This document shows, one piece after another, positions 1-64,000 of a stretch of 64,000 nucleotides of DNA. The notes below the pieces were generated by a model. It was given only the letters and a program-made list of their open reading frames with translations. It ran no database searches and was not told where the DNA came from. Source of the DNA: Serratia proteamaculans. GTDB lineage: Bacteria; Pseudomonadota; Gammaproteobacteria; Enterobacterales; Enterobacteriaceae. Positions within the stretch are counted from its first letter, which is position 1, and every line of letters begins with the position of its first letter. A program made the position numbers and the translations under genes. The stretch lies in NCBI RefSeq assembly GCF_013337185.1, contig NZ_SWDE01000001.1:2108001-2172000 (forward strand), in the 5' to 3' direction.

Positions 1-1765
1 CATCCACCACCCGCGCATCGGTATAGGCATAAGAACCGATCAGGCTCAGCGAGTCGGTAATATTGCCTGCGACATCCAGCTCCACACCCTGCGAGCGCAC
101 GCGCCCGGCGGTGCGGGTCACGGTTTCGCCATTCACCAGCTCGCTGACCATTACGTTGCGTTTGGTGATATCGAACAAGGCCAGGGTACCGGTTACCCCG
201 TTGGGTAATTCAACCTTGCTGCCCACTTCCCAGGCCTTGCCTTGTTCCGGAGGCAACGAACCAATCTGGCTGGCGATGGAAGAGTTCGGCTTGAAAGACT
301 CGGTGTAGCTGCTGTACAGCGATACATACGGCGTCAGCTTGTAGACCACCCCGGCACGCGGCACCAGTTTGCCGTCGGAGCTGTCGGTATTGGTCACAAA
401 CGGCCGCCCCTTGCCGGCAAACACGTCAAAAGCGTCGTAGCGCAATCCGCCCATCACCAGCCATTTATCGGTCAGTTGCACGGAGTCCTGCATAAACCAG
501 CCGTAGCTGGTGAGGTTTTCACGCTGATCGCTGTCTTTGGCACTGACGGCGTTCGAAGTAGGCATCTGGCCATAAACAGGATGGTAAATATTGAAATCAC
601 TGTTCTTCTTGCCGCGGATCATATCGCCGCGGTAGGTGCGATTATCTTCAAAATCAAAGCCGAACAGCATCTGGTGATTGATACTGCCCCAGTCGACGTC
701 ACCGTTGAGCGTTAGTTGCACCGCGTTGGCATGGCTAACGGCATGGGCAGTAGAGTCGGCCTGCCGCGACAGCACGCCGGTTTCAGGATCCAAAGCCAGC
801 GCACGCGCCTGGTTGTCGCTGTAGCTGTTGCGGCTGTAGGCGTAGGTCAGCGAGCTTTTCCAGCTCTCGTTCAATACTTGATCGACCTGCAGGGTAACGC
901 TGTCCTGATCGCCACGCGTGGCGTTGTAGCCTTCGTCGAAGCGACGATCGCGCGGCGTATTCACCGGTTTGCCAGTACGTGAATCAATGATGGTACCGCG
1001 ATCGAACGGCACCAAATACTCCATATGCTCGTAGGCAACGCGCACCGTGGTGCTCTCGCCATACCACATCAGCGACGGCGCGATCACCGTCTGACGGTTA
1101 CGGCCAAAGTTGCGCCAGTAATCGGTCTCGTCGTGATCGACAATCATCCGATAGGCAAAACCTGAAGTCCCCAGCGGCCCGGTAACGTCCAGTTGGCCGC
1201 CACCGCCCTTGAAGCTGCTGCCCCAGCCTTCCACATGGGTGTGCTGCTGCAACTGCGGCTTTTTGGTGATCATATTGATCATCCCGCCCGGTTCACCCAT
1301 GCCGTACAGCATTGAGGCCGGGCCTTTCAGTACCTCAACCCGTTCGGTGGTTGGAGTAAAGTTGCGCGCCTGCACCGAGCGCACGCCGTCACGCAGAATT
1401 GAGCCGTCGCGGTTATCGCCAAAGCCACGCTTCATCACCGCGTCCTGGGTTCCCCCCAACGTATTCGCCTGGGTGATGCCGCTGACATTATACAGCGCCT
1501 CATCCAGGCTGCTGACCGCCTGATCGCTAATCACCTGCTGCGGCACCACGTCGATAGCCTGCGGCACGTTCAACAGGCTGGTTTCGCTGCGGGTGCCGGT
1601 CACACTGGTCAGCGGCTGATAGCTTTGCACACCGTCGGTCTGTTTTTGCCCGACCACCACCAGGGTTTCACCCTTGTCTGCGGTTTTGTCGGCAGCGATC
1701 GCCGGTGCCGATGCACAGGCCGCCAGAGGCAGTGCACACCACCAGCCACGTTGGGTGTTATTCAT
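1..1765 (-). CDS. TonB-dependent siderophore receptor, partial (C-terminus outside window)
   Basis: Outer-membrane gated channel for a ferric siderophore, powered by TonB. The frame is open from ATG at 1765 to the window edge (588 codons). I read a signal peptide ending near APAIAA, a TonB-box-like ETLVVV segment, a plug domain with the typical ERVEVLKGPASMLYG and GGMINMITKKP stretches, then barrel sequence of the FhuA/FoxA type. The last part of the barrel and the terminal aromatic residue lie outside. The start overlaps the last 8 bases of the binding-protein gene, so the two are translationally coupled and the ligand is probably shared. A Fur-like site precedes the pair. The substrate is not identifiable from sequence alone; hydroxamate is possible by resemblance. 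Confidence 0.93.
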   Translation of the reverse strand, partial: MNNTQRGWWCALPLAACASAPAIAADKTADKGETLVVVGQKQTDGVQSYQPLTSVTGTRSETSLLNVPQAIDVVPQQVISDQAVSSLDEALYNVSGITQANTLGGTQDAVMKRGFGDNRDGSILRDGVRSVQARNFTPTTERVEVLKGPASMLYGMGEPGGMINMITKKPQLQQHTHVEGWGSSFKGGGGQLDVTGPLGTSGFAYRMIVDHDETDYWRNFGRNRQTVIAPSLMWYGESTTVRVAYEHMEYLVPFDRGTIIDSRTGKPVNTPRDRRFDEGYNATRGDQDSVTLQVDQVLNESWKSSLTYAYSRNSYSDNQARALALDPETGVLSRQADSTAHAVSHANAVQLTLNGDVDWGSINHQMLFGFDFEDNRTYRGDMIRGKKNSDFNIYHPVYGQMPTSNAVSAKDSDQRENLTSYGWFMQDSVQLTDKWLVMGGLRYDAFDVFAGKGRPFVTNTDSSDGKLVPRAGVVYKLTPYVSLYSSYTESFKPNSSIASQIGSLPPEQGKAWEVGSKVELPNGVTGTLALFDITKRNVMVSELVNGETVTRTAGRVRSQGVELDVAGNITDSLSLIGSYAYTDARVVD

Positions 1766-2873
1766 TATTTAACTGACTCCAATAGGTCCCTGAAAAAGGT
1801 AACGGCAAAAATTGTTGATATAACTGCTTAAAGGTCTGCTGCGGGTTGATGTCTGCAAACAGATCCGGATAGAAAGTTTTGGCGAACATCTCAACCGCCA
1901 CCACGTGATAGGGGCTGAGATAAAAGTTGTGCCAGAGGCTCCAGGCCTGATGATTTTTTATTGCTTTCAGATTGGCGAGCATGGGCTGTTTTTCCATCAC
2001 CCGGCTAAAGCTCTCATCGGCTTCCTGCTGGGTGACCTGCGGCCCAAGGCGCAGATCGGAAAAATGCTTGCCCTGCGGCCCGGCCATACCGGTGGCGATG
2101 TAGATATCGGGATTGGCGGTCAGAATGGTTTCCGGGTTCAGCTCACCGTAAACGCCTTTGATGCTGGCGTTGGCAATATTGTCGCCGCCGGCAAAGGCCA
2201 GTAAATCACCGAGGTTGCCATGGGCCGCCGTGGTGCAGCAGGTTTCGCGCCGCCCGAGGTGCAGGTGCAACATCACCTTGGGTTTCGGCCCCTGATAACC
2301 GGCCAGCCGCTGCTGGATCACCGCCATATGCTGTTGATAGAAGTTGATGAACTGCTCTGCGCGCGCCTGGCGGTTAAGCACTTCGCCCAACAGGCGGACG
2401 CTAGGCACGGTGTTATGCAGCAGATCGACCCGTAAATCGACGTAGATCACCGCAATTCCGGCCTTGTTCAACGCACTCAGCAATAAATCACTGTCACCCT
2501 CTTCCCGCGCATAGCGCGCGAGGATCACTAAGTCCGGCTTCAAGCGGATCAGGTTTTCAATATTTACCTGGCGGAAATTACCCTTGCTGATAGAGGGGAT
2601 CGCTTTGATCTGCGGAAATTTCTGCGTATAGAGTTGCCAGCTTTGCGCATCGAAACGCGCCATATCTTCCGGCCAGCCAACGATACGTTGGGCGGGGTTT
2701 CCCGGCTCGAGCAGCGCCAGGGTATACAACATGCGGCTCTCGCCCAGCACGATACGCTGCGGATTATCCGGTACCTCAACCTGACGCCCCGTAATGTCAG
2801 TGACCATTTTTGCCTGAACGCCAAAAAAGCCGAGCAGCAGGGAAAGCAGAATAAAAATGAGGGAATTGCGCAT
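1758..2873 (-). CDS. Periplasmic iron-siderophore binding protein (TroA/FecB-like)
   Basis: A 371-residue ABC-transporter substrate-binding protein. The N-terminus is a signal peptide (MRNSLIFILLSLLLGFFGVQA), followed by the family's DITGR-VEVP-NPQRIV opening and a KPDLVIL segment at the end of the first lobe. It is likely to carry the ferric ligand brought in by the adjoining TonB receptor. No permease or ATPase gene is visible beside it, so it must use components encoded beyond the window or elsewhere. The gene overlaps the receptor start by 8 bp (the sequence ATGAATAA holds both the start and the stop). A Fur-like site lies just upstream. The family is clear; the ligand is unknown. Confidence 0.88.
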   Translation of the reverse strand: MRNSLIFILLSLLLGFFGVQAKMVTDITGRQVEVPDNPQRIVLGESRMLYTLALLEPGNPAQRIVGWPEDMARFDAQSWQLYTQKFPQIKAIPSISKGNFRQVNIENLIRLKPDLVILARYAREEGDSDLLLSALNKAGIAVIYVDLRVDLLHNTVPSVRLLGEVLNRQARAEQFINFYQQHMAVIQQRLAGYQGPKPKVMLHLHLGRRETCCTTAAHGNLGDLLAFAGGDNIANASIKGVYGELNPETILTANPDIYIATGMAGPQGKHFSDLRLGPQVTQQEADESFSRVMEKQPMLANLKAIKNHQAWSLWHNFYLSPYHVVAVEMFAKTFYPDLFADINPQQTFKQLYQQFLPLPFSGTYWSQLNNE

Positions 2874-2900
2874 CAGTGAGCCGGATCAGTCAAAATATGC

Positions 2901-2919
2901 GCGCATGATAATCACTCTC
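2901..2919. promoter_or_regulatory. Candidate Fur box upstream of the binding protein/receptor pair
   Basis: By eye 14 of 19 positions match the Fur consensus GATAATGATAATCATTATC, with the strongest part GATAATCACTCTC. It lies 28 bp upstream of the binding-protein start, where a Fur repressor site would be expected for an iron-uptake operon. Confidence 0.5.
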
Positions 2920-3087
2920 ATTAGCACTTTCAATCACAACAGACAAAGAGCGGGTCAAATCCGCTGAATTACGCAGTTTCGTCACTGATGCGTGCAAAAC
3001 CGCTATAAATACGGTTTTATTAAGTTAAAAAATCGGTCGATAATCCGATAACAGAGCGCCAGATTTGCAGATAAAGGAGGTGCGGAG

Positions 3088-3549
3088 ATGACTCAACAGA
3101 TCATTCCACTGACCGAGTGCCCACAGTTCAGCGACGTTTGTGCCGCATGGGCCTTTGGCCAATGGGGTTCGCAGCGCGGCGGTACACTGGAACGCACGCG
3201 TCAACGCTTTGCTCAATGTGCGCAACCGAGTGAAGACTACACCACCTTGTTGATGATTGAGGACGAACGCCCGCTGGGCATGGCCAGCCTGTGGCCAAGT
3301 GACGATCATCACCGGATGGACCTTTCTCCCTGGCTGGCTGGAGTGTTTGTTCACCCTGACCATCGCCGTCAGGGCATTGCACAGCGCCTGGAGGCCGCCA
3401 TCGTCCAACTGGCACGCCAACGCAACCACTCCGTATTGCACCTGATTACCGACAAATCAGAGTCGCTGTATACCGGCTGGGGCTGGCAAACCATCGAACG
3501 CCGGCAGCAATATGATGGCCAGGTAGTGGTGATGGAAAAAAGGCTTTAG
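3088..3549 (+). CDS. GNAT family N-acetyltransferase
   Basis: A 153-residue acyltransferase of the GNAT fold. The acetyl-CoA loop is recognisable at about residues 90-105 (GVFVHPDHRRQGIAQRL), following the beta4 strand. A strong Shine-Dalgarno (AAAGGAGG) 7 bases before the ATG fixes the start. The substrate is unknown. Its stop codon directly abuts the stop codon of the convergent methyltransferase gene, with no gap. Confidence 0.85.
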   Translation: MTQQIIPLTECPQFSDVCAAWAFGQWGSQRGGTLERTRQRFAQCAQPSEDYTTLLMIEDERPLGMASLWPSDDHHRMDLSPWLAGVFVHPDHRRQGIAQRLEAAIVQLARQRNHSVLHLITDKSESLYTGWGWQTIERRQQYDGQVVVMEKRL

Positions 3550-4107
3550 TTAACGTGGCGTGCAGATATACACCAGCGCCGGCGGGAAGTTACGCACCAC
3601 CCGCAGTCGTTTCCAGTGAAAATAACGGGACAGCAATTTTTCTGACAGGTGGCTGTACTGGAACAACACCAATGTCCCGTTGTTTGCACGCAAGCATTGC
3701 TGTGCCTGCTGCAAAATACGAATGCTGATTTTAAGCGGAATTGACAACAGCGGCAGGCAGGAGAACACCACGTCATAATCGCGAGCCATCTGTTCCGCCG
3801 ACCGGTCCATCACCTGCAGGCGGCGATCGTCAATTTTCCGCAATTGATGGACAAAATTGGGTTGAATTTCAAAAGCGTCCAGTGAGGCATCGGCCCGCAT
3901 GCGCCCCAAGATACGCTTGGTCAAAACGCCGTCCGCCGCCCCCAGTTCCGCGATCGACAATGCCGCTGTCCATTCAATCTGATTGAGCATCGCCTGACAC
4001 AGCCAGGGGGAAGAAGGCGCCAGAGTGCCAATGGTGCGTGGCGAAGCCATAAACTGCTGGAGATAGGAAAAGTGGTTCTTCAGTTGCAGCCGGGTCGCAT
4101 TTAACAT
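3550..4107 (-). CDS. Class I SAM-dependent methyltransferase, phospholipid N-methyltransferase-like
   Basis: A 185-residue enzyme. Motif I is IAELGAADGVLTKRI (about residues 57-72 from the chosen start), and the N-terminal phrase FMASPRTIGTLAPSSPWL is characteristic of the PmtA/KsgA-like branch of bacterial methyltransferases. The frame is open to a further upstream start, but that extension encodes the ribosome-binding site itself (TTAAGGAGG), so ATG at 4107 is preferred. Phospholipid methylation is only a family-based guess. The gene converges on the GNAT gene with adjoining stop codons. Confidence 0.75.
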   Translation of the reverse strand: MLNATRLQLKNHFSYLQQFMASPRTIGTLAPSSPWLCQAMLNQIEWTAALSIAELGAADGVLTKRILGRMRADASLDAFEIQPNFVHQLRKIDDRRLQVMDRSAEQMARDYDVVFSCLPLLSIPLKISIRILQQAQQCLRANNGTLVLFQYSHLSEKLLSRYFHWKRLRVVRNFPPALVYICTPR

Positions 4108-4350
4108 TGGGGCCTCCTTAAGTTGAGTAGCCACCAATCTGAACTCAATTCCTTAAGCATTCATTAACATGAGTCCTAAAACCACCGACGCAGTTGTAAT
4201 AAAATGCAACTGACAACCGGCAAAAAAAACGGCTGTGATAATGATCATCGGGTAAGCCTATAACGACATTACCGGTCAGATTATTATCCACAACCGTTTA
4301 TTTTATCGGCCACCTATTAAAGTGACCGATTTTAATTTACTGCCTGATAA

Positions 4351-4635
4351 TTACCGGTAGATTTCCGCATTACCACGCCAGTTGCTGGAATCCCCCGGGG
4401 TGTCCAGCCCAATAATACGCAGATGGCTGGCGCCATCCGCCTGAGCTTTTTCTTTCAGCGCGTGAACCGCGTCACCCGGTGAACCGCTAACACCGGAAAC
4501 CGACACTACGCCAAGGCTCTGCAGGCCACTGGCTTGCTCGGTGCTGACCTGTTTTACTGATGACAGCGGCGCTGCAAAGGAAGAGAACGAAGCGGCTGCC
4601 AACAGAACTGCTGCGATGCCAGTTAATAGTTTCAT
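4351..4635 (-). CDS. YdgH/BhsA/McbA-like (DUF1471) periplasmic protein
   Basis: A 94-residue small secreted protein: signal peptide to about residue 22 (ending SSFAA), then a single DUF1471 domain with the usual LGVVSVSG...GDAVHALKEKAQADGASHLRIIGL pattern. Proteins of this family (BhsA, McbA, YhcN) sit in the envelope and are induced by stress and during biofilm growth in E. coli. No partner gene is adjacent. The upstream 300 bp contains no other gene. Family assignment is solid, exact function is not known. Confidence 0.85.
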   Translation of the reverse strand: MKLLTGIAAVLLAAASFSSFAAPLSSVKQVSTEQASGLQSLGVVSVSGVSGSPGDAVHALKEKAQADGASHLRIIGLDTPGDSSNWRGNAEIYR

Positions 4636-4944
4636 GATTAACTCCAGGTGTTTTTGTTTATTTTGTCGTATCAGTGGAGTTAATTATCGGCCAGACAATG
4701 AAAGCAGACGTAATGCAATGTAAAGAACATCAATCATTGTGACGAAAATAAGGAGAAGGTGCGTGCGGATATGTCTTGGCGAAGATTGTTCCTAGAGGAG
4801 AGACCAACAATACCCCCGGCAGATGACAATGAAAAGTCAGTTTGGTCACAGAAAGATAAAAATCTCGTTTTTAAGATTTATCATCCATAGCCGGGCGGCT
4901 GAACTACGCTATTGCTGAAGGTTACCCTTTTGGAAGGACTCTCT

Positions 4945-6126
4945 ATGTCACAAACCTTGCTACGTGTACGCGATGGCCATGGTGCCTCGGTTTCGTTTTC
5001 GGAACTGCTGTTCGATCTAATCTACGTTTTTGCCGTTACCCAACTTTCCCACTATTTGCTGCATCACCTGACGTTGACCGGCGCGCTGGAAACCCTGTTG
5101 TTATGGTTCGCCGTCTGGCTGGCATGGCAATACACCGCCTGGGTTACCAACTGGTTTAACCCGGATACTCGCCCTATTCGCCTCCTGCTGTTCGCCATCA
5201 TGCTGCTGGGGCTGTTCGCCTCATCCGCGCTGCCGCAGGCATTTGGTGAGCGCGGACTGATGTTCGCTCTATTTTACGTGGCAATCCAGGTTGGCCGCTC
5301 ACTGGTAGTCCTGAATCTGTTACCGGCTCAGCATCCGCTAAAACAAAACTTCCGCCGCATTCTCGGCTGGATGTGCATCTCGGCGGTATTCTGGATCCTC
5401 GGCGGCCTGACGGAGGGCAACCATCGACTGCTGCTGTGGGCCGTGGCGGTGTTATGCGAATACGTTTCACCGATGTTCGGTTTCCGCTTGCCGGTGCTTG
5501 GCCGCTCCGACAGCAGCAGCGAGTGGACGATTGAAGGCCATCACCTGGCAGAACGCTGTCAACTGTTTGTGATCGTGGCGCTGGGGGAAACCATTCTGAT
5601 CACTGGCTCCACGCTCAGCGAAATGGAGTCCTGGACGGCACCGGTGCTGATTGCCTCGCTGGTGGCCTTTCTCGGCAGTCTGGCGATGTGGTGGGTGTAT
5701 TTCGATACCAGCAGCAAAGCCGGTAGCCATGCCATCAGTCAGGCCGAAAACCCAGGCCAGTTGGGCGCCTATTTCCATTATGTCCATGTGGTTCTGGTGG
5801 GTGCGATCATCGTCTGCGCCGTCGCCAATGAACTGGTGATCGCCCACCCTGACGGCCACATCACTAACGTGACGGCAGCGGTGCTGCTGCTGGGCCCGGC
5901 GATTTATCTGCTCGCCAATGCGCTGTACAAGCGGCTGGTGTATCGCCGCTTCCCGCTGTCGCATTTGCTGGGGCTGATCGCGCTGGCGGTGCTGGCACCG
6001 ATTGCGTATCTCACCGATTTATTGATGGTGAATGGCCTGACCACGTTGATTATGGTGGCAGTGGCGGTGTGGGAAAGCATCTCGCGTGGCAGAACATCGC
6101 AGGCGAACCGCGACGCTAGCATATAG
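4945..6126 (+). CDS. Low temperature requirement protein A (LtrA) family membrane protein
   Basis: A 393-residue integral membrane protein with about ten hydrophobic segments. The N-terminal VSFSELLFDLIYVFAVTQLSH block and the later AERCQLFVIVALGETILITG block are hallmarks of the LtrA family, first noted for growth of Listeria in the cold. The start is set at ATG 4945, preceded by GGAAGGA; a longer reading from TTG at 4912 would place that ribosome-binding site inside the gene. It stands alone, and a GC-rich hairpin follows its stop codon. Transport substrate and true role are unknown. Confidence 0.85.
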   Translation: MSQTLLRVRDGHGASVSFSELLFDLIYVFAVTQLSHYLLHHLTLTGALETLLLWFAVWLAWQYTAWVTNWFNPDTRPIRLLLFAIMLLGLFASSALPQAFGERGLMFALFYVAIQVGRSLVVLNLLPAQHPLKQNFRRILGWMCISAVFWILGGLTEGNHRLLLWAVAVLCEYVSPMFGFRLPVLGRSDSSSEWTIEGHHLAERCQLFVIVALGETILITGSTLSEMESWTAPVLIASLVAFLGSLAMWWVYFDTSSKAGSHAISQAENPGQLGAYFHYVHVVLVGAIIVCAVANELVIAHPDGHITNVTAAVLLLGPAIYLLANALYKRLVYRRFPLSHLLGLIALAVLAPIAYLTDLLMVNGLTTLIMVAVAVWESISRGRTSQANRDASI

Positions 6127-6143
6127 CATATAAGGAAGAAAGA

Positions 6144-6162
6144 CCGGGGGCCTCGCCCCCGG
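6144..6162. terminator. GC-rich hairpin between convergent genes
   Basis: Arms CCGGGGGC and GCCCCCGG around a 3-base loop, between the stops of the LtrA gene and the phytase-like gene. There is no T-run on either side, so it may terminate weakly or act as a transcript end stabiliser. Confidence 0.5.
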
Positions 6163-6171
6163 CCGTCATGC

Positions 6172-7536
6172 TTACTTCAGAGGTTGCGGCAATGTCAGTA
6201 CCCAGAGTTCGCTGAGCGACTCCGGTTTTTCCAGCGGCTGCAATTCGATACGGGTCGGCACGGTTTTGCCGTCCAGGTTCAGCTTACCCTGTTGATCCAA
6301 CTGATAATCGCCGATTTTCTTGGCCTTCGGCTGCGCGTCCACTAACTTGGCCTGCAGGCCAAAGTCATTATCGTTGATGACGGCTAAGGTGCGATCGTCG
6401 ATCAACGACAAGCCTTCCACTTTCTCCTGCTGCCAACCCAATTTGCGCAGATCTACCACTTCGCGCTTCTGTGCCAGCTTCACACCGCGTTTCGCGAGAT
6501 CTTTCGCATCATCAAATTCCAGCGCCTTGCCCTTGCCGTCAAAAGCCGTCAGGTCGGTTGCCTGGCTAAGGTCAACCAAGTAGATCTTGTTGATCATCTG
6601 CTTGTCTTTGTCGCTGCCCTGCTCAACCAACAGGATGTGCTGGTTATCGACCGCCACAATGTCGCCGACCTTGGCGTCTTTGGCTTTTTTATAGCTGTCG
6701 ATATCGATCGGGTAACCGTACATCGCCGTTTTACCGCTGGCGGGATCAAAACTGACCAGCCGGGTGAACTGCGCCTTGTTCTTGCTTTTGCCCTCAACGT
6801 CGAGCGTGCTCTGCACCGCCGCTAAAATCCGTCCGTCCGGCATCCGGGTAATGCCTTCAAAGCCGCGATTCGGCTGACGCCACTTGATGATATTAGGTAA
6901 CCCACTCGCCACCGACTGCTCACCCTGCTCCGGCGTTGGACCGTATTTGGCAAGGATTTTTCCCTGGCTGTCAATATGGATCAGGAACGGGCCGTATTCG
7001 TCACACAGCCAGTAACCGCCCTTGCCATCCGCAGTGATACCTTCGGTATCCAGCCCACGGCGATTGCCCTGCAAGGTTTTCAGCGTATCGCTCAGTGCCA
7101 CTTCGTTGGTGGAACCAATCAGGCCCGCCGGCAGCGGCAACCCGCTGATCGGCCCTTGTTGGTCATGCAACGGACGTGCATTGCCGGCAACCGCCTTGCC
7201 GCCGCCGACGCGAATATCCATCAACAACGGAACAAACTCAGGGTTGGCGAAGATTTTCGCTTCCTGTTCCCCAACCGCAGGCGCATCAGCGTTGGGGCCG
7301 CGATCGGTCAGGGTGGTCAACAGCAGATCCTGGCCTTCACGGCCATTGAATACCAGGCCCGAACCAATACCTACAGGCAACCCCTGTGGGAAATTCTTGG
7401 CGAATGCGCCTTGATAACTCACATGTTCTCCACCGGGAAAGCTGACCACATAGCGCGCCACCTCAACGTCAGTGGCAGCATAGGAGAACAGAGGAAACAA
7501 CGAACTGATTAACAGCGAAACCGATTTTATTTTCAT
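6172..7536 (-). CDS. Phytase-like / esterase-like beta-propeller protein, secreted
   Basis: A 454-residue exported protein with a signal peptide ending near LFSYA. The body matches the esterase-like activity of phytase family: GIGSGLVFNG, LLTTLTDRGPN, DTEGITADGKGGYWLCDEYGPFLIHID and GFEGITRMPDGRILAAVQS are the recurring propeller strands. The name of the family is historic; genuine phosphatase or esterase activity here is untested. It converges on the LtrA gene and has its own long upstream region. Confidence 0.85.
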   Translation of the reverse strand: MKIKSVSLLISSLFPLFSYAATDVEVARYVVSFPGGEHVSYQGAFAKNFPQGLPVGIGSGLVFNGREGQDLLLTTLTDRGPNADAPAVGEQEAKIFANPEFVPLLMDIRVGGGKAVAGNARPLHDQQGPISGLPLPAGLIGSTNEVALSDTLKTLQGNRRGLDTEGITADGKGGYWLCDEYGPFLIHIDSQGKILAKYGPTPEQGEQSVASGLPNIIKWRQPNRGFEGITRMPDGRILAAVQSTLDVEGKSKNKAQFTRLVSFDPASGKTAMYGYPIDIDSYKKAKDAKVGDIVAVDNQHILLVEQGSDKDKQMINKIYLVDLSQATDLTAFDGKGKALEFDDAKDLAKRGVKLAQKREVVDLRKLGWQQEKVEGLSLIDDRTLAVINDNDFGLQAKLVDAQPKAKKIGDYQLDQQGKLNLDGKTVPTRIELQPLEKPESLSELWVLTLPQPLK

Positions 7537-7984
7537 GGTTATGGCTCAGAGTTTAGGGTATGAAGTTGGCAGCTTGCTAAGGTATTAGTCCTGCATGACG
7601 ATTTGATGACAGACAGACCTAATGCCATGAATTGTCGTAAAAATTAAATATAGCAAATAGGAATTAACAATTAACCCTGATAAACCCAATGGAAAAATCA
7701 TATGATAAATCGAATTTAATCGTGGCTATTTTCCGCCAGAAATACCTATATCGCTTAAGCTTAGGGTGAATTCTTATAACAGCGATAAAAAAATCAGCAA
7801 ACGCACTCTGTTCCTCGAAATATAGGCGTGTTCGCATAGACAAAGTTAATTGGTGGGGATGTAATACCTGCCGTTATTCAAGCTGTATTAAGAATAATCC
7901 TGATAGAAACCTGCATTAATTGAAAAAGGTGTTCTATAGTTTTTAGTGCTAACGCCCGTTAGTATTTTCCGTAGGATGGAGTCT
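7537..7984. other. Intergenic region, AT-rich, divergent promoters
   Basis: About 450 bp between two divergent genes. It is clearly richer in A and T than its surroundings, and must hold the promoters of both neighbours. I see no convincing open frame, RNA gene or repeat in it. Confidence 0.6.
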
Positions 7985-8680
7985 ATGTCAAAGCGACTTT
8001 TTGCCGAATTTTTTGGCACATTTTGGTTGGTGTTCGGTGGTTGTGGTAGCGCAGTATTAGCAGCAGCATTTCCACAGCTGGGTATTGGTTTTCTTGGTGT
8101 CGCGCTCGCTTTTGGTCTGACCGTGGTCACCATGGCTTACGCCGTTGGCCATATTTCTGGCGGGCACTTTAACCCGGCCATTACCGTAGGATTATTTGCC
8201 GGCGGCCGTTTCGCCGCTAAAGACGTGATCCCCTATGTGATTGCTCAGGTTATTGGCGGGATTGCTGCAGCGGCGGTGTTGTATTTGATCGCCAGCGGCA
8301 AGGCTGGTTTTGACGCTACCGGCGGCGGCTTTGCCTCCAACGGTTACGGTGAACACTCACCGGGCGGCTATTCTCTGCAATCCGCTATCGTAATTGAGTT
8401 GGTACTGACCGCATTCTTCCTGATCGTTATTCACGGTGTAACAGATAAACGTGCGCCTGCCGGCTTTGCTCCATTGGCGATTGGTTTGACGTTAACCCTG
8501 ATTCACCTGATCAGTATTCCGGTAACCAATACTTCTGTTAACCCGGCGCGTAGTACCGCCGTGGCAATATTCCAGGGAACCTGGGCATTGCAACAGCTTT
8601 GGGTATTCTGGCTGGTGCCATTAGTGGGCGGTGTTATTGGCGGCCTGATTTATCGCTGCCTGCTGGAAGACAAGAAGTAA
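7985..8680 (+). CDS. aqpZ: Aquaporin Z
   Basis: A 231-residue water channel, the same length as E. coli AqpZ when started at ATG 7985 ([14 protein letters not shown]). Both NPA motifs are present: HFNPAITVG in the first half and SVNPARSTA in the second, with six hydrophobic spans around them. It moves water quickly across the inner membrane during osmotic change. A longer frame from 7946 adds residues without homology. The gene is monocistronic; a nested inverted repeat lies between it and the next, convergent gene. Confidence 0.96.
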
Positions 8681-8701
8681 TTTCTGCCCGCTAATAGTCT
8701 G

Positions 8702-8773
8702 TCAGGGCAGCCGCTATATCCCATGAATTTCCGATTGCCATCGGGAGAATGAGGGGTATATCGGCTGCCCTGA
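8702..8773. repeat. Nested inverted repeat between aqpZ and methyltransferase gene
   Basis: Outer arms of 12 perfect bases (TCAGGGCAGCCG at 8702-8713 and its complement at 8762-8773) enclose 48 bases that themselves hold a small hairpin (CCGAT-TGCC-ATCGG). It sits between two convergent stop codons, so it probably ends both transcripts or forms a stable 3' end. Confidence 0.6.
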
Positions 8774-8778
8774 ATTAT

Positions 8779-9549
8779 TTAGCCTCTGACGGCCTCAAAC
8801 ATCATAATGTCGCTGGTGAATGTTCCGTCCGGCTCGATGGCAAAATGCTGCATCACTTCTTCAGAAACCCCCTGCTGATAAGCACGGATAGCGGTAACAA
8901 AATGCTCCGGCGTACGCATCCGCTCCACCCAACTGCTGAACTCCAGATAAAGCCGATCCGACGTCACCTCCCGAACCAACAATCCAGACTCTGTCAGCAA
9001 ACTCAACCATTCACCTGGTGCGTAATTGCGCACATGTGATGTATCGCGCAGCACCTCAACGGTTTGCAGATAGATATCCAACAACGGATGCCCCGGTGCA
9101 ACCACATCCATAAAGATGGCCCTGCCACCCGGTTTCAATACCCGCCGAACTTCGCGCAGCGACTGCCCCACGTCATGCCAGTGGTGCGCCGAGTAACGGC
9201 TGATCACCACATCAAAGCTGGCATCGTCAAACGGCAGCGATTCTGCCACGCCCTGCTGCACCTGAATGTTGTTGAAGCCTTTATCCGCTGCCGCCTGGCT
9301 GACCACTGCCAGCATCTGCGCCGATAAATCATAGGCCACCACCTGCGCCACTTTGGCTGCCGCGGTAAAGCTGGCATGCCCCGCGCCACACCCCAGATCC
9401 AGTAATTTGGCGTTGGTATCGGCTTCCAACAGTCGTGCCAGCCGCTGTAAATCCTTTCCCTGTGCATGCACTGCGCTGGTCAGATAGGCGCTGGCCTGCT
9501 CACCAAACTGACGGTCGACCGCATTTTTATGGCTATTGCTGATGCTCAT
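8779..9549 (-). CDS. Class I SAM-dependent methyltransferase (YafE/UbiE-like)
   Basis: A 256-residue methyltransferase. Motif I is AKLLDLGCGAGHASF (about 47-61), followed by VVAYDLSAQML and the post-I motif FDVVISRYSAHHW; VLKPGGRAIFMDV is the motif III strand. It resembles E. coli YafE. The substrate is not known. It is divergently transcribed from an MmyB-type regulator, with a 26-bp palindrome-like element between them, so that regulator is the likely controller. Confidence 0.85.
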   Translation of the reverse strand: MSISNSHKNAVDRQFGEQASAYLTSAVHAQGKDLQRLARLLEADTNAKLLDLGCGAGHASFTAAAKVAQVVAYDLSAQMLAVVSQAAADKGFNNIQVQQGVAESLPFDDASFDVVISRYSAHHWHDVGQSLREVRRVLKPGGRAIFMDVVAPGHPLLDIYLQTVEVLRDTSHVRNYAPGEWLSLLTESGLLVREVTSDRLYLEFSSWVERMRTPEHFVTAIRAYQQGVSEEVMQHFAIEPDGTFTSDIMMFEAVRG

Positions 9550-9610
9550 AGGTGCTCCCTTTATTGTATGGCTTTCGCCTGTGCCGGATGGCTTTTAATG
9601 ACTATAATCG

Positions 9611-9636
9611 GCTTATTATACGGGTACAATATAAGC
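9611..9636. promoter_or_regulatory. Candidate operator in divergent promoter region
   Basis: Arms GCTTAT and ATAAGC are perfect complements, separated by 14 bases, within AT-rich DNA between the methyltransferase and the regulator. The position suits autoregulation by the adjacent HTH protein. Confidence 0.4.
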
Positions 9637-9666
9637 AGTTATCCTAGTATCAGGAGGTACCAGTCT

Positions 9667-10452
9667 ATGCAATCAGAAGCCTTGTCCGGCCCTAAAGCCC
9701 TGGGTGCCTTCCTGCGCGCGCACCGGGAACGCATCACACCGGAAATGCTGGGTTTACCCAGCGCCCCACGCCGTCGCACCAGCGGCCTGCGCCGTGAAGA
9801 ACTGGCCCAAATCAGCGGTATCAGCGCCACTTGGTATACCTGGATCGAACAGGGACGCGAAGTTTCCATCTCCCCCCATACGCTGGCACGCATTGCCAAA
9901 GCGCTACGCCTGGGGGCAGCCGAACGTCACTACCTGTTTACCCTGGCGCGCGTGGCCGATCCCGAACAGGAGCATCATCAGGAAACGGCGAACAGCGCCG
10001 TGTTGCAAAGCGTTCACCAGGTAACGGTGCCCTGCTACCTGCTGGATATCACCTGGAATGTCGTTGCCTGGAACCCGCAGGCGGAAAGCCTGTTCAGCGG
10101 TTGGCTGGGCCAGGCCGCTACCCCCAACCTGCTGCACTTTATGTTTTTCCATCCGTTGGCCAAAACCCTGGTCAGCGACTGGGACGACCGTGCACGACGC
10201 GTGGTCGCCGAATTTCGGGCCGAAACCAGTCACCATCAGAACACCGAAGAAATGCGCGCTTTCGTACGCAACATGACGCACAACAGTGAGGCCTTTAACC
10301 ACTGGTGGAAACAGCAGGACGTGCTGGCAAGAGAAGGAGGCGAGCGTGTGTTTACCCATTTGCAACAGGGGGAGCTGCGCTATCGGCAACTGACGTTTAA
10401 CCCGGCCGAAAATAGCGGGTTGAAGCTGGTGATGCTGATCCCTCTGCCGTAA
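9667..10452 (+). CDS. XRE-family regulator with MmyB-like ligand-binding domain
   Basis: A 261-residue regulator. Residues about 8-80 form a helix-turn-helix with the typical opening LGAFLRAHRERITPEMLGLP...RRTSGLRREELAQISGISATWYTWIEQGR; the rest is the PAS-like MmyB domain (YLLDITWNVVAWNPQAE, NLLHFMFFHP), which binds small hydrophobic ligands in the one studied member. The start is ATG 9667, after the ribosome-binding site CAGGAGG; the open frame extends upstream to 9466 without homology. Such genes usually control a divergent enzyme gene, here the methyltransferase. Confidence 0.9.
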   Translation: MQSEALSGPKALGAFLRAHRERITPEMLGLPSAPRRRTSGLRREELAQISGISATWYTWIEQGREVSISPHTLARIAKALRLGAAERHYLFTLARVADPEQEHHQETANSAVLQSVHQVTVPCYLLDITWNVVAWNPQAESLFSGWLGQAATPNLLHFMFFHPLAKTLVSDWDDRARRVVAEFRAETSHHQNTEEMRAFVRNMTHNSEAFNHWWKQQDVLAREGGERVFTHLQQGELRYRQLTFNPAENSGLKLVMLIPLP

Positions 10453-10578
10453 CTGGTAACAAATTCATAAACAGGTTTACCTGCCATTTATTTATTGGTT
10501 CATGTAAACGCGCTAGGGTGATAGCTACCGATGATATCCATCATCCAGTAACGTTATTCATCTCCTTGAGGTAATCCT

Positions 10579-11331
10579 ATGCAATCCGAAGAACAACGTC
10601 TTATCGATGGTCTGTTTGGCCGCTTGAAAGAAGCCGAGACCAAGACGGGCCAGAGGGATCTCCAGGCAGAGCAGCAAATCAACCAGCACATCCGTGAACA
10701 GCCTTCCGCGCCCTATTACATGGCGCAGGCGATGATCATTCAGGAAGCGGCGCTGAAACAGTTGGATCAGCGGGTGAAAGATCTGGAGAGTCAACTTGCC
10801 CAACAGCAGCAAAATAACGCCAGCCAGCCAAGCAGCGGTGGTTTTCTGGCCGGGCTGTTCGGCGGCGGTAACCGTAACACGCCAAGCCCACGCGAGCAGT
10901 ACCAGGCGCAACAACAGAATAACGCGGCATGGAACAATCAGCCACAGCCGGGTTATGCTCCACAGCAGCAGCAACCGGCTTACAACCAGCCACCACAGGC
11001 GGCACCTTCACGTGCCGGTGGGTTCCTCGGTGGGGCATTGCAAACCGCAGCCGGTGTGGCAGGCGGGGTGGTATTGGCCGATATGCTGACCGGCATGTTC
11101 CGCCATTCGCAACCGCAAGAGATTGTGAACATTATCGATGAGACCCCGGCAACGCCAGTAGATGACAGTGCGATGAGCAATTTCGACGCCTCCAACAACC
11201 TCGACACCTTCAACGGTGGCGATAACCGCTTCCTCAATCAGGATAACGGCTTCCAGAACGCGGATTATCAAAACGACGATAACACCGACTTCTCTGATGA
11301 CGATTACAGCGACGACGATTCGTTTATCTGA
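10579..11331 (+). CDS. DUF2076 domain protein
   Basis: A 250-residue protein with the DUF2076 arrangement. The helical N-terminal part (EEQRLIDGLFGRLKEAE, with a coiled coil near 58-75) is followed by a Gln/Pro/Asn-rich linker, a glycine-rich hydrophobic segment (GGFLGGALQTAAGVAGGVVLADML, about 148-172) and a very acidic Asp/Asn tail. Related proteins are sometimes called periplasmic ligand-binding sensors, but there is no signal peptide and the function is unproven. A strong terminator hairpin follows the stop codon. Confidence 0.8.
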   Translation: MQSEEQRLIDGLFGRLKEAETKTGQRDLQAEQQINQHIREQPSAPYYMAQAMIIQEAALKQLDQRVKDLESQLAQQQQNNASQPSSGGFLAGLFGGGNRNTPSPREQYQAQQQNNAAWNNQPQPGYAPQQQQPAYNQPPQAAPSRAGGFLGGALQTAAGVAGGVVLADMLTGMFRHSQPQEIVNIIDETPATPVDDSAMSNFDASNNLDTFNGGDNRFLNQDNGFQNADYQNDDNTDFSDDDYSDDDSFI

Positions 11332-11337
11332 TGCCAG

Positions 11338-11362
11338 CCCCTCTCCGCCCGGGGAGGGGTTT
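11338..11362 (+). terminator. Rho-independent terminator
   Basis: A 9-bp stem (CCCCTCTCC with CGGGGAGGGG opposite, one G-T pair) with a GCCC loop and a short T-run, starting 6 bases after the stop of the DUF2076 gene. Confidence 0.7.
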
Positions 11363-11431
11363 AATGTTTCTTGTTCCCCGCATCCTGGTCTACAGTTAAC
11401 CCTTGCCAATGACCGCAAGTGACGAGAAACC

Positions 11432-11983
11432 ATGTCAAAAATTCCCTCTACCCGCCCTTTTGTTAGCGCCCGCATGCTGATGCGTCCGCCGGTGGCCGAC
11501 GATGTTGCCCGCTTTTACGCTATTTTTGGCGATCCGGAAACTCAACGCTTTAATCCCGCCGGACCTGTCGCCAATGAACAGTTGGCACAACGGGCCCTGT
11601 CAGAAAGGATCGAAAACTGGCGGCAGCACGGCTATGGTTCCTGGGCGATTGCGCTGCATGAACGGCCGGAGTGGATTATTGGATTTGGCGGGATTTCCTG
11701 GCGGCCGCTGGGGGCTCAACGTACGGTGAACCTGGGCTATCGTTTTGATACGCAGGTTTGGGGCCGTGGATTAGCTACGGAACTGGCGCAAGCCTCGCTG
11801 AAATATGGTTTCGAACAGCTGCGGCTGGCAGAAATTTCCGCGATTGTTCGTGAAAAAAATCTGGCCTCGTGCCGCGTACTGGAAAAAGCAGGTTTACGTC
11901 TGGTGGATACCCTCGATGACGTACCCGGTGATAGACCCAGCCTGGTATACAGCATCACGAGCAGCGAGTATCAGGGCTGCTGA
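11432..11983 (+). CDS. GNAT family N-acetyltransferase (RimJ/RimL-type)
   Basis: A 183-residue acetyltransferase of the GNAT_3 type: TARM-like opening (VSARMLMRPP), IIGFGGISW, then LGYRFDTQVWGRGLATELAQASLKYGF, which is the acetyl-CoA binding segment, and NLASCRVLEKAGLR near the end. These enzymes acetylate ribosomal proteins, amino acids or toxins; no specific substrate can be chosen. Its last 13 bases overlap the 3' end of the convergent small membrane protein gene. Confidence 0.88.
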   Translation: MSKIPSTRPFVSARMLMRPPVADDVARFYAIFGDPETQRFNPAGPVANEQLAQRALSERIENWRQHGYGSWAIALHERPEWIIGFGGISWRPLGAQRTVNLGYRFDTQVWGRGLATELAQASLKYGFEQLRLAEISAIVREKNLASCRVLEKAGLRLVDTLDDVPGDRPSLVYSITSSEYQGC

Positions 11984-12234
11984 GACGGGGGTTCATCGTT
12001 GATTTTCGCCAGTTTCCGGCGGTAGGACTTCACCTTCTGACGTTTCTTCAGCCAGGTGGTAGTGGATACGATAAAAATCAGCCCGGACATGGTCAGTACG
12101 CCAATCGGATGGCCGTAAAACACCATCAGGGTAAAATAAATGGCAGAGACAATCGCTACCCATTTCGCCGTATTGCCCATCGTATTCTTTTCCTGACTTA
12201 AACGGCGGATGTGCTCTTCTTCACTGATTCCCAT
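11971..12234 (-). CDS. Small membrane protein of unknown function
   Basis: An 87-residue protein with a charged N-terminus (MGISEEEHIRRLSQEKN), two hydrophobic helices (about 23-38 and 42-60) and a strongly basic tail (KKRQKVKSYRRKLAK). I do not recognise the family. The ribosome-binding site GGGAGAG precedes the start. It ends inside the convergent acetyltransferase gene (13-bp overlap). Confidence 0.65.
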   Translation of the reverse strand: MGISEEEHIRRLSQEKNTMGNTAKWVAIVSAIYFTLMVFYGHPIGVLTMSGLIFIVSTTTWLKKRQKVKSYRRKLAKINDEPPSQQP

Positions 12235-12329
12235 ACTCTCTCCCGATTGGCTGAACGTTCCATTATATGGGGCCGGAATGCTGATATTTCAATCGATTAA
12301 AGGGTAAAGAAGCGTAAAGCTCAGCGGGT

Positions 12330-12773
12330 TTATTCACCACGACGATGCAGATAGCGCTTCGGCAACTCCAGCCCAGGCAAGGCGGAGCCATCATTGCGAC
12401 CAAACAGCCGATATCGGTTACGCGCCACCGCATTGTAAAATGCATCCGCCAGCCGTGGCGGCAGAAAGCGTGCCAATGCCAGCAGGCGAAATGGCCAGCC
12501 AAGCTGTTGCAGTGCCTGAAAGAAAGCCGCCGAACGCAGCCAATGCTGGCCCTGTGCCAGATAAACAATGGAGTCAAAACGATCGGTAGGTAACGCCAGC
12601 CAGCGCAGAATGGCCTGCCCTTCCTCGGATTGCACCGTGGCCAGCAGGATCTTGCCGTGACGATCGGCGCGGATCAAAAATCTCACCAGCCCGTGACACA
12701 GGTTACATTCGCCATCGAATAACAGCACCCGGTCACCGGGCTGCAGATAAGGGGGGAGTCCTGGCCGATTCAT
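12330..12773 (-). CDS. DCC-family thiol-disulfide oxidoreductase-like protein
   Basis: A 147-residue protein of the DCC (YuxK) family, named from the motif seen here at residues 20-26, DGECNLC, with Cys23 and Cys26 placed as in a redox CxxC. The remainder shows the family pattern (RFLIRADRHGKILLATVQSEEG; FLPPRLADAFYNAVARNRYRLFG). Members are predicted to have a thioredoxin-like fold; the physiological partner is unknown. It is a single gene. Confidence 0.88.
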   Translation of the reverse strand: MNRPGLPPYLQPGDRVLLFDGECNLCHGLVRFLIRADRHGKILLATVQSEEGQAILRWLALPTDRFDSIVYLAQGQHWLRSAAFFQALQQLGWPFRLLALARFLPPRLADAFYNAVARNRYRLFGRNDGSALPGLELPKRYLHRRGE

Positions 12774-12836
12774 CCTGCCTCCTGAGGGGTTGCCACCAGA
12801 CTAACGTGCATTCCCCCTCAGTGCCAGCAGGCTTGT

Positions 12837-13172
12837 TTAAGGCGCAGGCGGGGCCGGTGGGTTATCCGGCAATGCCACAACGGAGATACGCACCTCATAA
12901 TGTTTGGCACTGCTGGCCGGGAGCACCGAGGTTAGCTTATTGATGGTTTCAGTCGGATTATCACTGGCAGAAGTCGCGCAGAATAGCTCGCCCCCGTGGC
13001 AGAAACCCGGTTTGGGCATATGCCCACCAGGGAACGGCGGCAAGCGGAAACCTTGCTCAGCCGGCGGCGGGGCATTTTTATCGGCCGGAGCCGGAGCGGA
13101 AAGCGCACTGACGCTGAACAGCGTCACGCCAGCCAGAAAAGGCAGTGCCAGTACTTTGACGGTATTTTTCAT
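12837..13172 (-). CDS. Secreted proline-rich protein of unknown function
   Basis: A 111-residue exported protein. ATG 13172 is chosen because it is preceded by GAGGT and begins a signal peptide (MKNTVKVLALPFLAGVTLFS...LSAPA); the open frame upstream adds a basic stretch with no merit. The mature part is rich in Pro, has two Cys (PGFCHGGELFCA) and ends PPAPPAP. I do not recognise it. Confidence 0.65.
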   Translation of the reverse strand: MKNTVKVLALPFLAGVTLFSVSALSAPAPADKNAPPPAEQGFRLPPFPGGHMPKPGFCHGGELFCATSASDNPTETINKLTSVLPASSAKHYEVRISVVALPDNPPAPPAP

Positions 13173-13384
13173 GTAATTGACCTCATTTGCCGGGATTGGG
13201 TTTAACCTACCCCGCCCCCGGCCCATGAGAAAGTCGCTTTTCACGACCTTTTCACCCCCGATGATCTTTGCTTACATATCACCGCTAACGTGATGAAAGC
13301 TTAAGGATTATGTAAAAATCATGAAGAAGTTTTTGTTGAGAACACACGGCTGTACAACATGAAAGGCATTCAGCCTAACGATTT

Positions 13385-14554
13385 TTACGACTGCGTTTTT
13401 TTCTTCTGTCTGAAGTTTTCATCATCAATACAATAATGATAGGAATCGATAATCAAGCCTGTCAGCCGCAAGATATTCTCAGGTCGGTCAATAATAATAT
13501 GCCCTCCAGCAGCAAGTTCTAAACCCGCTCGGATAATTTCGGCATGTCTCTCTTCGTTGATTTCCAAAGGGAGTAATACGGTAGGCCTCTGCTTATTGTC
13601 GAAATAGCGTAAAACCCATCGGGTAGTCTTCCCCTGAACAAGAATACTGAAATAACTTTCCGTATCTTTTGCTGTTAAATCTGCACTTTCACCCAGGATC
13701 ATTGCCACATTTTCAAATAAAGCCCGCTCTGCAAAGGTTGTAACTATCTTACTGTTTTCTGGGTCAATAATCGGCGCTAGCGGATCGATTTCGTTGCTTT
13801 TATTAGCGTCACCAAACTCTTCAGACGGCGTTTTATTTTCAGAAGTTACAGACAGCCCGGAAACAACCATTGCACTTACCGCTTTCTCCACGGCCAGGCG
13901 CACCAAAGGGGTGATCGTCTCAAGAAAACGCTGGTTAAGTTGACGTTGGACGTTAGATCGATTCGCCACATATCTGACAAAATCCACGTCCACATCTCTT
14001 AGGCTGGCACTGATGGTCTTGGTAAATGAAGTCAGATAAATGCTCTCTTCAGCCAAGGTTCTCAACGCTTCCGGCTGAAATTGATCGTGTCTAAACCTAT
14101 AAAGCTGTTCAATATCAGAGTCATTTAAATCATTAAAATCTATCTTAAGGAAGGGCGTATCATCCATGATATTTTTATCTTTCAGATCGGTAAAGAACCG
14201 CCATTCCTTGCCGTTGGTGATTGCTGATACGGTGACTTCTGGGGTGGCATTAAAGTAACGTGATAGCTGTGGGCTGTGGTTTGTTAAGTTTTGGCTGAAG
14301 GATTTCGCCTCAATAAACATGACAGGTACGGCATGACAGAAAAGAGAATAATCAACCCGCTCCCCCACTTTAACTCCTGGGAAATCAGCGCCATACTCTG
14401 CTTTTACTTTAGTGGGGTCATAAGGGTGAAAACCAAGAATTTCCAATAAAGGTAAAATTAATGCCTGCTTTGTTGTTTCTTCCGTGTTGCAATGCTGGCC
14501 TACCGCAGCGACATGATGTACATGCGCTTTAAGCTTATCTCTGAATGCATTCAT
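13385..14554 (-). CDS. Orphan HsdR N-terminal-like nuclease protein (PD-(D/E)XK)
   Basis: A 389-residue protein whose first 170 residues match the type I restriction HsdR N-terminal domain: ETTKQALILPLLEILGFHPYDPTKVKAEY, then the nuclease core Asp68 (GERVDYSLF) and Glu82-Ala-Lys84 (FIEAKSF). There is no helicase motor, and no HsdM or HsdS gene nearby, so it is not a full type I system. The rest (about 180-389) is unassigned. ATG 14554 follows AGGGAT; the upstream extension has no support. The gene and its flanks are AT-rich compared with the neighbours, suggesting acquisition. It could be a defence nuclease or a remnant. Confidence 0.75.
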   Translation of the reverse strand: MNAFRDKLKAHVHHVAAVGQHCNTEETTKQALILPLLEILGFHPYDPTKVKAEYGADFPGVKVGERVDYSLFCHAVPVMFIEAKSFSQNLTNHSPQLSRYFNATPEVTVSAITNGKEWRFFTDLKDKNIMDDTPFLKIDFNDLNDSDIEQLYRFRHDQFQPEALRTLAEESIYLTSFTKTISASLRDVDVDFVRYVANRSNVQRQLNQRFLETITPLVRLAVEKAVSAMVVSGLSVTSENKTPSEEFGDANKSNEIDPLAPIIDPENSKIVTTFAERALFENVAMILGESADLTAKDTESYFSILVQGKTTRWVLRYFDNKQRPTVLLPLEINEERHAEIIRAGLELAAGGHIIIDRPENILRLTGLIIDSYHYCIDDENFRQKKKTQS

Positions 14555-15005
14555 CAAACATCCCTCTTGCTGTGTTAGAAATGGGTCATTTCTTAAAGTC
14601 ATACCTACAGAAAGATTTACTAATTTCACCAACGTTACCGTATCGGCAACTGGCTGAGTTTATTTGTTGAATAAAATAATATTAACCTTAAACATTAAAT
14701 ATATAGCAGAACAAGCAAGCTTTGATCAAAGGCATCAATTCAATATTAATACATAGTTCAAAAATAATCGGTCAGCATTCATAACCACAAAAAAACTAAT
14801 AGAAACTCAATCATTTCAATCGCAATCGAATTGCAGTATTTCACGGTTGCATTTCTGGTATTTTCTTGCTGAAATAGAACGGGATAAGCGGTAAGGGGAT
14901 GGATATAACAGGTGGATTTATCTACTAATATTTTTCAGTCAGCTAATATCTCTCAGTCTGGATAAAATAAAATGGAGCACAGCCAGCAGCTGCGCTCCAG
15001 AGACA
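14555..15005. other. AT-rich intergenic region
   Basis: About 450 bp with long A/T tracts (14640-14860 especially). No ORF, RNA gene or clear repeat is visible. It likely contains the promoter of the HsdR-like gene and marks the edge of acquired DNA. Confidence 0.5.
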
Positions 15006-15632
15006 TTACTTGCCGCGGGTCAGCGTGCTGTAACTGGTCATCAGGTTGCGGTAGTCAGGGATATGATTCGCAAACAGCGCCCCCAGCCCTTCCACATCGT
15101 TGCGCCAGTCGCGGTGCAGTTCACAGGCAACGCCGAACCAGGTCATCAGCTGCGCGCCTTCGGCTTCCATACGGCTCCAGGCCGATTGACGGGTCAGCTC
15201 ATTAAAGGTGCCGGAGGCGTCGGTGACCACAAACACCTCAAAACCCTCACTGAGAGCAGACAGCGCCGGAAAGGCTACGCACACTTCGGTAACCACCCCG
15301 GCAATAATCAATTGCTTACGACCGGTGGCTTTCACTGCCTTGACGAAATCATCGTTGTCCCAGGCATTAATCTGACCAGGACGCGGGATAAAGGGTGCAT
15401 CAGGGAATTGCGCTTTTAGCTCCGGCACCAGCGGGCCGTTGGGGCCATCTTCAAAGCTGGTGGTCAGGATGGTCGGCAGGTTGAAATACTTCGCTAAATC
15501 ACCCAATGCCAGTACGTTGTTTTTAAAACGATCGGGATCGATATCTCGTACCAGTGAAAGCAGCCCTGCCTGATGATCCACCAGCAATACGGCGGCCTGA
15601 TCCTTGTCGAGGCGCTTGTAATTTGCAGTCAT
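15006..15632 (-). CDS. ycaC: YcaC-type isochorismatase-family hydrolase
   Basis: A 208-residue cysteine hydrolase, the same length as E. coli YcaC. The catalytic triad pattern is present: Asp in VLLVDHQAG (residue 19), the Lys region KAVKATGRKQLIIAG and the nucleophile Cys in GVVTEVCVAFPAL, which lies after a cis-peptide. YcaC forms ring-shaped octamers; its natural substrate is unsettled. The next upstream gene on the same strand encodes a pirin, and the two probably share a promoter region facing a LysR regulator. Confidence 0.92.
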   Translation of the reverse strand: MTANYKRLDKDQAAVLLVDHQAGLLSLVRDIDPDRFKNNVLALGDLAKYFNLPTILTTSFEDGPNGPLVPELKAQFPDAPFIPRPGQINAWDNDDFVKAVKATGRKQLIIAGVVTEVCVAFPALSALSEGFEVFVVTDASGTFNELTRQSAWSRMEAEGAQLMTWFGVACELHRDWRNDVEGLGALFANHIPDYRNLMTSYSTLTRGK

Positions 15633-15770
15633 GGTTTACTCCTGTGGGGTTTTGATTATTGCGGCTAAAGTTGCCCTTGGCCGATAAGGCCAGAGCGCAG
15701 AGATTGTCTTAAAGTGTAGAACCGGATCCGGAGCTGTTTTTCCGGATCGGTTCTGAGGTGTGGATTGAGC

Positions 15771-16652
15771 TTAGACGGCTTCGTGCTTTGCCACCATGCT
15801 GCCAAACTTGCCACCGTTGAAGTCATGGAAAGCCTGCTGAATTTCCGCGTCGCTGTTCATCACAAACGGGCCGTAGCCGACGATTGGCTCGTCGATAGGC
15901 TCGCCGCTCAGTACCAGCAAGCTGACGTCATTATTGGCTTCGATAGTGATTGAATCCCCCGCACGGTCGAATCTGACCATTTGAGTTTCGCGCACCACTT
16001 CCTCGCCGTTAACATGAATGGCCCCGTGCAGCATCACCAGCGCCAGCGTATGGCCTTCTTTCACCGTCAGCGTGGTGGTGTGACCGGCGTTCAGCTTCAT
16101 ATCCCAGACATTGAGCGGGCTGAAGGTGCGTGCCGGGCCTGCTGCGTCGCCGAAACTACCGGCAATCACCCGAACCTGCCCTGCGCCGTCCGCCAGTGGG
16201 ACCACCGGGATATCCGCATTCAGCAGCGTCTGGTAACCCGGCTCAGCCATTTTGTCCTTGGCCGGAAGGTTTACCCACAACTGCACCATTTCCATGGTGC
16301 CGCCGTTGCGCGAGAAATCCCGTGAATGGAACTCTTCATGCAAAATGCCCGAGGCGGCAGTCATCCACTGCACGTCGCCGGGGCCAATCACCCCGCCGCT
16401 GCCGGTGGAATCGCGATGCTCAACTTCCCCCTGATAGACGATGGTCACCGTTTCAAACCCGCGATGCGGGTGCTGGCCAACGCCACGGGTGCCGGAGGCA
16501 GAGCGGAATTTGGTTGGCGCCGCGTGATCCAACAGCAGGAACGGGCTCATTTCCGCCCCCAGATCGTTATAGGAGAACAGCGAATTCACCAGGAAGCCGT
16601 TACCGACCCAATGGGCTTCAGGGCTGTTGTAAATACCGAGGATCTTTTTCAT
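15771..16652 (-). CDS. Pirin family protein (quercetin dioxygenase-like)
   Basis: A 293-residue bicupin. The metal-binding residues of the N-terminal cupin are visible: GVGQHPHRGFETVTIVYQGEVEHRDS, with the two His of HPH, and SGILHEEFHS, with the third His and the Glu. Pirins are Fe-dependent; the E. coli relative YhhW has quercetinase activity, but the role in vivo is open. It lies upstream of ycaC with 138 bp between and is divergent from a LysR gene, which likely regulates it. Confidence 0.9.
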   Translation of the reverse strand: MKKILGIYNSPEAHWVGNGFLVNSLFSYNDLGAEMSPFLLLDHAAPTKFRSASGTRGVGQHPHRGFETVTIVYQGEVEHRDSTGSGGVIGPGDVQWMTAASGILHEEFHSRDFSRNGGTMEMVQLWVNLPAKDKMAEPGYQTLLNADIPVVPLADGAGQVRVIAGSFGDAAGPARTFSPLNVWDMKLNAGHTTTLTVKEGHTLALVMLHGAIHVNGEEVVRETQMVRFDRAGDSITIEANNDVSLLVLSGEPIDEPIVGYGPFVMNSDAEIQQAFHDFNGGKFGSMVAKHEAV

Positions 16653-16778
16653 CTTGGACTCCTGTTTCAGGTCTCACGACCTTAGGTTGATGCCAGAAGT
16701 TTAATCCAACGCCATTTGCTGCAGTAGTAGGCAAGATGTACACTCAGCGTTCTATATATGGAACGATAAGGACAGGCG

Positions 16779-17687
16779 ATGTTCACTGATTTGAACGATC
16801 TGTTTTATTTCGCCAGCGTGGTCGATCATCAGGGGTTCGCCCCCGCCAGTCGGGCGCTGGGTATTCCCAAGTCCAAACTGAGCCGCCGCGTAGCACTGTT
16901 GGAAGAACGCCTGGGCGTACGCCTGATCCAACGCTCAACGCGGCGTTTTTCCGTCACCGACGTGGGGATGAATTACTACGCACACTGCAAGGCGATGCTG
17001 GTGGAGGCCGATGCGGCGCAGCAGGCGATCGAACAAACCCGCGCCGAACCCTGCGGCACGGTGCGCATGTCCTGCCCGGTGGCGATCCTTCATACCCGAG
17101 TAGGCAGTATGGTGGCGGCCTTTATGGCCGATTACCCGCAAGTCACGGTGCATCTGGACGCCACCAACCGTCGGGTTGATGTGGTGGGTGAAGGGCTGGA
17201 TCTGGCGATCCGCGTGCGGCCACCGCCGCTGGAAGACAGCGATCTGGTACTGAAGATCCTGGCGCAGCGCACCTGGTGTGTCGCCGCCAGCCCGGCATTG
17301 GTACGAACCCTCGGCCCGGTTAAACAACCGGAGGATCTGCATAAGTACCCCACGCTCGATCTCGGGCCTGCGCGTGCACAGCATCTGTGGCAGTTGACCG
17401 GGCCGGACGGCGTGAAAGTGGAATGGGAACACCGGCCACGGCTGGTCACCGACGATATGCTGATGTTGCGTACCGCGGCGATTGCCGGTGCCGGTATTGT
17501 ACAACTGCCGTCGATGATGATGCGCGACGACATGTTGCGTGGCGAGCTGGTGCAACTGTTACCCGGCTGGCAGCCACAGGGCGGCGTGGTGCATGCGGTT
17601 TACCCGTCACGCCGTGGGCTATTGCCAGCGGTGCGGCTGCTGCTCGACTATCTGGCGCAGCAGTTCTCGACTATCGAAGAAGAGTGA
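16779..17687 (+). CDS. LysR-family transcriptional regulator
   Basis: A 302-residue LysR protein. The winged helix covers residues 3-62 (FTDLNDLFYFASVVDHQGFAPASRALGIPKSKLSRRVALLEERLGVRLIQRSTRRF), followed by the effector domain (RVDVVGEGLDLAIRVRPPPLEDSDLV is the usual signature of the CrgA/YafC-like branch). It is divergent from the pirin/ycaC genes, 126 bp apart, which suggests it controls them. The inducer is unknown. Its stop abuts the stop of the convergent VOC gene. Confidence 0.92.
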   Translation: MFTDLNDLFYFASVVDHQGFAPASRALGIPKSKLSRRVALLEERLGVRLIQRSTRRFSVTDVGMNYYAHCKAMLVEADAAQQAIEQTRAEPCGTVRMSCPVAILHTRVGSMVAAFMADYPQVTVHLDATNRRVDVVGEGLDLAIRVRPPPLEDSDLVLKILAQRTWCVAASPALVRTLGPVKQPEDLHKYPTLDLGPARAQHLWQLTGPDGVKVEWEHRPRLVTDDMLMLRTAAIAGAGIVQLPSMMMRDDMLRGELVQLLPGWQPQGGVVHAVYPSRRGLLPAVRLLLDYLAQQFSTIEEE

Positions 17688-18071
17688 TCAGCCGGTGATT
17701 TCGATGACGTTGCCGTCCGGATCGCGGATGATCGCTTCGTAAAAACCATCGCCGGTCCAGCGTGGCGGCGCTTGCAGGATCCCCTCCTGCTGCGCGCGCT
17801 GCGCCAGTTGATCGACCAGGCCCTCGTCGCCGAGCGACAGCGCAATATGCGCCCAGCCGACGCGTTCATTGGCCTGCTCCGCCGGCAGCAACTCCGGCAA
17901 ACTCATGATCTCCAGCGTTGGGCCGCTGGCCAGGCTGACAAAACGGGAAACAAAACCCGGGCGATTCTTGCTAACGTACAATTCTCCTGCCACGCCGTTG
18001 AAGTAACGCTGCCAGAACGCCACCTGTGCGTCAATATCACGGGTCCATAGGGCAACATGGGCTATTTTCAT
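17688..18071 (-). CDS. VOC family protein (glyoxalase/bleomycin resistance-like)
   Basis: A 127-residue metal-dependent VOC fold protein. The paired beta-alpha-beta-beta-beta units are recognisable: MKIAHVALWTRDIDAQVAFWQRYF at the start and DGFYEAIIRDPDGNVIEITG at the end. Start ATG 18071 is preferred because it immediately follows the stop of the DeoR gene (TGAAATG), giving translational coupling, and GGAGA precedes it. It probably performs an isomerase or ring-opening reaction on a ligand sensed by that DeoR protein. Confidence 0.85.
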   Translation of the reverse strand: MKIAHVALWTRDIDAQVAFWQRYFNGVAGELYVSKNRPGFVSRFVSLASGPTLEIMSLPELLPAEQANERVGWAHIALSLGDEGLVDQLAQRAQQEGILQAPPRWTGDGFYEAIIRDPDGNVIEITG

Positions 18072-18072
18072 T

Positions 18073-18855
18073 TCAGTCTCCAATTGATGAATCGCTGTAC
18101 AACACCTTGCCACCGCTGTGGGTCACCTGCTGTTCGAGCTGTGTGTGCTTGCCGGGAGGCGTCACCAAATAATCAACGCGGCTGGCATGAAGGAAGCTGT
18201 AAGGGGCATAGGTATTTAATTTGTCGCCGGTACAGAGCACCGCCACATTTCCGCAACGCGTCAGCAGGCGTTTCTTGAACTGAGCATCCTGATAATTCAG
18301 CGCCGAAAAACCGCTGCCCGGCTCATAGGCGCAGATGCCGGTAAAGGCGATGTCGAAATGAAAACCGTCAATTTCCTGTACCGCTTTAGCGTCCACGCAA
18401 CCACCGATGTCGGCATCCAGCTCTCCGCCGATTAAAATAGTGCGGATCCCCGGCCTTTCCAGCATTTTGGCAGCGATACTCAGCGAATTGGTCACCACTG
18501 TCAGCCGTTGGTCAGAGGGCAACAGATCGGCCAGATAAAGGTGGGTGCTGCCGGCATCGAGGAAAATCACCTGATCCTGCTTGATCAACGTCAGTGCGGC
18601 CAATGCCAGCGCCTGTTTCTCATCACCGCTCAAATGTAGACGTGTACTAATCGATCCGGTTGCCGGTGTCGGTGCCAGTGCGCCGCCATAAATGCGTTTA
18701 CACAAGTTTTGAGCCGCCAACTGGCGCAGATCGCGCCGAATGGTGGCTTCGGTGGTGTTCAGGCGCGTGGCCATTTCAGCCGCCAGCACCTGCCCCTGTT
18801 GCTGTAGCAGGGTCAGGATAGCTTCATGGCGTTGGTTGGGGAGCAGTTTGGACAT
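18073..18855 (-). CDS. DeoR-family transcriptional regulator
   Basis: A 260-residue sugar-type repressor. Residues 1-60 form the DeoR helix-turn-helix (NQRHEAILTLLQQQGQVLAAEMATRLNTTEATIRRDLRQLAAQNLCKRIYGGAL), followed by the DeoRC sensor domain (IFLDAGSTHLYLADLL, LTVVTNSLSIAAKM). Such proteins bind phosphorylated sugars. Start ATG 18855 follows GAGAGGAAAA; upstream codons overlap the operator-like element. It is co-transcribed with the VOC gene, one base apart. Confidence 0.9.
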   Translation of the reverse strand: MSKLLPNQRHEAILTLLQQQGQVLAAEMATRLNTTEATIRRDLRQLAAQNLCKRIYGGALAPTPATGSISTRLHLSGDEKQALALAALTLIKQDQVIFLDAGSTHLYLADLLPSDQRLTVVTNSLSIAAKMLERPGIRTILIGGELDADIGGCVDAKAVQEIDGFHFDIAFTGICAYEPGSGFSALNYQDAQFKKRLLTRCGNVAVLCTGDKLNTYAPYSFLHASRVDYLVTPPGKHTQLEQQVTHSGGKVLYSDSSIGD

Positions 18856-18888
18856 TTTTCCTCTCGCTGGTGAACAAGTGATCACAAA

Positions 18889-18914
18889 TGTACATAAACG
18901 TTCAAAAACGTACA
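18889..18914. promoter_or_regulatory. Candidate DeoR operator
   Basis: TGTAC and GTACA bound the element, and ACGTT/AACGTAC half-sites repeat within it (ATAAACGTTC, AAAAACGTAC). It lies 33-59 bp upstream of the DeoR start and suits autoregulation. Confidence 0.4.
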
Positions 18915-18994
18915 ACCCATTTATCCCTTACCGCAAATGGACAGCCTGGACTAGACTTTGACTGAAGTGTTACGTCACAGATAAAGGAATATTG

Positions 18995-19684
18995 ATGACC
19001 TCCGCCCTGCTTTATACGCTGTTCCCCGCCGCAGCCACCGTGGTCGGTGCCGCCGTCGCGCTTTATCGTCGCCCTGGCGCTGCCACCATGCGCATCATTC
19101 ACCACTTTACCGCCGGCATCGTATTTGCCGCCGCCGCCACCGAAATTCTGCCCGACCTCAAGCAGCAATCGCCCTGGGCGGTACTGCTTGGTGGCGTCGT
19201 CGGCGTGTTACTGATGCTGTTGGTCAGGCGTCTGGGAGAACGTGCACAGGGGCCGGCAGGTTTTGTCGCCGCCGTCGGCGTGGACATTTTTATCGATGGA
19301 CTGGTGCTGGGTATCGCCTTTGCCGCCGGTGCCAAAGCCGGTCTGCTGTTGACCCTGGCACTGACGCTGGAAGTGCTGTTTCTCGGGTTGTCGATTGTCG
19401 GCGATTTGCGTGATTTTCTTGGCAGACGGATAAGGGCCATGCTGGCGGTGATCGGTCTGGCCCTGTTGCTGCCGCTCGGCGGCATGCTGGGTGCACCGAT
19501 TGCCACGCTGGGCGCCTTCTGGCTCACGGCATTTCTGGCCTTTGGCCTGATTGCCCTGCTGTATCTGGTCACGGAGGAACTGCTGGTTGAGGCCCATGAA
19601 GGAGGCAAAGATACGCCGCTGGCTACCGCGATGTTTTTTGCCGGTTTTTTACTGCTGTTGCTGTTGGAAGAAGGGATCGGTTAA
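18995..19684 (+). CDS. ZIP-family metal transporter-like membrane protein
   Basis: A 229-residue integral membrane protein with eight hydrophobic segments. It has the ZIP-type HHFTAGIVFAAAATEILPDL helix and VDIFIDGLVLGIAFAAGAKAG helix, which in transporters of this group line the metal path (normally His/Asp/Glu). The family usually takes up Zn or other divalent metals, but the key histidines differ from ZupT, so the substrate is uncertain. AAAGGA precedes ATG 18995. It is divergent from the DeoR gene. Confidence 0.75.
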   Translation: MTSALLYTLFPAAATVVGAAVALYRRPGAATMRIIHHFTAGIVFAAAATEILPDLKQQSPWAVLLGGVVGVLLMLLVRRLGERAQGPAGFVAAVGVDIFIDGLVLGIAFAAGAKAGLLLTLALTLEVLFLGLSIVGDLRDFLGRRIRAMLAVIGLALLLPLGGMLGAPIATLGAFWLTAFLAFGLIALLYLVTEELLVEAHEGGKDTPLATAMFFAGFLLLLLLEEGIG

Positions 19685-19789
19685 ACGCAGGTATTTCAAC
19701 AGACGATCTCCTCAGCCTGAATGATTTGGCTATACTGAGGCAAGCAACGTTACCGCAGAACGTAACGGCTTGGGCGCTAAGGGAAAAAG

Positions 19790-20407
19790 ATGCTGTCAAA
19801 AGTGGTGAAGTGGCTGTTTCAATTGCCGGGCAGGCTGTTTGGGGGAATTTTCAGGAGTCGCCTGACGATTTTTATCTTCTTTATGCTGATCGCCGTCGGG
19901 GTGTTCAGCGCCAAGCGCTATCTGCGCGCTCATCAAAATGACGATGAGTTTGTCTCGGTCATCCCCACTGATTACAACCGGGCTATCCAGCGTGAAATGC
20001 CGCTGCGCGAGGCACGCGAACAGTGCGGTGGCCCCCTGCATGACAATGCAGGACAACCCTGGCCAACCTCGGCCGGTTTCCTGCACCAGGCAGAACACCA
20101 GGCCAACGGACACCTGCAGCAACTGACGCTGGACAATCAAAACAACGATTTTCCGGTGTTGGTCAAACTGGAAACGCCCGGCCAGCCGCAACAGCTGGCA
20201 GAAGTGTTTATTCCCGCAGCTGGCAGTTTCAATCTCAAAACCAGTCCGGCCGGCGAATATGTCCTGAAGGTCAGAAATATCAAAAGCGGCTGTAACTTCC
20301 GCTCCCGACCTTTCACCCTGAGCAGTCAGCAGAATTGGCGTCTGCCGCTAACCCCGCAAACGGACGGCAGCGTGCGGCTACAGCCGATCAGCGATCGTGA
20401 GTTCTAA
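19790..20407 (+). CDS. Membrane-anchored protein of unknown function
   Basis: A 205-residue protein with one N-terminal transmembrane helix (RLTIFIFFMLIAVGVFSA, about 24-41) after a short basic cytoplasmic stretch, leaving about 160 residues in the periplasm. The periplasmic part looks like a beta-sandwich (FPVLVKLETPGQPQQLAEVFIPAAGSFNLKTSPAGEYVLKVRNI) with two Cys. AAGGGAAAAAG precedes the start. I do not recognise the family. It converges on the DUF333 lipoprotein gene. Confidence 0.65.
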   Translation: MLSKVVKWLFQLPGRLFGGIFRSRLTIFIFFMLIAVGVFSAKRYLRAHQNDDEFVSVIPTDYNRAIQREMPLREAREQCGGPLHDNAGQPWPTSAGFLHQAEHQANGHLQQLTLDNQNNDFPVLVKLETPGQPQQLAEVFIPAAGSFNLKTSPAGEYVLKVRNIKSGCNFRSRPFTLSSQQNWRLPLTPQTDGSVRLQPISDREF

Positions 20408-20416
20408 CCAGAGCGC

Positions 20417-20680
20417 TTATTTCTTCACCGGGTGGTCACGGCGGAACAGTTCCCAGCTTTCAATTTCCTGGCCATTCGGCAGGGTGCAGGTGGAATACTG
20501 GCCATTGGCATTTTGTTTGGCATTCAATTTACCGCCAATTTCGGTGCAATAAACGTCTGCCGGATTAGCCAGGCCGATCGGTTTCATCTTGGGTGGGGGT
20601 GGCGCATCATTGGATTTCATAGTGCAGCCCTGTAGCATCGCCATCCCTGCGAACAGGGAGACCATCAGAATTTTTTTCAT
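20417..20680 (-). CDS. DUF333 lipoprotein (YoaF-like)
   Basis: An 87-residue predicted lipoprotein: signal peptide with lipobox LQGC at Cys19, then a DUF333 domain (GLANPADVYCTEIGGKLNAKQNANGQYSTCTLPNGQEIESWELFRRDH). Homologues such as YoaF are small outer-membrane or periplasmic lipoproteins of unknown role. It is transcribed after a terminator that separates it from the upstream yjjA-like gene. Confidence 0.88.
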   Translation of the reverse strand: MKKILMVSLFAGMAMLQGCTMKSNDAPPPPKMKPIGLANPADVYCTEIGGKLNAKQNANGQYSTCTLPNGQEIESWELFRRDHPVKK

Positions 20681-20702
20681 TTTTTCAGCTTATACAAATT
20701 AA

Positions 20703-20731
20703 AAACGGCGGTGCATAAGCAACCGCCGTTT
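20703..20731 (-). terminator. Rho-independent terminator of yjjA-like gene
   Basis: Stem AAACGGCGGT/ACCGCCGTTT with a 9-base loop; on the minus strand it is followed by TTAATTT. It lies just after the DUF2501 stop. Confidence 0.75.
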
Positions 20732-20737
20732 ACATTA

Positions 20738-21223
20738 TCAGGAAATGAATGACGCGCCCTGCTTCAGGACCAGATCGCAGGCCTTTTGCTTCACTTTTTC
20801 GGTAATTTGTGAGGTGCCCAGGCTGTTCAGATCCAGGCTCTTGCCTTCGCCGGTTTGCAGCAGACCGCCCAGCCCTTGCTGGTAGTCCTGGCTCTTGGCG
20901 TTCTCAGGGCTGCTGATGCCCAACTTATTCAACAGTTTGTCTTGCACGCCTTCAACGCCATTGGCTGACAGTACGTTGTTTTTCACACAGTACTGCAGGA
21001 TACCGGCGGCATTGGTCATGCTGCTGGAGCTCAGCGCTTTATCGCCACCGTTCAACAAACCGGTCAGTGAGGACAGTGAAGTGCCGCCAGTGCTGTCGCC
21101 TGACTTGCTCAGTTCACCGGCTGCGCTGCTGAGAGAATCCATCAGTCCGGCAGCCTGAGCCGCGCCACAGGTCATAGCCGTAGTCAATGTCAGTGCCAAC
21201 AGTAAACGTTGCTTGGTGTTCAT
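20738..21223 (-). CDS. yjjA: DUF2501 periplasmic protein (YjjA-like)
   Basis: A 161-residue protein with a signal peptide ending QAAG (about residue 25). Its domain is DUF2501: a Ser/Gly/Leu-rich first half (GLMDSLSSAAGELSK...SLTGLLNGGDKALSS) and a second half with NAAGILQYCVKNNVLS and VKQKACDLVLKQG. Length and pattern agree with E. coli YjjA. Function is unknown. It is monocistronic with its own terminator. Confidence 0.8.
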   Translation of the reverse strand: MNTKQRLLLALTLTTAMTCGAAQAAGLMDSLSSAAGELSKSGDSTGGTSLSSLTGLLNGGDKALSSSSMTNAAGILQYCVKNNVLSANGVEGVQDKLLNKLGISSPENAKSQDYQQGLGGLLQTGEGKSLDLNSLGTSQITEKVKQKACDLVLKQGASFIS

Positions 21224-21469
21224 TAGGGTAAAACTCCTGTTATCTCGCCATTCCTGCCTGCTTCCATTGCCCTGTGCGGCAGGGGAAATCAGGCGGGTCT
21301 ATCCGGTGCAATAAGCGCAATGCGCTGGGTCAATTGTTCGGACGCCACCACCGGCGACAAGTTCCTTTTAACTGGCCACGCCGCGATTTTTTCGGAATTC
21401 AGGTAATTTCTTGGCTGAATAATCAGCAACAGAGGGCGTAAGGGGGCAGATCGAACGACCCGCCGGTGA

Positions 21470-22063
21470 TTAGAACTGCCAACGGAACCAGCCAAAGAAC
21501 ACGTTACCGTTATTGTAGGTACCGGGAATATAGGTGGCCTGGAAGGTCAGTTGTTTGTAGCCGATAGAGGCCAACGGCAGCGGCGCCGGGATAGGAATGT
21601 AATTCCAGTTATCACGCGCGGTGATGCTGGCGGTAAAGCCCAGGCCAAGGCGGAAATCCTTGTCCTCCAATGGCCGCCAGATCTTCTCATAAGCGTAACC
21701 GCCGATCGGTTCCCACTTATTGAACGAATCCTTGAATACCATCAGATAGAGGCCATGCCAGTCGCCGTCGCTGTCGTAACGCGAGATACCATAGCCACCG
21801 CCCCAGGGGCGCTCGTTGTACGAATCGATTTTTTCCTGGCTGTAAGTCAGACGGTTGTGCCAGGTAATTGCCGGCACATAGATGTCTTTATTCGGAGAGT
21901 TGTTCCAGGTTTCCGCCACGTTACTGGTGAAACGCTGCCACAGACCCGGCTTTTCAGCCTGCGTGGCGTTGCCATTTTCTGCACCAACCTCAGCGTAAGA
22001 AGGTAGTGCAGGAAATAGCAACGCCAGTGTGCAAGCCAAAATTGTCCGTTTAAGAAACATCAT
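21470..22063 (-). CDS. pagP: Lipid A palmitoyltransferase PagP
   Basis: A 197-residue outer-membrane beta-barrel enzyme that moves a palmitate from phospholipid to lipid A, increasing resistance to cationic peptides. After the signal peptide, the catalytic residues sit in the expected context: His69 (ITWHNRLTY) and Asp112-Ser113 ([10 protein letters not shown]), with the same spacing as His33, Asp76 and Ser77 of mature E. coli PagP. The protein ends in the aromatic WFRWQF. ATG ATG at 22063/22060 leaves the exact start open; CAGGAG precedes both. In E. coli it is PhoP-controlled. Confidence 0.95.
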
Positions 22064-22564
22064 AAACTCCTGTAAAAAATAAGGCCGAGGATTCTTACCG
22101 ATTGCCCCACCAAGATCAAGCTGTATCTTATTTATCCAGCCTGTTTCTGCTCCCTGTTGTCACTTGGTTAAGTTTAGCCGCCATCAGGGGAGAGAGCCGA
22201 TTTTGGGCGCTCAGGCTACCCTTCCCCCAGGGCAGCGTCTGTCAGAATACTCCGTAATCATGCTGCCACAGCAGCAAGGGCTGGCGGTGGTGTGGCATGG
22301 GGTAAAACTTCTTTTCTGCTCTGGGTGTAGCAAAATGTTTACCCCCTTCCGGCAAGCAAATGTAACGGCGGTCACGTTTTTAATCGCTACTGACAAGCCG
22401 TTTTATCGGCGATCCTGACAAACTAAGGCCCCTGCTGCGCTGCGCTGCTGTAAATATGCAGTTACAACGCTGCAATAGAGGCCCGAGCCGCCAATAACAG
22501 GTGGATGGCAGGGAGTAATTTAATCAGCAGGCAAAAGTACCGGGAGCGCAACCCGTGCCCCATG

Positions 22565-22588
22565 ATCTGGCTGTACAAGCCAGATTTT
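22565..22588 (+). terminator. Terminator-like hairpin in the pagP-ipdC gap
   Basis: Perfect 8-bp stem ATCTGGCT/AGCCAGAT with a GTACA loop, followed directly by TTTT. No annotated gene ends upstream on this strand, so it may end an unlisted small RNA or an antisense transcript. Confidence 0.5.
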
Positions 22589-22657
22589 ACATATCCGTTA
22601 CATTCAATGAAAAATACCACCGCCAATATCCACACAATTCATGCCGATTAGTCACAA

Positions 22658-22675
22658 CGTAAACCCCCGAATACA
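22658..22675 (+). promoter_or_regulatory. Candidate TyrR box upstream of ipdC
   Basis: CGTAAA-N6-AATACA matches 10 of the 12 defined bases of the TyrR strong box TGTAAA-N6-TTTACA. It lies about 190 bp before the ipdC start. TyrR activation of ipdC is established in Enterobacter cloacae. Confidence 0.4.
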
Positions 22676-22865
22676 AGCCATCGGCCCCCGATAAAACCGC
22701 CTCAACTTGAACAAGCCGATAGTTTAAATAATTGTTAAAGCTAACCAGCGAAGCCCAGTCTACAGGGGCCCAGCTTTATTTCATGATTCGCTACACAACA
22801 TCGCCGGCAATTATTTTTGCCGTTCTCTGCCTGATAAAAGAAAGATAAGAAATCCGGAGAAATAC

Positions 22866-24542
22866 ATGAAAATCACTATTGGGGCTTTTATCCTGCAACA
22901 GCTCCGCACCCTCAACATCGATCGTATTTATGGCGTACCCGGTGACTATAATCTGGCGCTGCTGGAACTGATTGAACAGGATGACAAACTGGAGTTCATC
23001 GGTAACTGCAATGAACTCAATGCCTCCTATGCGGCCGACGGCTATGCGCGGCTAAAAGGCGCCGGAGCGCTGATCACCACCTACGGCGTCGGCGACCTGG
23101 CCGCGCTGTCCGGCATTGCCGGTGCCTACGCCGAATCGGCCCCGGTGGTCTGCCTGTCCGGCACCCCGCCGTTGCATGCCATGAAAAATCACCTGCTGCT
23201 GCACCACACGCTGGCGGACGGCAACTTTGATAACGTGATGAACTGCTTTAAACAATTCACCGTCGCCCAGGCATTAATTACGCCGGAAAATGCGGCGGTG
23301 GAAATTCCCCGCGTTATTTCCCGCGCCTGGACGGAAAAGAAACCGGTTTATTTGCAATTGCCTTCCGATATTTGTGACGTAGAAATTGAAATTACTCAAG
23401 CGGTGGCACCACCGCAATTACCCGCCAGCGACAAATATAATGTGCAACTGGCAGCAATGGCGTTGCTGGCGCGAATCAAACAGGCGAAAAAACCGATTAT
23501 TCTGGTCGACCAAATGGTGGATCGTTTTCAGCTACAGCAATTAGTGATCGACGTGGCGCATAAATTCGCCATCCCGCTCACCAACATGCCGACCGCCAAA
23601 TGCATTATTCCGGAAACCACGCCGGGCTGGATGGGCGGTTACAGCGGTAATCTTTCACGCCCCGAACTCTATGAACACATGGCACACGCCGACTGCGTGC
23701 TGAGCTTTGGCGTACGGCTGGTGGACTCCACCACCGGCTATTTCTCGCATCGCATCCCGTCCGACGCGCAAATCGATATTCAGCCGTTCTCGCTGAATCT
23801 GGGTAATACCTCCTACCCGGCAGTGGCGACGGCAGACCTGCTACAGGCGCTGCTGGCATTGGGAGAAGGCGTCGCAGATCATCAGCCGGCCCCACTACCT
23901 GAAGCACGCCATCGGCTGGCGACGCCGAGCGAAACCCCAATCGATCAAGCTTATTTATGGCAGCGTCTGCAACGCTTTATTCGGGCCGATGACGTGCTGG
24001 TGGTAGAGAACGGTACCTCGGGCGCGGCGATTGGCGGCATGCGAATGCCGGACGGCGTCCAGGTGGTCAATCAGCCCATTTGGGGTTCGATCGGTTATAC
24101 CCTGCCGGCGCTGCTGGGTACCATGATGGCCGCACCGGAACGTCGGCACCTGCTGTTTATTGGCGATGGCTCGTTCCAGCTTACCGCGCAGGAAGTTTCC
24201 ACCCTGCTGCGTTACGATCAGAAGCCGATTATCTTCCTGATTAATAACGACGGTTACACTATCGAGCGTTACATTCTCGGCGAAAATTCGTCGTACAACG
24301 ATATTGGGCCGTGGGACTACGCCAAACTGCCTGCGGTGCTCAACACCCAGGCGACACCGTATTGCGTGGCGGTAGAAACCACTCAACAGCTGGAGTTGGC
24401 GCTGGAGCACGCCTCACGTCAGGATCAATTGACCTTTATCGAAATAAAGGTGCCGATGATGGACACACCGCCGGTGATGAAGGAGTTCTGCAACCGCTGC
24501 AATAACTTTAACTTCGGCCTGACCAACCCGCGTCGCACTTAA
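22866..24542 (+). CDS. ipdC: Indole-3-pyruvate / alpha-keto acid decarboxylase (ThDP enzyme)
   Basis: A 558-residue thiamine-diphosphate decarboxylase. It removes CO2 from indolepyruvate or phenylpyruvate to give the aldehyde, a step to indole-3-acetate. The cofactor-activating Glu50 (NCNELNASYAADGYAR) and the paired catalytic His113-His114 (LLHHTLADG) match pyruvate decarboxylases; the ThDP motif starts GDGSFQLTAQE and runs to NNDGYTIE. Overall it is closest to IpdC, but a true pyruvate decarboxylase cannot be excluded by eye. The gene is monocistronic with its own terminator. A TyrR-like site lies upstream. Confidence 0.9.
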   Translation: MKITIGAFILQQLRTLNIDRIYGVPGDYNLALLELIEQDDKLEFIGNCNELNASYAADGYARLKGAGALITTYGVGDLAALSGIAGAYAESAPVVCLSGTPPLHAMKNHLLLHHTLADGNFDNVMNCFKQFTVAQALITPENAAVEIPRVISRAWTEKKPVYLQLPSDICDVEIEITQAVAPPQLPASDKYNVQLAAMALLARIKQAKKPIILVDQMVDRFQLQQLVIDVAHKFAIPLTNMPTAKCIIPETTPGWMGGYSGNLSRPELYEHMAHADCVLSFGVRLVDSTTGYFSHRIPSDAQIDIQPFSLNLGNTSYPAVATADLLQALLALGEGVADHQPAPLPEARHRLATPSETPIDQAYLWQRLQRFIRADDVLVVENGTSGAAIGGMRMPDGVQVVNQPIWGSIGYTLPALLGTMMAAPERRHLLFIGDGSFQLTAQEVSTLLRYDQKPIIFLINNDGYTIERYILGENSSYNDIGPWDYAKLPAVLNTQATPYCVAVETTQQLELALEHASRQDQLTFIEIKVPMMDTPPVMKEFCNRCNNFNFGLTNPRRT

Positions 24543-24551
24543 CCTGTCTAG

Positions 24552-24579
24552 ATCCGCCGTTGCTCAGGGAACGGCGGAT
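24552..24579 (+). terminator. Terminator after ipdC
   Basis: Stem ATCCGCCGTT/AACGGCGGAT, 8-base loop, then TTTA. It begins 10 bases past the ipdC stop and overlaps the last codons of the convergent LysR gene, so it may serve both strands. Confidence 0.7.
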
Positions 24580-25436
24580 TTACCCAAAATCTGTACCACC
24601 TGCTGCTGCAAGGCTTGCAGTAGTGGGTGGTGCCGCCTGGCCCCCAGACGTAACGCATGCGCCACCGGTGGCAAAGGCAGCCTGCGCTCAAAGTTTGCCT
24701 CGATCTGCACCCGCCGATCGATGGACTGCTGATTGAGCAGGCCAATGCCCATCCCGGCAGCAATGGCCGCCAACATCCCCGCCACCGACGGGCACTCCAC
24801 CGACACCTGGCAGGCAATACCCGCGGCGCTCAGGCGCTCTTGCGCCAGGCGGCGGTAAAAGCAGTCCGGTCCGTAACTGACCAGTTTCACCCTGTCTCCG
24901 GGCTGATAGCGCCAACCCGGTGGTACACACCAGTGAATACGCTCCGTTGCCAGCACCACATCTTCTGCGCTCAGCGCATCGCAAAACTGTTGGTGAAGCA
25001 CCAAATCCAGCGCTCCTTGCTCCAGTGCATTACGCAACACCTGGCTTTGCTCAATGACCAGCTGTACATCCACCTGTGGGTGTTGGTGGGTGAACGCCGC
25101 CAGCAAGGCAGCCAACTGAGGTAAAGACATCTGTTCCGTGGCACCAAAACGCACCTTACCCTGCAATAACGAAGGAGAAAAATGCGCCAGTGCCCGATCG
25201 TGAGCCTGCAAAATCTGCCGTCCATGCGATAACAGCGCCTCGCCATCCGCTGTTGCAGTCAAGGTCATGCCCTGACGATCGACCAGCGTGCGCCCCAACT
25301 GCTCCTCCAGCCGTTTGATTTTCCAACTTACCGCCGACTGGCTGAGATTTAGCTGTTGTGCCGCACGCGTCATACTGCCGGTGTCGATAACGCTCTGAAG
25401 CGCCCGCAAAGCATCAATGGATAAGCGCTGGTTCAT
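24564..25436 (-). CDS. LysR-family transcriptional regulator
   Basis: A 290-residue LysR regulator with the winged helix at residues 3-62 (LSIDALRALQSVIDTGSMTRAAQQLNLSQSAVSWKIKRLEEQLGRTLVDRQG), followed by the effector domain (VRFGATEQMSLPQLAALLAAFTHQHPQVDVQLVIEQSQ). ATG 25436 is chosen because GAGGTG precedes it; the 12 upstream codons have no support. It is divergent from a hydrolase-GST pair, 64 bp away, and is probably their regulator. Confidence 0.92.
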   Translation of the reverse strand: MNQRLSIDALRALQSVIDTGSMTRAAQQLNLSQSAVSWKIKRLEEQLGRTLVDRQGMTLTATADGEALLSHGRQILQAHDRALAHFSPSLLQGKVRFGATEQMSLPQLAALLAAFTHQHPQVDVQLVIEQSQVLRNALEQGALDLVLHQQFCDALSAEDVVLATERIHWCVPPGWRYQPGDRVKLVSYGPDCFYRRLAQERLSAAGIACQVSVECPSVAGMLAAIAAGMGIGLLNQQSIDRRVQIEANFERRLPLPPVAHALRLGARRHHPLLQALQQQVVQILGKSAVP

Positions 25437-25500
25437 AGACACCTCATGACAAAAATTGGATTTAACCACCATAACTTGTCATTGGCGTCATAGGAAGACG

Positions 25501-26397
25501 ATGAGTATGGTTTGCGTACAACACGGCAACCGGGTAATCAACATGAACGGCTTAACATCTGTGCTTAATCAGCAAGTTATTGTCGATGGCCATCGTATTG
25601 CTACCGGCATACATGGCACCGGCCATCCCCTGGTATTGGTACACGGCACCCCTGCCCACTCGATAATCTGGCGGGATTTACTGCCCAGCCTGACGGCGGC
25701 GGGCTTTAGAGTCCATATCTACGATTTACTGGGTTACGGCGCATCAGAACGACCATTGTCGGCAGACACGTCCATTGCTGCACAGGCAGATTTACTGATC
25801 GGCCTGCTGGACCATTGGCAACTGGAGTCCACCCACGTGTTTGGTCACGATATTGGTGGCGCATTGTCGCTACGCGCAGCGTTCGGGCACTCCCGGCGCT
25901 TTCGCTCGCTGACCATCGCGGATATTTGCAGTTATGATTCGTGGCCTTCGCCAAGCTGGCGTGGCATCCGCGATAATTATCGTCAGTACGCCGTCATGGA
26001 CGCCTCACAGCATGAGCAAACCCTGGCTCGCCAACTGAAAATGGCGGTGTTCAACAAGTCGCGGATGTCTGGAGAGCTATTGCAGCACTATCTGGCACCG
26101 ATCGTCGGCGTGGTCGGTCAACCGGCATTCTATCAACATCAAATCGCCCATTACGACGCGCGCTATACTGAAGACTTTGCTCAGCGCCTGCCAGAGCTAC
26201 GTCTGCCGGTGCAAATCCTGTGGGGCGAGAACGATGAGTGGCAGCCGGTCAGTTACGCCTATCGTTTGCAGGGTGATATTCCCGGCGCCAGGCTGCAGGT
26301 GATCCCCCAGGCGGGGCATTTTTTAATGGAAGACGCACCGGAAAGGGTAGCTCAACAGCTGGTAACGTTTATTCATTCACTTAATTCGGGCGAATAG
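25501..26397 (+). CDS. Alpha/beta hydrolase with Asp nucleophile (dehalogenase/epoxide hydrolase-like)
   Basis: A 298-residue alpha/beta hydrolase. The oxyanion motif VLVHGTPAHS is near residue 40. The nucleophile elbow reads FGHDIGG: an Asp replaces the usual Ser, as in haloalkane dehalogenases and epoxide hydrolases. The acid is probably the second Asp of WGENDEW, and the base His is in QAGHFLMED. ATG 25501 follows GGAAGACG; a later ATG at 25543 is possible. It is likely co-transcribed with the GST gene 12 bp further on, under the divergent LysR. This suggests detoxification of an electrophilic compound. Confidence 0.85.
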   Translation: MSMVCVQHGNRVINMNGLTSVLNQQVIVDGHRIATGIHGTGHPLVLVHGTPAHSIIWRDLLPSLTAAGFRVHIYDLLGYGASERPLSADTSIAAQADLLIGLLDHWQLESTHVFGHDIGGALSLRAAFGHSRRFRSLTIADICSYDSWPSPSWRGIRDNYRQYAVMDASQHEQTLARQLKMAVFNKSRMSGELLQHYLAPIVGVVGQPAFYQHQIAHYDARYTEDFAQRLPELRLPVQILWGENDEWQPVSYAYRLQGDIPGARLQVIPQAGHFLMEDAPERVAQQLVTFIHSLNSGE

Positions 26398-26409
26398 GCT
26401 CTGGAGAAC

Positions 26410-27021
26410 ATGATGCAACTGATTGGCATGCTGGATTCACCCTATGTACGCCGGGTGGCAATTTGTCTGAAGTTATTAGAGATCGAGTTTGAGCACCGCG
26501 CAATTTCGGTGTTCCGCGGTTTTGAACAATTCAAAGCCATTAATCCGGTGGTAAAAGCCCCAACGTTGGTGCTGGCCGACGATCAAATCCTGATGGATTC
26601 CTCGCTGATCCTGGAATACGCCGCCGGCATCGCCCCCAGCGGTAAGGCCCTGCTGCCGACTGAGGGCACTGCGCGACTCTATGCCCTGCAACTGAACGGG
26701 TTGGCGCTGGCCGCCTGCGAAAAAACGGTGCAAATCGTTTATGAACAACAGTTACGGCCACAGGAGAAACAGCATCAGCCCTGGTTGGATCGCGTTCAGG
26801 GCCAGTTGCTGGCAGCCTATGCAGAACTGGAAAAACAGTTGGCGCGAGCCGGCGCCACGCCCGCGGTGATGGGCAGCGCTGAGGTCAGCGTGGCGGTGGC
26901 CTGGAGCTTCACTCAACTCATGCTGCCCGGGCTGATTAGCGCCGATACCCACCCGACGCTTGCGGCATTTACCGCCCAGGCCGAGCGGCATCCTGCGTTT
27001 ATCAGCACCCCACAGGTTTAA
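26410..27021 (+). CDS. Glutathione S-transferase family protein
   Basis: A 203-residue GST. The N-terminal thioredoxin-like domain is clear: MLDSPYVRRVAICLKLLEIEFEHR, then PVVKAPTLVLADDQILMDSSLILEY with the cis-Pro and the Asp-Ser-Ser glutathione contact. The C-terminal half is helical. Substrate is unknown. It lies 12 bp after the hydrolase gene, implying one transcript, and overlaps the 3' end of the convergent DUF1615 gene by 4 bp. Confidence 0.9.
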   Translation: MMQLIGMLDSPYVRRVAICLKLLEIEFEHRAISVFRGFEQFKAINPVVKAPTLVLADDQILMDSSLILEYAAGIAPSGKALLPTEGTARLYALQLNGLALAACEKTVQIVYEQQLRPQEKQHQPWLDRVQGQLLAAYAELEKQLARAGATPAVMGSAEVSVAVAWSFTQLMLPGLISADTHPTLAAFTAQAERHPAFISTPQV

Positions 27022-28121
27022 CCCGCCGAAGCGCGCGTCATGCAACGTTGACGCCGCTCGTCCACCCGCTTGGCAAACCAGGCGGTGGTCAACTTACGGG
27101 TAATTTTCGGGCTTTCCAGTTGAATGCCCGGCAGCATTTCTCGTGGCAGTTTCTTGCCGGTGGATTTCTCCGCCAGGGCATAAACTCGCTCATACAGGTC
27201 GGTGTCGGCAAACTCCGGCAAATCGCCCTTTTCCAGCGCCCGACGAATCGACGAGTCACTCATATTCAAACGCTTGCCGAGGGTGCGTACCGCCAGCTCG
27301 GTGGTGCCCGGCTTGTCGGTACCGAAGTTAATCAAATCTCCGTCCAGCGCCAGTGGAATGCCCGATGTCCGGCTGACTGCACTCTGGAAGGCCGCGTTGC
27401 GGCTGGCGTACCAACCGGCATTGAAGTCGGCAAAGCGGTAAATCGGTTGGCTGTAGTTGGCCGGATAGCCCAACAGGTGAGCGATACCGAAATACATGCC
27501 GCCACGGCGGCTGAACACTTCACGGCGGATGGTGCCATCAATCGGGTACGGGTAGCCTTTGGCATGGACTTCGGCGAAGGCAATGCTCACCTGCATCGGC
27601 CCGGCGGTATGCACCGGATTCAGGCTGCCAAACAGCTTTTGCCCCATCGGCACCGAATTAATCATGTCATCAAAGATATCGCTCAGATCTTTTTCGGTGC
27701 GTACCTTATCGAGCCGCTCGCTGTAGCTCTTGCCGTTCGGTGATTTGATCATCAGAGCGGTATGCACCAGGAAGTTGGGAATATGCAGCTGGTCGGCGCG
27801 GCGGTCGATCTCTTTCCAGGCAATTTTTGGCAGCCCCGGCACCGGCGGGTTAGCCTGGAAGGTCGACTCCTGCTCGGTGACGGCCAGCACCGAACACAGG
27901 TTCTGGTCGCTGGGTTCAATGCCCTGCGCGGCAAAAGCGGCGGTGATATCGGTAGCCCACCCCTGACGGTCTGCGGTGTTGGCCGGCATTAACCGCACCA
28001 GCTGGGCTTTGACGTCTGCCGGACGTTGCACCGGCGTAGTGGTCGTGGTTTTGGTGCTACAACCGGCCAGCACCAACAGTGCACCCAGGCTCAATGGCTT
28101 GATAAAATGGCGAATTAGCAT
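27018..28121 (-). CDS. DUF1615 lipoprotein
   Basis: A 367-residue predicted lipoprotein: signal peptide and lipobox LAGC at Cys21. The body is the DUF1615 domain, with the distinctive VLAVTEQESTFQANPPVPGLPKIAW, PVHTAGPMQVSIAFAEVHAKGYPYP and RRGGMYFGIAHLLGYPANYSQ. The Glu-Ser region and overall pattern resemble lytic transglycosylase-like folds, but no activity is known. It overlaps the end of the GST gene by 4 bases. Confidence 0.88.
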   Translation of the reverse strand: MLIRHFIKPLSLGALLVLAGCSTKTTTTTPVQRPADVKAQLVRLMPANTADRQGWATDITAAFAAQGIEPSDQNLCSVLAVTEQESTFQANPPVPGLPKIAWKEIDRRADQLHIPNFLVHTALMIKSPNGKSYSERLDKVRTEKDLSDIFDDMINSVPMGQKLFGSLNPVHTAGPMQVSIAFAEVHAKGYPYPIDGTIRREVFSRRGGMYFGIAHLLGYPANYSQPIYRFADFNAGWYASRNAAFQSAVSRTSGIPLALDGDLINFGTDKPGTTELAVRTLGKRLNMSDSSIRRALEKGDLPEFADTDLYERVYALAEKSTGKKLPREMLPGIQLESPKITRKLTTAWFAKRVDERRQRCMTRASAG

Positions 28122-28265
28122 CTTTTCCCTGATCTTTTAGCATAAACTGCACTGACGTTAGCCCAGGCTGGGGCCGTGATCCAGTTTAAATATGCCAATC
28201 CTCTCGTACGGCCAGCAGGAAAATCCACTTTGATGATCTCAGACATGTTCAAAGTCACCATAAAC

Positions 28266-28292
28266 ATGTATTTTATATGCAACATATAAAAT
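28266..28292. promoter_or_regulatory. Inverted repeat upstream of tehB, NsrR-like
   Basis: ATTTTATATG and CATATAAAAT form a perfect 10-bp inverted repeat around CAA (28270-28292). The overlapping stretch ATGTATTT-T-ATATGCAA resembles the NsrR motif ATGCATTT-N-AAATGCAT. It lies about 36 bp before tehB. Nitric-oxide control is inference. Confidence 0.45.
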
Positions 28293-28327
28293 CGTGATGC
28301 GGCAACGCAGAACCCAAGGAGTGATAG

Positions 28328-29188
28328 ATGAACGAACTGCTTTGTTATAAAACCCTGCCGGAGTGGAACAGCACTACGCTGCCAGAGAGCTTCCAGCAAA
28401 AGCACAACACCCAAAGCGGTACCTGGGCCAAACTCAGGCTGCTGAGCGGCACATTGACCTTCGCGTTGATGACCGAGGAAGGCGAGACCACCGAAACCTG
28501 GCAGTTCAGCCCCGAGAGTCAACCGCCGTTTATCGAGCCACAACAATGGCATCGCATCGTTTCATTCTCCGATGATATGACCTGCCAACTGGCCTTCTAC
28601 TGCTCGCCGGAAGATTACTATCACAAGAAATACCAACTGACGCGTACCCACTCCGAAGTGATTGAGGCCGTCCAGCAGATTGCGCCCGGCAGGACGCTGG
28701 ATCTGGGCTGCGGCGGCGGACGCAACTCGCTTTATCTCAACCTGAAAGGCTTTGACGTCACCGCCTGGGACAAACACGGCCCGTCGATCGATAATCTCAA
28801 CGGCATCATCGACAGCGAAGGCTTGGCGCACATTCGCGCCAGCGTGCAGGATCTTAATACCCACAGCTTCGACGGCGAATACGACTTTATCCTTTCTACC
28901 GTGGTGTTGATGTTCCTCAACCCGGCGCAGATCCCGCGGCTGGTGAAAAACATGCAGGATAGCACCGTCAACGGCGGCTACAACCTGATCGTCGCGGCGA
29001 TGGATACCCCGGATTATCCTTGCAGCCTGCCCTTCCCATTCACTTTTAAACCGGGTGAGTTGAAAGACTATTACGCCGGCTGGGAAGTGCTTAAGTACAA
29101 CGAGGACGTTGGCCAACTACACAAAACCGATGCCGCCGGTAATCGCATTTCACTGCGTTTCGCCACGCTGCTGGCACGTAAGCCATAA
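28328..29188 (+). CDS. tehB: Tellurite resistance methyltransferase TehB
   Basis: A 286-residue SAM-dependent methyltransferase that detoxifies tellurite and related oxyanions. Residues 1-90 form the cupin-like DUF1971 domain found in the longer TehB proteins such as that of Haemophilus; the catalytic part then begins ([18 protein letters not shown]), with SAM motif [18 protein letters not shown]. The C-terminus ([26 protein letters not shown]) is also typical. TehA is absent here. A palindromic element precedes it. Confidence 0.94.
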
Positions 29189-29341
29189 CCCCTGTCTGCC
29201 CGCGCGCAACTAATGGCGAAATACGGCAATCAACATGAAGTTTATTACGTTGCCAACCCGCCCCTGCGGCGTTAGGATCGCGCCCGGCTACGGGTGTAGC
29301 CAGTGTTATTGGCTGTCAGTTCCGCGCATGGAGAGGTTATT

Positions 29342-29980
29342 GTGTTAGAAAGTTTTGGCGTCCTGAATCTTTGGACCTATCTGGCCGGGGTGATTTTTAT
29401 CATCATCCTGCCGGGCCCGAATACGTTGTATGTGTTGAAAACCGGCGTAACACGAGGTGTACGGGCCGGCTATACCGCCGCGCTGGGCGTGTTTATCGGT
29501 GATGCAATCCTGATTTTCTGCGCCTATATTGGCGTGGCTTCGCTGATCCGCACCACGCCGTTTCTGTTTACCCTGGTGCGTTTTCTCGGCGCGATCTACC
29601 TGCTGTTCCTGGGTGCCAAAATTCTCTACGCCACCTTTATCCAGAAAAATGCCGAGCAGCATCAACAGATTGAAGGTAGCCACAGCATTCTGCGCAAATC
29701 ACTGACGCTCAGCCTGACCAATCCGAAAGCGATCCTGTTTTATGTGTCGTTCTTCGTGCAGTTTATCGACTTCGACTATGCCCACACCGGCCTGTCGTTC
29801 ACCATTCTGGCGTTGATCCTTGAATCGGTCAGTTTTCTCTATATGACCACGCTGATTTTCTCCGGCGCGATGCTGGCGCACTTCTTTAACCACAAGAAAG
29901 GCCTGGCAAAACTGGGCAATGGCCTGATTGGCCTGCTGTTCCTCGGCTTCGCCACCCGCCTGGCAACCCTCAGTTCCTGA
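29342..29980 (+). CDS. leuE: Leucine efflux protein (LysE family)
   Basis: A 212-residue inner-membrane exporter, the same length as E. coli LeuE when translated from GTG 29342. Diagnostic stretches are [27 protein letters not shown] and [19 protein letters not shown]. It exports leucine and some other amino acids. The GTG is preceded by GGAGAGG; an ATG-like extension upstream adds no homology. It is monocistronic, ending with a hairpin. Confidence 0.92.
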
Positions 29981-29990
29981 TCCTGCCGAT

Positions 29991-30015
29991 TAACGGCTGA
30001 CTCTCTCAGCCGTTA
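29991..30015. terminator. Hairpin after leuE
   Basis: Perfect 10-bp stem TAACGGCTGA/TCAGCCGTTA with a CTCTC loop, 11 bases after the leuE stop. There is no T-run. Confidence 0.55.
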
Positions 30016-30124
30016 TGTCACGCAGGGCAAACCGATTGTCAGGCAGACAAAAGTCGTCCCTCTGTGCCTGCTGTAGACTTTTAAGGTTAACGATAGCGAC
30101 CTTTTTTGTCTGACAGGAGGGCGT

Positions 30125-31624
30125 ATGCCTGACAATACCCTAGCAGTGATGGACAGCGTTTCGCGTTTTCTCGATCGTCATCATGGGCTGTATATTGACG
30201 GCCAATGGTGCGAGTCCCATGCCGAAGATCGGTTGGCGGTATATAACCCCGCTAACGGAAAACAAATTTCCTCCACCGCCAATGCCAATGCACAGGACGT
30301 CGCGCGTGCCGTGCAATCGGCACATCAGGCTTTCACCTCCGGAGTCTGGGCCCAACGTTTACCTGCCGAGCGCGAGCGCATTCTACTGCGCTATGCCGAC
30401 CTGCTTGAACAACACACCGAAGAGCTGGCCCAGTTGGAAACACTGGAACAGGGCAAATCGATCAATATTGCCCGCATGTTCGAGGTTGGCTGCACGCTGA
30501 ACTGGATGCGCTACACCGCCGGGCTGACCACCAAAATCACCGGCCAGACGCTGGACGTGTCGATCCCAATGCCGCCGGGTGCCAAATATCAGGTGTATAC
30601 CCGTAAAGAGCCAATTGGCGTGGTGGCCGGTATCGTGCCGTGGAACTTCCCGCTGATGATCGGCATGTGGAAGGTGATGCCGGCGTTGGCGGCGGGTTGC
30701 TCTATCGTTATCAAACCCTCTGAAACCACCCCACTCACCCTGCTGCGCATGGCTGAACTGGCCACCGAAGCCGGTATACCGCCGGGCGTATTTAACGTGG
30801 TGACCGGCAAAGGCACCGGCTGTGGCAAGGCACTGACCGAACACCCGTTGATCGCCAAAGTGAGCTTTACCGGTTCCACACCGGTGGGTAAAGGCATCGC
30901 GCGCGCGGCGGCGGATCGCCTGACCCGCGTCACGCTGGAACTGGGCGGTAAAAACCCGGCCATCGTGCTGAAAGACGCCGATCAACAGCAGGTTATCGAA
31001 GGCCTGATGGCGGGCAGCTTCCTCAATCAGGGCCAGGTGTGCGCAGCCAGTTCGCGGATTTATATTGAAGCACCGATCTACGACAGCCTGGTCGCCGGGT
31101 TCGAGCAGGCGGTGAAGTCTCTGACCGTCGGGCCGGGCATGGATGCCAACGCGCAGATCAACCCGCTGGTCTCCAGCGATCACCGTAATAAAGTCGCGGC
31201 CTATCTGGACGACGCCAGATCCAAGCATGCGGAACTGATCAGCGGCGCAGCCGGGCCGGACTCGCAAGGGTTCTATATTCCGCCGACGCTGGTGATAAAC
31301 CCGGATGATAAGTTGAATCTGGCACGCGAAGAAGTGTTTGGCCCGGTGGTAAATCTGATCCGGGTGGCGGACGCCGAAGAAGCGCTGAGCAAAGCCAACG
31401 ATACCGATTACGGCCTGACCGCCAGCCTGTGGACCACCAGCCTGCAGGCAGCAATGGCTTATACACCGCGCATTCAGGCCGGTACGGTCTGGGTCAACAC
31501 CCATACCTTGATCGACGCCAACATGCCTTTTGGCGGCTTTAAACAATCGGGTAGCGGCCGCGACTTCGGCCCGGACTGGCTGGATGCCTATACCGAATCC
31601 AAATCGGTGTGCATTCGTTACTAA
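30125..31624 (+). CDS. feaB: Phenylacetaldehyde dehydrogenase
   Basis: A 499-residue NAD-dependent aldehyde dehydrogenase, equal in length to E. coli FeaB and alike throughout ([28 protein letters not shown]-type region [19 protein letters not shown]). The catalytic Glu is in [17 protein letters not shown] and the nucleophile Cys in [15 protein letters not shown]. It oxidises phenylacetaldehyde to phenylacetate in amine catabolism, and may also accept indole-acetaldehyde. AGGAGG precedes the ATG. The FeaR activator gene is convergent with it here. Confidence 0.93.
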
Positions 31625-31638
31625 AGAGCGCCTTAATC

Positions 31639-31668
31639 ATCAATAGCGCCGCAGATGGCGCTATTGAT
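31639..31668. terminator. Bidirectional terminator hairpin between feaB and feaR
   Basis: Perfect 12-bp stem ATCAATAGCGCC/GGCGCTATTGAT with a 6-base loop, between convergent genes and reaching over the feaR stop codon. Confidence 0.65.
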
Positions 31669-32569
31669 ACTGCTTGCGATATTCGCTCGGTGAAACGCCA
31701 AAGCGACTTTTGAAGGCGGTGGAAAAGTGACTGTGATCGCTAAAACCCCAGTCATAACCGATAGTGGCCAGTTTCTGTCGCTCCGGCGCACTGCGTAACG
31801 CCTGCGCGCACAAATCCAGACGGCGGTGCTTGATATATTGCGCCACCACCAGCCCCTGACGAGCAAACATCCGATACAGACTACGCACCGAAACCCCAAG
31901 CTCATCGGCGATCCACTCCGGCCGCAACTGCGGCGACTGAATATGCGTATCGATAAACGCCAGCGTACGGCTGAAGCTGCGCGGAGGGCTCTCTTCCCCC
32001 ACCACGCGATCGACCAGCGCCGGGCGCAACAGCGTCGCAACCGCGTTCAGGATCGCCTCACTCTCTGGAGCGCTCATCTGTGAGTCCTGCATACACCCCA
32101 GCACCAGTTGCCGGCTAAGGCGCACCACGCTGCTTTGCGCATCCAGCCTTCGGACGCACTGTACATCGGACGCAGACTGCTCAAGATAGCTGCGCGGCAT
32201 CAGCAATGAAATTTGGCGGGAGTCTTGTTGAAAGGTAAAGCTGCTGGTACGCGAAGCGTCGATTAGCGTGACGTCACCGGCGGACAACACCGCCTGCCGA
32301 CCGCCCTGCTCCATCAATGAACTGCCACGTAGCTGAAACACCGTGAAAAAGTGCGAGCCGTCGCTGCGGGCAATTTCCTGTTGGGTACGATACAGCCGGG
32401 TCTGGGCGGCATCCACCACGCTCAGGCGCAACGCATGGGCACGAAACTCCTGCATCGCACCGCTAAAGCCTGGCCCCAAGGTCCTGGCGCAAAACCGGCC
32501 GCAGGCGGAATTGATTTTCGCCAACCACTCCTCGAAACCGGCCTCCCTGACCTGTGCGGAAATTGCCAT
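31661..32569 (-). CDS. feaR: AraC-family activator of phenylethylamine catabolism
   Basis: A 302-residue regulator similar to E. coli FeaR (301 residues). The N-terminal sensor part includes HFFTVFQLRGSSLMEQGGRQAVLSAGDVTLIDASR, and the C-terminus carries two helix-turn-helices (RPEWIADELGVSVRSLYRMFARQGLVVAQYIKHRRL and IGYDWGFSDHSHFSTAFKSRFGVSPSEYR). In E. coli it activates feaB and tynA and the feaR-feaB pair is divergent; here the genes converge. No tynA is visible in the window. Confidence 0.9.
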   Translation of the reverse strand: MAISAQVREAGFEEWLAKINSACGRFCARTLGPGFSGAMQEFRAHALRLSVVDAAQTRLYRTQQEIARSDGSHFFTVFQLRGSSLMEQGGRQAVLSAGDVTLIDASRTSSFTFQQDSRQISLLMPRSYLEQSASDVQCVRRLDAQSSVVRLSRQLVLGCMQDSQMSAPESEAILNAVATLLRPALVDRVVGEESPPRSFSRTLAFIDTHIQSPQLRPEWIADELGVSVRSLYRMFARQGLVVAQYIKHRRLDLCAQALRSAPERQKLATIGYDWGFSDHSHFSTAFKSRFGVSPSEYRKQYQ

Positions 32570-32695
32570 GCTTTACCTCTTCCAACATCAGCGATGAACA
32601 GAAAATCAACATAACAACCCGATAACATACAAGCAATGCCGGAACCGGGATCTGGCGCCGAGATCACAGATTGCGTCTTGCGCCACCCGACATAA

Positions 32696-32719
32696 AAAAC
32701 CCGGCCGTAGCCGGGTTTT
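32696..32719 (-). terminator. Rho-independent terminator of tailspike-like gene
   Basis: Perfect 10-bp stem AAAACCCGGC/GCCGGGTTTT with a CGTA loop; on the minus strand followed by TTTTTTAT. It follows the tailspike-like gene after 14 bases. Confidence 0.85.
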
Positions 32720-32733
32720 TCATATAAACAGGA

Positions 32734-34581
32734 TCACAAAACGTTAAAGTTGATATTACCGATATATAACGACTCACCGGCTGGCAAGTTGGTCAGGTTG
32801 ATATAGAACAACAGCCATTGCTGGCTACCGTCGGCAATATTACGCGGCGCTTGCCCGCTGCCTACGTTGAAATCGCTGGCGTTACCAAACATGTTGATCG
32901 CCGTCGTTGGTGTAGTGGTCACATTGACCGTACCGAAGTTCCAGGTGTCCTTAACGTTGGAGAAATAATAGCCGACTGGTGCTGTCACACTGCGGATCCC
33001 TTCGCCGGAAAAGGCATAACCGGCAGTGGTAGCAAACTCCACCGACCCCATCACCTGCACTTGGCAATAAGGTACCTTGCCCTCCCCCATCGCCATCGGG
33101 ATAGCAATCCGTTGGCTGCCGGTAGTCGCGGCCGTTTTCCTGATCTCAATGACCTTACCGGTAAAAGCAGACCCGGCAGGGGGATAAACGGTTTGCACCA
33201 GATAATTGGCTGCGGTAAATGCGTAACCGAACACAGTGGCCAAATAAGAGGTTACCTGCTCAGCCGTTTGCAGCTTCAGCATTTTATTGTTTTTTGAGGT
33301 GAGAGGCTGTAACACCGGGCATTGGTTCTGATTAACCATAAAACATCCCTGGGTTCTTAACTGCCCCTCCCCGGATAACAAACTGTTGTGCCCGAAGGTG
33401 TTCTCAAACTCACAGTCCTGCAGGATCACCTTGCTGTGATATTGTTGAGCATCAAAGTAGGAAGGCGCGGTGATGGCTACATTGGTGGTACCGTAGAACT
33501 TGGTGCCCACGGCGGTAAAACTGCCGGTACCCGTGATCACCACCCGGCTGTTGGTAATATCACTGTTAATCTCCATATGGCCGCCAAGCATGCTTACCCG
33601 CGCGTTTTTAATCATAAAACCAAACTTTTGATAATCGACAGAGCAGTCGACGAAGTTATGCGCGCCACCTTCCAGGTTCAGAACCCCTCCATTAGCAAAG
33701 GTGCAATTGGTATAGCTGAGATTCTCTCCGGCGTCGGCGATACCCGCCGGGTAATAAACATCCCCACCTGAGTTTTGCGAAAAATAGCAGTCATAGAAAC
33801 GGATCAAATAAGCGCGTGCACCGTATCTGACCGCTGGAGCCGTATGGAAATGGTAGAATTTTGCCTCGCGGACAACGCATCGGCAAAAACGGAAATCCCC
33901 CGCGACACCTTCACCTTCAAACAGCATCCCTGTCACACCCAGGTTAATGGTGCTGCTGTCGATACGGTTTGGACTGCATGAATACATTTCCAGTTTTTCT
34001 AGCGTGCATTCAATGGTCGGCCGATTTTTTTCGTTGTACAACTGCAACAGGGCTTTCGGGTTGTTCACATCCTGGTTAAAACCTTCGTTGGCAAAGATAG
34101 CGCCACCGTTAGCGTACAAATTAATGCGCGTGTTCCAAATAACGGTAGAGCCGAAACCATATTGACGATTACCTTTAAAGCGCACGCCTGCCGGTTTGGG
34201 AGTCCAGTTGATATAGGTGCCACCCGGTGCTGTGCCCGCAGTACCAACCAGCCAAGCCAACATGCTGCTAAATGCCGGGGCGCTGTCATAACCATCGTTT
34301 ACAAAGTTACCGGATTTATTACGGTAAAACGGTCGGGCTCCCCACCACTCAGGATCGACGCAGTCTTCAAAAACTCGCTCCCAAATAACATTGTTGGCGT
34401 CTTTAATCAGCATTACACCGTCGACATCCCAACGATCTACCGTCGGACTGGTGACTTGCTTGATAAACCGGCCACCGGTATAGCTGTCCGTTACAACAAT
34501 TTCTTCGGTATTGCTGGTGTTTAACGCGACGTCATTCAGAGTTGCAACATAGTAAATGGTGCTTGATGAAGGTAATGGCAT
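32734..34581 (-). CDS. Orphan phage-type tailspike / beta-helix protein
   Basis: A 615-residue protein that looks like the receptor-binding part of a phage tailspike. The N-terminal 60 residues have the pattern of head-binding linkers (IYYVATLNDVALNTSNTEEIVVTDSYTGGRF), followed by a pectate-lyase-like start (WWGARPFYRNKSGNFVNDGYDSAPAF) and then many short beta-helix rungs with Asn and Gly turns (for example YDCYFSQNSGGDVYY, YTNCTFANGGVLNLEGG). A beta-rich C-terminal domain ends in IGNINFNVL. ATG 34581 follows GGAG; ATG 34614 has no ribosome-binding site. No other phage gene is near, and the gene has its own terminator. Confidence 0.75.
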   Translation of the reverse strand: MPLPSSSTIYYVATLNDVALNTSNTEEIVVTDSYTGGRFIKQVTSPTVDRWDVDGVMLIKDANNVIWERVFEDCVDPEWWGARPFYRNKSGNFVNDGYDSAPAFSSMLAWLVGTAGTAPGGTYINWTPKPAGVRFKGNRQYGFGSTVIWNTRINLYANGGAIFANEGFNQDVNNPKALLQLYNEKNRPTIECTLEKLEMYSCSPNRIDSSTINLGVTGMLFEGEGVAGDFRFCRCVVREAKFYHFHTAPAVRYGARAYLIRFYDCYFSQNSGGDVYYPAGIADAGENLSYTNCTFANGGVLNLEGGAHNFVDCSVDYQKFGFMIKNARVSMLGGHMEINSDITNSRVVITGTGSFTAVGTKFYGTTNVAITAPSYFDAQQYHSKVILQDCEFENTFGHNSLLSGEGQLRTQGCFMVNQNQCPVLQPLTSKNNKMLKLQTAEQVTSYLATVFGYAFTAANYLVQTVYPPAGSAFTGKVIEIRKTAATTGSQRIAIPMAMGEGKVPYCQVQVMGSVEFATTAGYAFSGEGIRSVTAPVGYYFSNVKDTWNFGTVNVTTTPTTAINMFGNASDFNVGSGQAPRNIADGSQQWLLFYINLTNLPAGESLYIGNINFNVL

Positions 34582-34724
34582 AGAGGGCTCCAGGATGTCA
34601 GTAGCAGAAGTCATTTAACGCCTGCGAAGGAGTCACAACTATATCGACGACAACAAGGTGGGGTTAGCGTAGCGCGTCCACTGCTAGCTGGCACAACAAT
34701 CGAGAAAAAAACAAAGAATAAGGC

Positions 34725-34741
34725 ACAGGGGAAGCCCCTGT
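34725..34741 (-). terminator. Terminator of DsbA-like gene
   Basis: Stem ACAGGGG/CCCCTGT with a 3-base loop; on the minus strand a T-rich stretch ending in seven T follows. It begins 12 bases past the DsbA-like stop. Confidence 0.6.
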
Positions 34742-34752
34742 ACCCGCAGAAA

Positions 34753-35394
34753 TTAAGGCTGGGTGGTCAGTAGATAGCGGACTACGGCTGCGTACTCTTT
34801 GGCGTAGCCGTCAACGCTTTGGCTCGCCATTCCGGCATTGTCGATCTTGTACTTGCCGGAAACATAGAACGATGGCGTGGCGCGCACGTCCAGCGCTTTG
34901 ACCGCTTCATTCTGTTTGGCGATCATGCCCTTCACCAGCAGGCTGTGACGCGCATTTTCATAGGTGGCGGCATCAACACCGGCAGCGGCAAACACCCGCT
35001 GAATATCCTGTTCATTGTTGATGGCACGCTTCTTTTGCAGCTCGTCGAACAGCATGCCTTCGATTTTGTCCTCAATGCCCATCACCATCGCCACCGACCA
35101 GGCTTCGGTCAGTTCGTTACCCAGCTTGCCCATCAGGCCAACGTGGTATTTGGTCAGTTTGGTGCCCTCAGGCAAGGCCTGGCTGACGGTGCTGCCCACA
35201 TGGTAAGTCTCGGCAAACTGAAAGCACGGGCCGCAATAAAAGGAGAAAAACTCCACCACCGCAGGGGCGGAGGCGACCGGTTTATCCAGGCGGGTATATT
35301 GCTCGCCTGCGCGGTAATCTGCCGCGCCAGCGACAGCAGGAAGCAGTAACACCAGTAACGCACCGGCAAACAGCCGATTGATTTTAGCCAACAT
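34753..35394 (-). CDS. DsbA-family thiol:disulfide oxidoreductase with CGPC active site
   Basis: A 213-residue periplasmic protein: signal peptide to about residue 25 (AVAGAAD), then a DsbA fold clearly related to E. coli DsbA (EFFSFYC, LTKYHVGLMG, ELTEAWSVAMVMGIEDK, VKGMIAKQNEAVKALDVR). The active site is Cys54-Gly-Pro-Cys57 rather than CPHC, and the cis-Pro is preceded by Thr (RATPSFYV) instead of Val. These changes are usually associated with a less oxidising protein, so this is unlikely to be the main DsbA. It is monocistronic; its redox partner is unknown. Confidence 0.88.
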   Translation of the reverse strand: MLAKINRLFAGALLVLLLPAVAGAADYRAGEQYTRLDKPVASAPAVVEFFSFYCGPCFQFAETYHVGSTVSQALPEGTKLTKYHVGLMGKLGNELTEAWSVAMVMGIEDKIEGMLFDELQKKRAINNEQDIQRVFAAAGVDAATYENARHSLLVKGMIAKQNEAVKALDVRATPSFYVSGKYKIDNAGMASQSVDGYAKEYAAVVRYLLTTQP

Positions 35395-35615
35395 AAATAC
35401 TCCAATTCAGATGAGAACATTGTCCCTAACGCCGGTGTTTATAATCAAATTACTGGCTTAAGGCCAGGCTTTATTACCTTATGTTTATGTGGGATTGACC
35501 CATATCAAAGGCGTGGGCCAGGCACCCGGTGGTTTTCTCTGACTCAGGCACTATGCTTAAAAGAAGGCGTTGACCGGTGCGTAGCGGCACCAGGAAATCG
35601 GATACCGAGGTTAAA

Positions 35616-35864
35616 ATGACACCGATTAATAAAAACATTGGCGAATACGACTTCACTGCGCAAAAGAGAGCGGGCATCATCACCGGCACTATCAGCGGTG
35701 AATTCCCGGACAGCGATGCCAGCCTTCCCCTGCTGCCCTTTTCCGGTAGCTTTAGCGCCCCTTCCGTGGCAGAAGCCATCGCAGAGATTAAACGCAAGTT
35801 TCCCCATATAGAGCCGGCCATTATCGATTTATTACGCGATGAATTGCTCAGGGCGGGATATTAA
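35616..35864 (+). CDS. Small protein of unknown function
   Basis: An 82-residue protein. The start is set at ATG 35616, preceded by CGAGG. The first half is polar (MTPINKNIGEYDFTAQKRAGIITG), and the second is helical (PSVAEAIAEIKRKFPHIEPAIIDLLRDELLRAG). No signal peptide or membrane segment is visible, and I do not recognise the family. Confidence 0.55.
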   Translation: MTPINKNIGEYDFTAQKRAGIITGTISGEFPDSDASLPLLPFSGSFSAPSVAEAIAEIKRKFPHIEPAIIDLLRDELLRAGY

Positions 35865-36006
35865 CCCGCCCCATCTCAAAGGCTCGCCCCGATTAGAATA
35901 TTCTTACTTACAGAACCTTTTCGGTTTGCCTACTGTTTCCATATTGCTAACACCTGCGGCGGAAGATGATACTGGCTCTCTCAATTTAGATGTCAGGGAT
36001 TATATT

Positions 36007-36141
36007 ATGCGTCGTATTATGATGTTCGTCTGTGCGTTAACTATTAGCGCAATGCTTTCCGGCTGTATATTCCCACCACCTGGCGGCGGCGGTGGTGGTG
36101 GGCGCGGCGGGCATGGCTACCACTTTAACGGCCCACGTTAA
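36007..36141 (+). CDS. Small glycine-rich lipoprotein
   Basis: A 44-residue predicted lipoprotein starting at ATG 36007 (MRRIMMFVCALTISAM) with lipobox LSGC at Cys20, then FPPPG, seven glycines and RGGHGYHFNGPR. It is one of two very small exported proteins encoded in a row. The frame upstream to 35839 is not likely to be translated. The function is unknown. Confidence 0.6.
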   Translation: MRRIMMFVCALTISAMLSGCIFPPPGGGGGGGRGGHGYHFNGPR

Positions 36142-36200
36142 TGGTCAGCCCCGACTCAGGGGCTGAGCAAAAATATAATATTATCAATTCAGGATATAGA

Positions 36201-36428
36201 ATGAAAAAGCTGATAGTTATTATTGCCGCCGTCATGGCGTTAAATTGCGCATCGGTTTTCGCGGCACCGCCGATAAATGAACATAATGACAGGCCGGTGG
36301 TTCATCAAAATAATAAAAAGCCGCACCACAATAAAGTGCAGCCCAAGCCCCATCACAATAAAAAACCGCTCAAAAGGCCCTATAAAAAAATGCCAGAAAA
36401 GCGTGCGCCGGAGATCCGCCCCCACTAG
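36201..36428 (+). CDS. Small secreted basic His/Lys/Pro-rich protein
   Basis: A 75-residue protein: signal peptide of about 22 residues ending VFAA, then a mature part made mainly of His, Asn, Lys and Pro with the repeat unit KPHHNK occurring twice. The ribosome-binding site AGGATA precedes ATG 36201. The mature protein is highly basic and disordered-looking; metal or polyanion binding is conceivable. It follows the lipoprotein gene after 59 bases on the same strand. Confidence 0.6.
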   Translation: MKKLIVIIAAVMALNCASVFAAPPINEHNDRPVVHQNNKKPHHNKVQPKPHHNKKPLKRPYKKMPEKRAPEIRPH

Positions 36429-36523
36429 CCGCGATTATTAATGTCAGTGATTGAGCAGCGATAACGCTACCCTGGAAAACTCACCCCACCGGCATGCGGT
36501 GGGTGTGAGTCTCGGGGCATGAT

Positions 36524-37108
36524 TTACAGCGTCTTTGCCCGCAGGGTGTCGCCACTGCGAATAAAATTGCCGGCCCCCAGATGATGGATGGTATGCAACT
36601 GCGGATCGGCATCGGCAAAGTTCCAGCGACCACCGTGAAACACCCGCTCATCTGCGGCTGCGGCGACCACTTCGCCAAAGCAAGTATCATATTTCTGCTG
36701 CGCGCCGCTCTCCGGCAACAAACGGCACTCCAGCCAGGCCACACAACCCTGTTCTATCAGGGGAACATTCAATTGGGCGCTGGAGAAGGTTGCAATGTTG
36801 AAGCGGGCAAACTTGTCCTCCACTTCCTGCCCCGAAATACTGCCCACCGCATAGGTGGTATCGATAAACATCGCTGCCGGAATGCAGATGCCGAACACCC
36901 CACTTTCCTCGATCATCTGCCGTGAATGCGCCCCCTTGTCGACCACGATGGCAATACGCGGCGGCGTGAATTCAACCGGCATCGACCAGGCGGCCGCCAT
37001 CACATTGCGGCGTGTCCCATCCTGACTTCTGCTGGTGATCAACACCGTTGGGCCATGGTTAAGCAAACGGCTGGCATGTTCCAGTGCAACGGGGCGAAAA
37101 TGATTCAT
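36524..37108 (-). CDS. Flavin reductase-like FMN-binding protein
   Basis: A 194-residue protein with the FMN-binding split barrel of the flavin reductase family: GPTVLITSRSQDGTRRNVMAAAWSMPVEFTPPRIAIVVDKGAHSRQMI, followed by VFGICIPA. Such proteins bind FMN and usually supply reduced flavin or reduce small compounds. It is alone on its strand and probably unrelated to the downstream siderophore genes. Confidence 0.85.
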   Translation of the reverse strand: MNHFRPVALEHASRLLNHGPTVLITSRSQDGTRRNVMAAAWSMPVEFTPPRIAIVVDKGAHSRQMIEESGVFGICIPAAMFIDTTYAVGSISGQEVEDKFARFNIATFSSAQLNVPLIEQGCVAWLECRLLPESGAQQKYDTCFGEVVAAAADERVFHGGRWNFADADPQLHTIHHLGAGNFIRSGDTLRAKTL

Positions 37109-37276
37109 GGGAAGTCCTTCATTGGTGTTTCTGGCGGATCAAACATCGGGGGAACGGCGATTGCCTTCCATTGCGCAGTGTAGTTCTGCGTTGCTGCGGG
37201 GATCAATCGCGTTGGCGATAAAGAAGCACAGAATGTGTATGTCGATCGCTCTGAAGTCAGGCGCTGGCGGGAATAC

Positions 37277-37302
37277 GCTGCGTCAGCCTTCACTGACGCA
37301 GC
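37277..37302. terminator. Hairpin after the yncE-like gene
   Basis: Perfect 10-bp stem GCTGCGTCAG/CTGACGCAGC with a CCTTCA loop, 9 bases after the stop. No T-run follows, but it fits as the 3' end of the receptor-NRPS-yncE transcript. Confidence 0.6.
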
Positions 37303-37311
37303 AGGATAAAG

Positions 37312-38544
37312 CTAGTTTTTCGGCAGTTGAATACGCACCACGCTTTCTGGTTTTCCGGCCTTGGTGCTGGCGCCGTCATTTTTCACCGTCACGAACAGCA
37401 CATTGTTACTGGTATCCAGCGCCAGGCTGTTGGGATGCGGCGGCAAATCCAGCGTTTGCAGGCGTTTAAGCGTCTTCGCATCAAACACCGTCAGCGTGCC
37501 AGTACCGTGATCGACACGGATCCCTTTGCGGTTAGCGACGTATACCCGCTGGTTATGGTCGTCCAGCAGCAGGCCGATCGGTACTTCATCGGTCAGTTCG
37601 CTGGCCAATACCTTGCCGCTGTCCGCGTCCAGCGCGAATACCCGGTGGCCGCTGCTGCGTTTCTTGTAGGCACGCTCCAGATGAGTGTCGCGGTAGTTAT
37701 CGCGATCGATCCCCTGATCCACCCCCAGCAAACGGTTGTTTTTGCCGTCATACACCAGATTCAGCAACTGATCCGCCTGGATCTCTTTGGTCGAGGTGAT
37801 CGCCAGCGTGTCGGCATTCAGGGTGATCAACTGCCCCTGCATGTTGGAGACAAATACCCGCCGTCCTTTTTCGTCGATGGTGATCCCTACCGCGTTGTAG
37901 CCAAAACCGGGGATCATTTTTTCCAGTTTTTGGGTTTTGGTATCCACCACAAACAGCACGCTATCGACCCCGAACCCCAGCCCCGGCAGGAACAGGCGAC
38001 CGCTCTGCGCGTCATATTTCACCTCGCGGATGCGGTATTGATAGTCCTCGGTGATCTTGAAGCGCTTAAGCTCTTCGAGCAAAAACTCCAGCCGCTTACC
38101 GCTGATACCGGCATCTTTGTAGGTTTTTTCCAGCATGCTCTTTTCGGTCACCCGGATGCTGGCCAGTGCACGGTTACTGGTGGTATCGACCACGCCGACT
38201 GAGCCGTTGAAACCCTGCGTCAGATAGAGCCGATGCCCGGCATCATCCAGCGCCACACCAAAGCCTTTCACCTGCAGCGGGATCTCCGCCTGCACCGCCA
38301 GCGTGGCCGGATCCAGCCGCAGTACGCGGGATTTCGCCTCTTCCTTCCAGTCTGGCGCACTGACAAACAGTGCCTGCTGGCTTGGGCTGAAGGCCATTTC
38401 CACCACCGCCGACGACAACGGCTGACGCTTGATATCTTCTGGCTTAATCCCGGCATCACGGGCCTGCGCCGCACCGGCCACCACCAACGACGTGGCGATC
38501 AACAATGACAATAAAGCGCGGGGTGTTCCTAAAGTTCCAGACAT
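37312..38544 (-). CDS. YncE-like periplasmic beta-propeller protein
   Basis: A 410-residue exported protein related to E. coli YncE (353 residues). After the signal peptide ending AAQA come repeated propeller blades (VVEMAFSPSQQALFVSAPD, LYLTQGFNGSVGVVDTTSNRALASI, VFVSNMQGQLITLNADTL, LQTLDLPPHPNSLALDTSNNVLFVTVKND). YncE is iron/Fur-regulated in E. coli and its role is unclear. Here it is the third gene of a leftward set with a TonB receptor and an NRPS protein, 46 bp after the NRPS gene, which links this family to siderophore handling. Confidence 0.88.
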   Translation of the reverse strand: MSGTLGTPRALLSLLIATSLVVAGAAQARDAGIKPEDIKRQPLSSAVVEMAFSPSQQALFVSAPDWKEEAKSRVLRLDPATLAVQAEIPLQVKGFGVALDDAGHRLYLTQGFNGSVGVVDTTSNRALASIRVTEKSMLEKTYKDAGISGKRLEFLLEELKRFKITEDYQYRIREVKYDAQSGRLFLPGLGFGVDSVLFVVDTKTQKLEKMIPGFGYNAVGITIDEKGRRVFVSNMQGQLITLNADTLAITSTKEIQADQLLNLVYDGKNNRLLGVDQGIDRDNYRDTHLERAYKKRSSGHRVFALDADSGKVLASELTDEVPIGLLLDDHNQRVYVANRKGIRVDHGTGTLTVFDAKTLKRLQTLDLPPHPNSLALDTSNNVLFVTVKNDGASTKAGKPESVVRIQLPKN

Positions 38545-38590
38545 CCGTTTATCTCCATGAAAGTAATAAAGTCAGTTAGGGTGAACAGTG

Positions 38591-41515
38591 TCATTGCCGT
38601 GGTACCGGCGGCAGGGCAGCTAGCGGCATGTCCCCGTCGGCCAACTGGGCAAAATGTGAGAACACGTGCTGGATGCTGCCGGCGATCAGCTCCGCCTGTT
38701 GCGCGGTGTAGTGATCGGTGCGGTAGGTCATCATCACGCGCAGAGATTTCACGCCGTCGAGGTTTTCTTCCATCACTTCAAACTGCAGACCGAGCAACGA
38801 TGCGGTTTTCTCCGGCTCCACCTGACGGTAGGCCACCCGGCTGCCGTCCTGCAGGATGAATGCCCCATTCAATTTGATGCGGCTGTGGATCTGGATGAAC
38901 ACTTCGAACATGTGATTCTTGCGATCGGCATCAACGCCAAACAGCCCTTCTTCCACCAGATCGATGGGAATATCGGTGTAGGGCATGGAGCCGTTGATGG
39001 TGTTTTTAACCTGATCAATCAGGCCCGCCACCGTCAGCTGTTCGGCGAAACGTACCCGGTGCACCACTACGGTGGTGAAGTAGCCGATGGTGTCGAAATA
39101 CTCGGCGTCGTTACGTCCGGAAGTGGAAGTGCCCACCAGCAGATCCGCCGGGCCACCGAGCAGGCGCAGGGCCGTGGTAATACCGGCGTAGACCACGTTG
39201 AACAGGGAGGCGTTGTTCTTTCTGGCCTGCGCGTACAGCCCGTCGGCCACCGCCGGGTCGATGTCGAACTCCAGCCAGCCGCCGTCAACGTCAGCTTCGG
39301 CCGGTACCGCAGGATGGTGCGAAGGTTGCTGCTGGAACAACGGCTGCCCGACCGGCGCGTCACGCAGGTTATCCAGCCAGTAATCCAGGTGTTGCTGTAC
39401 TACGCCGCCCGCCTGCTGCTGCCGGGCAAAGGCGTGAAACTGCGGCACGGCACTTTTCCACTGCGGCGCTTGTCCCGCCACGCGCTGGCTATAGGCCACG
39501 CCCAATTCGTCCATCATCAGGTTCAGCGACCACTCGTCGAGCACCACATGGTGGAACAGCAGCGAAAGCAACTGTTGACCGGTGGCGGCATCCCGCAGGA
39601 AGGTCGCACGCAGCGGCAGCTCGGCGGTCAGATCAAAGCGGTGATCCCCCGCCCTGGCCAACAACTCACTGGCATCACCGGCCGGTGTTTGATCGGAGAA
39701 ATAAAACCAGCCGTAATCCAGCAAGTCAGCGGCTGGCACCACCTGCTGATATACCTCGCCGTCTCGGTCGATAAACAGCGAGCGCAATACGCTGTGGCGG
39801 GTCATCACGTCGATAAACGCCTGACGCAGCGCGGTTTCATCCACCGGATCGAGGAAACAGATGGCGAATGGCAGATTGAAGATCTCGTCGTGGCCGAAGG
39901 CCTCGTAAACCTTCCACAAGGAATGCTGTGCCAGAGACAACGGCGCCTGAACCGCCTCCTCCTGTGGTTGCGCGGCAAGTTGCTGTGCGTTCGGTTCGGC
40001 CACCGCCTGACGCTTGGCGTAAGCCGACAATCCACGGGCAGTGGCGTGACTGAACAGATCGTTAATATTGAGTTCGATGCGATGCAGGCTGAGCAAACGG
40101 CCGATAACCCGGGTCGCCACCAGCGAGTGCCCGCCGCGATCGAAGAAATCTTCATCGGCTGTCATCTCCGGTGCGACCAGCGCGTCGCGGAATTCCGCCA
40201 GGATCAGTTGGGCAATCTCGGCATTTTCTGCTGGCGCGTCTTGCGTCGCCAAAACGCTCTCGGGCAAGGTTGACGGTTGCTCTGCGGCAGGAAGCAGCGC
40301 CGCCGTTATCAATCTTCCGGCGAGGAAAGCGACAAACTGTTCCAGCAGGAAAGGCGCGGCATGTGGCGTTAAACGGGGATCCGTAACCAGTTCCAGCACC
40401 ACCGAGTCCGGATCCGGCAGGCTCAGGGCCAGCACCATTTCAAACGGCGTATGCAGCGGCGGCAGCAATAGCCGTTCTGCGCTGACACCGTCAAGCTGCA
40501 ACGCCACCGACGAGTCCGCCAGCCAGGTCACCAACAGTTGGGCCAGTTGGGGATTAGCCAGTTCCGCCGTTTGCTGTGTCAGCAGGCGACCTTCCGCCTC
40601 CGGATCCACAGGCCCCAGGGTCAGACGTTTTAGCTGCGCAGTGCTCATCCAGGCGTTCAGGCCGCTCGCCTGCTGCGCATCGCCCTGCGGCACACTCAGT
40701 TGCACTGGTTGCCCGCCGGACTGAGCGCTGATAAAGCGCCCAAAACGCACGGCAATCGCCGCCAGCAGCGTCGCCGGGTTGTCTGTAGTCGGCAAGATTT
40801 TGCGCGCTACGCGGGTCGCTATACGCACCCCGGCCTGAGCCAGCAGCTCATTCTGAGGGACGGATGTCTGATAATCCCGCAGCGCCGTCGCCTGACGCGG
40901 CCACGGCAGCACCAACTCGCTGGCTTCCGGCAGGGTCGCCACCGGGGAAATGATGGCAAAACTCGGCGTCGGCTCAATGCCGTTATACAGCGCCGACAGC
41001 GTGGTCAATAATTGCCGACAGGACAGCGTGGGGGCCAAAATATCGTGCGCCACTACACCTAATATCGCACCGCTGCCGGTAAACAGCAGGAAACGTATCG
41101 GTGCTTCTCGCGCCAGTTCGAAAGGAGCGGCCTGCGCCTGCAGCAAACGGCTAACCGCCTGTTGCTGGCCGATAACCGCCTGAATGCTCACCGGGTTTAG
41201 CGGCGCGCTACCCCGCAGTTTGCGCAAACCCTGTTCATCATCAAAGTCATAACGAACGTCCAGCTCCGGCATCAGTCGCGTCAGGGCTTCCAGCGCGCTG
41301 ACCAAACGGCCGATATCCGGCTCGCCACCCAGGCGCCAGGCCATTGCCTGCTGACAGCTGCCATCGCCCCGCTGCTGGTGCATAAACCACGCCAGCTCTT
41401 CCGCTTCGCTCAATGGCTGGCTGGCGTCCTGCGCCCGAGCCCCCAGAGTCTCGAACGCCAGATCCAGACGCTGGGCCTCGTCATCGCTGAGAATATTGTC
41501 AAAATAACCGCTCAC
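38591..41515 (-). CDS. NRPS protein C*-PCP-C (VibF C1-PCP-C2-like)
   Basis: A 974-residue NRPS fragment. An N-terminal condensation-like domain (about 20-420) has lost the catalytic pattern: HHxxxDG reads AHDILAP. A carrier domain follows with an intact phosphopantetheine serine (DFFDRGGHSLVAT, Ser about 464). A second condensation domain (about 525-974) retains HHVVLDE near 655-661, with Asp present but Gly changed to Glu. This is the order of the C-terminal half of VibF, in which C1 is inactive and C2 joins the peptide to a polyamine. Start GTG 41515 follows AAGGAGAGA; ATG at 41551 is possible. In one transcript with the receptor and yncE-like genes. Confidence 0.85.
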   Translation of the reverse strand: MSGYFDNILSDDEAQRLDLAFETLGARAQDASQPLSEAEELAWFMHQQRGDGSCQQAMAWRLGGEPDIGRLVSALEALTRLMPELDVRYDFDDEQGLRKLRGSAPLNPVSIQAVIGQQQAVSRLLQAQAAPFELAREAPIRFLLFTGSGAILGVVAHDILAPTLSCRQLLTTLSALYNGIEPTPSFAIISPVATLPEASELVLPWPRQATALRDYQTSVPQNELLAQAGVRIATRVARKILPTTDNPATLLAAIAVRFGRFISAQSGGQPVQLSVPQGDAQQASGLNAWMSTAQLKRLTLGPVDPEAEGRLLTQQTAELANPQLAQLLVTWLADSSVALQLDGVSAERLLLPPLHTPFEMVLALSLPDPDSVVLELVTDPRLTPHAAPFLLEQFVAFLAGRLITAALLPAAEQPSTLPESVLATQDAPAENAEIAQLILAEFRDALVAPEMTADEDFFDRGGHSLVATRVIGRLLSLHRIELNINDLFSHATARGLSAYAKRQAVAEPNAQQLAAQPQEEAVQAPLSLAQHSLWKVYEAFGHDEIFNLPFAICFLDPVDETALRQAFIDVMTRHSVLRSLFIDRDGEVYQQVVPAADLLDYGWFYFSDQTPAGDASELLARAGDHRFDLTAELPLRATFLRDAATGQQLLSLLFHHVVLDEWSLNLMMDELGVAYSQRVAGQAPQWKSAVPQFHAFARQQQAGGVVQQHLDYWLDNLRDAPVGQPLFQQQPSHHPAVPAEADVDGGWLEFDIDPAVADGLYAQARKNNASLFNVVYAGITTALRLLGGPADLLVGTSTSGRNDAEYFDTIGYFTTVVVHRVRFAEQLTVAGLIDQVKNTINGSMPYTDIPIDLVEEGLFGVDADRKNHMFEVFIQIHSRIKLNGAFILQDGSRVAYRQVEPEKTASLLGLQFEVMEENLDGVKSLRVMMTYRTDHYTAQQAELIAGSIQHVFSHFAQLADGDMPLAALPPVPRQ

Positions 41516-41605
41516 TGCTGTCTCTCCTTGCGCCCGGCAATGCCGGAACATCGGGGAATGCTGATGATAAGAAGGGGCGTCGAGACGCCCCTGGTTGCTA
41601 ACGCA

Positions 41606-43729
41606 TCAGAAGGTCAGTTCAACTGCAGCACCCACCATGCGCGGACGCTGTTGGGTCGCGGTATACACGTCGTTGCCACTGACCATCACGCGACGCTCAG
41701 AGTCGAACAGGTTCTGCGCGTACAGGGTGGCGCGCCCATAGGCGAAGGTGTACGCCAGTTGGGTATTTGCCGACCAATAGGAACCGATTCGCCCGCGTGA
41801 GTCGTTGTCATATTGCGAGTAGTAGGAGTCCGAGAACGCCACGTTGCCGCTCAGCTCCAGCCCGGCCATCAACTGGTATTTGGCCCCCATGTTGGCGGTA
41901 TAGGCCGGCGCTCGTGCCAGTTCATGCCCATCAACACCGCTGCCCGAGAACTTCTTGATCTTGGTCTTCAGCAGGCCAACGTTGCTGAACAGCTCGAAGT
42001 CCCAGCGCGGCTGCCAGGTGGCGCCCATTTCCGCACCGTAGGTTTCCACCTTGTCGGCATTGCGGATCACCGACGAGTTTGGCCCCAGGGAATACGGCAG
42101 TTGCATGTCCTTGTAGTCGTTGTAGAAGATATTGCTGGTCAGAATGACGTTGGCGTCTTTCAGGTGGTGGCGGGTGTAGAGTTCATAGTTCCAGACATAC
42201 TCGGAACCATAGGTGTAGTTGACCACCGGCGTGCCGATAGTGATGCCGGCTCCACCGGCGTTATAGCCGCGTGCCACCTTGGCCCCGTAGGTCTGGGTAT
42301 CCGTCGGTTTCCAGGCCAGATCCAGCTTCGGCAGGAACACGTCGTAGGTTTCGTCGAAGTCAATGCGCACGGCCTTGCTGCCGCCGGTGCGCTGACGGTG
42401 CTCTCGCTCCAAACGCGTGGCGGCGGTGAGATCCACATGTGGAGTAATGGCGTAAGTCAGTTCGGCAAACACCGAGTTGGTATCGGTTTTATCCTTGAAG
42501 GTCGAGCCGCCGAAAATATTGACGAACTCATCCTGCTTGGCATGGAAATAACGCAGCCCTGCTAGTCCGTGCAGGCGACTGTCCGGCCCACCAAAACGCG
42601 CCACCGGCTCTACGTGTATCTCTTTGCCGTCGATGTCAGCGTACGGCAGGGCATAAGCGGTAGGACGGTTGATATTAAAGTCGGTGTAAATCACCCGATT
42701 TTCCAGCGTCAGGCTGTCGGACTGCTCCCAGGCCAGATCCCAGACGCCGCTGTTGGTGTTACTTTTAAATACCGCGCGGCGCGGATCGTGCCGCAGGCTG
42801 GTTGGATGAACCAATGGGTTGAGGCTTTCGTTTTGCGGTGAGGTGCTGCCAAAATGGTTAAAGGTCAGCTTGGTGGTCAGTTCTCGCATCCCTGCCGGGT
42901 TGAACAACAGCTTGGCGCGGGCGGTGGTAGCTTCGACCTCGCGTGGGTCGCCTACCGGCTCATAGGCAGGCAAGTCGACGTCACTGCGGCGGCGCTGGCG
43001 ATCAACGCTGACGCGGAACGCCAGTTGATCTTCCACCAGCGGGCCGGAAGCCATGGCAGACAACTGTGATGAATGCTGATTACCCACCCCGCCCTTGAAA
43101 GCACTTTCCCAATCAAAGGTCGGATCCTTACTGGCCATCACGATGGCACCGGCAATCGCGTTACGCCCCTGGATATAGCTCTGCGGGCCGAGGAATACCT
43201 CGACACGATCCAAATCCCACAGCGACTGCGGCCCATAGGCCTGCTCGTTGTAGGTCAACGAGCGACCATCCAGTGACAGATTGAGGCGCGGACGGGTGCC
43301 GCTGAGAAAGGCATTGGCGCCGGTATTCGGGCCGGAACCATCGATACCGCGCACGGTCGGCAGATCGTTACCGATGCCAACATCCATGACGTTGGGGGTC
43401 ATGCGTAACAAATCGGGGACCTGCAACGCATTGGGCATAGAGGCAATGCGTTCACTGTCGAACACTTGCACGCTGGAGCCGGTATCAAAAATACTGCGTT
43501 TGATTTTTTCGCCGGTGACCAACAGGCTTTCCGAGTCCTGCCAGTTATCGTTACGTTTGCTGTCTGCGGCTTCCTGAACCTTCTCGTCCACGACGGCGGC
43601 GTTAACGCTGCCCACGGACAGAGAGCAAAGACCCAGAAAGAGTGAGGAAATTGCCCCAATGGCCTGTAAGCCTGCTTTTTCCCTGTTTCCTACGATTTTA
43701 TGCCTTTGAGCCGCTGAATGCTTGCTCAT
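41606..43729 (-). CDS. TonB-dependent siderophore receptor (ViuA/FyuA-like)
   Basis: A 707-residue outer-membrane receptor with a long signal region (about 1-45), TonB box area ESLLVTGEKIKRS, a plug with the typical LWDLDRVEVFLGPQSYIQGRNAIAGAIVMASKDP and a full barrel ending in aromatic residue (MVGAAVELTF). It resembles receptors for vibriobactin and yersiniabactin. The AAGGAGAAT ribosome-binding site precedes ATG 43729. It is the first gene of the leftward transcript with the C*-PCP-C and YncE-like genes, downstream of two Fur-like sites. Likely imports the siderophore made by this locus. Confidence 0.92.
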   Translation of the reverse strand: MSKHSAAQRHKIVGNREKAGLQAIGAISSLFLGLCSLSVGSVNAAVVDEKVQEAADSKRNDNWQDSESLLVTGEKIKRSIFDTGSSVQVFDSERIASMPNALQVPDLLRMTPNVMDVGIGNDLPTVRGIDGSGPNTGANAFLSGTRPRLNLSLDGRSLTYNEQAYGPQSLWDLDRVEVFLGPQSYIQGRNAIAGAIVMASKDPTFDWESAFKGGVGNQHSSQLSAMASGPLVEDQLAFRVSVDRQRRRSDVDLPAYEPVGDPREVEATTARAKLLFNPAGMRELTTKLTFNHFGSTSPQNESLNPLVHPTSLRHDPRRAVFKSNTNSGVWDLAWEQSDSLTLENRVIYTDFNINRPTAYALPYADIDGKEIHVEPVARFGGPDSRLHGLAGLRYFHAKQDEFVNIFGGSTFKDKTDTNSVFAELTYAITPHVDLTAATRLEREHRQRTGGSKAVRIDFDETYDVFLPKLDLAWKPTDTQTYGAKVARGYNAGGAGITIGTPVVNYTYGSEYVWNYELYTRHHLKDANVILTSNIFYNDYKDMQLPYSLGPNSSVIRNADKVETYGAEMGATWQPRWDFELFSNVGLLKTKIKKFSGSGVDGHELARAPAYTANMGAKYQLMAGLELSGNVAFSDSYYSQYDNDSRGRIGSYWSANTQLAYTFAYGRATLYAQNLFDSERRVMVSGNDVYTATQQRPRMVGAAVELTF

Positions 43730-43926
43730 AGATGTATTCTCCTTTCATCCCAGATGCACAAAAATTTAATTGTTTTCACATAGGTAACGACGCTGCTTTT
43801 CACACTGACAATGGCATTGCGGCCTTCCTGACCTTGCTGTTGCATATCCTTGCCGCAGACAAACGCCCCACCCCCGATGCGCAGCGGGCAGAGACTGATT
43901 TTTGTCTGGAAACGTAAAGAATTGTT

Positions 43927-43945
43927 AATAATGATAATATTTTAC
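43927..43945. promoter_or_regulatory. Candidate Fur box 1 in divergent siderophore promoter
   Basis: AATAATGATAAT followed by ATTTTAC matches the 19-bp Fur consensus at 14 positions by eye. It lies about 200 bp upstream of the receptor gene and 290 bp before the Cy gene. Confidence 0.6.
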
Positions 43946-43949
43946 ATAT

Positions 43950-43968
43950 TTTAATGCAAATCATTATC
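43950..43968. promoter_or_regulatory. Candidate Fur box 2 in divergent siderophore promoter
   Basis: The stretch ending AATCATTATC matches the Fur consensus at 15 of 19 positions by eye, four bases beyond box 1. The paired sites suggest iron repression of both divergent transcripts. Confidence 0.6.
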
Positions 43969-44233
43969 ACTTGAGTGAATGAATACCAGGGAAAACAATC
44001 AGAAAGGAGATCGGTAAAGCAAAAGCCTCACATCGCTATAAAATCAATAATTTCATTTAAAATGAATAGAAAACATAATCATATCAGAGTTAATAATTTA
44101 TCCCTCTGAGCACAACCTCGCATTACCCACATTATTCCCCTGCGTTATCATAATAAATATTAATAGTAATAATTTTCATTCCCATTAACATTGCAATATA
44201 TTCTTACAGTCTCTCAATACTGATGGAAACCCA

Positions 44234-45835
44234 ATGAAAGCCTTGACCACGATGCAGGCCGCCTACTGGGTGGGCCGGCAATCCGCAGCGCCACTGGGGG
44301 GCGTCAGTGCCCACCTGTATGCGGAATTTAACTGCTGCGACCTGGACGTCGAACGACTGAGGCAGGCCGTTGCCACTCTTTACCTGCATCACCCGATGTT
44401 GCGCCTGCAGATCACTGCCGATGGCCAGCAAACTATCGCCCCCTGCAGCCCGCAGCATAGCCTGCATCTGGATGATTTTAGCCGTGCGGAGACTGCCGAT
44501 GTCACCCACCGGCTTGCCGAAAAACGGCTGGCAAAAAGCAGCCAAAAGCTGCCGCTGGAACAGGGTATCCCCTGTGATATTAGCCTCAGCCTGCTGCCGG
44601 GTGGCCACAGCAGGTTACATGTCGATCTGGATATGATTGCCGGTGATGCCATGGGCTTCCGCGTACTGATGGAGGATTTGGCGCGTTTTTATCATCAATG
44701 CCCTGCTGCGCCGAGCGACAGCAGCGTTGCCTATTTTGACTATCTGGAGCGGCAGCAAGCTGATACCGAGCTTCAGGCACGCCGCACCCGTGCACAGGCC
44801 TGGTGGCGTGAGCGGTTAGCCCAGTTGCCGCCCGCACCGCACCTGCTGCGTACCCCGGATCGCTGCCGTAGCGATCGGTTGGCGCTGCAACTGAGCGCCA
44901 AAGAAACCCAGGCACTGGAACAAGTCGCCAAAGCGCAGCGCATCACGCTTTCATCGTTGTTTTTAGCGCTGTTCGCCGTCACCGTCGGCCACGGCTGGAA
45001 GCTGTCGCGCTTTCGGCTGAACGTCCCCTTATTCCATCGGGCCGAAGAGAACCTCGACAACCTGATTGGTGACTTCTCCAATTTGGTGCTGCTCGGCGTA
45101 GAGCTGGATCCGGCAGAAAATCTGCCCGCCTTCTGCCGACGCCTGATGGCGCAGCTGGCGGAATTGATCGCCCATGCCGACTATCCGGGCGTCAGCGTGA
45201 TGCGTGACCTGTCGCGCCTGCAGGGCAGCATGCAGCCCTCGCCGGTGGTATTTACCGCCGGTTTCGGCATCCGCGGCAAAGCGCTGTTCTCGGGCAATGT
45301 CACCCGCACCTTTGGTCCGCTGGAATGGGTGATTTCCCAGGGGCCGCAGGTGGCGCTGGATGCCCAGGTGGCGCACGCCAACGGCGGCATTCTGATCAAC
45401 TGGGACGTGCGTCTGGATGCCTTCCCGGATGGGTTGCTGCCGCAGTTGTTTGCCACCTACGGTGCCTTGTTGAAACAGGCCGCCAACCAACCGGGCAGCT
45501 TCAATCTGCCGCTGGCGCAGTGGCTGGCACAGTGTTCCGCACCGGCATTGGCCCGCCAGATGCCGGTGTGCCAATTGCTGCATCGTTTGCTGGCGCGCGT
45601 GGTGCCGGACGCCAGACTGAGCGACGACGATGACATCAACGCCCTGCCATTGCCGCAGGACGGGCTACCGGCCTTACTGGCGGTGATTAACAAATACCTG
45701 AAAGTGGCGCTGACCCCGGCGGACGTAGCGGCAAATCCATCCCCGGCGGCCCTTGCCGCGCTGATTTGCCAGCGGGCGCCCAACGCCGCCGAGGGGGCGC
45801 AACTGCTGCTGAAGGTGCTGGCACCCAAAGCCTGA
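44234..45835 (+). CDS. NRPS heterocyclization (Cy) domain protein with degenerate carrier tail
   Basis: A 533-residue protein. Residues 1-430 form a Cy-type condensation domain: TTMQAAYWVGRQSAAPLGGVSAHLYAEF is the Cy opening, and the core DxxxxDxxS reads Asp133-MIAG-Asp138-AM-Gly, with both Asp kept and Ser replaced. The C-terminal 70 residues look like a carrier domain (INALPLPQDGLPALLAVINKYLKVALTPADVAANPS), but the phosphopantetheine Ser is replaced (DGLP in place of GxDS). It corresponds to Cy1 of VibF. Starts 505 bp from the divergent receptor; the ribosome-binding site is weak. Followed by the Cy-A gene after 72 bp. Confidence 0.85.
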   Translation: MKALTTMQAAYWVGRQSAAPLGGVSAHLYAEFNCCDLDVERLRQAVATLYLHHPMLRLQITADGQQTIAPCSPQHSLHLDDFSRAETADVTHRLAEKRLAKSSQKLPLEQGIPCDISLSLLPGGHSRLHVDLDMIAGDAMGFRVLMEDLARFYHQCPAAPSDSSVAYFDYLERQQADTELQARRTRAQAWWRERLAQLPPAPHLLRTPDRCRSDRLALQLSAKETQALEQVAKAQRITLSSLFLALFAVTVGHGWKLSRFRLNVPLFHRAEENLDNLIGDFSNLVLLGVELDPAENLPAFCRRLMAQLAELIAHADYPGVSVMRDLSRLQGSMQPSPVVFTAGFGIRGKALFSGNVTRTFGPLEWVISQGPQVALDAQVAHANGGILINWDVRLDAFPDGLLPQLFATYGALLKQAANQPGSFNLPLAQWLAQCSAPALARQMPVCQLLHRLLARVVPDARLSDDDDINALPLPQDGLPALLAVINKYLKVALTPADVAANPSPAALAALICQRAPNAAEGAQLLLKVLAPKA

Positions 45836-45907
45836 TATCGGTTCCGGGCGCGTAGCCTCACGCGCTCCGCATTCTTTTTCGTTGGTTAGCGACAATAGGG
45901 AAATACC

Positions 45908-48900
45908 ATGGAGACACCATTAACCACGCTTCAGCAGGCTTATCTGCTCGGCCGCAGCGAACAATGGCCGCTCGGCGGCGTGGCAATGCACGACTTTCGC
46001 GAATATCACGGCCTGCGGCTGGATTTGGCACGGCTGGAAGCCCGGCTGAGAGAACTGGTACAACATTACGCGGCGCTTCGCACCTGCATCGATCCCCAGC
46101 GCTTTACTCAGCATGTTCGGCCGGAAGCCACGCTGAACCTGGATCGGCAGGATCTGCGAGCGCTCGATCATCAGGCCGCGCAACAACGTCTGGCCGATCT
46201 GCGCGAGCAGTATTCGCACCAGCGCCACGATCCCACGCAGCCGCTGTGGCGTATTGTCGCCATTCAATTACCAGAGATGCAGGATGCAACGGGCAACCCC
46301 TACGACAGCGTGATTTTCACCAGCTTCGACGCACTAATTCTCGACGGTCAGGGTATCTCCAGCGTGATCGCCCGGCTGTTTGACGACGCCCCGCTGCCGC
46401 CAATCGCCCTACCCAGCCCAGCGGCGGCCGCCAGCACGCAACAACGTCAGGCCGACGCCGCCTACTGGCAGGCCAAACTGCAGGACATCACCACCCCGTC
46501 AGCGTTGCCATGGATCACTCCGCTGGCCAACATCAAATCCTCACGCTACCGCCGTGCCAACCTGACCCTGCCGCGCGAAGTGCTAAAACAGTTCTCTCGC
46601 CTGGGTTCCGCCCATGCCCTGCTGCGCAACAGCAGCCTTTCGGCGCTGATCCTTGATACGCTGGCACAATGGACCACCGACGGCGAGCTTTGTGTTGGGG
46701 TACCTGTGGCATTTCCTGCGGTGGATGGCTCACTCAGTAATGCCTCCACCTTCGTGGCGGTGCGTTATTCACGTCTGGGCGGCAACTTTGTCAGCCGCGC
46801 GCAGGCGCTGCAAGACGACGTGCTGGGCGCACTCGACCATCTGACGTTTTCCGGCGTTGATCTGGCGCGGCAGTTGCAAAGCCACAGCCAGGGAGCTCCT
46901 GCGCTGCCGGTGATCCTCACCAACTGCCTGGGCTGGGAGACGCTGCCGGCCAATGCGCCAGTGCGTTATTTTGACGGCGTAACCCAAACGCCGCAGGTGG
47001 CGATCGATATTCGGCTGACGCAGGATGCCGACAAAAACCTGCTGCTGTGCGTTGACTACGCCGAGCAAGCGCTGGACGGCAAGCAGGTGCAGGCAGTGCT
47101 GGACGCGGTGCAACGCAGGGTGATGCTGATGTGCCAACAGGGCGAGTTGGAGATTGCACCGTCGCAGTATATCGATTACCGGCACTACCGGCATAACCAC
47201 AGCGAGGCGTCATTTACCGCCTATCCGTATCTGACGCAGTTAGCTGAACGACTGTTTAACGATCCGCAGCCGCGACCGGCGCTGATCTGCGATCGGCAAA
47301 GCCTGAGTTACCCGCAGCTTGGCCAACAGGTCGCCACGGTAATGGCCAATCTGCAACAGCGTGGTCTGGGGCCTGGCAGCGTACTGGCGCTGTATCTGGC
47401 GCGTAGCCCGGAACATGTCACTATCTCCCTGGCCTGTGCACTGCTGGGGATTATCTGGGTGCCAATCGACATTAACTCGCCGCCGGAGCGCACCGCTTAT
47501 CTGCTGACCAACTGTCGGCCCGATCTGGTGGTACAGCGTGGTGAACTGGAAACGCCGAACGGGGTAACGCCAGCCGAGTTGCTCGCCCCAACGGAGGGCA
47601 ATCCGGCGCTCCCGGACAGCCAGACGCTGACCGAGCGCAGTGCCAGCAGCGAGGCCAGCTATTACCTGTACACCTCCGGCACCACCGGCAAGCCAAAGTG
47701 CGTGGTGCTCAACAACCGCGCCACCGCTAACGTTATCGGCCAGACCCTGCAGCGCTGGGCGGTCACCGCCGATGATGTGATGATTTCGGTCACCCCGCCG
47801 CACCATGATATGTCGATGTTTGATCTGTTCGGCTCGCTCAGCGCCGGGGCGACGCTGGTGTTACCGGCAGCGCATCAGGAAAAAGACGCCATCAGCTGGA
47901 ACCAGTTGGTGGAGCGCCATCGCGTCAGCCTGTGGTGTTCGGTACCGGCCATTTTGGAAATGCTGCTCACCTGCAAAACCGACGACAGCCTGCGTTCGCT
48001 GCGGCTGGTGGCTCAGGGCGGCGACTACATCAAGCCGGCCACGGTGCAGCAGTTGCGCGGCCTGCGCCCGGATATCAGCCTGTTCTCGCTCGGCGGGCCA
48101 ACCGAAACCACCATCTGGAGCATCTGGCACCCGATAGCGGAGCAGGACAGCGGAACCGTGCCCTATGGCCAGCCGCTGCCGGCCAACCAGTATTTTATTT
48201 GCCATGACGACGGCAGCCACTGCCCGGCCGGTGTAGTCGGCCGCATCCACACTGCCGGGGTGAATCTGGCATTGGGTTATCTGGAAGACGGCGATTTAAA
48301 ACAGCATGATTTCGTCACGCTGGAGGGGCCAGACGGCCAGCCGCTGCGCGCCTTCCGCACTGGCGACCAGGGTTACTATCGTGCCGACGGCAATATCCTG
48401 TTCGCCAGCCGGGTGAACGGCTACGTAAAAATCCGTGGCGTGCGCGTCTCGCTGCCGGAGATTGAAGACGTCATGCGTGGACACGAGGCGATCCTCGACA
48501 TCGTGGTGGTGGATTACCCTGGCGGAGATAACGGCGAAGTCACGCTCGGGGCGATGTACCTCACCCACGACGGCAAACCGCTGTCGCTGGCGGCGATCCG
48601 CGCGTTCTCAACCGGTTACCTGCCTTGTACCCATATCCCGACGCGCTTTATCCACGCCGAAGCGCTGCCGCTTTCGGGCAATGGCAAGACAGACCGCCAC
48701 CGCATCCGTGCCGCCTTCAGTGCCGAACGCGCGACTCCGGGGTTAAACGCCTGCGCAGCGCCGTTGCCAGGCGCAGCACCGGCCAATAGCGGCAAGATTT
48801 TAGCTATCTATTTGCAGGCGATCGGCGCAACGCCGCGCCCGGAATGGGGGGATGAAACCGCCTTTATCAGCATGGGGCTGAAACTGCCGCACATTCGGCA

Positions 48901-49003
48901 GGTGGCCGCGCAGCTCAACGACGCTTTTGGCACCCGTCTGCCGCCCACGCTGCTGATCCCCTGCAAAAATGCCCGGGAGGTTGCAGCGCTGCTGGCGCGT
49001 TAA
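45908..49003 (+). CDS. NRPS Cy-A protein with degenerate carrier tail
   Basis: A 1031-residue NRPS. Cy domain at about 1-420 (LTTLQQAYLLGRSEQWPLGGVAMHDFREY; Asp141-ALIL-Asp146 core), then an adenylation domain at about 440-940: A3 YTSGTTGKPK near 586, A5 GGPTETTIW, A7 FRTGDQGYYRADGNILFASR and A10 GNGKTDR near 922, with its catalytic Lys. The substrate is probably Thr, Ser or Cys, judging from the Cy partner; the pocket was not decoded. The C-terminal 80 residues resemble a carrier, but GLDS is replaced by GLKL, so it cannot be loaded. Corresponds to Cy2-A of VibF. Probably in one transcript with the Cy gene. Confidence 0.87.
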   Translation: METPLTTLQQAYLLGRSEQWPLGGVAMHDFREYHGLRLDLARLEARLRELVQHYAALRTCIDPQRFTQHVRPEATLNLDRQDLRALDHQAAQQRLADLREQYSHQRHDPTQPLWRIVAIQLPEMQDATGNPYDSVIFTSFDALILDGQGISSVIARLFDDAPLPPIALPSPAAAASTQQRQADAAYWQAKLQDITTPSALPWITPLANIKSSRYRRANLTLPREVLKQFSRLGSAHALLRNSSLSALILDTLAQWTTDGELCVGVPVAFPAVDGSLSNASTFVAVRYSRLGGNFVSRAQALQDDVLGALDHLTFSGVDLARQLQSHSQGAPALPVILTNCLGWETLPANAPVRYFDGVTQTPQVAIDIRLTQDADKNLLLCVDYAEQALDGKQVQAVLDAVQRRVMLMCQQGELEIAPSQYIDYRHYRHNHSEASFTAYPYLTQLAERLFNDPQPRPALICDRQSLSYPQLGQQVATVMANLQQRGLGPGSVLALYLARSPEHVTISLACALLGIIWVPIDINSPPERTAYLLTNCRPDLVVQRGELETPNGVTPAELLAPTEGNPALPDSQTLTERSASSEASYYLYTSGTTGKPKCVVLNNRATANVIGQTLQRWAVTADDVMISVTPPHHDMSMFDLFGSLSAGATLVLPAAHQEKDAISWNQLVERHRVSLWCSVPAILEMLLTCKTDDSLRSLRLVAQGGDYIKPATVQQLRGLRPDISLFSLGGPTETTIWSIWHPIAEQDSGTVPYGQPLPANQYFICHDDGSHCPAGVVGRIHTAGVNLALGYLEDGDLKQHDFVTLEGPDGQPLRAFRTGDQGYYRADGNILFASRVNGYVKIRGVRVSLPEIEDVMRGHEAILDIVVVDYPGGDNGEVTLGAMYLTHDGKPLSLAAIRAFSTGYLPCTHIPTRFIHAEALPLSGNGKTDRHRIRAAFSAERATPGLNACAAPLPGAAPANSGKILAIYLQAIGATPRPEWGDETAFISMGLKLPHIRQVAAQLNDAFGTRLPPTLLIPCKNAREVAALLAR

Positions 49004-49015
49004 CGGTTATTAATC

Positions 49016-49035
49016 GGGGCGAACATGTTCGCCCC
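49016..49035. terminator. Palindromic hairpin between convergent NRPS genes
   Basis: Perfect palindrome with arms GGGGCGAACA and TGTTCGCCCC, between the stop codons of the Cy-A and stand-alone C genes. Likely a bidirectional transcript end. Confidence 0.55.
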
Positions 49036-49049
49036 CTACCGGATCGTCA

Positions 49050-50396
49050 TCAGGCGGGCACCGCCACCAGTTCACCAACCGCCGTTTCCAACGCTTCTTC
49101 CCGCAACGCACGCAGTAAAAACTCCTGCAAGGCATTGCCGTAGTCGGCAACCCCATCCGTGGGGAACTGCTGCACGTAAATATCAATATCCAGATACAGA
49201 TCGCCGGCATCGGTGCGGCCACGGAAGGTCAGGTTGGCGCCATCGCCAGATCCGCCGGCCAGTACCCGACGCGTGCTGGCGCAGCCGCTGAAACCGGCCG
49301 GATCAAATGGCTGAACGTTGATAAACGGAGAGATAAACAAACGCGAAGCCGGCGTCACGCAGCGATCGGCAGCAATCTGTCGCAAGCGATAACCGGCGTG
49401 ACTGCGCAGCTCGCGCAGCTTCTGCGCCATGTCTGACAGAAAACGCCCCAGCGTCTCCTCCCCGCGCAGTGAGACCAAAAACGGCAGCGTATTGACCGCC
49501 AGCGCCGGGGTATTGGTCGCTTGGCTGCTACGGCGATTCATCACCGGCATCCATAGGGTGCGCGTATCGCCTTTATCATGCGGCAACCGCGGTAAGGTAA
49601 AGCACAGCCAGGCGGCGGACAGCGCCAGCAGCAGATCTGGCCAGCCAATACCGCTGCGCTCCGACAGCTCACGCAGCCGCAGAGAGATCTCTTCCGGCAG
49701 AGCCGTGCTGGTGCTCAGGCATTTCACACCGTACTCCCGGCCGCCTTTGCGCACCGTCGGCAAGGTCTGTGACGGTGGCAGATAGTTCTGCCAAAAATGC
49801 CGATCCTTTGCACAGCGTTCGGAAGCGGCATAGGCCAGTTCATGTTGCTGGAAAGCACTGAAGGTGCCCAAAGCCTGCCCCGCCGCGCCGTTGCCAAGGA
49901 AGTGCGCGTATAGCGTGGCGCAGCGGTGTTCGACCAACGCCATACCGAAGCCATCGATCACAATATGATGGGCGCGCAGATACCAGACGTAGCGCGACGG
50001 CGCCAGTTTGATCAGCCATACGGCGGCCATCGGCTCGCTGCATAAATCTATCGGTCGCTCGACATCCGCCTGCATCAGCCGCATCGCCACCTGATAAGGA
50101 TCGGACTGCGTCTGCAGATCAATACGCTGCAAGGTCGGCACCGATTGAGGGTCGTAACGCTGCAGCGGCGGGCTATCGCCAGTACCGGCGCTAAAGCGCA
50201 GGGCAAACGCCTGCGTTTCCGCCATGGTGAGTGTGATTGCCCGGGCCAGCGCCACCTCGTCTACCGCACCACAGAGTTCGGTGACGTGGGCGACGGTGGA
50301 AAAAGGTTGCCCAGGATGCAAGGTAAATTCGTCCCAGAAGTCTAACTGCGCCGCTGTCAGCGGCAGCCATTCAGTCGCCAAAACAGTTCCCGACAT
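49050..50396 (-). CDS. Stand-alone NRPS condensation domain (VibH-like)
   Basis: A 448-residue condensation enzyme with no A or carrier domain, the size of VibH (about 440). The catalytic motif is intact: HHIVIDG at residues 143-149, and the N-terminus (WLPLTAAQLDFWDEFTLHPGQPFS) is like that of EntF/VibH. In vibriobactin synthesis VibH couples dihydroxybenzoyl-carrier to a free polyamine amine; in serratiochelin the amine is diaminopropane. That role here is inferred. ATG 50396 follows AAAGGTAGG; the longer frame has no support. Divergent from the DppA-like gene, sharing a Fur palindrome. Confidence 0.85.
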   Translation of the reverse strand: MSGTVLATEWLPLTAAQLDFWDEFTLHPGQPFSTVAHVTELCGAVDEVALARAITLTMAETQAFALRFSAGTGDSPPLQRYDPQSVPTLQRIDLQTQSDPYQVAMRLMQADVERPIDLCSEPMAAVWLIKLAPSRYVWYLRAHHIVIDGFGMALVEHRCATLYAHFLGNGAAGQALGTFSAFQQHELAYAASERCAKDRHFWQNYLPPSQTLPTVRKGGREYGVKCLSTSTALPEEISLRLRELSERSGIGWPDLLLALSAAWLCFTLPRLPHDKGDTRTLWMPVMNRRSSQATNTPALAVNTLPFLVSLRGEETLGRFLSDMAQKLRELRSHAGYRLRQIAADRCVTPASRLFISPFINVQPFDPAGFSGCASTRRVLAGGSGDGANLTFRGRTDAGDLYLDIDIYVQQFPTDGVADYGNALQEFLLRALREEALETAVGELVAVPA

Positions 50397-50655
50397 GTTA
50401 CCTACCTTTGAAAAGCCATAAACAAATGTTGAAACAACACAAGCCAAAACCCCGCCGTCGCAAATCACGTTTGATAGCGGCCAAAACGGGGTGAATGCTG
50501 GACACGGCTGAGCGACCCGTTGGCAAACTGCCCGGCGTGTTCCTGCTTATTGTGGTTGGCGTGCCTGACCTCCCTGGTTCAGGTAAAAACGAGACGGCGC
50601 GGGCCAGTAAAAACCACGGCCACAGCGCACTGAAGATGTTTCGATTCGGTTACAA

Positions 50656-50690
50656 ATGAAAATGATAATAACACTTATTATCATTTTCAT
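50656..50690. promoter_or_regulatory. Fur palindrome in divergent promoter
   Basis: Perfect inverted repeat with 16-bp arms (ATGAAAATGATAATAA and TTATTATCATTTTCAT) around CAC. The core GATAAT-N-ATTATC is the Fur consensus. It lies between the VibH-like gene and the DppA-like gene and should repress both when iron is plentiful. Confidence 0.85.
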
Positions 50691-50882
50691 GAATATAGAA
50701 CAACCTGCTCATACCGCAAACTTGCTTGACCAACCGGAGCATGGCGAAACAGCAGATCGGGAGAGAACTCTCATCCCCCAGTTCCCATATCTGCTATCAA
50801 TCACTTATATTTAAATTGAGGGCTGCCTGAATGCCAATGCGGCGGCAGTGTCCTCAATCAACCTGAGGGAGCCATCCATTTT

Positions 50883-52481
50883 ATGCGTTTAAAACCAAGC
50901 ACTGTGGGTCTGTTATTGGCGGGAACCGGCCTGTTGACGGCGGGCCATGCCCTGGCCGCCAGCGATACCCTGGTCTACTGCACCGTGGCCTCGCCGGAGT
51001 CTTTCAACCCGCAGCTATCGAGCTCCGGAACCACCTTTATCGCCACCTCGCAGGTGTTGTATAACCGCCTGCTGACGCTGCGTGAAAGCGATAAAACCCC
51101 CGCTCCCTCACTGGCGACCGAGTGGACCATCAGCCCGGACGGCAAGACCTACACCTTTACGCTGCGCAAGGGCGTGAAATTCAACAGCAACAAGTTCTTC
51201 ACCCCAACGCGTGACTTCAACGCCGAGGACGTGGTGTTCACCGTGATGCGTCAAAAAGATGCCAATAATCCGTATCACAAGGTGTCCGGCGGCAACTACG
51301 AGTATTTTACCGACACCGGGCTGGACAAGCTGATCACCAAAGTGGAAGCGGTGGATAACGACCACGTGCGCTTTACGCTGAGCCAGCCTAACGCCGCCTT
51401 CCTGGCGGACTGGACCATGGACTTTGCTTCGATTCTTTCTGCTGAATATGCCGATGCCATGCTGAAAAAAGGCACGCCGGAGAACGTCGATAACTGGCCG
51501 ATCGGTACCGGTCCGTTCGCGCTGCAACAGTACAAACAGGATTCACTGATCCGCTACATCGCCAACCCGCATTACTGGCAGGGCGAGGTCGCCAGCAAGC
51601 ACCTGATCTTCTCCATCACGCCGAACCCGCAAACCCGGCTGGCGAAGCTGAAAACCAACGAGTGCCAGATTATCCCAGCCCCGCTGGCGGAACAGTTTGA
51701 CGCCATCAAGAGCGACAAAAACCTGCAGCTGCACAGCATCGACGGCCTGAACGTCGGCTATCTGGCATTCAACACCCAGAAAAAGCCGTTTGATAATGTG
51801 CTGGTGCGCCAGGCGCTGAGCTATGCAGTAGATAAAAAGGCCATCATTGCGGCGGTCTTCAAGGAAAGCGGCAACACGGCCAGCTCGATACTGCCGCCGG
51901 GCATGCTGGGCTACAACGACAAGCTGCCGGAATACGCTTACAACCCGGACAAAGCGCGTGAACTGCTCAAACAGGCCGGGCTGGAAAAAGGCTTTGAGAC
52001 CGACATTTGGTCAATGCCGGTGGCGCGACCTTACAACCCTAACTCACGGCGCATCGCCGAGATGATCCAGAGCGACTGGGCCAAAGTGGGCGTGAAGGCC
52101 AAAATCGTCACCTGGGAATGGGGCCAGTACCTGGCCGGGCTGCGCAAAGGGGAGCAGCAAAGCGCGCTGTACGGCTGGATGTCGGATAACGGCGACCCGG
52201 ACAACTTCGCCACCCTGCTCAACTGTGCCGGCGTGCAGACCGGGGCCAACGTGGCCCGTTGGTGCGACAGCAGCTATGACAAGCTGATCCATCAGGCCAT
52301 TTTGGTCAGCGCCCCGGCAGAACGCGCCAAGCTTTATCAGCAGGCGCAGGTGATTTTTGCCAAACAGGTGCCACTGCTGCCATTGGCTAACGGCAAGGTG
52401 TTCTACGCCACCCGCAGCAACGTCAGCGGCTATGTGGTTGACGTTAACGGCAGTGACTTCGCCAAAGCCAAAGCCGACTGA
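50883..52481 (+). CDS. DppA-like periplasmic peptide/heme binding protein
   Basis: A 532-residue family 5 solute-binding protein that is closely similar to E. coli DppA (YHKVSGGNYEYF, DFASILSAEYADAM, GLNVGYLAFNTQKKPFDN, NPNSRRIAEMIQSDWAKVGVKAKIVTWEWG). The signal peptide ends near ALAAS. DppA binds dipeptides and heme. No permease genes are adjacent, so it must borrow those of Dpp. Its position opposite a Fur palindrome suggests an iron-related role such as heme or ferric siderophore uptake, or recycling. A strong terminator follows. Confidence 0.9.
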   Translation: MRLKPSTVGLLLAGTGLLTAGHALAASDTLVYCTVASPESFNPQLSSSGTTFIATSQVLYNRLLTLRESDKTPAPSLATEWTISPDGKTYTFTLRKGVKFNSNKFFTPTRDFNAEDVVFTVMRQKDANNPYHKVSGGNYEYFTDTGLDKLITKVEAVDNDHVRFTLSQPNAAFLADWTMDFASILSAEYADAMLKKGTPENVDNWPIGTGPFALQQYKQDSLIRYIANPHYWQGEVASKHLIFSITPNPQTRLAKLKTNECQIIPAPLAEQFDAIKSDKNLQLHSIDGLNVGYLAFNTQKKPFDNVLVRQALSYAVDKKAIIAAVFKESGNTASSILPPGMLGYNDKLPEYAYNPDKARELLKQAGLEKGFETDIWSMPVARPYNPNSRRIAEMIQSDWAKVGVKAKIVTWEWGQYLAGLRKGEQQSALYGWMSDNGDPDNFATLLNCAGVQTGANVARWCDSSYDKLIHQAILVSAPAERAKLYQQAQVIFAKQVPLLPLANGKVFYATRSNVSGYVVDVNGSDFAKAKAD

Positions 52482-52491
52482 GTCGCAACAC

Positions 52492-52521
52492 GCGCCGGAT
52501 GATATTCACATCCGGCGCTTT
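52492..52521 (+). terminator. Rho-independent terminator after DppA-like gene
   Basis: Perfect 10-bp stem GCGCCGGATG/CATCCGGCGC with a 7-base loop followed by TTT, 11 bases past the stop. Confidence 0.8.
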
Positions 52522-52583
52522 CCTCCTCTGTAACATTTGGTTACTCTCATCAGCACTGTGATTTAACATTCAAAGGTAACCCG

Positions 52584-53123
52584 GTGCAGAACACTTATAT
52601 GCCGATGCAGATCCGTCTGCACTGGCTGGTGGCGATCCTGCTGGTCATCACCTGCACCACCATTGAGCTGAGAGGCTTTAGCGTGCCGGGCACCCCGCTG
52701 TGGTACGTGCTGGTGGTAACCCACTTCAGCTGTGGGGTGACAGTATTTGTATTGATGATCGCCCGCCTGTTGCTGCGTTGGCGCCACACCAGCCCTGCCA
52801 TCAACCCGAAACCGGCAAAGTGGCAAACCGGCGCAGCCCATCTGGTGCACAGCCTGATTTATCTGTTGCTGCTGACGCTGCCGGTGCTGGGCGTTTATTC
52901 CCGTTATCTGGGCGGTAAAGAGTGGTTTCTGTTTGGCCTGCCGATGCCCTTTGCCGAAGTCGCCGACCGGCCGCAGGCAAGGATGATTATCGGCTGGCAC
53001 AAGACGCTGGCAGCCTTCGGCTATTGGCTGATTGGGCTGCATGCGGCGGCGGCGCTGTTTCATCATTACCTCGTTAAGGACAATGCACTGGTGCGTATGC
53101 TGCCGTGGCTGAAAAAGCGTTAG
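52584..53123 (+). CDS. Cytochrome b561 family protein
   Basis: A 179-residue four-helix membrane cytochrome of the CybB type. The heme-ligating His are in QIRLHWLVAILL (helix 1), VVTHFSCG (helix 2) and GWHKTLAAFGYWLIGLHAAAALFHHYL (helices 3-4). It passes electrons from quinol or superoxide. GTG 52584 with AAAGGT upstream is taken as start; ATG 52599 is possible. It lies after the DppA-like terminator and has its own strong terminator, so is probably independent. Confidence 0.88.
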   Translation: MQNTYMPMQIRLHWLVAILLVITCTTIELRGFSVPGTPLWYVLVVTHFSCGVTVFVLMIARLLLRWRHTSPAINPKPAKWQTGAAHLVHSLIYLLLLTLPVLGVYSRYLGGKEWFLFGLPMPFAEVADRPQARMIIGWHKTLAAFGYWLIGLHAAAALFHHYLVKDNALVRMLPWLKKR

Positions 53124-53166
53124 CCACCAGTGGCAATGCCAACAACACAATAATAAGCTTGTGAAT

Positions 53167-53204
53167 ATAAGCTGATGGATATAATCCATTGGCTTATTAT
53201 TTTT
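53167..53204 (+). terminator. Rho-independent terminator after cytochrome b561
   Basis: A 14-bp stem with two G-T pairs (ATAAGCTGATGGAT and ATCCATTGGCTTAT) with a 3-base loop, then a run TATTTTTA. Confidence 0.75.
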
Positions 53205-53505
53205 ATAATTTATGGCAGTTAAAAATAAATTTGTACCCAGCGAGTTGTATCTATTCCAGTTATTGACTAAGGTTATTCATACAAATTATAAGCCCATGGG
53301 CTGACGAAGATCCGTAACCGATATTATTAACCACTCATTATATTCATCTTAAAAAACGCCAGTTATTTTTCAGGAGAGCTGTGTCATGCCCTGTGGTCAC
53401 ACAAGGCGATGCAGTGCCCCCATGATTTCATTAATTAAATTCCATCGGCTACACACACGGGAAAGTTAATATTACTTTTCCAAACTAAAAGTCAGGAGCA
53501 AAGTA
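53205..53505. other. AT-rich intergenic region
   Basis: About 300 bp with no open frame of interest or clear repeat. It probably carries the promoter of the next, secreted-protein gene. Confidence 0.5.
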
Positions 53506-54045
53506 ATGAAAATAATGACTGGCGTTATTTTACCTACGGTTGCCGCCATCGCAATGGCGGGCATGGCGCACGCAGCAGACAGCAAACAACCGGTGACCGG
53601 CAAAGAGACGGTTACCCTGGAACACGTGCATGCCGTGCAAGAGAATGGCAGCCCCGCCCCCAAGCACGACGCGGCCTGTATGAAAGAGCTTTCTATGCCG
53701 ACGTCCAAGTATGTCGGGATGAAAGTCACCAGCGAATACACCGTTAACCCCAGCTCGATGATGATGTCCGCGAAATCGATGCTGCCTTCCCCGATGGCCA
53801 CGCAACCGCTAGAGTTGACGGTTGATTTATCCGCTCTCGGTATGGAAGGGGTTTATGCCTTTGGCGCCTTCAAACCCAATGTGTTGCCGCAGGACTATGT
53901 TTATTTCACCATCGGCAAGGATTTTAAAAACCCCGTCAGCACCTTTATGATTATTAATAAAGGTAAAGAATATAACTGCGTTATTTCCAGCTCAAACAAG
54001 GCGATGAGTAAAGAAGAACGCAAACACCTTATGGTTAAGAAATAA
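53506..54045 (+). CDS. Secreted protein of unknown function
   Basis: A 179-residue protein with a signal peptide ending AHAAD (residue 25). The mature part contains two widely spaced Cys (AACMKEL and EYNCVISSS) that may form a disulfide, and a Met/Ser-rich middle (SSMMMSAKSMLPSPMATQ). No family was recognised. AGGAGC precedes the ATG. It ends with a terminator and has no obvious partner. Confidence 0.65.
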   Translation: MKIMTGVILPTVAAIAMAGMAHAADSKQPVTGKETVTLEHVHAVQENGSPAPKHDAACMKELSMPTSKYVGMKVTSEYTVNPSSMMMSAKSMLPSPMATQPLELTVDLSALGMEGVYAFGAFKPNVLPQDYVYFTIGKDFKNPVSTFMIINKGKEYNCVISSSNKAMSKEERKHLMVKK

Positions 54046-54069
54046 CGGGGATACTGATGGGATAATACT

Positions 54070-54107
54070 GGGGACTCGGGTGGTTTTACTGCCCTGGCCC
54101 CTTTTTT
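54070..54107 (+). terminator. Rho-independent terminator
   Basis: GGGG and CCCC pair, with an inner GGG/CCC stem and an internal loop, followed by TTTTTT. It begins 25 bases past the secreted-protein stop. Confidence 0.6.
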
Positions 54108-54209
54108 AATTAAGACGATAACCTCCGCCGGACTAACTGATTGCTTAACAATCCCGTTTGGGGATAATGGTAGATATTCGATTTTGGGATATCACTCGTG
54201 GGAAGCGCC

Positions 54210-54470
54210 ATGACTTCAGTTTATTCAATCGAGTATCAATTAGTTATAAAAATACTTAGGGATGCTCGTATAGAAAAAAGCATCACTCAGGCCAAGCTGG
54301 CTGAAGCCTTGGGTCGCCCTCAGTCGTTTATCGCCAAGGTCGAGAACGGCGAGCGCAAACTGGATGTGGTGGAGTTTGCTTTGATCGCTCGTTTGCTTGG
54401 AGTTGATACCGGGGCGGTTATGAGGCGGATTGGCGGGCGGGTTGGTGGGCGGGTTGGGCCATTGTGTTAG
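54210..54470 (+). CDS. Small XRE-family helix-turn-helix protein
   Basis: An 86-residue DNA-binding protein made almost only of a Cro/CI helix-turn-helix (ILRDARIEKSITQAKLAEALGRPQSFIAKVENGERKLDVVEFALIARLLG). GGGAAG precedes ATG 54210; GTG at 54198 is an alternative. The last residues are GGRVGGRVGPLC and come from a G-rich repeat. It stands at the edge of an accessory region and may regulate genes of that island. Confidence 0.8.
   Translation: MTSVYSIEYQLVIKILRDARIEKSITQAKLAEALGRPQSFIAKVENGERKLDVVEFALIARLLGVDTGAVMRRIGGRVGGRVGPLC
54435..54458 (+). repeat. G-quadruplex motif at the 3' end of the HTH gene
   Basis: Five GGG runs separated by loops of 1, 5, 1 and 2 bases (54435-54458) within two near-identical GGGCGGGTTGG units. 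This satisfies the usual G3N1-7 pattern. It lies in the coding end and could form a DNA or RNA structure. Confidence 0.6.
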
Positions 54471-54768
54471 CAAGGGTAAAGCCTACAGCCCGACTGAAGT
54501 CATCAAATGCTTGTCTAATTCCCCGGAGAGAAAGCGGACGTTAGTCTCAAATGACATATCCCCCGTGTGCAGCAAGATGCTCTAAGAGTAGAGATCATTT
54601 TGGCGAGACCGACACCTGATCCACAGTTTTGGTAAAAGAGTTTGAGGACCAAGGGAGTGGAAACGCACGGGAATTTCGGAGTGAAGGTTGCTAGAATGCT
54701 TACGGGTATTTAAAACTGCTTGTTTTGCCCCACGTTTCTACACTCTAACCGTCGGAGGAAACTGCGCT
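54471..54768. other. Intergenic region, no gene recognised
   Basis: About 300 bp between the HTH gene and the membrane protein gene. It has no good open frame. Some phrases look like remnants of mobile DNA but no inverted repeats or transposase piece could be confirmed. Confidence 0.4.
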
Positions 54769-55098
54769 ATGGCAATCACTGAAGAAAAATTGCTGGCCGC
54801 AGGTTTTACGCTAGCAGATGTGCAAAAGCTGAAGAACAACCTCCATAATTACGGCGGTTCGTTTGAACAGGTCATACAGGGTCTGTCGAACAGGTTTCGA
54901 GCAAATATCTGGATCACTGTGGCAGTGGTTGTCGTTTGCTTGACGGTTCTGTTAGGCGGTTCATTGGGTGACGCAGCTTCTGCCGTCGTCGCGGCTTTAA
55001 TCGCCCTGGCCATTGTTTGGTTCACTGTTCCAATCCCATTAGCTTACAGGGCGTGGTCCAGCAGAAAACAATCTTTCAATTCTCAGGATGTTCCGTAG
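54769..55098 (+). CDS. Small two-helix membrane protein of unknown function
   Basis: A 109-residue protein. Start ATG 54769 has the ribosome-binding site CGGAGGAAA. The N-terminal 45 residues are soluble and helical (MAITEEKLLAAGFTLADVQKLKNNLHNYGGSFEQVIQGLSNRF), followed by two membrane helices (ANIWITVAVVVVCLTVLLGGS and ASAVVAALIALAIVWFTVPIP) and a polar tail. It converges on the DUF4225 gene with a 23-bp overlap. An immunity or accessory role is possible. Confidence 0.6.
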   Translation: MAITEEKLLAAGFTLADVQKLKNNLHNYGGSFEQVIQGLSNRFRANIWITVAVVVVCLTVLLGGSLGDAASAVVAALIALAIVWFTVPIPLAYRAWSSRKQSFNSQDVP

Positions 55099-55879
55099 TT
55101 AACAAATCAAAGACTATTCTAGCTTTCAGTCCATAACCCACTATTTTCATGGTTAACGCGGGTTTACTCATTGAGCTAACCTTTCGGTAGAAATCAGATG
55201 GCAAATGATGGAATAGTCTCCATGTGCCAGGGCGTTTTATAAGCCCAATGATGCTGTATACATTGGCTGTCAGGGCAACCACTTTGAAAACCCCAAGCCC
55301 GTCTGCTCTTGAAAACCCCATAAATTCGGCCGCTGACATTGCGCCATTTGCCAGCACGCCTTCCGAATCCTGTTTGTCTCTAAAATAGTGATCGAACTCT
55401 TTTGATATCGTGTTAAAGCCATCAGCGAAAAGTATCGCCCCCGCAAGCACGCCTATCGGCGTCGATGTTCCGACCAACACCGTCCCTGTAAAAATTTCCA
55501 CACCCGCCAGAACCACATTTATCGAGCTGATCACATAACCAACAATGCTGTTGTTCTCACGCACAAATTCAATTTTGGCGTAGAGTTGCGCGGCCTTGGT
55601 GCGGATCAACCGGTCTTGTTCCAACAAATTATTGGTTTCAGTGCGTAATGTCTGCGTAGCCTGAGTATAAGCTTCGAGGGTTTTCGACTTTCTTACCCGC
55701 GTAAGTTGCAGCGTCACCAGTTCGCGTATTTCCTCCACGAACTTGATGCGTGTCAACCCGTCTTTAAGGTGCGAGGACGCGACAGTATTAGCGATATTGA
55801 CCAACTTCCTGGCTTCGCGGTCGAGGGCCATTTCCGACCATGCGATAGTTTTCTGCCCTGGCGGGACGGCGAGATACAT
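55076..55879 (-). CDS. DUF4225 domain protein
   Basis: A 267-residue protein. The N-terminal half is helical and charged (LDREARKLVNIANTVASSHLK, TLRTETNNLLEQDRLIRTKAAQLYAKIEF), followed by a hydrophobic region (IVGYVISSINVVLAGVEIFTGTVLVGTSTPIGVLAGAILFADGFNTISKEFD) typical of DUF4225. The family has no established function and is often in variable regions of plant- and insect-associated bacteria. It is convergent with a small membrane protein gene (23-bp overlap), in the accessory island. A role in contact-dependent conflict is a guess. Confidence 0.65.
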   Translation of the reverse strand: MYLAVPPGQKTIAWSEMALDREARKLVNIANTVASSHLKDGLTRIKFVEEIRELVTLQLTRVRKSKTLEAYTQATQTLRTETNNLLEQDRLIRTKAAQLYAKIEFVRENNSIVGYVISSINVVLAGVEIFTGTVLVGTSTPIGVLAGAILFADGFNTISKEFDHYFRDKQDSEGVLANGAMSAAEFMGFSRADGLGVFKVVALTANVYSIIGLIKRPGTWRLFHHLPSDFYRKVSSMSKPALTMKIVGYGLKARIVFDLLTTEHPEN

Positions 55880-56343
55880 GAGCTTTCCTTGTCGATGGGG
55901 GATTTTTGAAGTGTCACTGACAACGGCTCTCGCTTCAAGGGCATTTTAACTTTCGTCTTCCTGAAAGGGAGCTACGTCACCCACTTTGGGTGTTCACTGA
56001 AGGAGGTATTTCTATGGTTATTGCTGTGCGGTAAAGGGAGTTCGGGCTTTTCGGCTGGGGTCTGTGCCAGCGTCAGTATTTCGCTTGCAGTGGTTATGCT
56101 GTCGAGTGGATACCTGACCATTCTTTCCGTGGCACGTCTACCACAGGTTTATCAGACATGTTTGGACTGAACCACTCACAGGACTTCGGCAGCCATGAGC
56201 GAGGAGCTGGAATTCCAATCGGAATAATGGCTGCGTAATTATAAAAATATAATTCGAACTGTGGACCTTATCTTCAGAAAGCTCACAATTTAATGCCTCC
56301 CAGTGGTATGGTTTTGTTTTTGCCGCTAAAAGAGGAAAAGCTA
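55880..56343. other. Accessory intergenic region holding a broken ORF
   Basis: Between the DUF4225 gene and the small monooxygenase-like gene. Apart from the interrupted frame at 56014-56238 described below, no gene or repeat is recognised. Confidence 0.4.
56014..56238 (+). pseudogene. Putative small gene interrupted by an in-frame TAA
   Basis: ATG 56014 follows a near-perfect Shine-Dalgarno (AAGGAGG, spacing 7). The first codons read MVIAVR then TAA at codon 7, after which the same frame stays open for 67 codons to TAA at 56236-56238 (REFGLFGWGLCQRQYFACS onward to GIPIGIMAA). Either a nonsense mutation broke a small gene or the first six codons are a leader. The second segment does not match any family I know. 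Confidence 0.35.
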
Positions 56344-56655
56344 ATGATTGTAAGAACCTGGCACGGCTGTGTTCCGCTTAAACATGCAGAAGGATTTGCG
56401 AAACACCTTGAAAAGACCGGTGTGGAGCACTCAAGGAACATAGCGGGAAACAGAGGTGTATTCGTGCGCAGGGAAAGCCAGGGTGGCTGGGAGCATTTCT
56501 TTCTGGCTACCTACTGGCAGGACTTGCATGCGGTAAAGGCATTTGCCGGAGAAAGCTATCACGTGGCGGTAACTTACCCAGACGACGAAGAATTCGAGTT
56601 GCTTTCTGATCCCTACGTATTCCAACATGTAGTGGAAGCCCTTTCACCACTTTAG
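56344..56655 (+). CDS. Small antibiotic-biosynthesis-monooxygenase-like protein
   Basis: A 103-residue protein with a dimeric alpha/beta barrel look: MIVRTWHGCVPLKHAEGFAKHLEKTG, then RNIAGNRGVFVRRESQGGWEHFFLATYWQDLHAVKAFAGESYHVAVTYPDDEEF. The last part (DPYVFQHVVEAL) closes the barrel. Start ATG 56344 is preceded by AGAGGAAAAG. The family includes heme-degrading and quinone-forming enzymes, but many members are uncharacterised. Confidence 0.75.
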   Translation: MIVRTWHGCVPLKHAEGFAKHLEKTGVEHSRNIAGNRGVFVRRESQGGWEHFFLATYWQDLHAVKAFAGESYHVAVTYPDDEEFELLSDPYVFQHVVEALSPL

Positions 56656-56884
56656 CTTCCTTCCCGGGGTCGCCTGACGGTTGCTCCGATTTTACTTAGC
56701 ATCTAAGCGCAAAGGTCTGTTCTTGACATGGTGCGGACAGAGAGCAGGTGCATCATGTCCGCAGTGAGCGATGAGCGGATGTTCGCCTAATGACACCTGC
56801 AGGGTTGCAATGTAGTTTATTGAGCCAACCAGCTGGTGGTTATGACTATTTCGAATAGCAGCTCCTCTTTTTGCTTACACATTC
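56656..56884. other. Short gap with an inverted repeat
   Basis: Contains perfect 8-bp arms TGCGGACA (56732-56739) and TGTCCGCA (56756-56763). No gene is recognised here. Confidence 0.4.
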
Positions 56885-58738
56885 TCACCGCAATTTAATA
56901 ATGTCAGGCACCATTGCGAGGTTGCTGAGGTCGCATTCCAGCTCAACTTTGTTTTTAGGTATCCAGACCCCTACTGTAAATCCTCCCCACGCTTGCAAAC
57001 GAAGCTGTGCCTTTTGCCCCCTGAATGCCACTTTGATTAGCGAGGGCGAAAAGGTGGGGTGCAGCAAAAACCAGGCAAAGTCACCGATACCTACATTCGT
57101 CGCGCGTGGTGCTTGTACGGTGAGGATGACGGTTTTCCAGTCACGACTATTCGTATCTTCGAACTTGACTTTCAGTATAAAGCCTTCACTCTCCATCTGA
57201 CCGCCAAACCGCTCTTTATTGGGATCCTCTGGGAACAGAACGGGACGCGAAAAGGCGGGGAGTTCAGGTGAGTCTTCTGGCAGTAGTTGTCCTGAAAATG
57301 CAAATGCCGCTTCCAAAAGGTTTTCCCTAGCCGGTGGGGGTGAGGCGTTCACGCTTTTTTGGCCTGCCCGTAACAGCGTAATTTTTCCGGCGCTGATTTC
57401 TCCCTGAAAGATCACCAAGGTGTTGTGCGCAGAAAGCCGACCGGAAGGGGTTCGGTTTGGTGTAAGAACTTTTCGCGTTTTAAGGATATTTAAGTCGCGC
57501 GCAAGCCAGCTAAATGTCGGGCCAAACCCCCGCTGAAGCGGCAACTCCCGATGCCAGCGGGTATTCAACCGCTCGAACCTGTGTACAATCGCAGGCGTTA
57601 TGGCATCTACATTCGTTTTGATGTAATTGGCAATACCGAAAGATAATTCAGCAAACAGCTGATTGGTATAGCGATAGTAAGGCGAACCAGCTGTTTGGGC
57701 CTTTGCCAGACTCTCAATTGCCTGCGAGACCGCATCGTGTTGCTGTTGCGAGCTTTTTCCCTGAGCCGCAGAAAGATGTTTGCTGGCGATGATGACGTAG
57801 GTATCAAACGCCCAGGCAGCATGTTCTGTGAGCGACCTTAACCAGACGTCATCCTGTACTGAAAACAGCTCAGAAAAGCGGATCGACAGAAGACAAATAA
57901 GCATGGCAGCCCAGGGGTCTTTCGATAATGCGCTGAAATGTTGTTTGTGAATGATGTCATCTCTGACGGCTTGTGCCTCCGCTGAGGTTCCTGCATCCAG
58001 TGCGCGTACTAGCGCGCGTAATCTGGGGTCGACAGGGGTAATACTGAGTTCAAGATCGTCAGGGGCAAAGGGGGGCACCGTCACCATGATCTGTGTGCCA
58101 CCTAGGTACAGTGGCAACAAGCATCGCTCGATTCTCACTTTTTCAATAGTTGACGTTAATCGGACGCGATGTCCCAGCCGGTGATCGCGTTCAGAGTCTT
58201 CAGGTATCTGAAGTTCAAGTCGCCCGGAAAACATCTCTATCTTTGATTCGCCGCAATAGGTATTGAACGTTTCGCGTCCACGTTGCTCTTCAGACAGGCC
58301 GAGTGAAATACGTCTTTTGACCTCAACGGTCGGAGTTTTAATCATCTCTGACGCAGGCGTTGTACCGAAAGAACTCCATTCCGCATACGATGGGAGGGGC
58401 GCTGCATCAGAGGTAAACCACGGTGGAACCGTTGTCTCTGTTTGCTGCTTATCTGAGTCAAAGAAGCTGATTTTACTTCCCGAAGACAATAGGGAAGAAA
58501 ATGATGGCAGCGTAACCGTATTAGTTTTTCCCTCCTCGACATTAAAAAAAACAGATTGTGGGGCCAGACCCGCAGGTGTTACTTCGGCCCAGTAAATGCC
58601 AGAGCTCACATCATCTGTTGAGAAGGTGCGATTATCCGGCGTGGCAATCCAGTCGGCGATAGATTGCTCACTGTTCTGAATGCGAATTGTGCCAACGGAA
58701 AGATCGCTCGGCGCCTCAAAATTCAGTGTTGTTTTCAT
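56885..58738 (-). CDS. Large protein of unknown function coupled to a caspase-like protease
   Basis: A 617-residue protein from ATG 58738 (MKTTLNFEAPSDLSVGTIRIQNSE). That ATG overlaps the stop of the caspase gene as ATGA, so it is translated with it; the frame open further upstream is shadow. The N-terminal 90 residues look like a beta-sandwich (GIYWAEVTPAGLAPQSVFFNVEEGKTNTVTLPSF), residues 190-420 include many helices (AAMLICLLSIRFSELF, SQAIESLAKAQTA), and the C-terminal third is beta-rich again (WKTVILTVQAPRATNVGIGDFAWFLL; LRLQAWGGFTVGVWI). There is no signal peptide or membrane helix. It may be the protease substrate or an effector. Not recognised. Confidence 0.7.
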   Translation of the reverse strand: MKTTLNFEAPSDLSVGTIRIQNSEQSIADWIATPDNRTFSTDDVSSGIYWAEVTPAGLAPQSVFFNVEEGKTNTVTLPSFSSLLSSGSKISFFDSDKQQTETTVPPWFTSDAAPLPSYAEWSSFGTTPASEMIKTPTVEVKRRISLGLSEEQRGRETFNTYCGESKIEMFSGRLELQIPEDSERDHRLGHRVRLTSTIEKVRIERCLLPLYLGGTQIMVTVPPFAPDDLELSITPVDPRLRALVRALDAGTSAEAQAVRDDIIHKQHFSALSKDPWAAMLICLLSIRFSELFSVQDDVWLRSLTEHAAWAFDTYVIIASKHLSAAQGKSSQQQHDAVSQAIESLAKAQTAGSPYYRYTNQLFAELSFGIANYIKTNVDAITPAIVHRFERLNTRWHRELPLQRGFGPTFSWLARDLNILKTRKVLTPNRTPSGRLSAHNTLVIFQGEISAGKITLLRAGQKSVNASPPPARENLLEAAFAFSGQLLPEDSPELPAFSRPVLFPEDPNKERFGGQMESEGFILKVKFEDTNSRDWKTVILTVQAPRATNVGIGDFAWFLLHPTFSPSLIKVAFRGQKAQLRLQAWGGFTVGVWIPKNKVELECDLSNLAMVPDIIKLR

Positions 58739-59910
58739 GGGACTGATACCCATTGTTCGAAGAGAGGTTCTTTCGGCTGAAAGAGCTGTGAGAAATGATC
58801 GGTGCCATCTATAGCTATAGCATAAAGCGCGTTGATCCCAGGCGTTACGGTGGTTATCCACGGCCCTGTACCACGCGTCGCGTTGTTTTTTAACCAAGGT
58901 GGAGCTGGTACATTTCGCTCACTAATAGCGAAATCATAATATGGCATGCGCTCTGGCGGGTCAGTGATTACCACAAGGGGGAGTTCAAAGTTTTCCGGAT
59001 AGACTAAGGGGATTAAGTCAGCTGGTGTAACGGCAGAATATGGGTCGAAAGGTTCCTTATCGCCCCAATGTTCAAAGTAAATACGCCGTAGTGCTTTGAG
59101 ATCGCTTTGCAAGTCGCGACTGTTGACCCCCCAACGTCCGCGTGAATATCGAGCTGATGAACCGCTGAGTCCTTTCAGGCACGTCTGTGTAAACCGTCCA
59201 AATTTTAGATGACTTCCTGCTAAATCTGGCCCTTCGTATGCCAACTGATTCTCCGAGGCGGCACAGAGCAAAGAAACCTGATTACGGCTTACGGAAAACA
59301 TAGACTCGGTCTCGTCGGGATAAAACGGACAAGGTACTGCCTGCTTAATCAGTTCGAATTGAGGAATAAATTCTCCACACGCGTCGGAAAACAAAAATGC
59401 AGCGGAAATGGTCTGGTGTTTTCGTAATCTGTAAGAGAGCTCTCCGAGATTAATGTGCGACCACAGATTGATAGGATTACTGTTTAAATCTTCCAGAAAG
59501 ACCACCGGTTGCTGCAGGTGCGATGCTCCATGGCCGCAGCAATAGAAAAATGCCACATCACCCGGTTGCACAGACAAACGCTGATACCAGGCGAAGCCGC
59601 GGGTGCCGACATTTGACACCGTAGCCGAATCAACACGCACCGCAGGCCCCCATGGGTAGCGATTCTCTGTTGCAGGTGGATCCGAGATTAATACGTCGAG
59701 CGTTGCCAGTGGTGCAGCCAGACGATCCTTATTTTCGATCAACCAATTGCAGACAAGTTTTGCGCTATCTGCGGCGCTCGGTAATGCAGGAACCGCGCGT
59801 AGTTTGGCGGAAACACCTTGTCCGGCCCGGGCGAAGGGGTAATTACCAACGCCAATAACGAAAGCGTGTGTTTTCGGGCCGATGACTTCACGGTCAAAAA
59901 GTAGCGGCAT
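58735..59910 (-). CDS. Caspase-family (C14) cysteine protease
   Basis: A 391-residue protein with the caspase-hemoglobinase fold signature. After the first strand (THAFVIGVGNYPFA) comes the catalytic His127 in FFYCCGHGAS, and the nucleophile Cys178 in AAFLFSDACGEF, each following its hydrophobic strand. No extra C-terminal effector domain is recognised in the last 150 residues. It is the middle gene of a three-gene operon: 10 bp after the hydrolase gene, whose stop lies in its GAGGA ribosome-binding site, and overlapping the next gene by 4 bp. Bacterial caspase homologues are often part of defence or cell-death systems. Confidence 0.85.
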   Translation of the reverse strand: MPLLFDREVIGPKTHAFVIGVGNYPFARAGQGVSAKLRAVPALPSAADSAKLVCNWLIENKDRLAAPLATLDVLISDPPATENRYPWGPAVRVDSATVSNVGTRGFAWYQRLSVQPGDVAFFYCCGHGASHLQQPVVFLEDLNSNPINLWSHINLGELSYRLRKHQTISAAFLFSDACGEFIPQFELIKQAVPCPFYPDETESMFSVSRNQVSLLCAASENQLAYEGPDLAGSHLKFGRFTQTCLKGLSGSSARYSRGRWGVNSRDLQSDLKALRRIYFEHWGDKEPFDPYSAVTPADLIPLVYPENFELPLVVITDPPERMPYYDFAISERNVPAPPWLKNNATRGTGPWITTVTPGINALYAIAIDGTDHFSQLFQPKEPLFEQWVSVP

Positions 59911-59920
59911 TGTCCGGTCC

Positions 59921-61045
59921 TCACAAAATGTCCGACGCTTTTAACCGCGTTCGAGTACGTGCATAAAATTGCGGACGCTGGAAATATTTCGAATGCGTGT
60001 CGGTAATGCCGGCCACAGAGTTGAACACAACATCTTCTGCATCCTTATAAATCATGCCAGCACGGAAGGCAAACGGGTCTATCGGATCAAAAACGTTGAA
60101 CCAATTCTTAACGCAATTAGGTCGACAGCGAGATGAACCAGCCTGGGGATTAGAAGACAGGACACCCAGTGCAGCGAAAAGACCGGGTTGCGAGCCCACC
60201 GTGAAGAGGGCGTCAATTTCAATATCGTCGGGTAATCCGGCTGCTGCAGGATCGGTCAACATATCGGTGAGGATTACGCCTCCCATACTGTGCCCAACAA
60301 CTACCAACGGTCCTTTACCCGCTTTTTTTGCATTATAAGCCTGAATGAGGTCACTACGGATGACATCTTGAATGGCGTTTCGTGTTTGGCCCTCTTTGAG
60401 ATAGACAAAAACATCGCCCATAAACAGACCTACAGCCGGGCTGAGATTTCCGCGTACGGCACCAAAACCCAGGGTTGATGCCGCGTGGTAGATACGCTCT
60501 GTTACCGTTGAAATTGCATTGCTGATGACGCTACCAATACTGAAAGCACGGTCTCCTTGCCCCTTGAGCCGATCGCTAATACTTTGCGTAGAGGCATCTG
60601 CAGAAAATAGGTTATCGCTTTGCTTCGATTCAATAAGAGCAAAGGCATTGCGAAATGCCTGAAACTCTTCTTCTGACAGCTGGCGGTGGTCACTCTCCGC
60701 GGTATCTGCAATTTGTGAACAAATCGCATCAAGTGCGGCAACGGAGTCTTGTTGCCCTACTGCGACGATAGATACATCGAGGTTGTCGCCGCTAGTGAGC
60801 CTCATTCCACCGTCGAGACCGGGTACTGAGGAGATATTCAATGAGAATGTGGTGATATCCGCATTGGTCTGAAAGACCCCCTGGGGAATCGGGTTAACAA
60901 ATTTCCCCCACATTGGCGAATAGAAGTCGACGGGCTGACCGTCAAAAACCAATTCCTGATAGAACTTATTACGGTTGGCAACGGCGCGTGAGTAATCAGC
61001 GTCTACGCGCGTTGCAACACCATGAACAAAGACCAGTTGTGGCAT
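59921..61045 (-). CDS. Serine alpha/beta hydrolase (lipase-like), first gene of caspase operon
   Basis: A 374-residue hydrolase. The chain begins at the first strand (MPQLVFVHGVATR), with the oxyanion HG. A lid-like insertion of about 200 residues follows, and the nucleophile elbow is VVVGHSMGGVIL (Ser253). The Asp is probably 320 or 323 (NVFDPIDPF) and the base His351 (TDTHSKYF). There is no signal peptide. AGGAATAAAC precedes the start. This is the first gene of a compact three-gene operon with a caspase-like protease. It may act on lipids or be activated by cleavage. Confidence 0.85.
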   Translation of the reverse strand: MPQLVFVHGVATRVDADYSRAVANRNKFYQELVFDGQPVDFYSPMWGKFVNPIPQGVFQTNADITTFSLNISSVPGLDGGMRLTSGDNLDVSIVAVGQQDSVAALDAICSQIADTAESDHRQLSEEEFQAFRNAFALIESKQSDNLFSADASTQSISDRLKGQGDRAFSIGSVISNAISTVTERIYHAASTLGFGAVRGNLSPAVGLFMGDVFVYLKEGQTRNAIQDVIRSDLIQAYNAKKAGKGPLVVVGHSMGGVILTDMLTDPAAAGLPDDIEIDALFTVGSQPGLFAALGVLSSNPQAGSSRCRPNCVKNWFNVFDPIDPFAFRAGMIYKDAEDVVFNSVAGITDTHSKYFQRPQFYARTRTRLKASDIL

Positions 61046-61862
61046 GTTTATTCCTATATTACATAATAAAAGGAATCCTAATTGTCCTTGTGATGTCTGG
61101 CCTTATCCTAAGTACCAGTTACCGTGCTCAACTTCACAAGCATAGTAAATCGCAACGCGTAAGCAATATGGATAGTGTGTTTTTTATACAAAATGGCGAC
61201 TTGAAAATTTTCGCTCTGAGCATGCAGCGATTCCTGACTTGCACTCAGTTGATTAACACCGATTGTTGTTAACTTTGGCTCGGGGCGGACAGGGAACGGT
61301 GATGCTGAAGCCTGAGCGGGAAAGGCTGGTGGCATAATGTAATCGAAGGCGACAAGTACGTTGACACTTACCGCACTCGTTTTTTGAGAAATAAAGCTTT
61401 GCAACAGTGCTGATTTAAGTTCTTCACTGGCTATATTGCTCCTTTCTTTTGCAGAAGGTCGATGACAACAGACGCCGCTAGTTCCCAGGCAATCTGTAAT
61501 GCAAAATCCAATATTGATTCGTCAAGTCGGATCTGCCTCCCTCTTTAAAAGGCACAGAGCCATCATCCAGTTTCTTTGGTTAAGCGCAAGATGAAGGGAA
61601 TGCCCGTCTCACGACAAGAATGAAGCCTGTAGTGGCCCTCATGTAGATGGCATTTCGTCCCCTTTGAATAGGAACGTGCCAAAGATGCGAAACTTCCGCT
61701 TCTGGAACAAAGCCGACTGTCAGATGAGATTTCGCTGAAGCCAACACCACCACCAGCCAAGATATATCAGCATTAGCATCAACCCTTTTGAGCTCCCCAA
61801 AATAAAAAGGGCACAGTCCAAATGAACTGCGCCCCTGCATTTTTGAAACACCGAACTAAAGC
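61046..61862. other. Region between the caspase operon and proA
   Basis: About 800 bp. It must carry the promoter of the leftward operon and the proBA terminator. Several open frames of 60-98 codons on the minus strand (61108-61404, 61563-61840) lack a clear ribosome-binding site or known domain. They may be decayed gene pieces at the island edge. No tRNA gene was found here. Confidence 0.45.
61803..61834 (-). terminator. Rho-independent terminator of proBA
   Basis: An 11-bp stem with two G-T pairs (GGGCGCAGTTC opposite GGACTGTGCCC) and an ATTT loop; on the minus strand TTTTTAT follows. It begins 28 bases after the proA stop. Confidence 0.85.
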
Positions 61863-63116
61863 TTAACTCCGAACCAAATCATCACCGTAGCCGATCCACT
61901 TGTAGGTGGTCAGAGCATCCAGGCCCATTGGGCCGCGGGCGTGCAGTTTCTGGGTGCTGACGGCCACTTCTGCGCCCAGGCCGAACTGGCCGCCGTCGGT
62001 GAAGCGGGTGCTGGCGTTGACGTACACCGCACTGGAGTCCACCGCACGCACAAAGTGCTCGGCGCTGCTCAGTGAGCGGGTGAGGATCGCGTCGGAGTGG
62101 CTGGTGCCGTGGGTGCGAATATGGTCGATGGCCTGATCGATGTCATCCACCAGCGCCACGTTCAGGTCCAACGACAGCCATTCGTCGTCGTAATCTTCCG
62201 CCGCTACCGCTACCACCGTTGCCGGGCCGTCTTGCAATAGCAGCATGGCGTTCTCTGCTGCGTGCAGGGTGACGCCGACCGCCGCCATTCGGGTGCTCAA
62301 GGCAGGCAGAAATTCTGCGGCAATGTTGCGGTTCACCAGCAGCGTCTCCAGCGAGTTACAGGCGCTTGGGCGTTGAATTTTGGCGTTCTCGATTACCGTC
62401 AGTGCTTTGTCGAAATCAACGCTGTCATCCACGTAGGTATGGCAAACGCCGATACCGCCAGTGATCACCGGGATGGTCGACTGTTCGCGGCACAGTTTGT
62501 GCAGGCCAGCACCACCGCGTGGGATCAGCATGTCGACGTAGCGATCCAGGCGCAGCAGTTCATTCACCAGTGCACGGTCCGGGCTTTCAATCGCCTGTAC
62601 CGCCGCGGCTGGCAGGCCGCACTGTTCCAGCGCCTGCTGGATCACTTTAACCGTCGCCTGGTTGGTGTGGTGGGTTTCTTTACCGCCGCGCAGGATCACC
62701 GCGTTGCCGGTTTTCAGGCACAGGCTGGCGACGTCGATGGTGACGTTCGGCCGCGCTTCATAAATCACGCCAATCACCCCGAGCGGTACCCGGCGGCGTT
62801 CCAGCTTCAACCCGCTGTCCAGCAGGCTGCCGTCCAATACGTGGCCGACCGGGTCGTTCAGGCGACACACCTGGCGCACATCGTTGGCGATCGCCGCCAG
62901 ACGTGCCGGGGTCAGCAACAGGCGATCGAGCAGCGCTTCGGTCATCCCGCTGGCGCGTGCCTGTTCCATGTCCTGTTCATTAGCCTGTAAAATCACTTCG
63001 CTTTCGGCTTCCAGTCTGTCGGCAATCACCGACAGCACCTGGTTTTTCTTCGCCGTGCTCAGCACCGCCAGTTGCCAGGAGGCCTGCTTGGCGGCCTTCC
63101 CCATCTGCTCCAGCAT
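61863..63116 (-). CDS. proA: Gamma-glutamyl phosphate reductase
   Basis: A 417-residue enzyme, same length as in E. coli, for the second step of proline synthesis: NADPH-dependent reduction of glutamyl-5-phosphate to the semialdehyde. The catalytic Cys is in [18 protein letters not shown], and the sequence ends like E. coli ([19 protein letters not shown]). ATG 63116 is chosen since AAGGAG overlaps the proB stop at the right distance; the GTG at 63122 would be a longer start. It follows proB by 9 bases in one operon. Confidence 0.96.
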
Positions 63117-63125
63117 GCTCACTCC

Positions 63126-64000
63126 TTAGCTGACAATCATATCGTCGCGGTGAACTGCCACCGGGCCGTATTCATAACCGAGAATTTCACTGATCTCCTG
63201 CGAGTGGTGACCGGCAATCATGCGCATCGCGTCGCTGTTATAACGGCTGACGCCGTGCGCCAGATCGCGCCCCGTCAGGTTGCGGATGCGGATCACTTCT
63301 CCACGGGAGAAATCGCCTTTAACTTCGCGGATGCCCTTCGGCAGCAGTGAACTGCCGCGCGCCATAATGGCGTCGACCGCACCGTCGTCGACGGTGATCT
63401 CGCCGGCCGGGGGTGCGCCGAAGATCCAGCGTTTGCGGTTTTCCAGCGGGGTTTCCAGCGCGTGGAAACGGGTACCCACCGGTTTGCCTTCAATTACGTC
63501 AGCCACCACGCCCGGCTTGCTGCCGGCGGCGATGATCACGTCGATACCGGCACGGCAGGCCACGTCGGCGGCTTGCAGCTTGGTGCCCATGCCGCCGGTG
63601 CCCAGGCCGGAAACGCTGTCGCCGGCGATGGCGCGCAGTGCATCGTCGATGCCGTGCACTTCACGGATCAGCTCTGCCTGCGGGTTGTTACGCGGGTCGG
63701 CGGTGTACAGCCCCTGCTGATCGGTCAGCAACAACAGTTTATCGGCCCCGGCCAGGATCGCCGCCAATGCCGACAGGTTGTCGTTGTCGCCCACCTTGAT
63801 TTCTGCGGTCGCTACCGCGTCGTTCTCATTGATCACCGGCACGATACGGTTGTCCAGCAACGCCGTCATGGTGTCACGCGCATTGAGGAAGCGTTCGCGG
63901 TCTTCCAGATCGGCACGCGTCAGCAACATCTGCCCGACGTGGATGCCATAAATGGAGAACAGTTGCTCCCACAGTTGGATCAACCGGCTCTGCCCGACCG
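63126..64000 (-). CDS. proB: Glutamate 5-kinase, partial (N-terminus outside window)
   Basis: The first enzyme of proline synthesis, which phosphorylates glutamate. The window shows the protein from [12 protein letters not shown] to the C-terminus VHRDDMIVS, about the last 290 residues of some 367. The kinase segment ([69 protein letters not shown]) and the C-terminal PUA domain ([24 protein letters not shown]) are present. Proline feedback is normal for the family. It is upstream of proA in the operon. Confidence 0.96.

Follow-up and report, generated by a model that had tools for sequence, protein, structure and literature searches.

A three-gene operon downstream of proBA

Directly after proBA, the window (the whole 64-kb stretch of DNA analysed here) carries three intact open reading frames arranged head to tail on the minus strand. 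Gene 1 (59921..61045) encodes an alpha/beta hydrolase of 374 aa, gene 2 (58735..59910) a caspase-like cysteine protease of 391 aa with a His127/Cys178 dyad, and gene 3 (56885..58738) a protein of 617 aa with a C-terminal pYEATS domain (residues 537-605). Genes 1 and 2 are separated by a gap of 10 bp (59911..59920, minus strand), and the stop codon of gene 1 falls within the Shine-Dalgarno-like TGAGGA (an AGGA-type ribosome-binding site) that precedes the caspase gene. Genes 2 and 3 share an ATGA stop/start overlap (58735..58738, minus strand), which is preserved in 9/9 other loci carrying this version of the cassette (version 1, see below). An alternative start for gene 3 (TTG at 58897) would give a product of 670 aa; the length of 617 aa was retained because Met1 at ATG 58738 occurs in at least 90% of the alignment rows (39 relatives).

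The operon lies within a variable interval that runs from the conserved flank to proBA (54443..61795), is low in G+C, and has other content in sister genomes. Synteny with the first six sister genomes resumes at 61791-61862, where a hairpin of 13 pairs followed by a T tract (61807..61836, minus strand) is found downstream of proA and is probably the proBA terminator. The region is compositionally distinct: G+C content is 0.502 in the cassette and 0.491 in the interval, as compared with 0.556 elsewhere in the window. Coordinates, sequence and composition thus agree with the first-pass annotation, which had described tightly packed genes (10-bp gap with the stop inside the next ribosome-binding site, then an ATGA overlap) in a region unlike its neighbours. 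Promoter-like matches were near the mean of shuffled sequences (6 vs 4.7, sd 2.1), a tRNA gene search of the 64-kb window was negative, and the sole direct repeat detected within 54000-62100 does not flank the cassette.

Two enzymes with conserved catalytic residues

The nucleophile of the hydrolase, Ser253, is embedded in a GHSMG motif and is invariant, together with Asp320, Asp323 and His351, in 46/46 aligned hydrolases (the window protein counted). The catalytic triad is likely to consist of Ser253, Asp320 or Asp323, and His351. The predicted structure best matched DDHD and lysosomal phospholipase A2 folds (VIA-align structure comparison), the DDHD domains of Nir2 and Nir1 and lysosomal phospholipase A2 being among the closest known proteins. 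Both kinds of protein act on lipids. The DDHD family PF02862 scored 25.6 bits on the hydrolase, below its cut-off of 28.3. The enzyme is lipase-like, with a predicted resemblance to DDHD proteins and phospholipases. In the database, some close hydrolase relatives are annotated with PF02862. The model also predicts that a Gly-rich loop (residues 63-89) is disordered; this loop is less conserved than the remaining protein (0.46 vs 0.64), a result that we counted against the main explanation given below.

In the protease, His127, Gly128, Asp176 and Cys178, which form the His-Gly and Asp-x-Cys motifs, are present in 46/46 caspase rows (the window protein counted). The PADLOC "caspase" profile matched the gene 2 protein (E 5.9e-6), HHalign gave a probability of 95% between this protein and the caspases of a second version of the cassette, and metacaspases occupied the top PDB rows at E 0.2. 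PF00656 fell below its cut-off (E 0.0014, 18.8 bits vs 21.4). Some relatives of the gene 2 protein do carry PF00656 in the database. The Ser253 elbow of the hydrolase and the His127-Cys178 dyad of the protease, both proposed from the letters of the sequence, are confirmed at the stated positions and are conserved among relatives. The lipase-like and caspase-like assignments are supported by the matches given above and, for the hydrolase, by the fold comparison that had been suggested as a check.

A pYEATS domain at the end of gene 3

The third protein had been described as having no known family. This no longer holds, as the gene 3 product matched pYEATS (PF20305) well above the cut-off (E 2e-14, 53.7 bits vs 26.9). 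A known structural protein, the identity named at the outset as incompatible with the proposal, was not seen among the searches of gene 3. The N-terminal and middle parts are conserved and have no assigned fold.

The YEATS domain of human YEATS2 is a histone reader, and its residues His259, Ser261, Tyr262, Trp282, Gly283 and Phe285 contact the peptide (PMC5651844). In a weak alignment restricted to the core (E 0.04), these residues correspond to His560, Thr562, Phe563, Trp584, Gly585 and Phe587 of the gene 3 tail. Two further contacts described in that study are unmatched: Glu284, replaced here by Gly586, and Tyr313, which lies beyond the alignment (PMC5651844). Across 40 alignment rows, the six positions were occupied by His (40), Thr/Ser (39), Phe/Tyr (40), Trp/Tyr (39), Gly (40) and Phe (40). 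A sequence pattern fitted 86/89 listed gene 3 relatives, of which 80/86 have an aromatic residue at the place of Trp584; the six non-aromatic cases (6/86) were counted against the main explanation. Judged by alignment, the pYEATS tail retains the residues of an acyl-lysine-type aromatic-sandwich pocket.

The length of the gene 3 protein varies at about residues 100-140 and 455-490. Such stretches could be linkers, and the gene 3 protein might itself be the main substrate of the caspase, acting as an inhibitor or scaffold that holds an active hydrolase in a complex until it is cleaved. The ATGA coupling of the two genes in all nine loci would suit this arrangement. A disordered loop is present in the hydrolase too, however, and we regard this explanation as rather unlikely.

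Conservation and spread of the trio

Scanning contigs with the single gene 3 protein returned no loci, and scanning with the alignment returned 14. This peptide-pattern scan is not exhaustive, since Klebsiella, Citrobacter, Yersinia, Burkholderia and other carriers detected by the protein search are missing from the loci. The order of the three genes was identical in 9/9 other loci with a full-length or nearly full-length gene 3, and one copy of the trio resides on a plasmid typed as conjugative. Among gene 3 clusters on contigs of at least 6 kb, 41/64 share their exact contig size with a listed gene 1 or gene 2 cluster, a lower bound because the best 120 of 243 gene 1 matches were compared; two shifted controls gave 0. 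Protein distances correlate across 11 loci (Mantel r 0.93-0.96, reached by 0/2000 permutations), which is compatible with co-inheritance of the trio and with shared species history alike and does not separate them. At one locus, L013, the pYEATS tail occurs without detectable hydrolase or caspase partners, which we counted against the main explanation.

The distribution of the cassette is sporadic, the window genome being the only carrier among 392 genomes of the family and 398 of the phylum. These comparisons present the trio as a mobile, horizontally spread cassette. The notion of a unit kept together in other genomes is thus upheld, apart from the partnerless exception. Gene 3 had no match among phage records or viral contigs, and a phage-borne origin of the cassette was dropped on this account; the same negative result was counted against the main explanation. 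Complete E. coli genomes likewise gave no match to the DNA of the cassette.

Five further loci carry a strongly diverged version 2 with the same three-part design. Its caspases from L014 and L015 pass the PF00656 cut-off, and the one from L016 matched no family at E 0.01. Between the hydrolases of the two versions, HHalign returned a probability of 6%, and homology was not demonstrable beyond the nucleophile region, so that the version-2 hydrolase is apparently unrelated to that of version 1.

A site used by defence genes

Known or predicted anti-phage genes were counted at the spot after proA in at least 6/26 sister genomes. According to PADLOC, they comprise retron I-A genes (in genome G022), an AAA_15/NsnB-like gene (G026), PDC-S29, shown for the first member of the family (G011), PDC-S11 (G013), OloA (G005) and a CBASS cyclase (G018). 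Anti-phage systems include retron I-A, CBASS and Olokun. In the first six sister genomes, PADLOC was applied to 8 ORFs (from L021, L022, L024 and L025) and Pfam to 10 ORFs (from L021, L022, L023 and L025). In the 20 further genomes, 68 of the 114 ORFs were run through PADLOC, namely those nearer proA in 18 genomes (L048 and L049 contributed none); 25 of the 54 matching families were listed, and three of these plus PDC-S29 were mapped to genomes. Among the matches listed, no defence gene mapped to the spot in 20/26 sister genomes, which we counted against defence. In this genus, the cassette is located where defence systems are exchanged, and the defence role first put forward as an inference fits this location.

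Outside the genus, the flanks of the cassette are less telling. Near 12 other loci, PADLOC matched 28 families in 113 ORFs, vs 8 families (including mad2, mad3 and mad8) in 130 ORFs of 13 control stretches taken from 8 carrier genomes outside the genus of the window; E-values cannot be compared across families, and one protein may give several matches (seven for IetS, four for a Mko-like helicase). The neighbours covered were those of at least 100 aa within 5.5 kb that neither overlapped the cassette nor were truncated by a locus end. The flank matches are not clearly above the controls. This result would suit a module for stress, development or competition between bacteria that came to lie in a variable spot by chance, as would the DUF4225 gene in the same interval as the cassette, the ordinary genes that occupy the spot in some sister genomes (glyoxalase, FAD oxidoreductase, acetyltransferases), and the lysozyme and DUF2235 genes near the version-2 cassette of S. 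meliloti. We nevertheless consider a non-defence role improbable, given the sporadic spread, the defence genes at the spot in sister genomes, an IetS gene second downstream of the L005 cassette, and the lack of any secretion-system domain among 10 window neighbours scanned with Pfam.

Proposed function

The trio travels between distant bacteria and sits at a spot used by sister species for anti-virus genes, and it is therefore probably a little-studied cell-suicide defence; this defence reading comes from location and spread. In the explanation that we favour, with about an even chance of being correct, the operon is a self-contained abortive-infection cassette that works much as Canu does, except that its effector is a lipase: the pYEATS protein would be the sensor, the caspase the cutter and the lipase the killer. 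Synthesis of the pYEATS protein and the caspase is coupled, and the two probably combine into a sensor-protease complex. We infer that the pYEATS protein would read an infection cue as the trigger, possibly via its conserved acyl-lysine-type pocket, and that the caspase, once switched on, would cleave the hydrolase, most likely in the disordered loop 63-89. The freed phospholipase-like enzyme, presumably acting on lipids, would damage membranes and stop the cell before phage release. More specifically, the cassette might be a suicide device watching acylation, in which the YEATS domain, with its acyl-lysine pocket intact, detects altered protein acylation during infection and thereby triggers the caspase and release of the phospholipase; this elaboration is possible, if unlikely.

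The roles may also be distributed otherwise within defence. The caspase might kill by broad proteolysis and the hydrolase act upstream, for instance as a deacylase making or erasing the acyl mark read by pYEATS. An acyl hydrolase next to an acyl reader would be a natural pair, and the retained pocket and the apparently unrelated hydrolase of version 2 are in line with this arrangement. It is made fairly improbable by the hydrolase model, which best fits lipid-acting folds, and by the precedent of Canu, in which the caspase activates a pro-enzyme that is gated and carries disordered insertions bearing Gly (PMC12799240).

Our literature search found no test of a YEATS reader in bacterial immunity or of a caspase-activated lipase; if true, the acylation-watching reading would be an example of each. 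In animals, caspases, lipases and YEATS readers take part in cell death and chromatin signalling. Here, a single compact bacterial operon unites all three, its design recurs in two versions that have diverged strongly, and it offers a testable case for killing by a caspase-released lipase and for what prokaryotic YEATS domains sense.

Comparison with known systems

Burroughs and Aravind (J Bacteriol, 2020) reportedly proposed prokaryotic YEATS domains as sensors in predicted immune systems, with proteolytic activation said to be among their themes, and may already have depicted this trio. We know of no experiment on it. In the VMAP conflict systems (MoxR-vWA ternary systems), an alpha/beta-hydrolase gene is always found next to the caspase domain (PMC7159879), and the trio shows the same pairing, which we counted in favour of the main explanation. 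These systems have MoxR, vWA and VMAP parts (PMC7159879), whereas the trio has a pYEATS protein instead. Membership was dropped, as no MoxR, vWA or VMAP Pfam domain was found in the trio or the 10 scanned neighbours.

Canu membership was also dropped, as Pfam showed no MBL-fold nuclease domain in the trio or the same neighbours. The main text of the Canu paper does not contain the word YEATS (PMC12799240). The K. aerogenes system (CanABC) has, like the trio, three genes with a caspase and a separate effector enzyme, and its CanB protein is bound to the caspase, where the trio likewise has a second protein beside its caspase (PMC12799240). The disordered Gly-bearing insertions of the Canu effector have a parallel in the disordered Gly-rich loop predicted in the trio hydrolase, and the two designs differ in the effector itself, which is an MBL-fold nuclease in Canu and an alpha/beta hydrolase in the trio (PMC12799240).

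Organization, conservation and spread of the cassette

The cassette is composed of three intact genes on the minus strand, in the order gene 1, encoding a hydrolase of 374 aa (59921-61045), gene 2, encoding a caspase-like protease of 391 aa (58735-59910), and gene 3, encoding a protein of 617 aa (56885-58738). The tight packing described in the first-pass annotation was confirmed in the window sequence, with a 10-bp gap between genes 1 and 2, the gene 1 stop codon lying inside the gene 2 ribosome-binding site, and an ATGA overlap joining genes 2 and 3. The key residues that it had proposed, namely Ser253 in the hydrolase and His127 and Cys178 in the protease, were found correctly placed when checked against the sequence.

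A pattern scan of one species-level genome collection for gene 3 relatives revealed 14 loci, nine of which gave a match of full length or nearly so. These were recorded in Pseudomonas, Variovorax, Sinorhizobium, Rhodopila, a Rhizobiales, Bordetella, Porphyrobacter, Brevundimonas and Caulobacter. In all nine, the hydrolase and caspase genes occurred directly upstream of gene 3 in the same order, and the ATGA overlap was maintained. Of 64 gene 3 clusters whose contigs measure at least 6 kb, 41 or more matched a gene 1 or gene 2 cluster, among those listed, by exactly equal contig size. Closer enterobacterial copies include a Klebsiella variicola caspase 96% identical to gene 2 and a Citrobacter braakii cassette with 86% identity for genes 2 and 3. 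Across 11 loci, distances among the cassette proteins were strongly correlated, a pattern that by itself does not distinguish co-inheritance from shared species history.

The distribution of the cassette is sporadic, the window's own genome being the only positive among 392 family and 398 phylum genomes; pYEATS domains of any kind occurred in 2 of these 398, and a single pYEATS match was obtained in every one of 12 carrier genomes examined. The flanks of the loci from the gene 3 scan (L003-L016) have few pairwise matches in common apart from the cassette, and a Rhizobium plasmid typed as conjugative carries it ca. 12 kb from repC, near transposases. The cassette is a real, conserved and mobile operon.

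At the Sinorhizobium saheli locus (L005), an IetS gene (13347-15878, E 0) is the second downstream of the cassette (region 11963-15878); an IetA match was also found, and the ORF in between is probably IetA.

The pYEATS domain of gene 3

The third protein, initially considered to have no known family, does belong to one: residues 537-605 matched the prokaryotic YEATS family PF20305 with 53.7 bits (cut-off 26.9). Some of the 89 relatives listed for gene 3 are annotated as "pYEATS domain-containing protein", Citrobacter, Yersinia, Burkholderia and Sinorhizobium being among their sources, and many relatives also contain the newer Pfam family PF27295.

The best solved structures for a profile of 40 gene 3 sequences were the YEATS domains of human YEATS2, with a weak match (E 0.04). 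As described in PMC5651844, eight YEATS2 residues contact the acetyl-lysine peptide, including His259, Ser261, Tyr262, Trp282, Gly283 and Phe285, with Tyr262 and Trp282 forming an aromatic sandwich. In this weak alignment, these six of the eight contacts corresponded to His560, Thr562, Phe563, Trp584, Gly585 and Phe587 of gene 3, respectively, and the same or a similar residue occupied the six positions in 39-40 of the 40 profile sequences. A sequence pattern for the pocket fitted 86 of the 89 relatives listed, the Trp584 position being aromatic in 80 of these 86 and non-aromatic in 6.

A diverged version with the same design

A strongly diverged cassette, hereafter version 2, was identified at five loci, of which L042 and L043 each represent an S. 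meliloti plasmid and the other three are L014, L015 and L016; the gene order is that of version 1. Its second gene encodes a caspase, and its third protein resembles gene 3 detectably only over the last ca. 123 residues; all five tails display the same pocket pattern, one with Tyr replacing Trp. The version 2 hydrolase is different, being DUF900-like where a family was found, with the nucleophile motif HSAGS, and comparison of the two hydrolases detected no homology beyond the nucleophile. The hydrolase-caspase-pYEATS design was thus kept, although its hydrolase, and the third protein over most of its length, diverged beyond recognition or were swapped. One locus (L013) is an exception to the trio, having a pYEATS tail (9623-10372) for which no caspase or hydrolase partner was detectable; another (L012) is truncated by the end of its contig. 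On S. meliloti pSymA (L042:1-6254), DUF2235 and lysozyme genes were observed upstream of the version 2 cassette and IS21 genes behind it.

A variable spot after proA

Beyond the cassette, the region 61863-63983 contains proB- and proA-like genes, as indicated by gene order and Pfam families (amino acid kinase plus PUA, and aldehyde dehydrogenase, respectively), and a strong terminator-like hairpin is found at 61807-61836. Synteny with the six sister genomes compared first extends up to 54107-54470 and resumes at 61791-61862, with different genes in between; in several more distant sister genomes, the spot is recognisable on the proA side only.

Using the PADLOC library of defence-gene profiles, the spot of one sister genome (G022) was found to carry genes matching a retron type I-A set, with a reverse transcriptase (E 1.4e-126), an ATPase (best match PtuA, E 5e-131; retron I-A ATPase, E 9.8e-84) and an HNH protein (best E 1.5e-63 to PtuB; 1.6e-33 to HNH_I-A). 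That of G026 has an AAA_15 gene with PDC-M55A and NsnB as top matches, and PDC-S29 (G011), PDC-S11 (G013), OloA (G005) and a CBASS cyclase (G018) lie downstream of proA. Ordinary genes occupy the spot in G001 and G008 (glyoxalase, thymidylate-kinase-like protein, FAD oxidoreductase and acetyltransferases). Defence genes were mapped there in at least 6 of 26 sister genomes, a number that may be higher since PADLOC matches were only partly mapped to genomes. With E-values of 1e-10 or below, the 68 spot ORFs of 18 further sister genomes matched 54 PADLOC families, and those listed (25 of the 54) included CBASS effectors, cyclases, E2, OloA, OloB and a type IV restriction enzyme. In a control set of 130 ORFs taken from other genera, 8 families were matched (best E 3.2e-37). 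With defence genes mapped among ordinary ones, the cassette thus sits where defence genes, along with other genes, are exchanged within the genus.

The spot after proA is frequently a carrier of defence genes in this genus. The variable interval is shared with a DUF4225 protein (PF13988, E 6.2e-32; 55076-55879, minus strand), which had no match in PADLOC. DNA at about 54151-54439 is kept near proA in several sister genomes and overlaps a small ORF (54198-54470, plus strand) that, by eye, reads like a helix-turn-helix regulator. Elsewhere, a condensation-domain protein (PF00668, E 3.6e-37; 49050-50468, minus strand) may belong to a non-ribosomal peptide pathway, and an OloA-like match occurs in the same genome (G000:C1:1925475-1927946, E 1.5e-68).

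Putative role and relation to known systems

The role of the cassette is probably defensive. The combination of a caspase and an alpha/beta hydrolase is already familiar from predicted conflict systems (PMC7159879), membrane-lipid hydrolysis by alpha/beta hydrolases was proposed for effector-type domains (PMC8195603), and, in Canu, a CanA-CanB complex converts CanC to an active nuclease, the gated enzyme bearing disordered Gly-bearing insertions (PMC12799240). By analogy with Canu, the gene 3 protein and the caspase would act as one unit for sensing and cleavage, and the hydrolase would be a gated lipase. This mechanism is plausible, all of its steps beyond gene content, conservation and location being ones that we infer.

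Our literature search did not find the hydrolase-caspase combination with pYEATS described; a 2020 J Bacteriol paper by Burroughs and Aravind may already have predicted this trio. The parts of the cassette are of known kinds, and their joining with a pYEATS protein is a variant.
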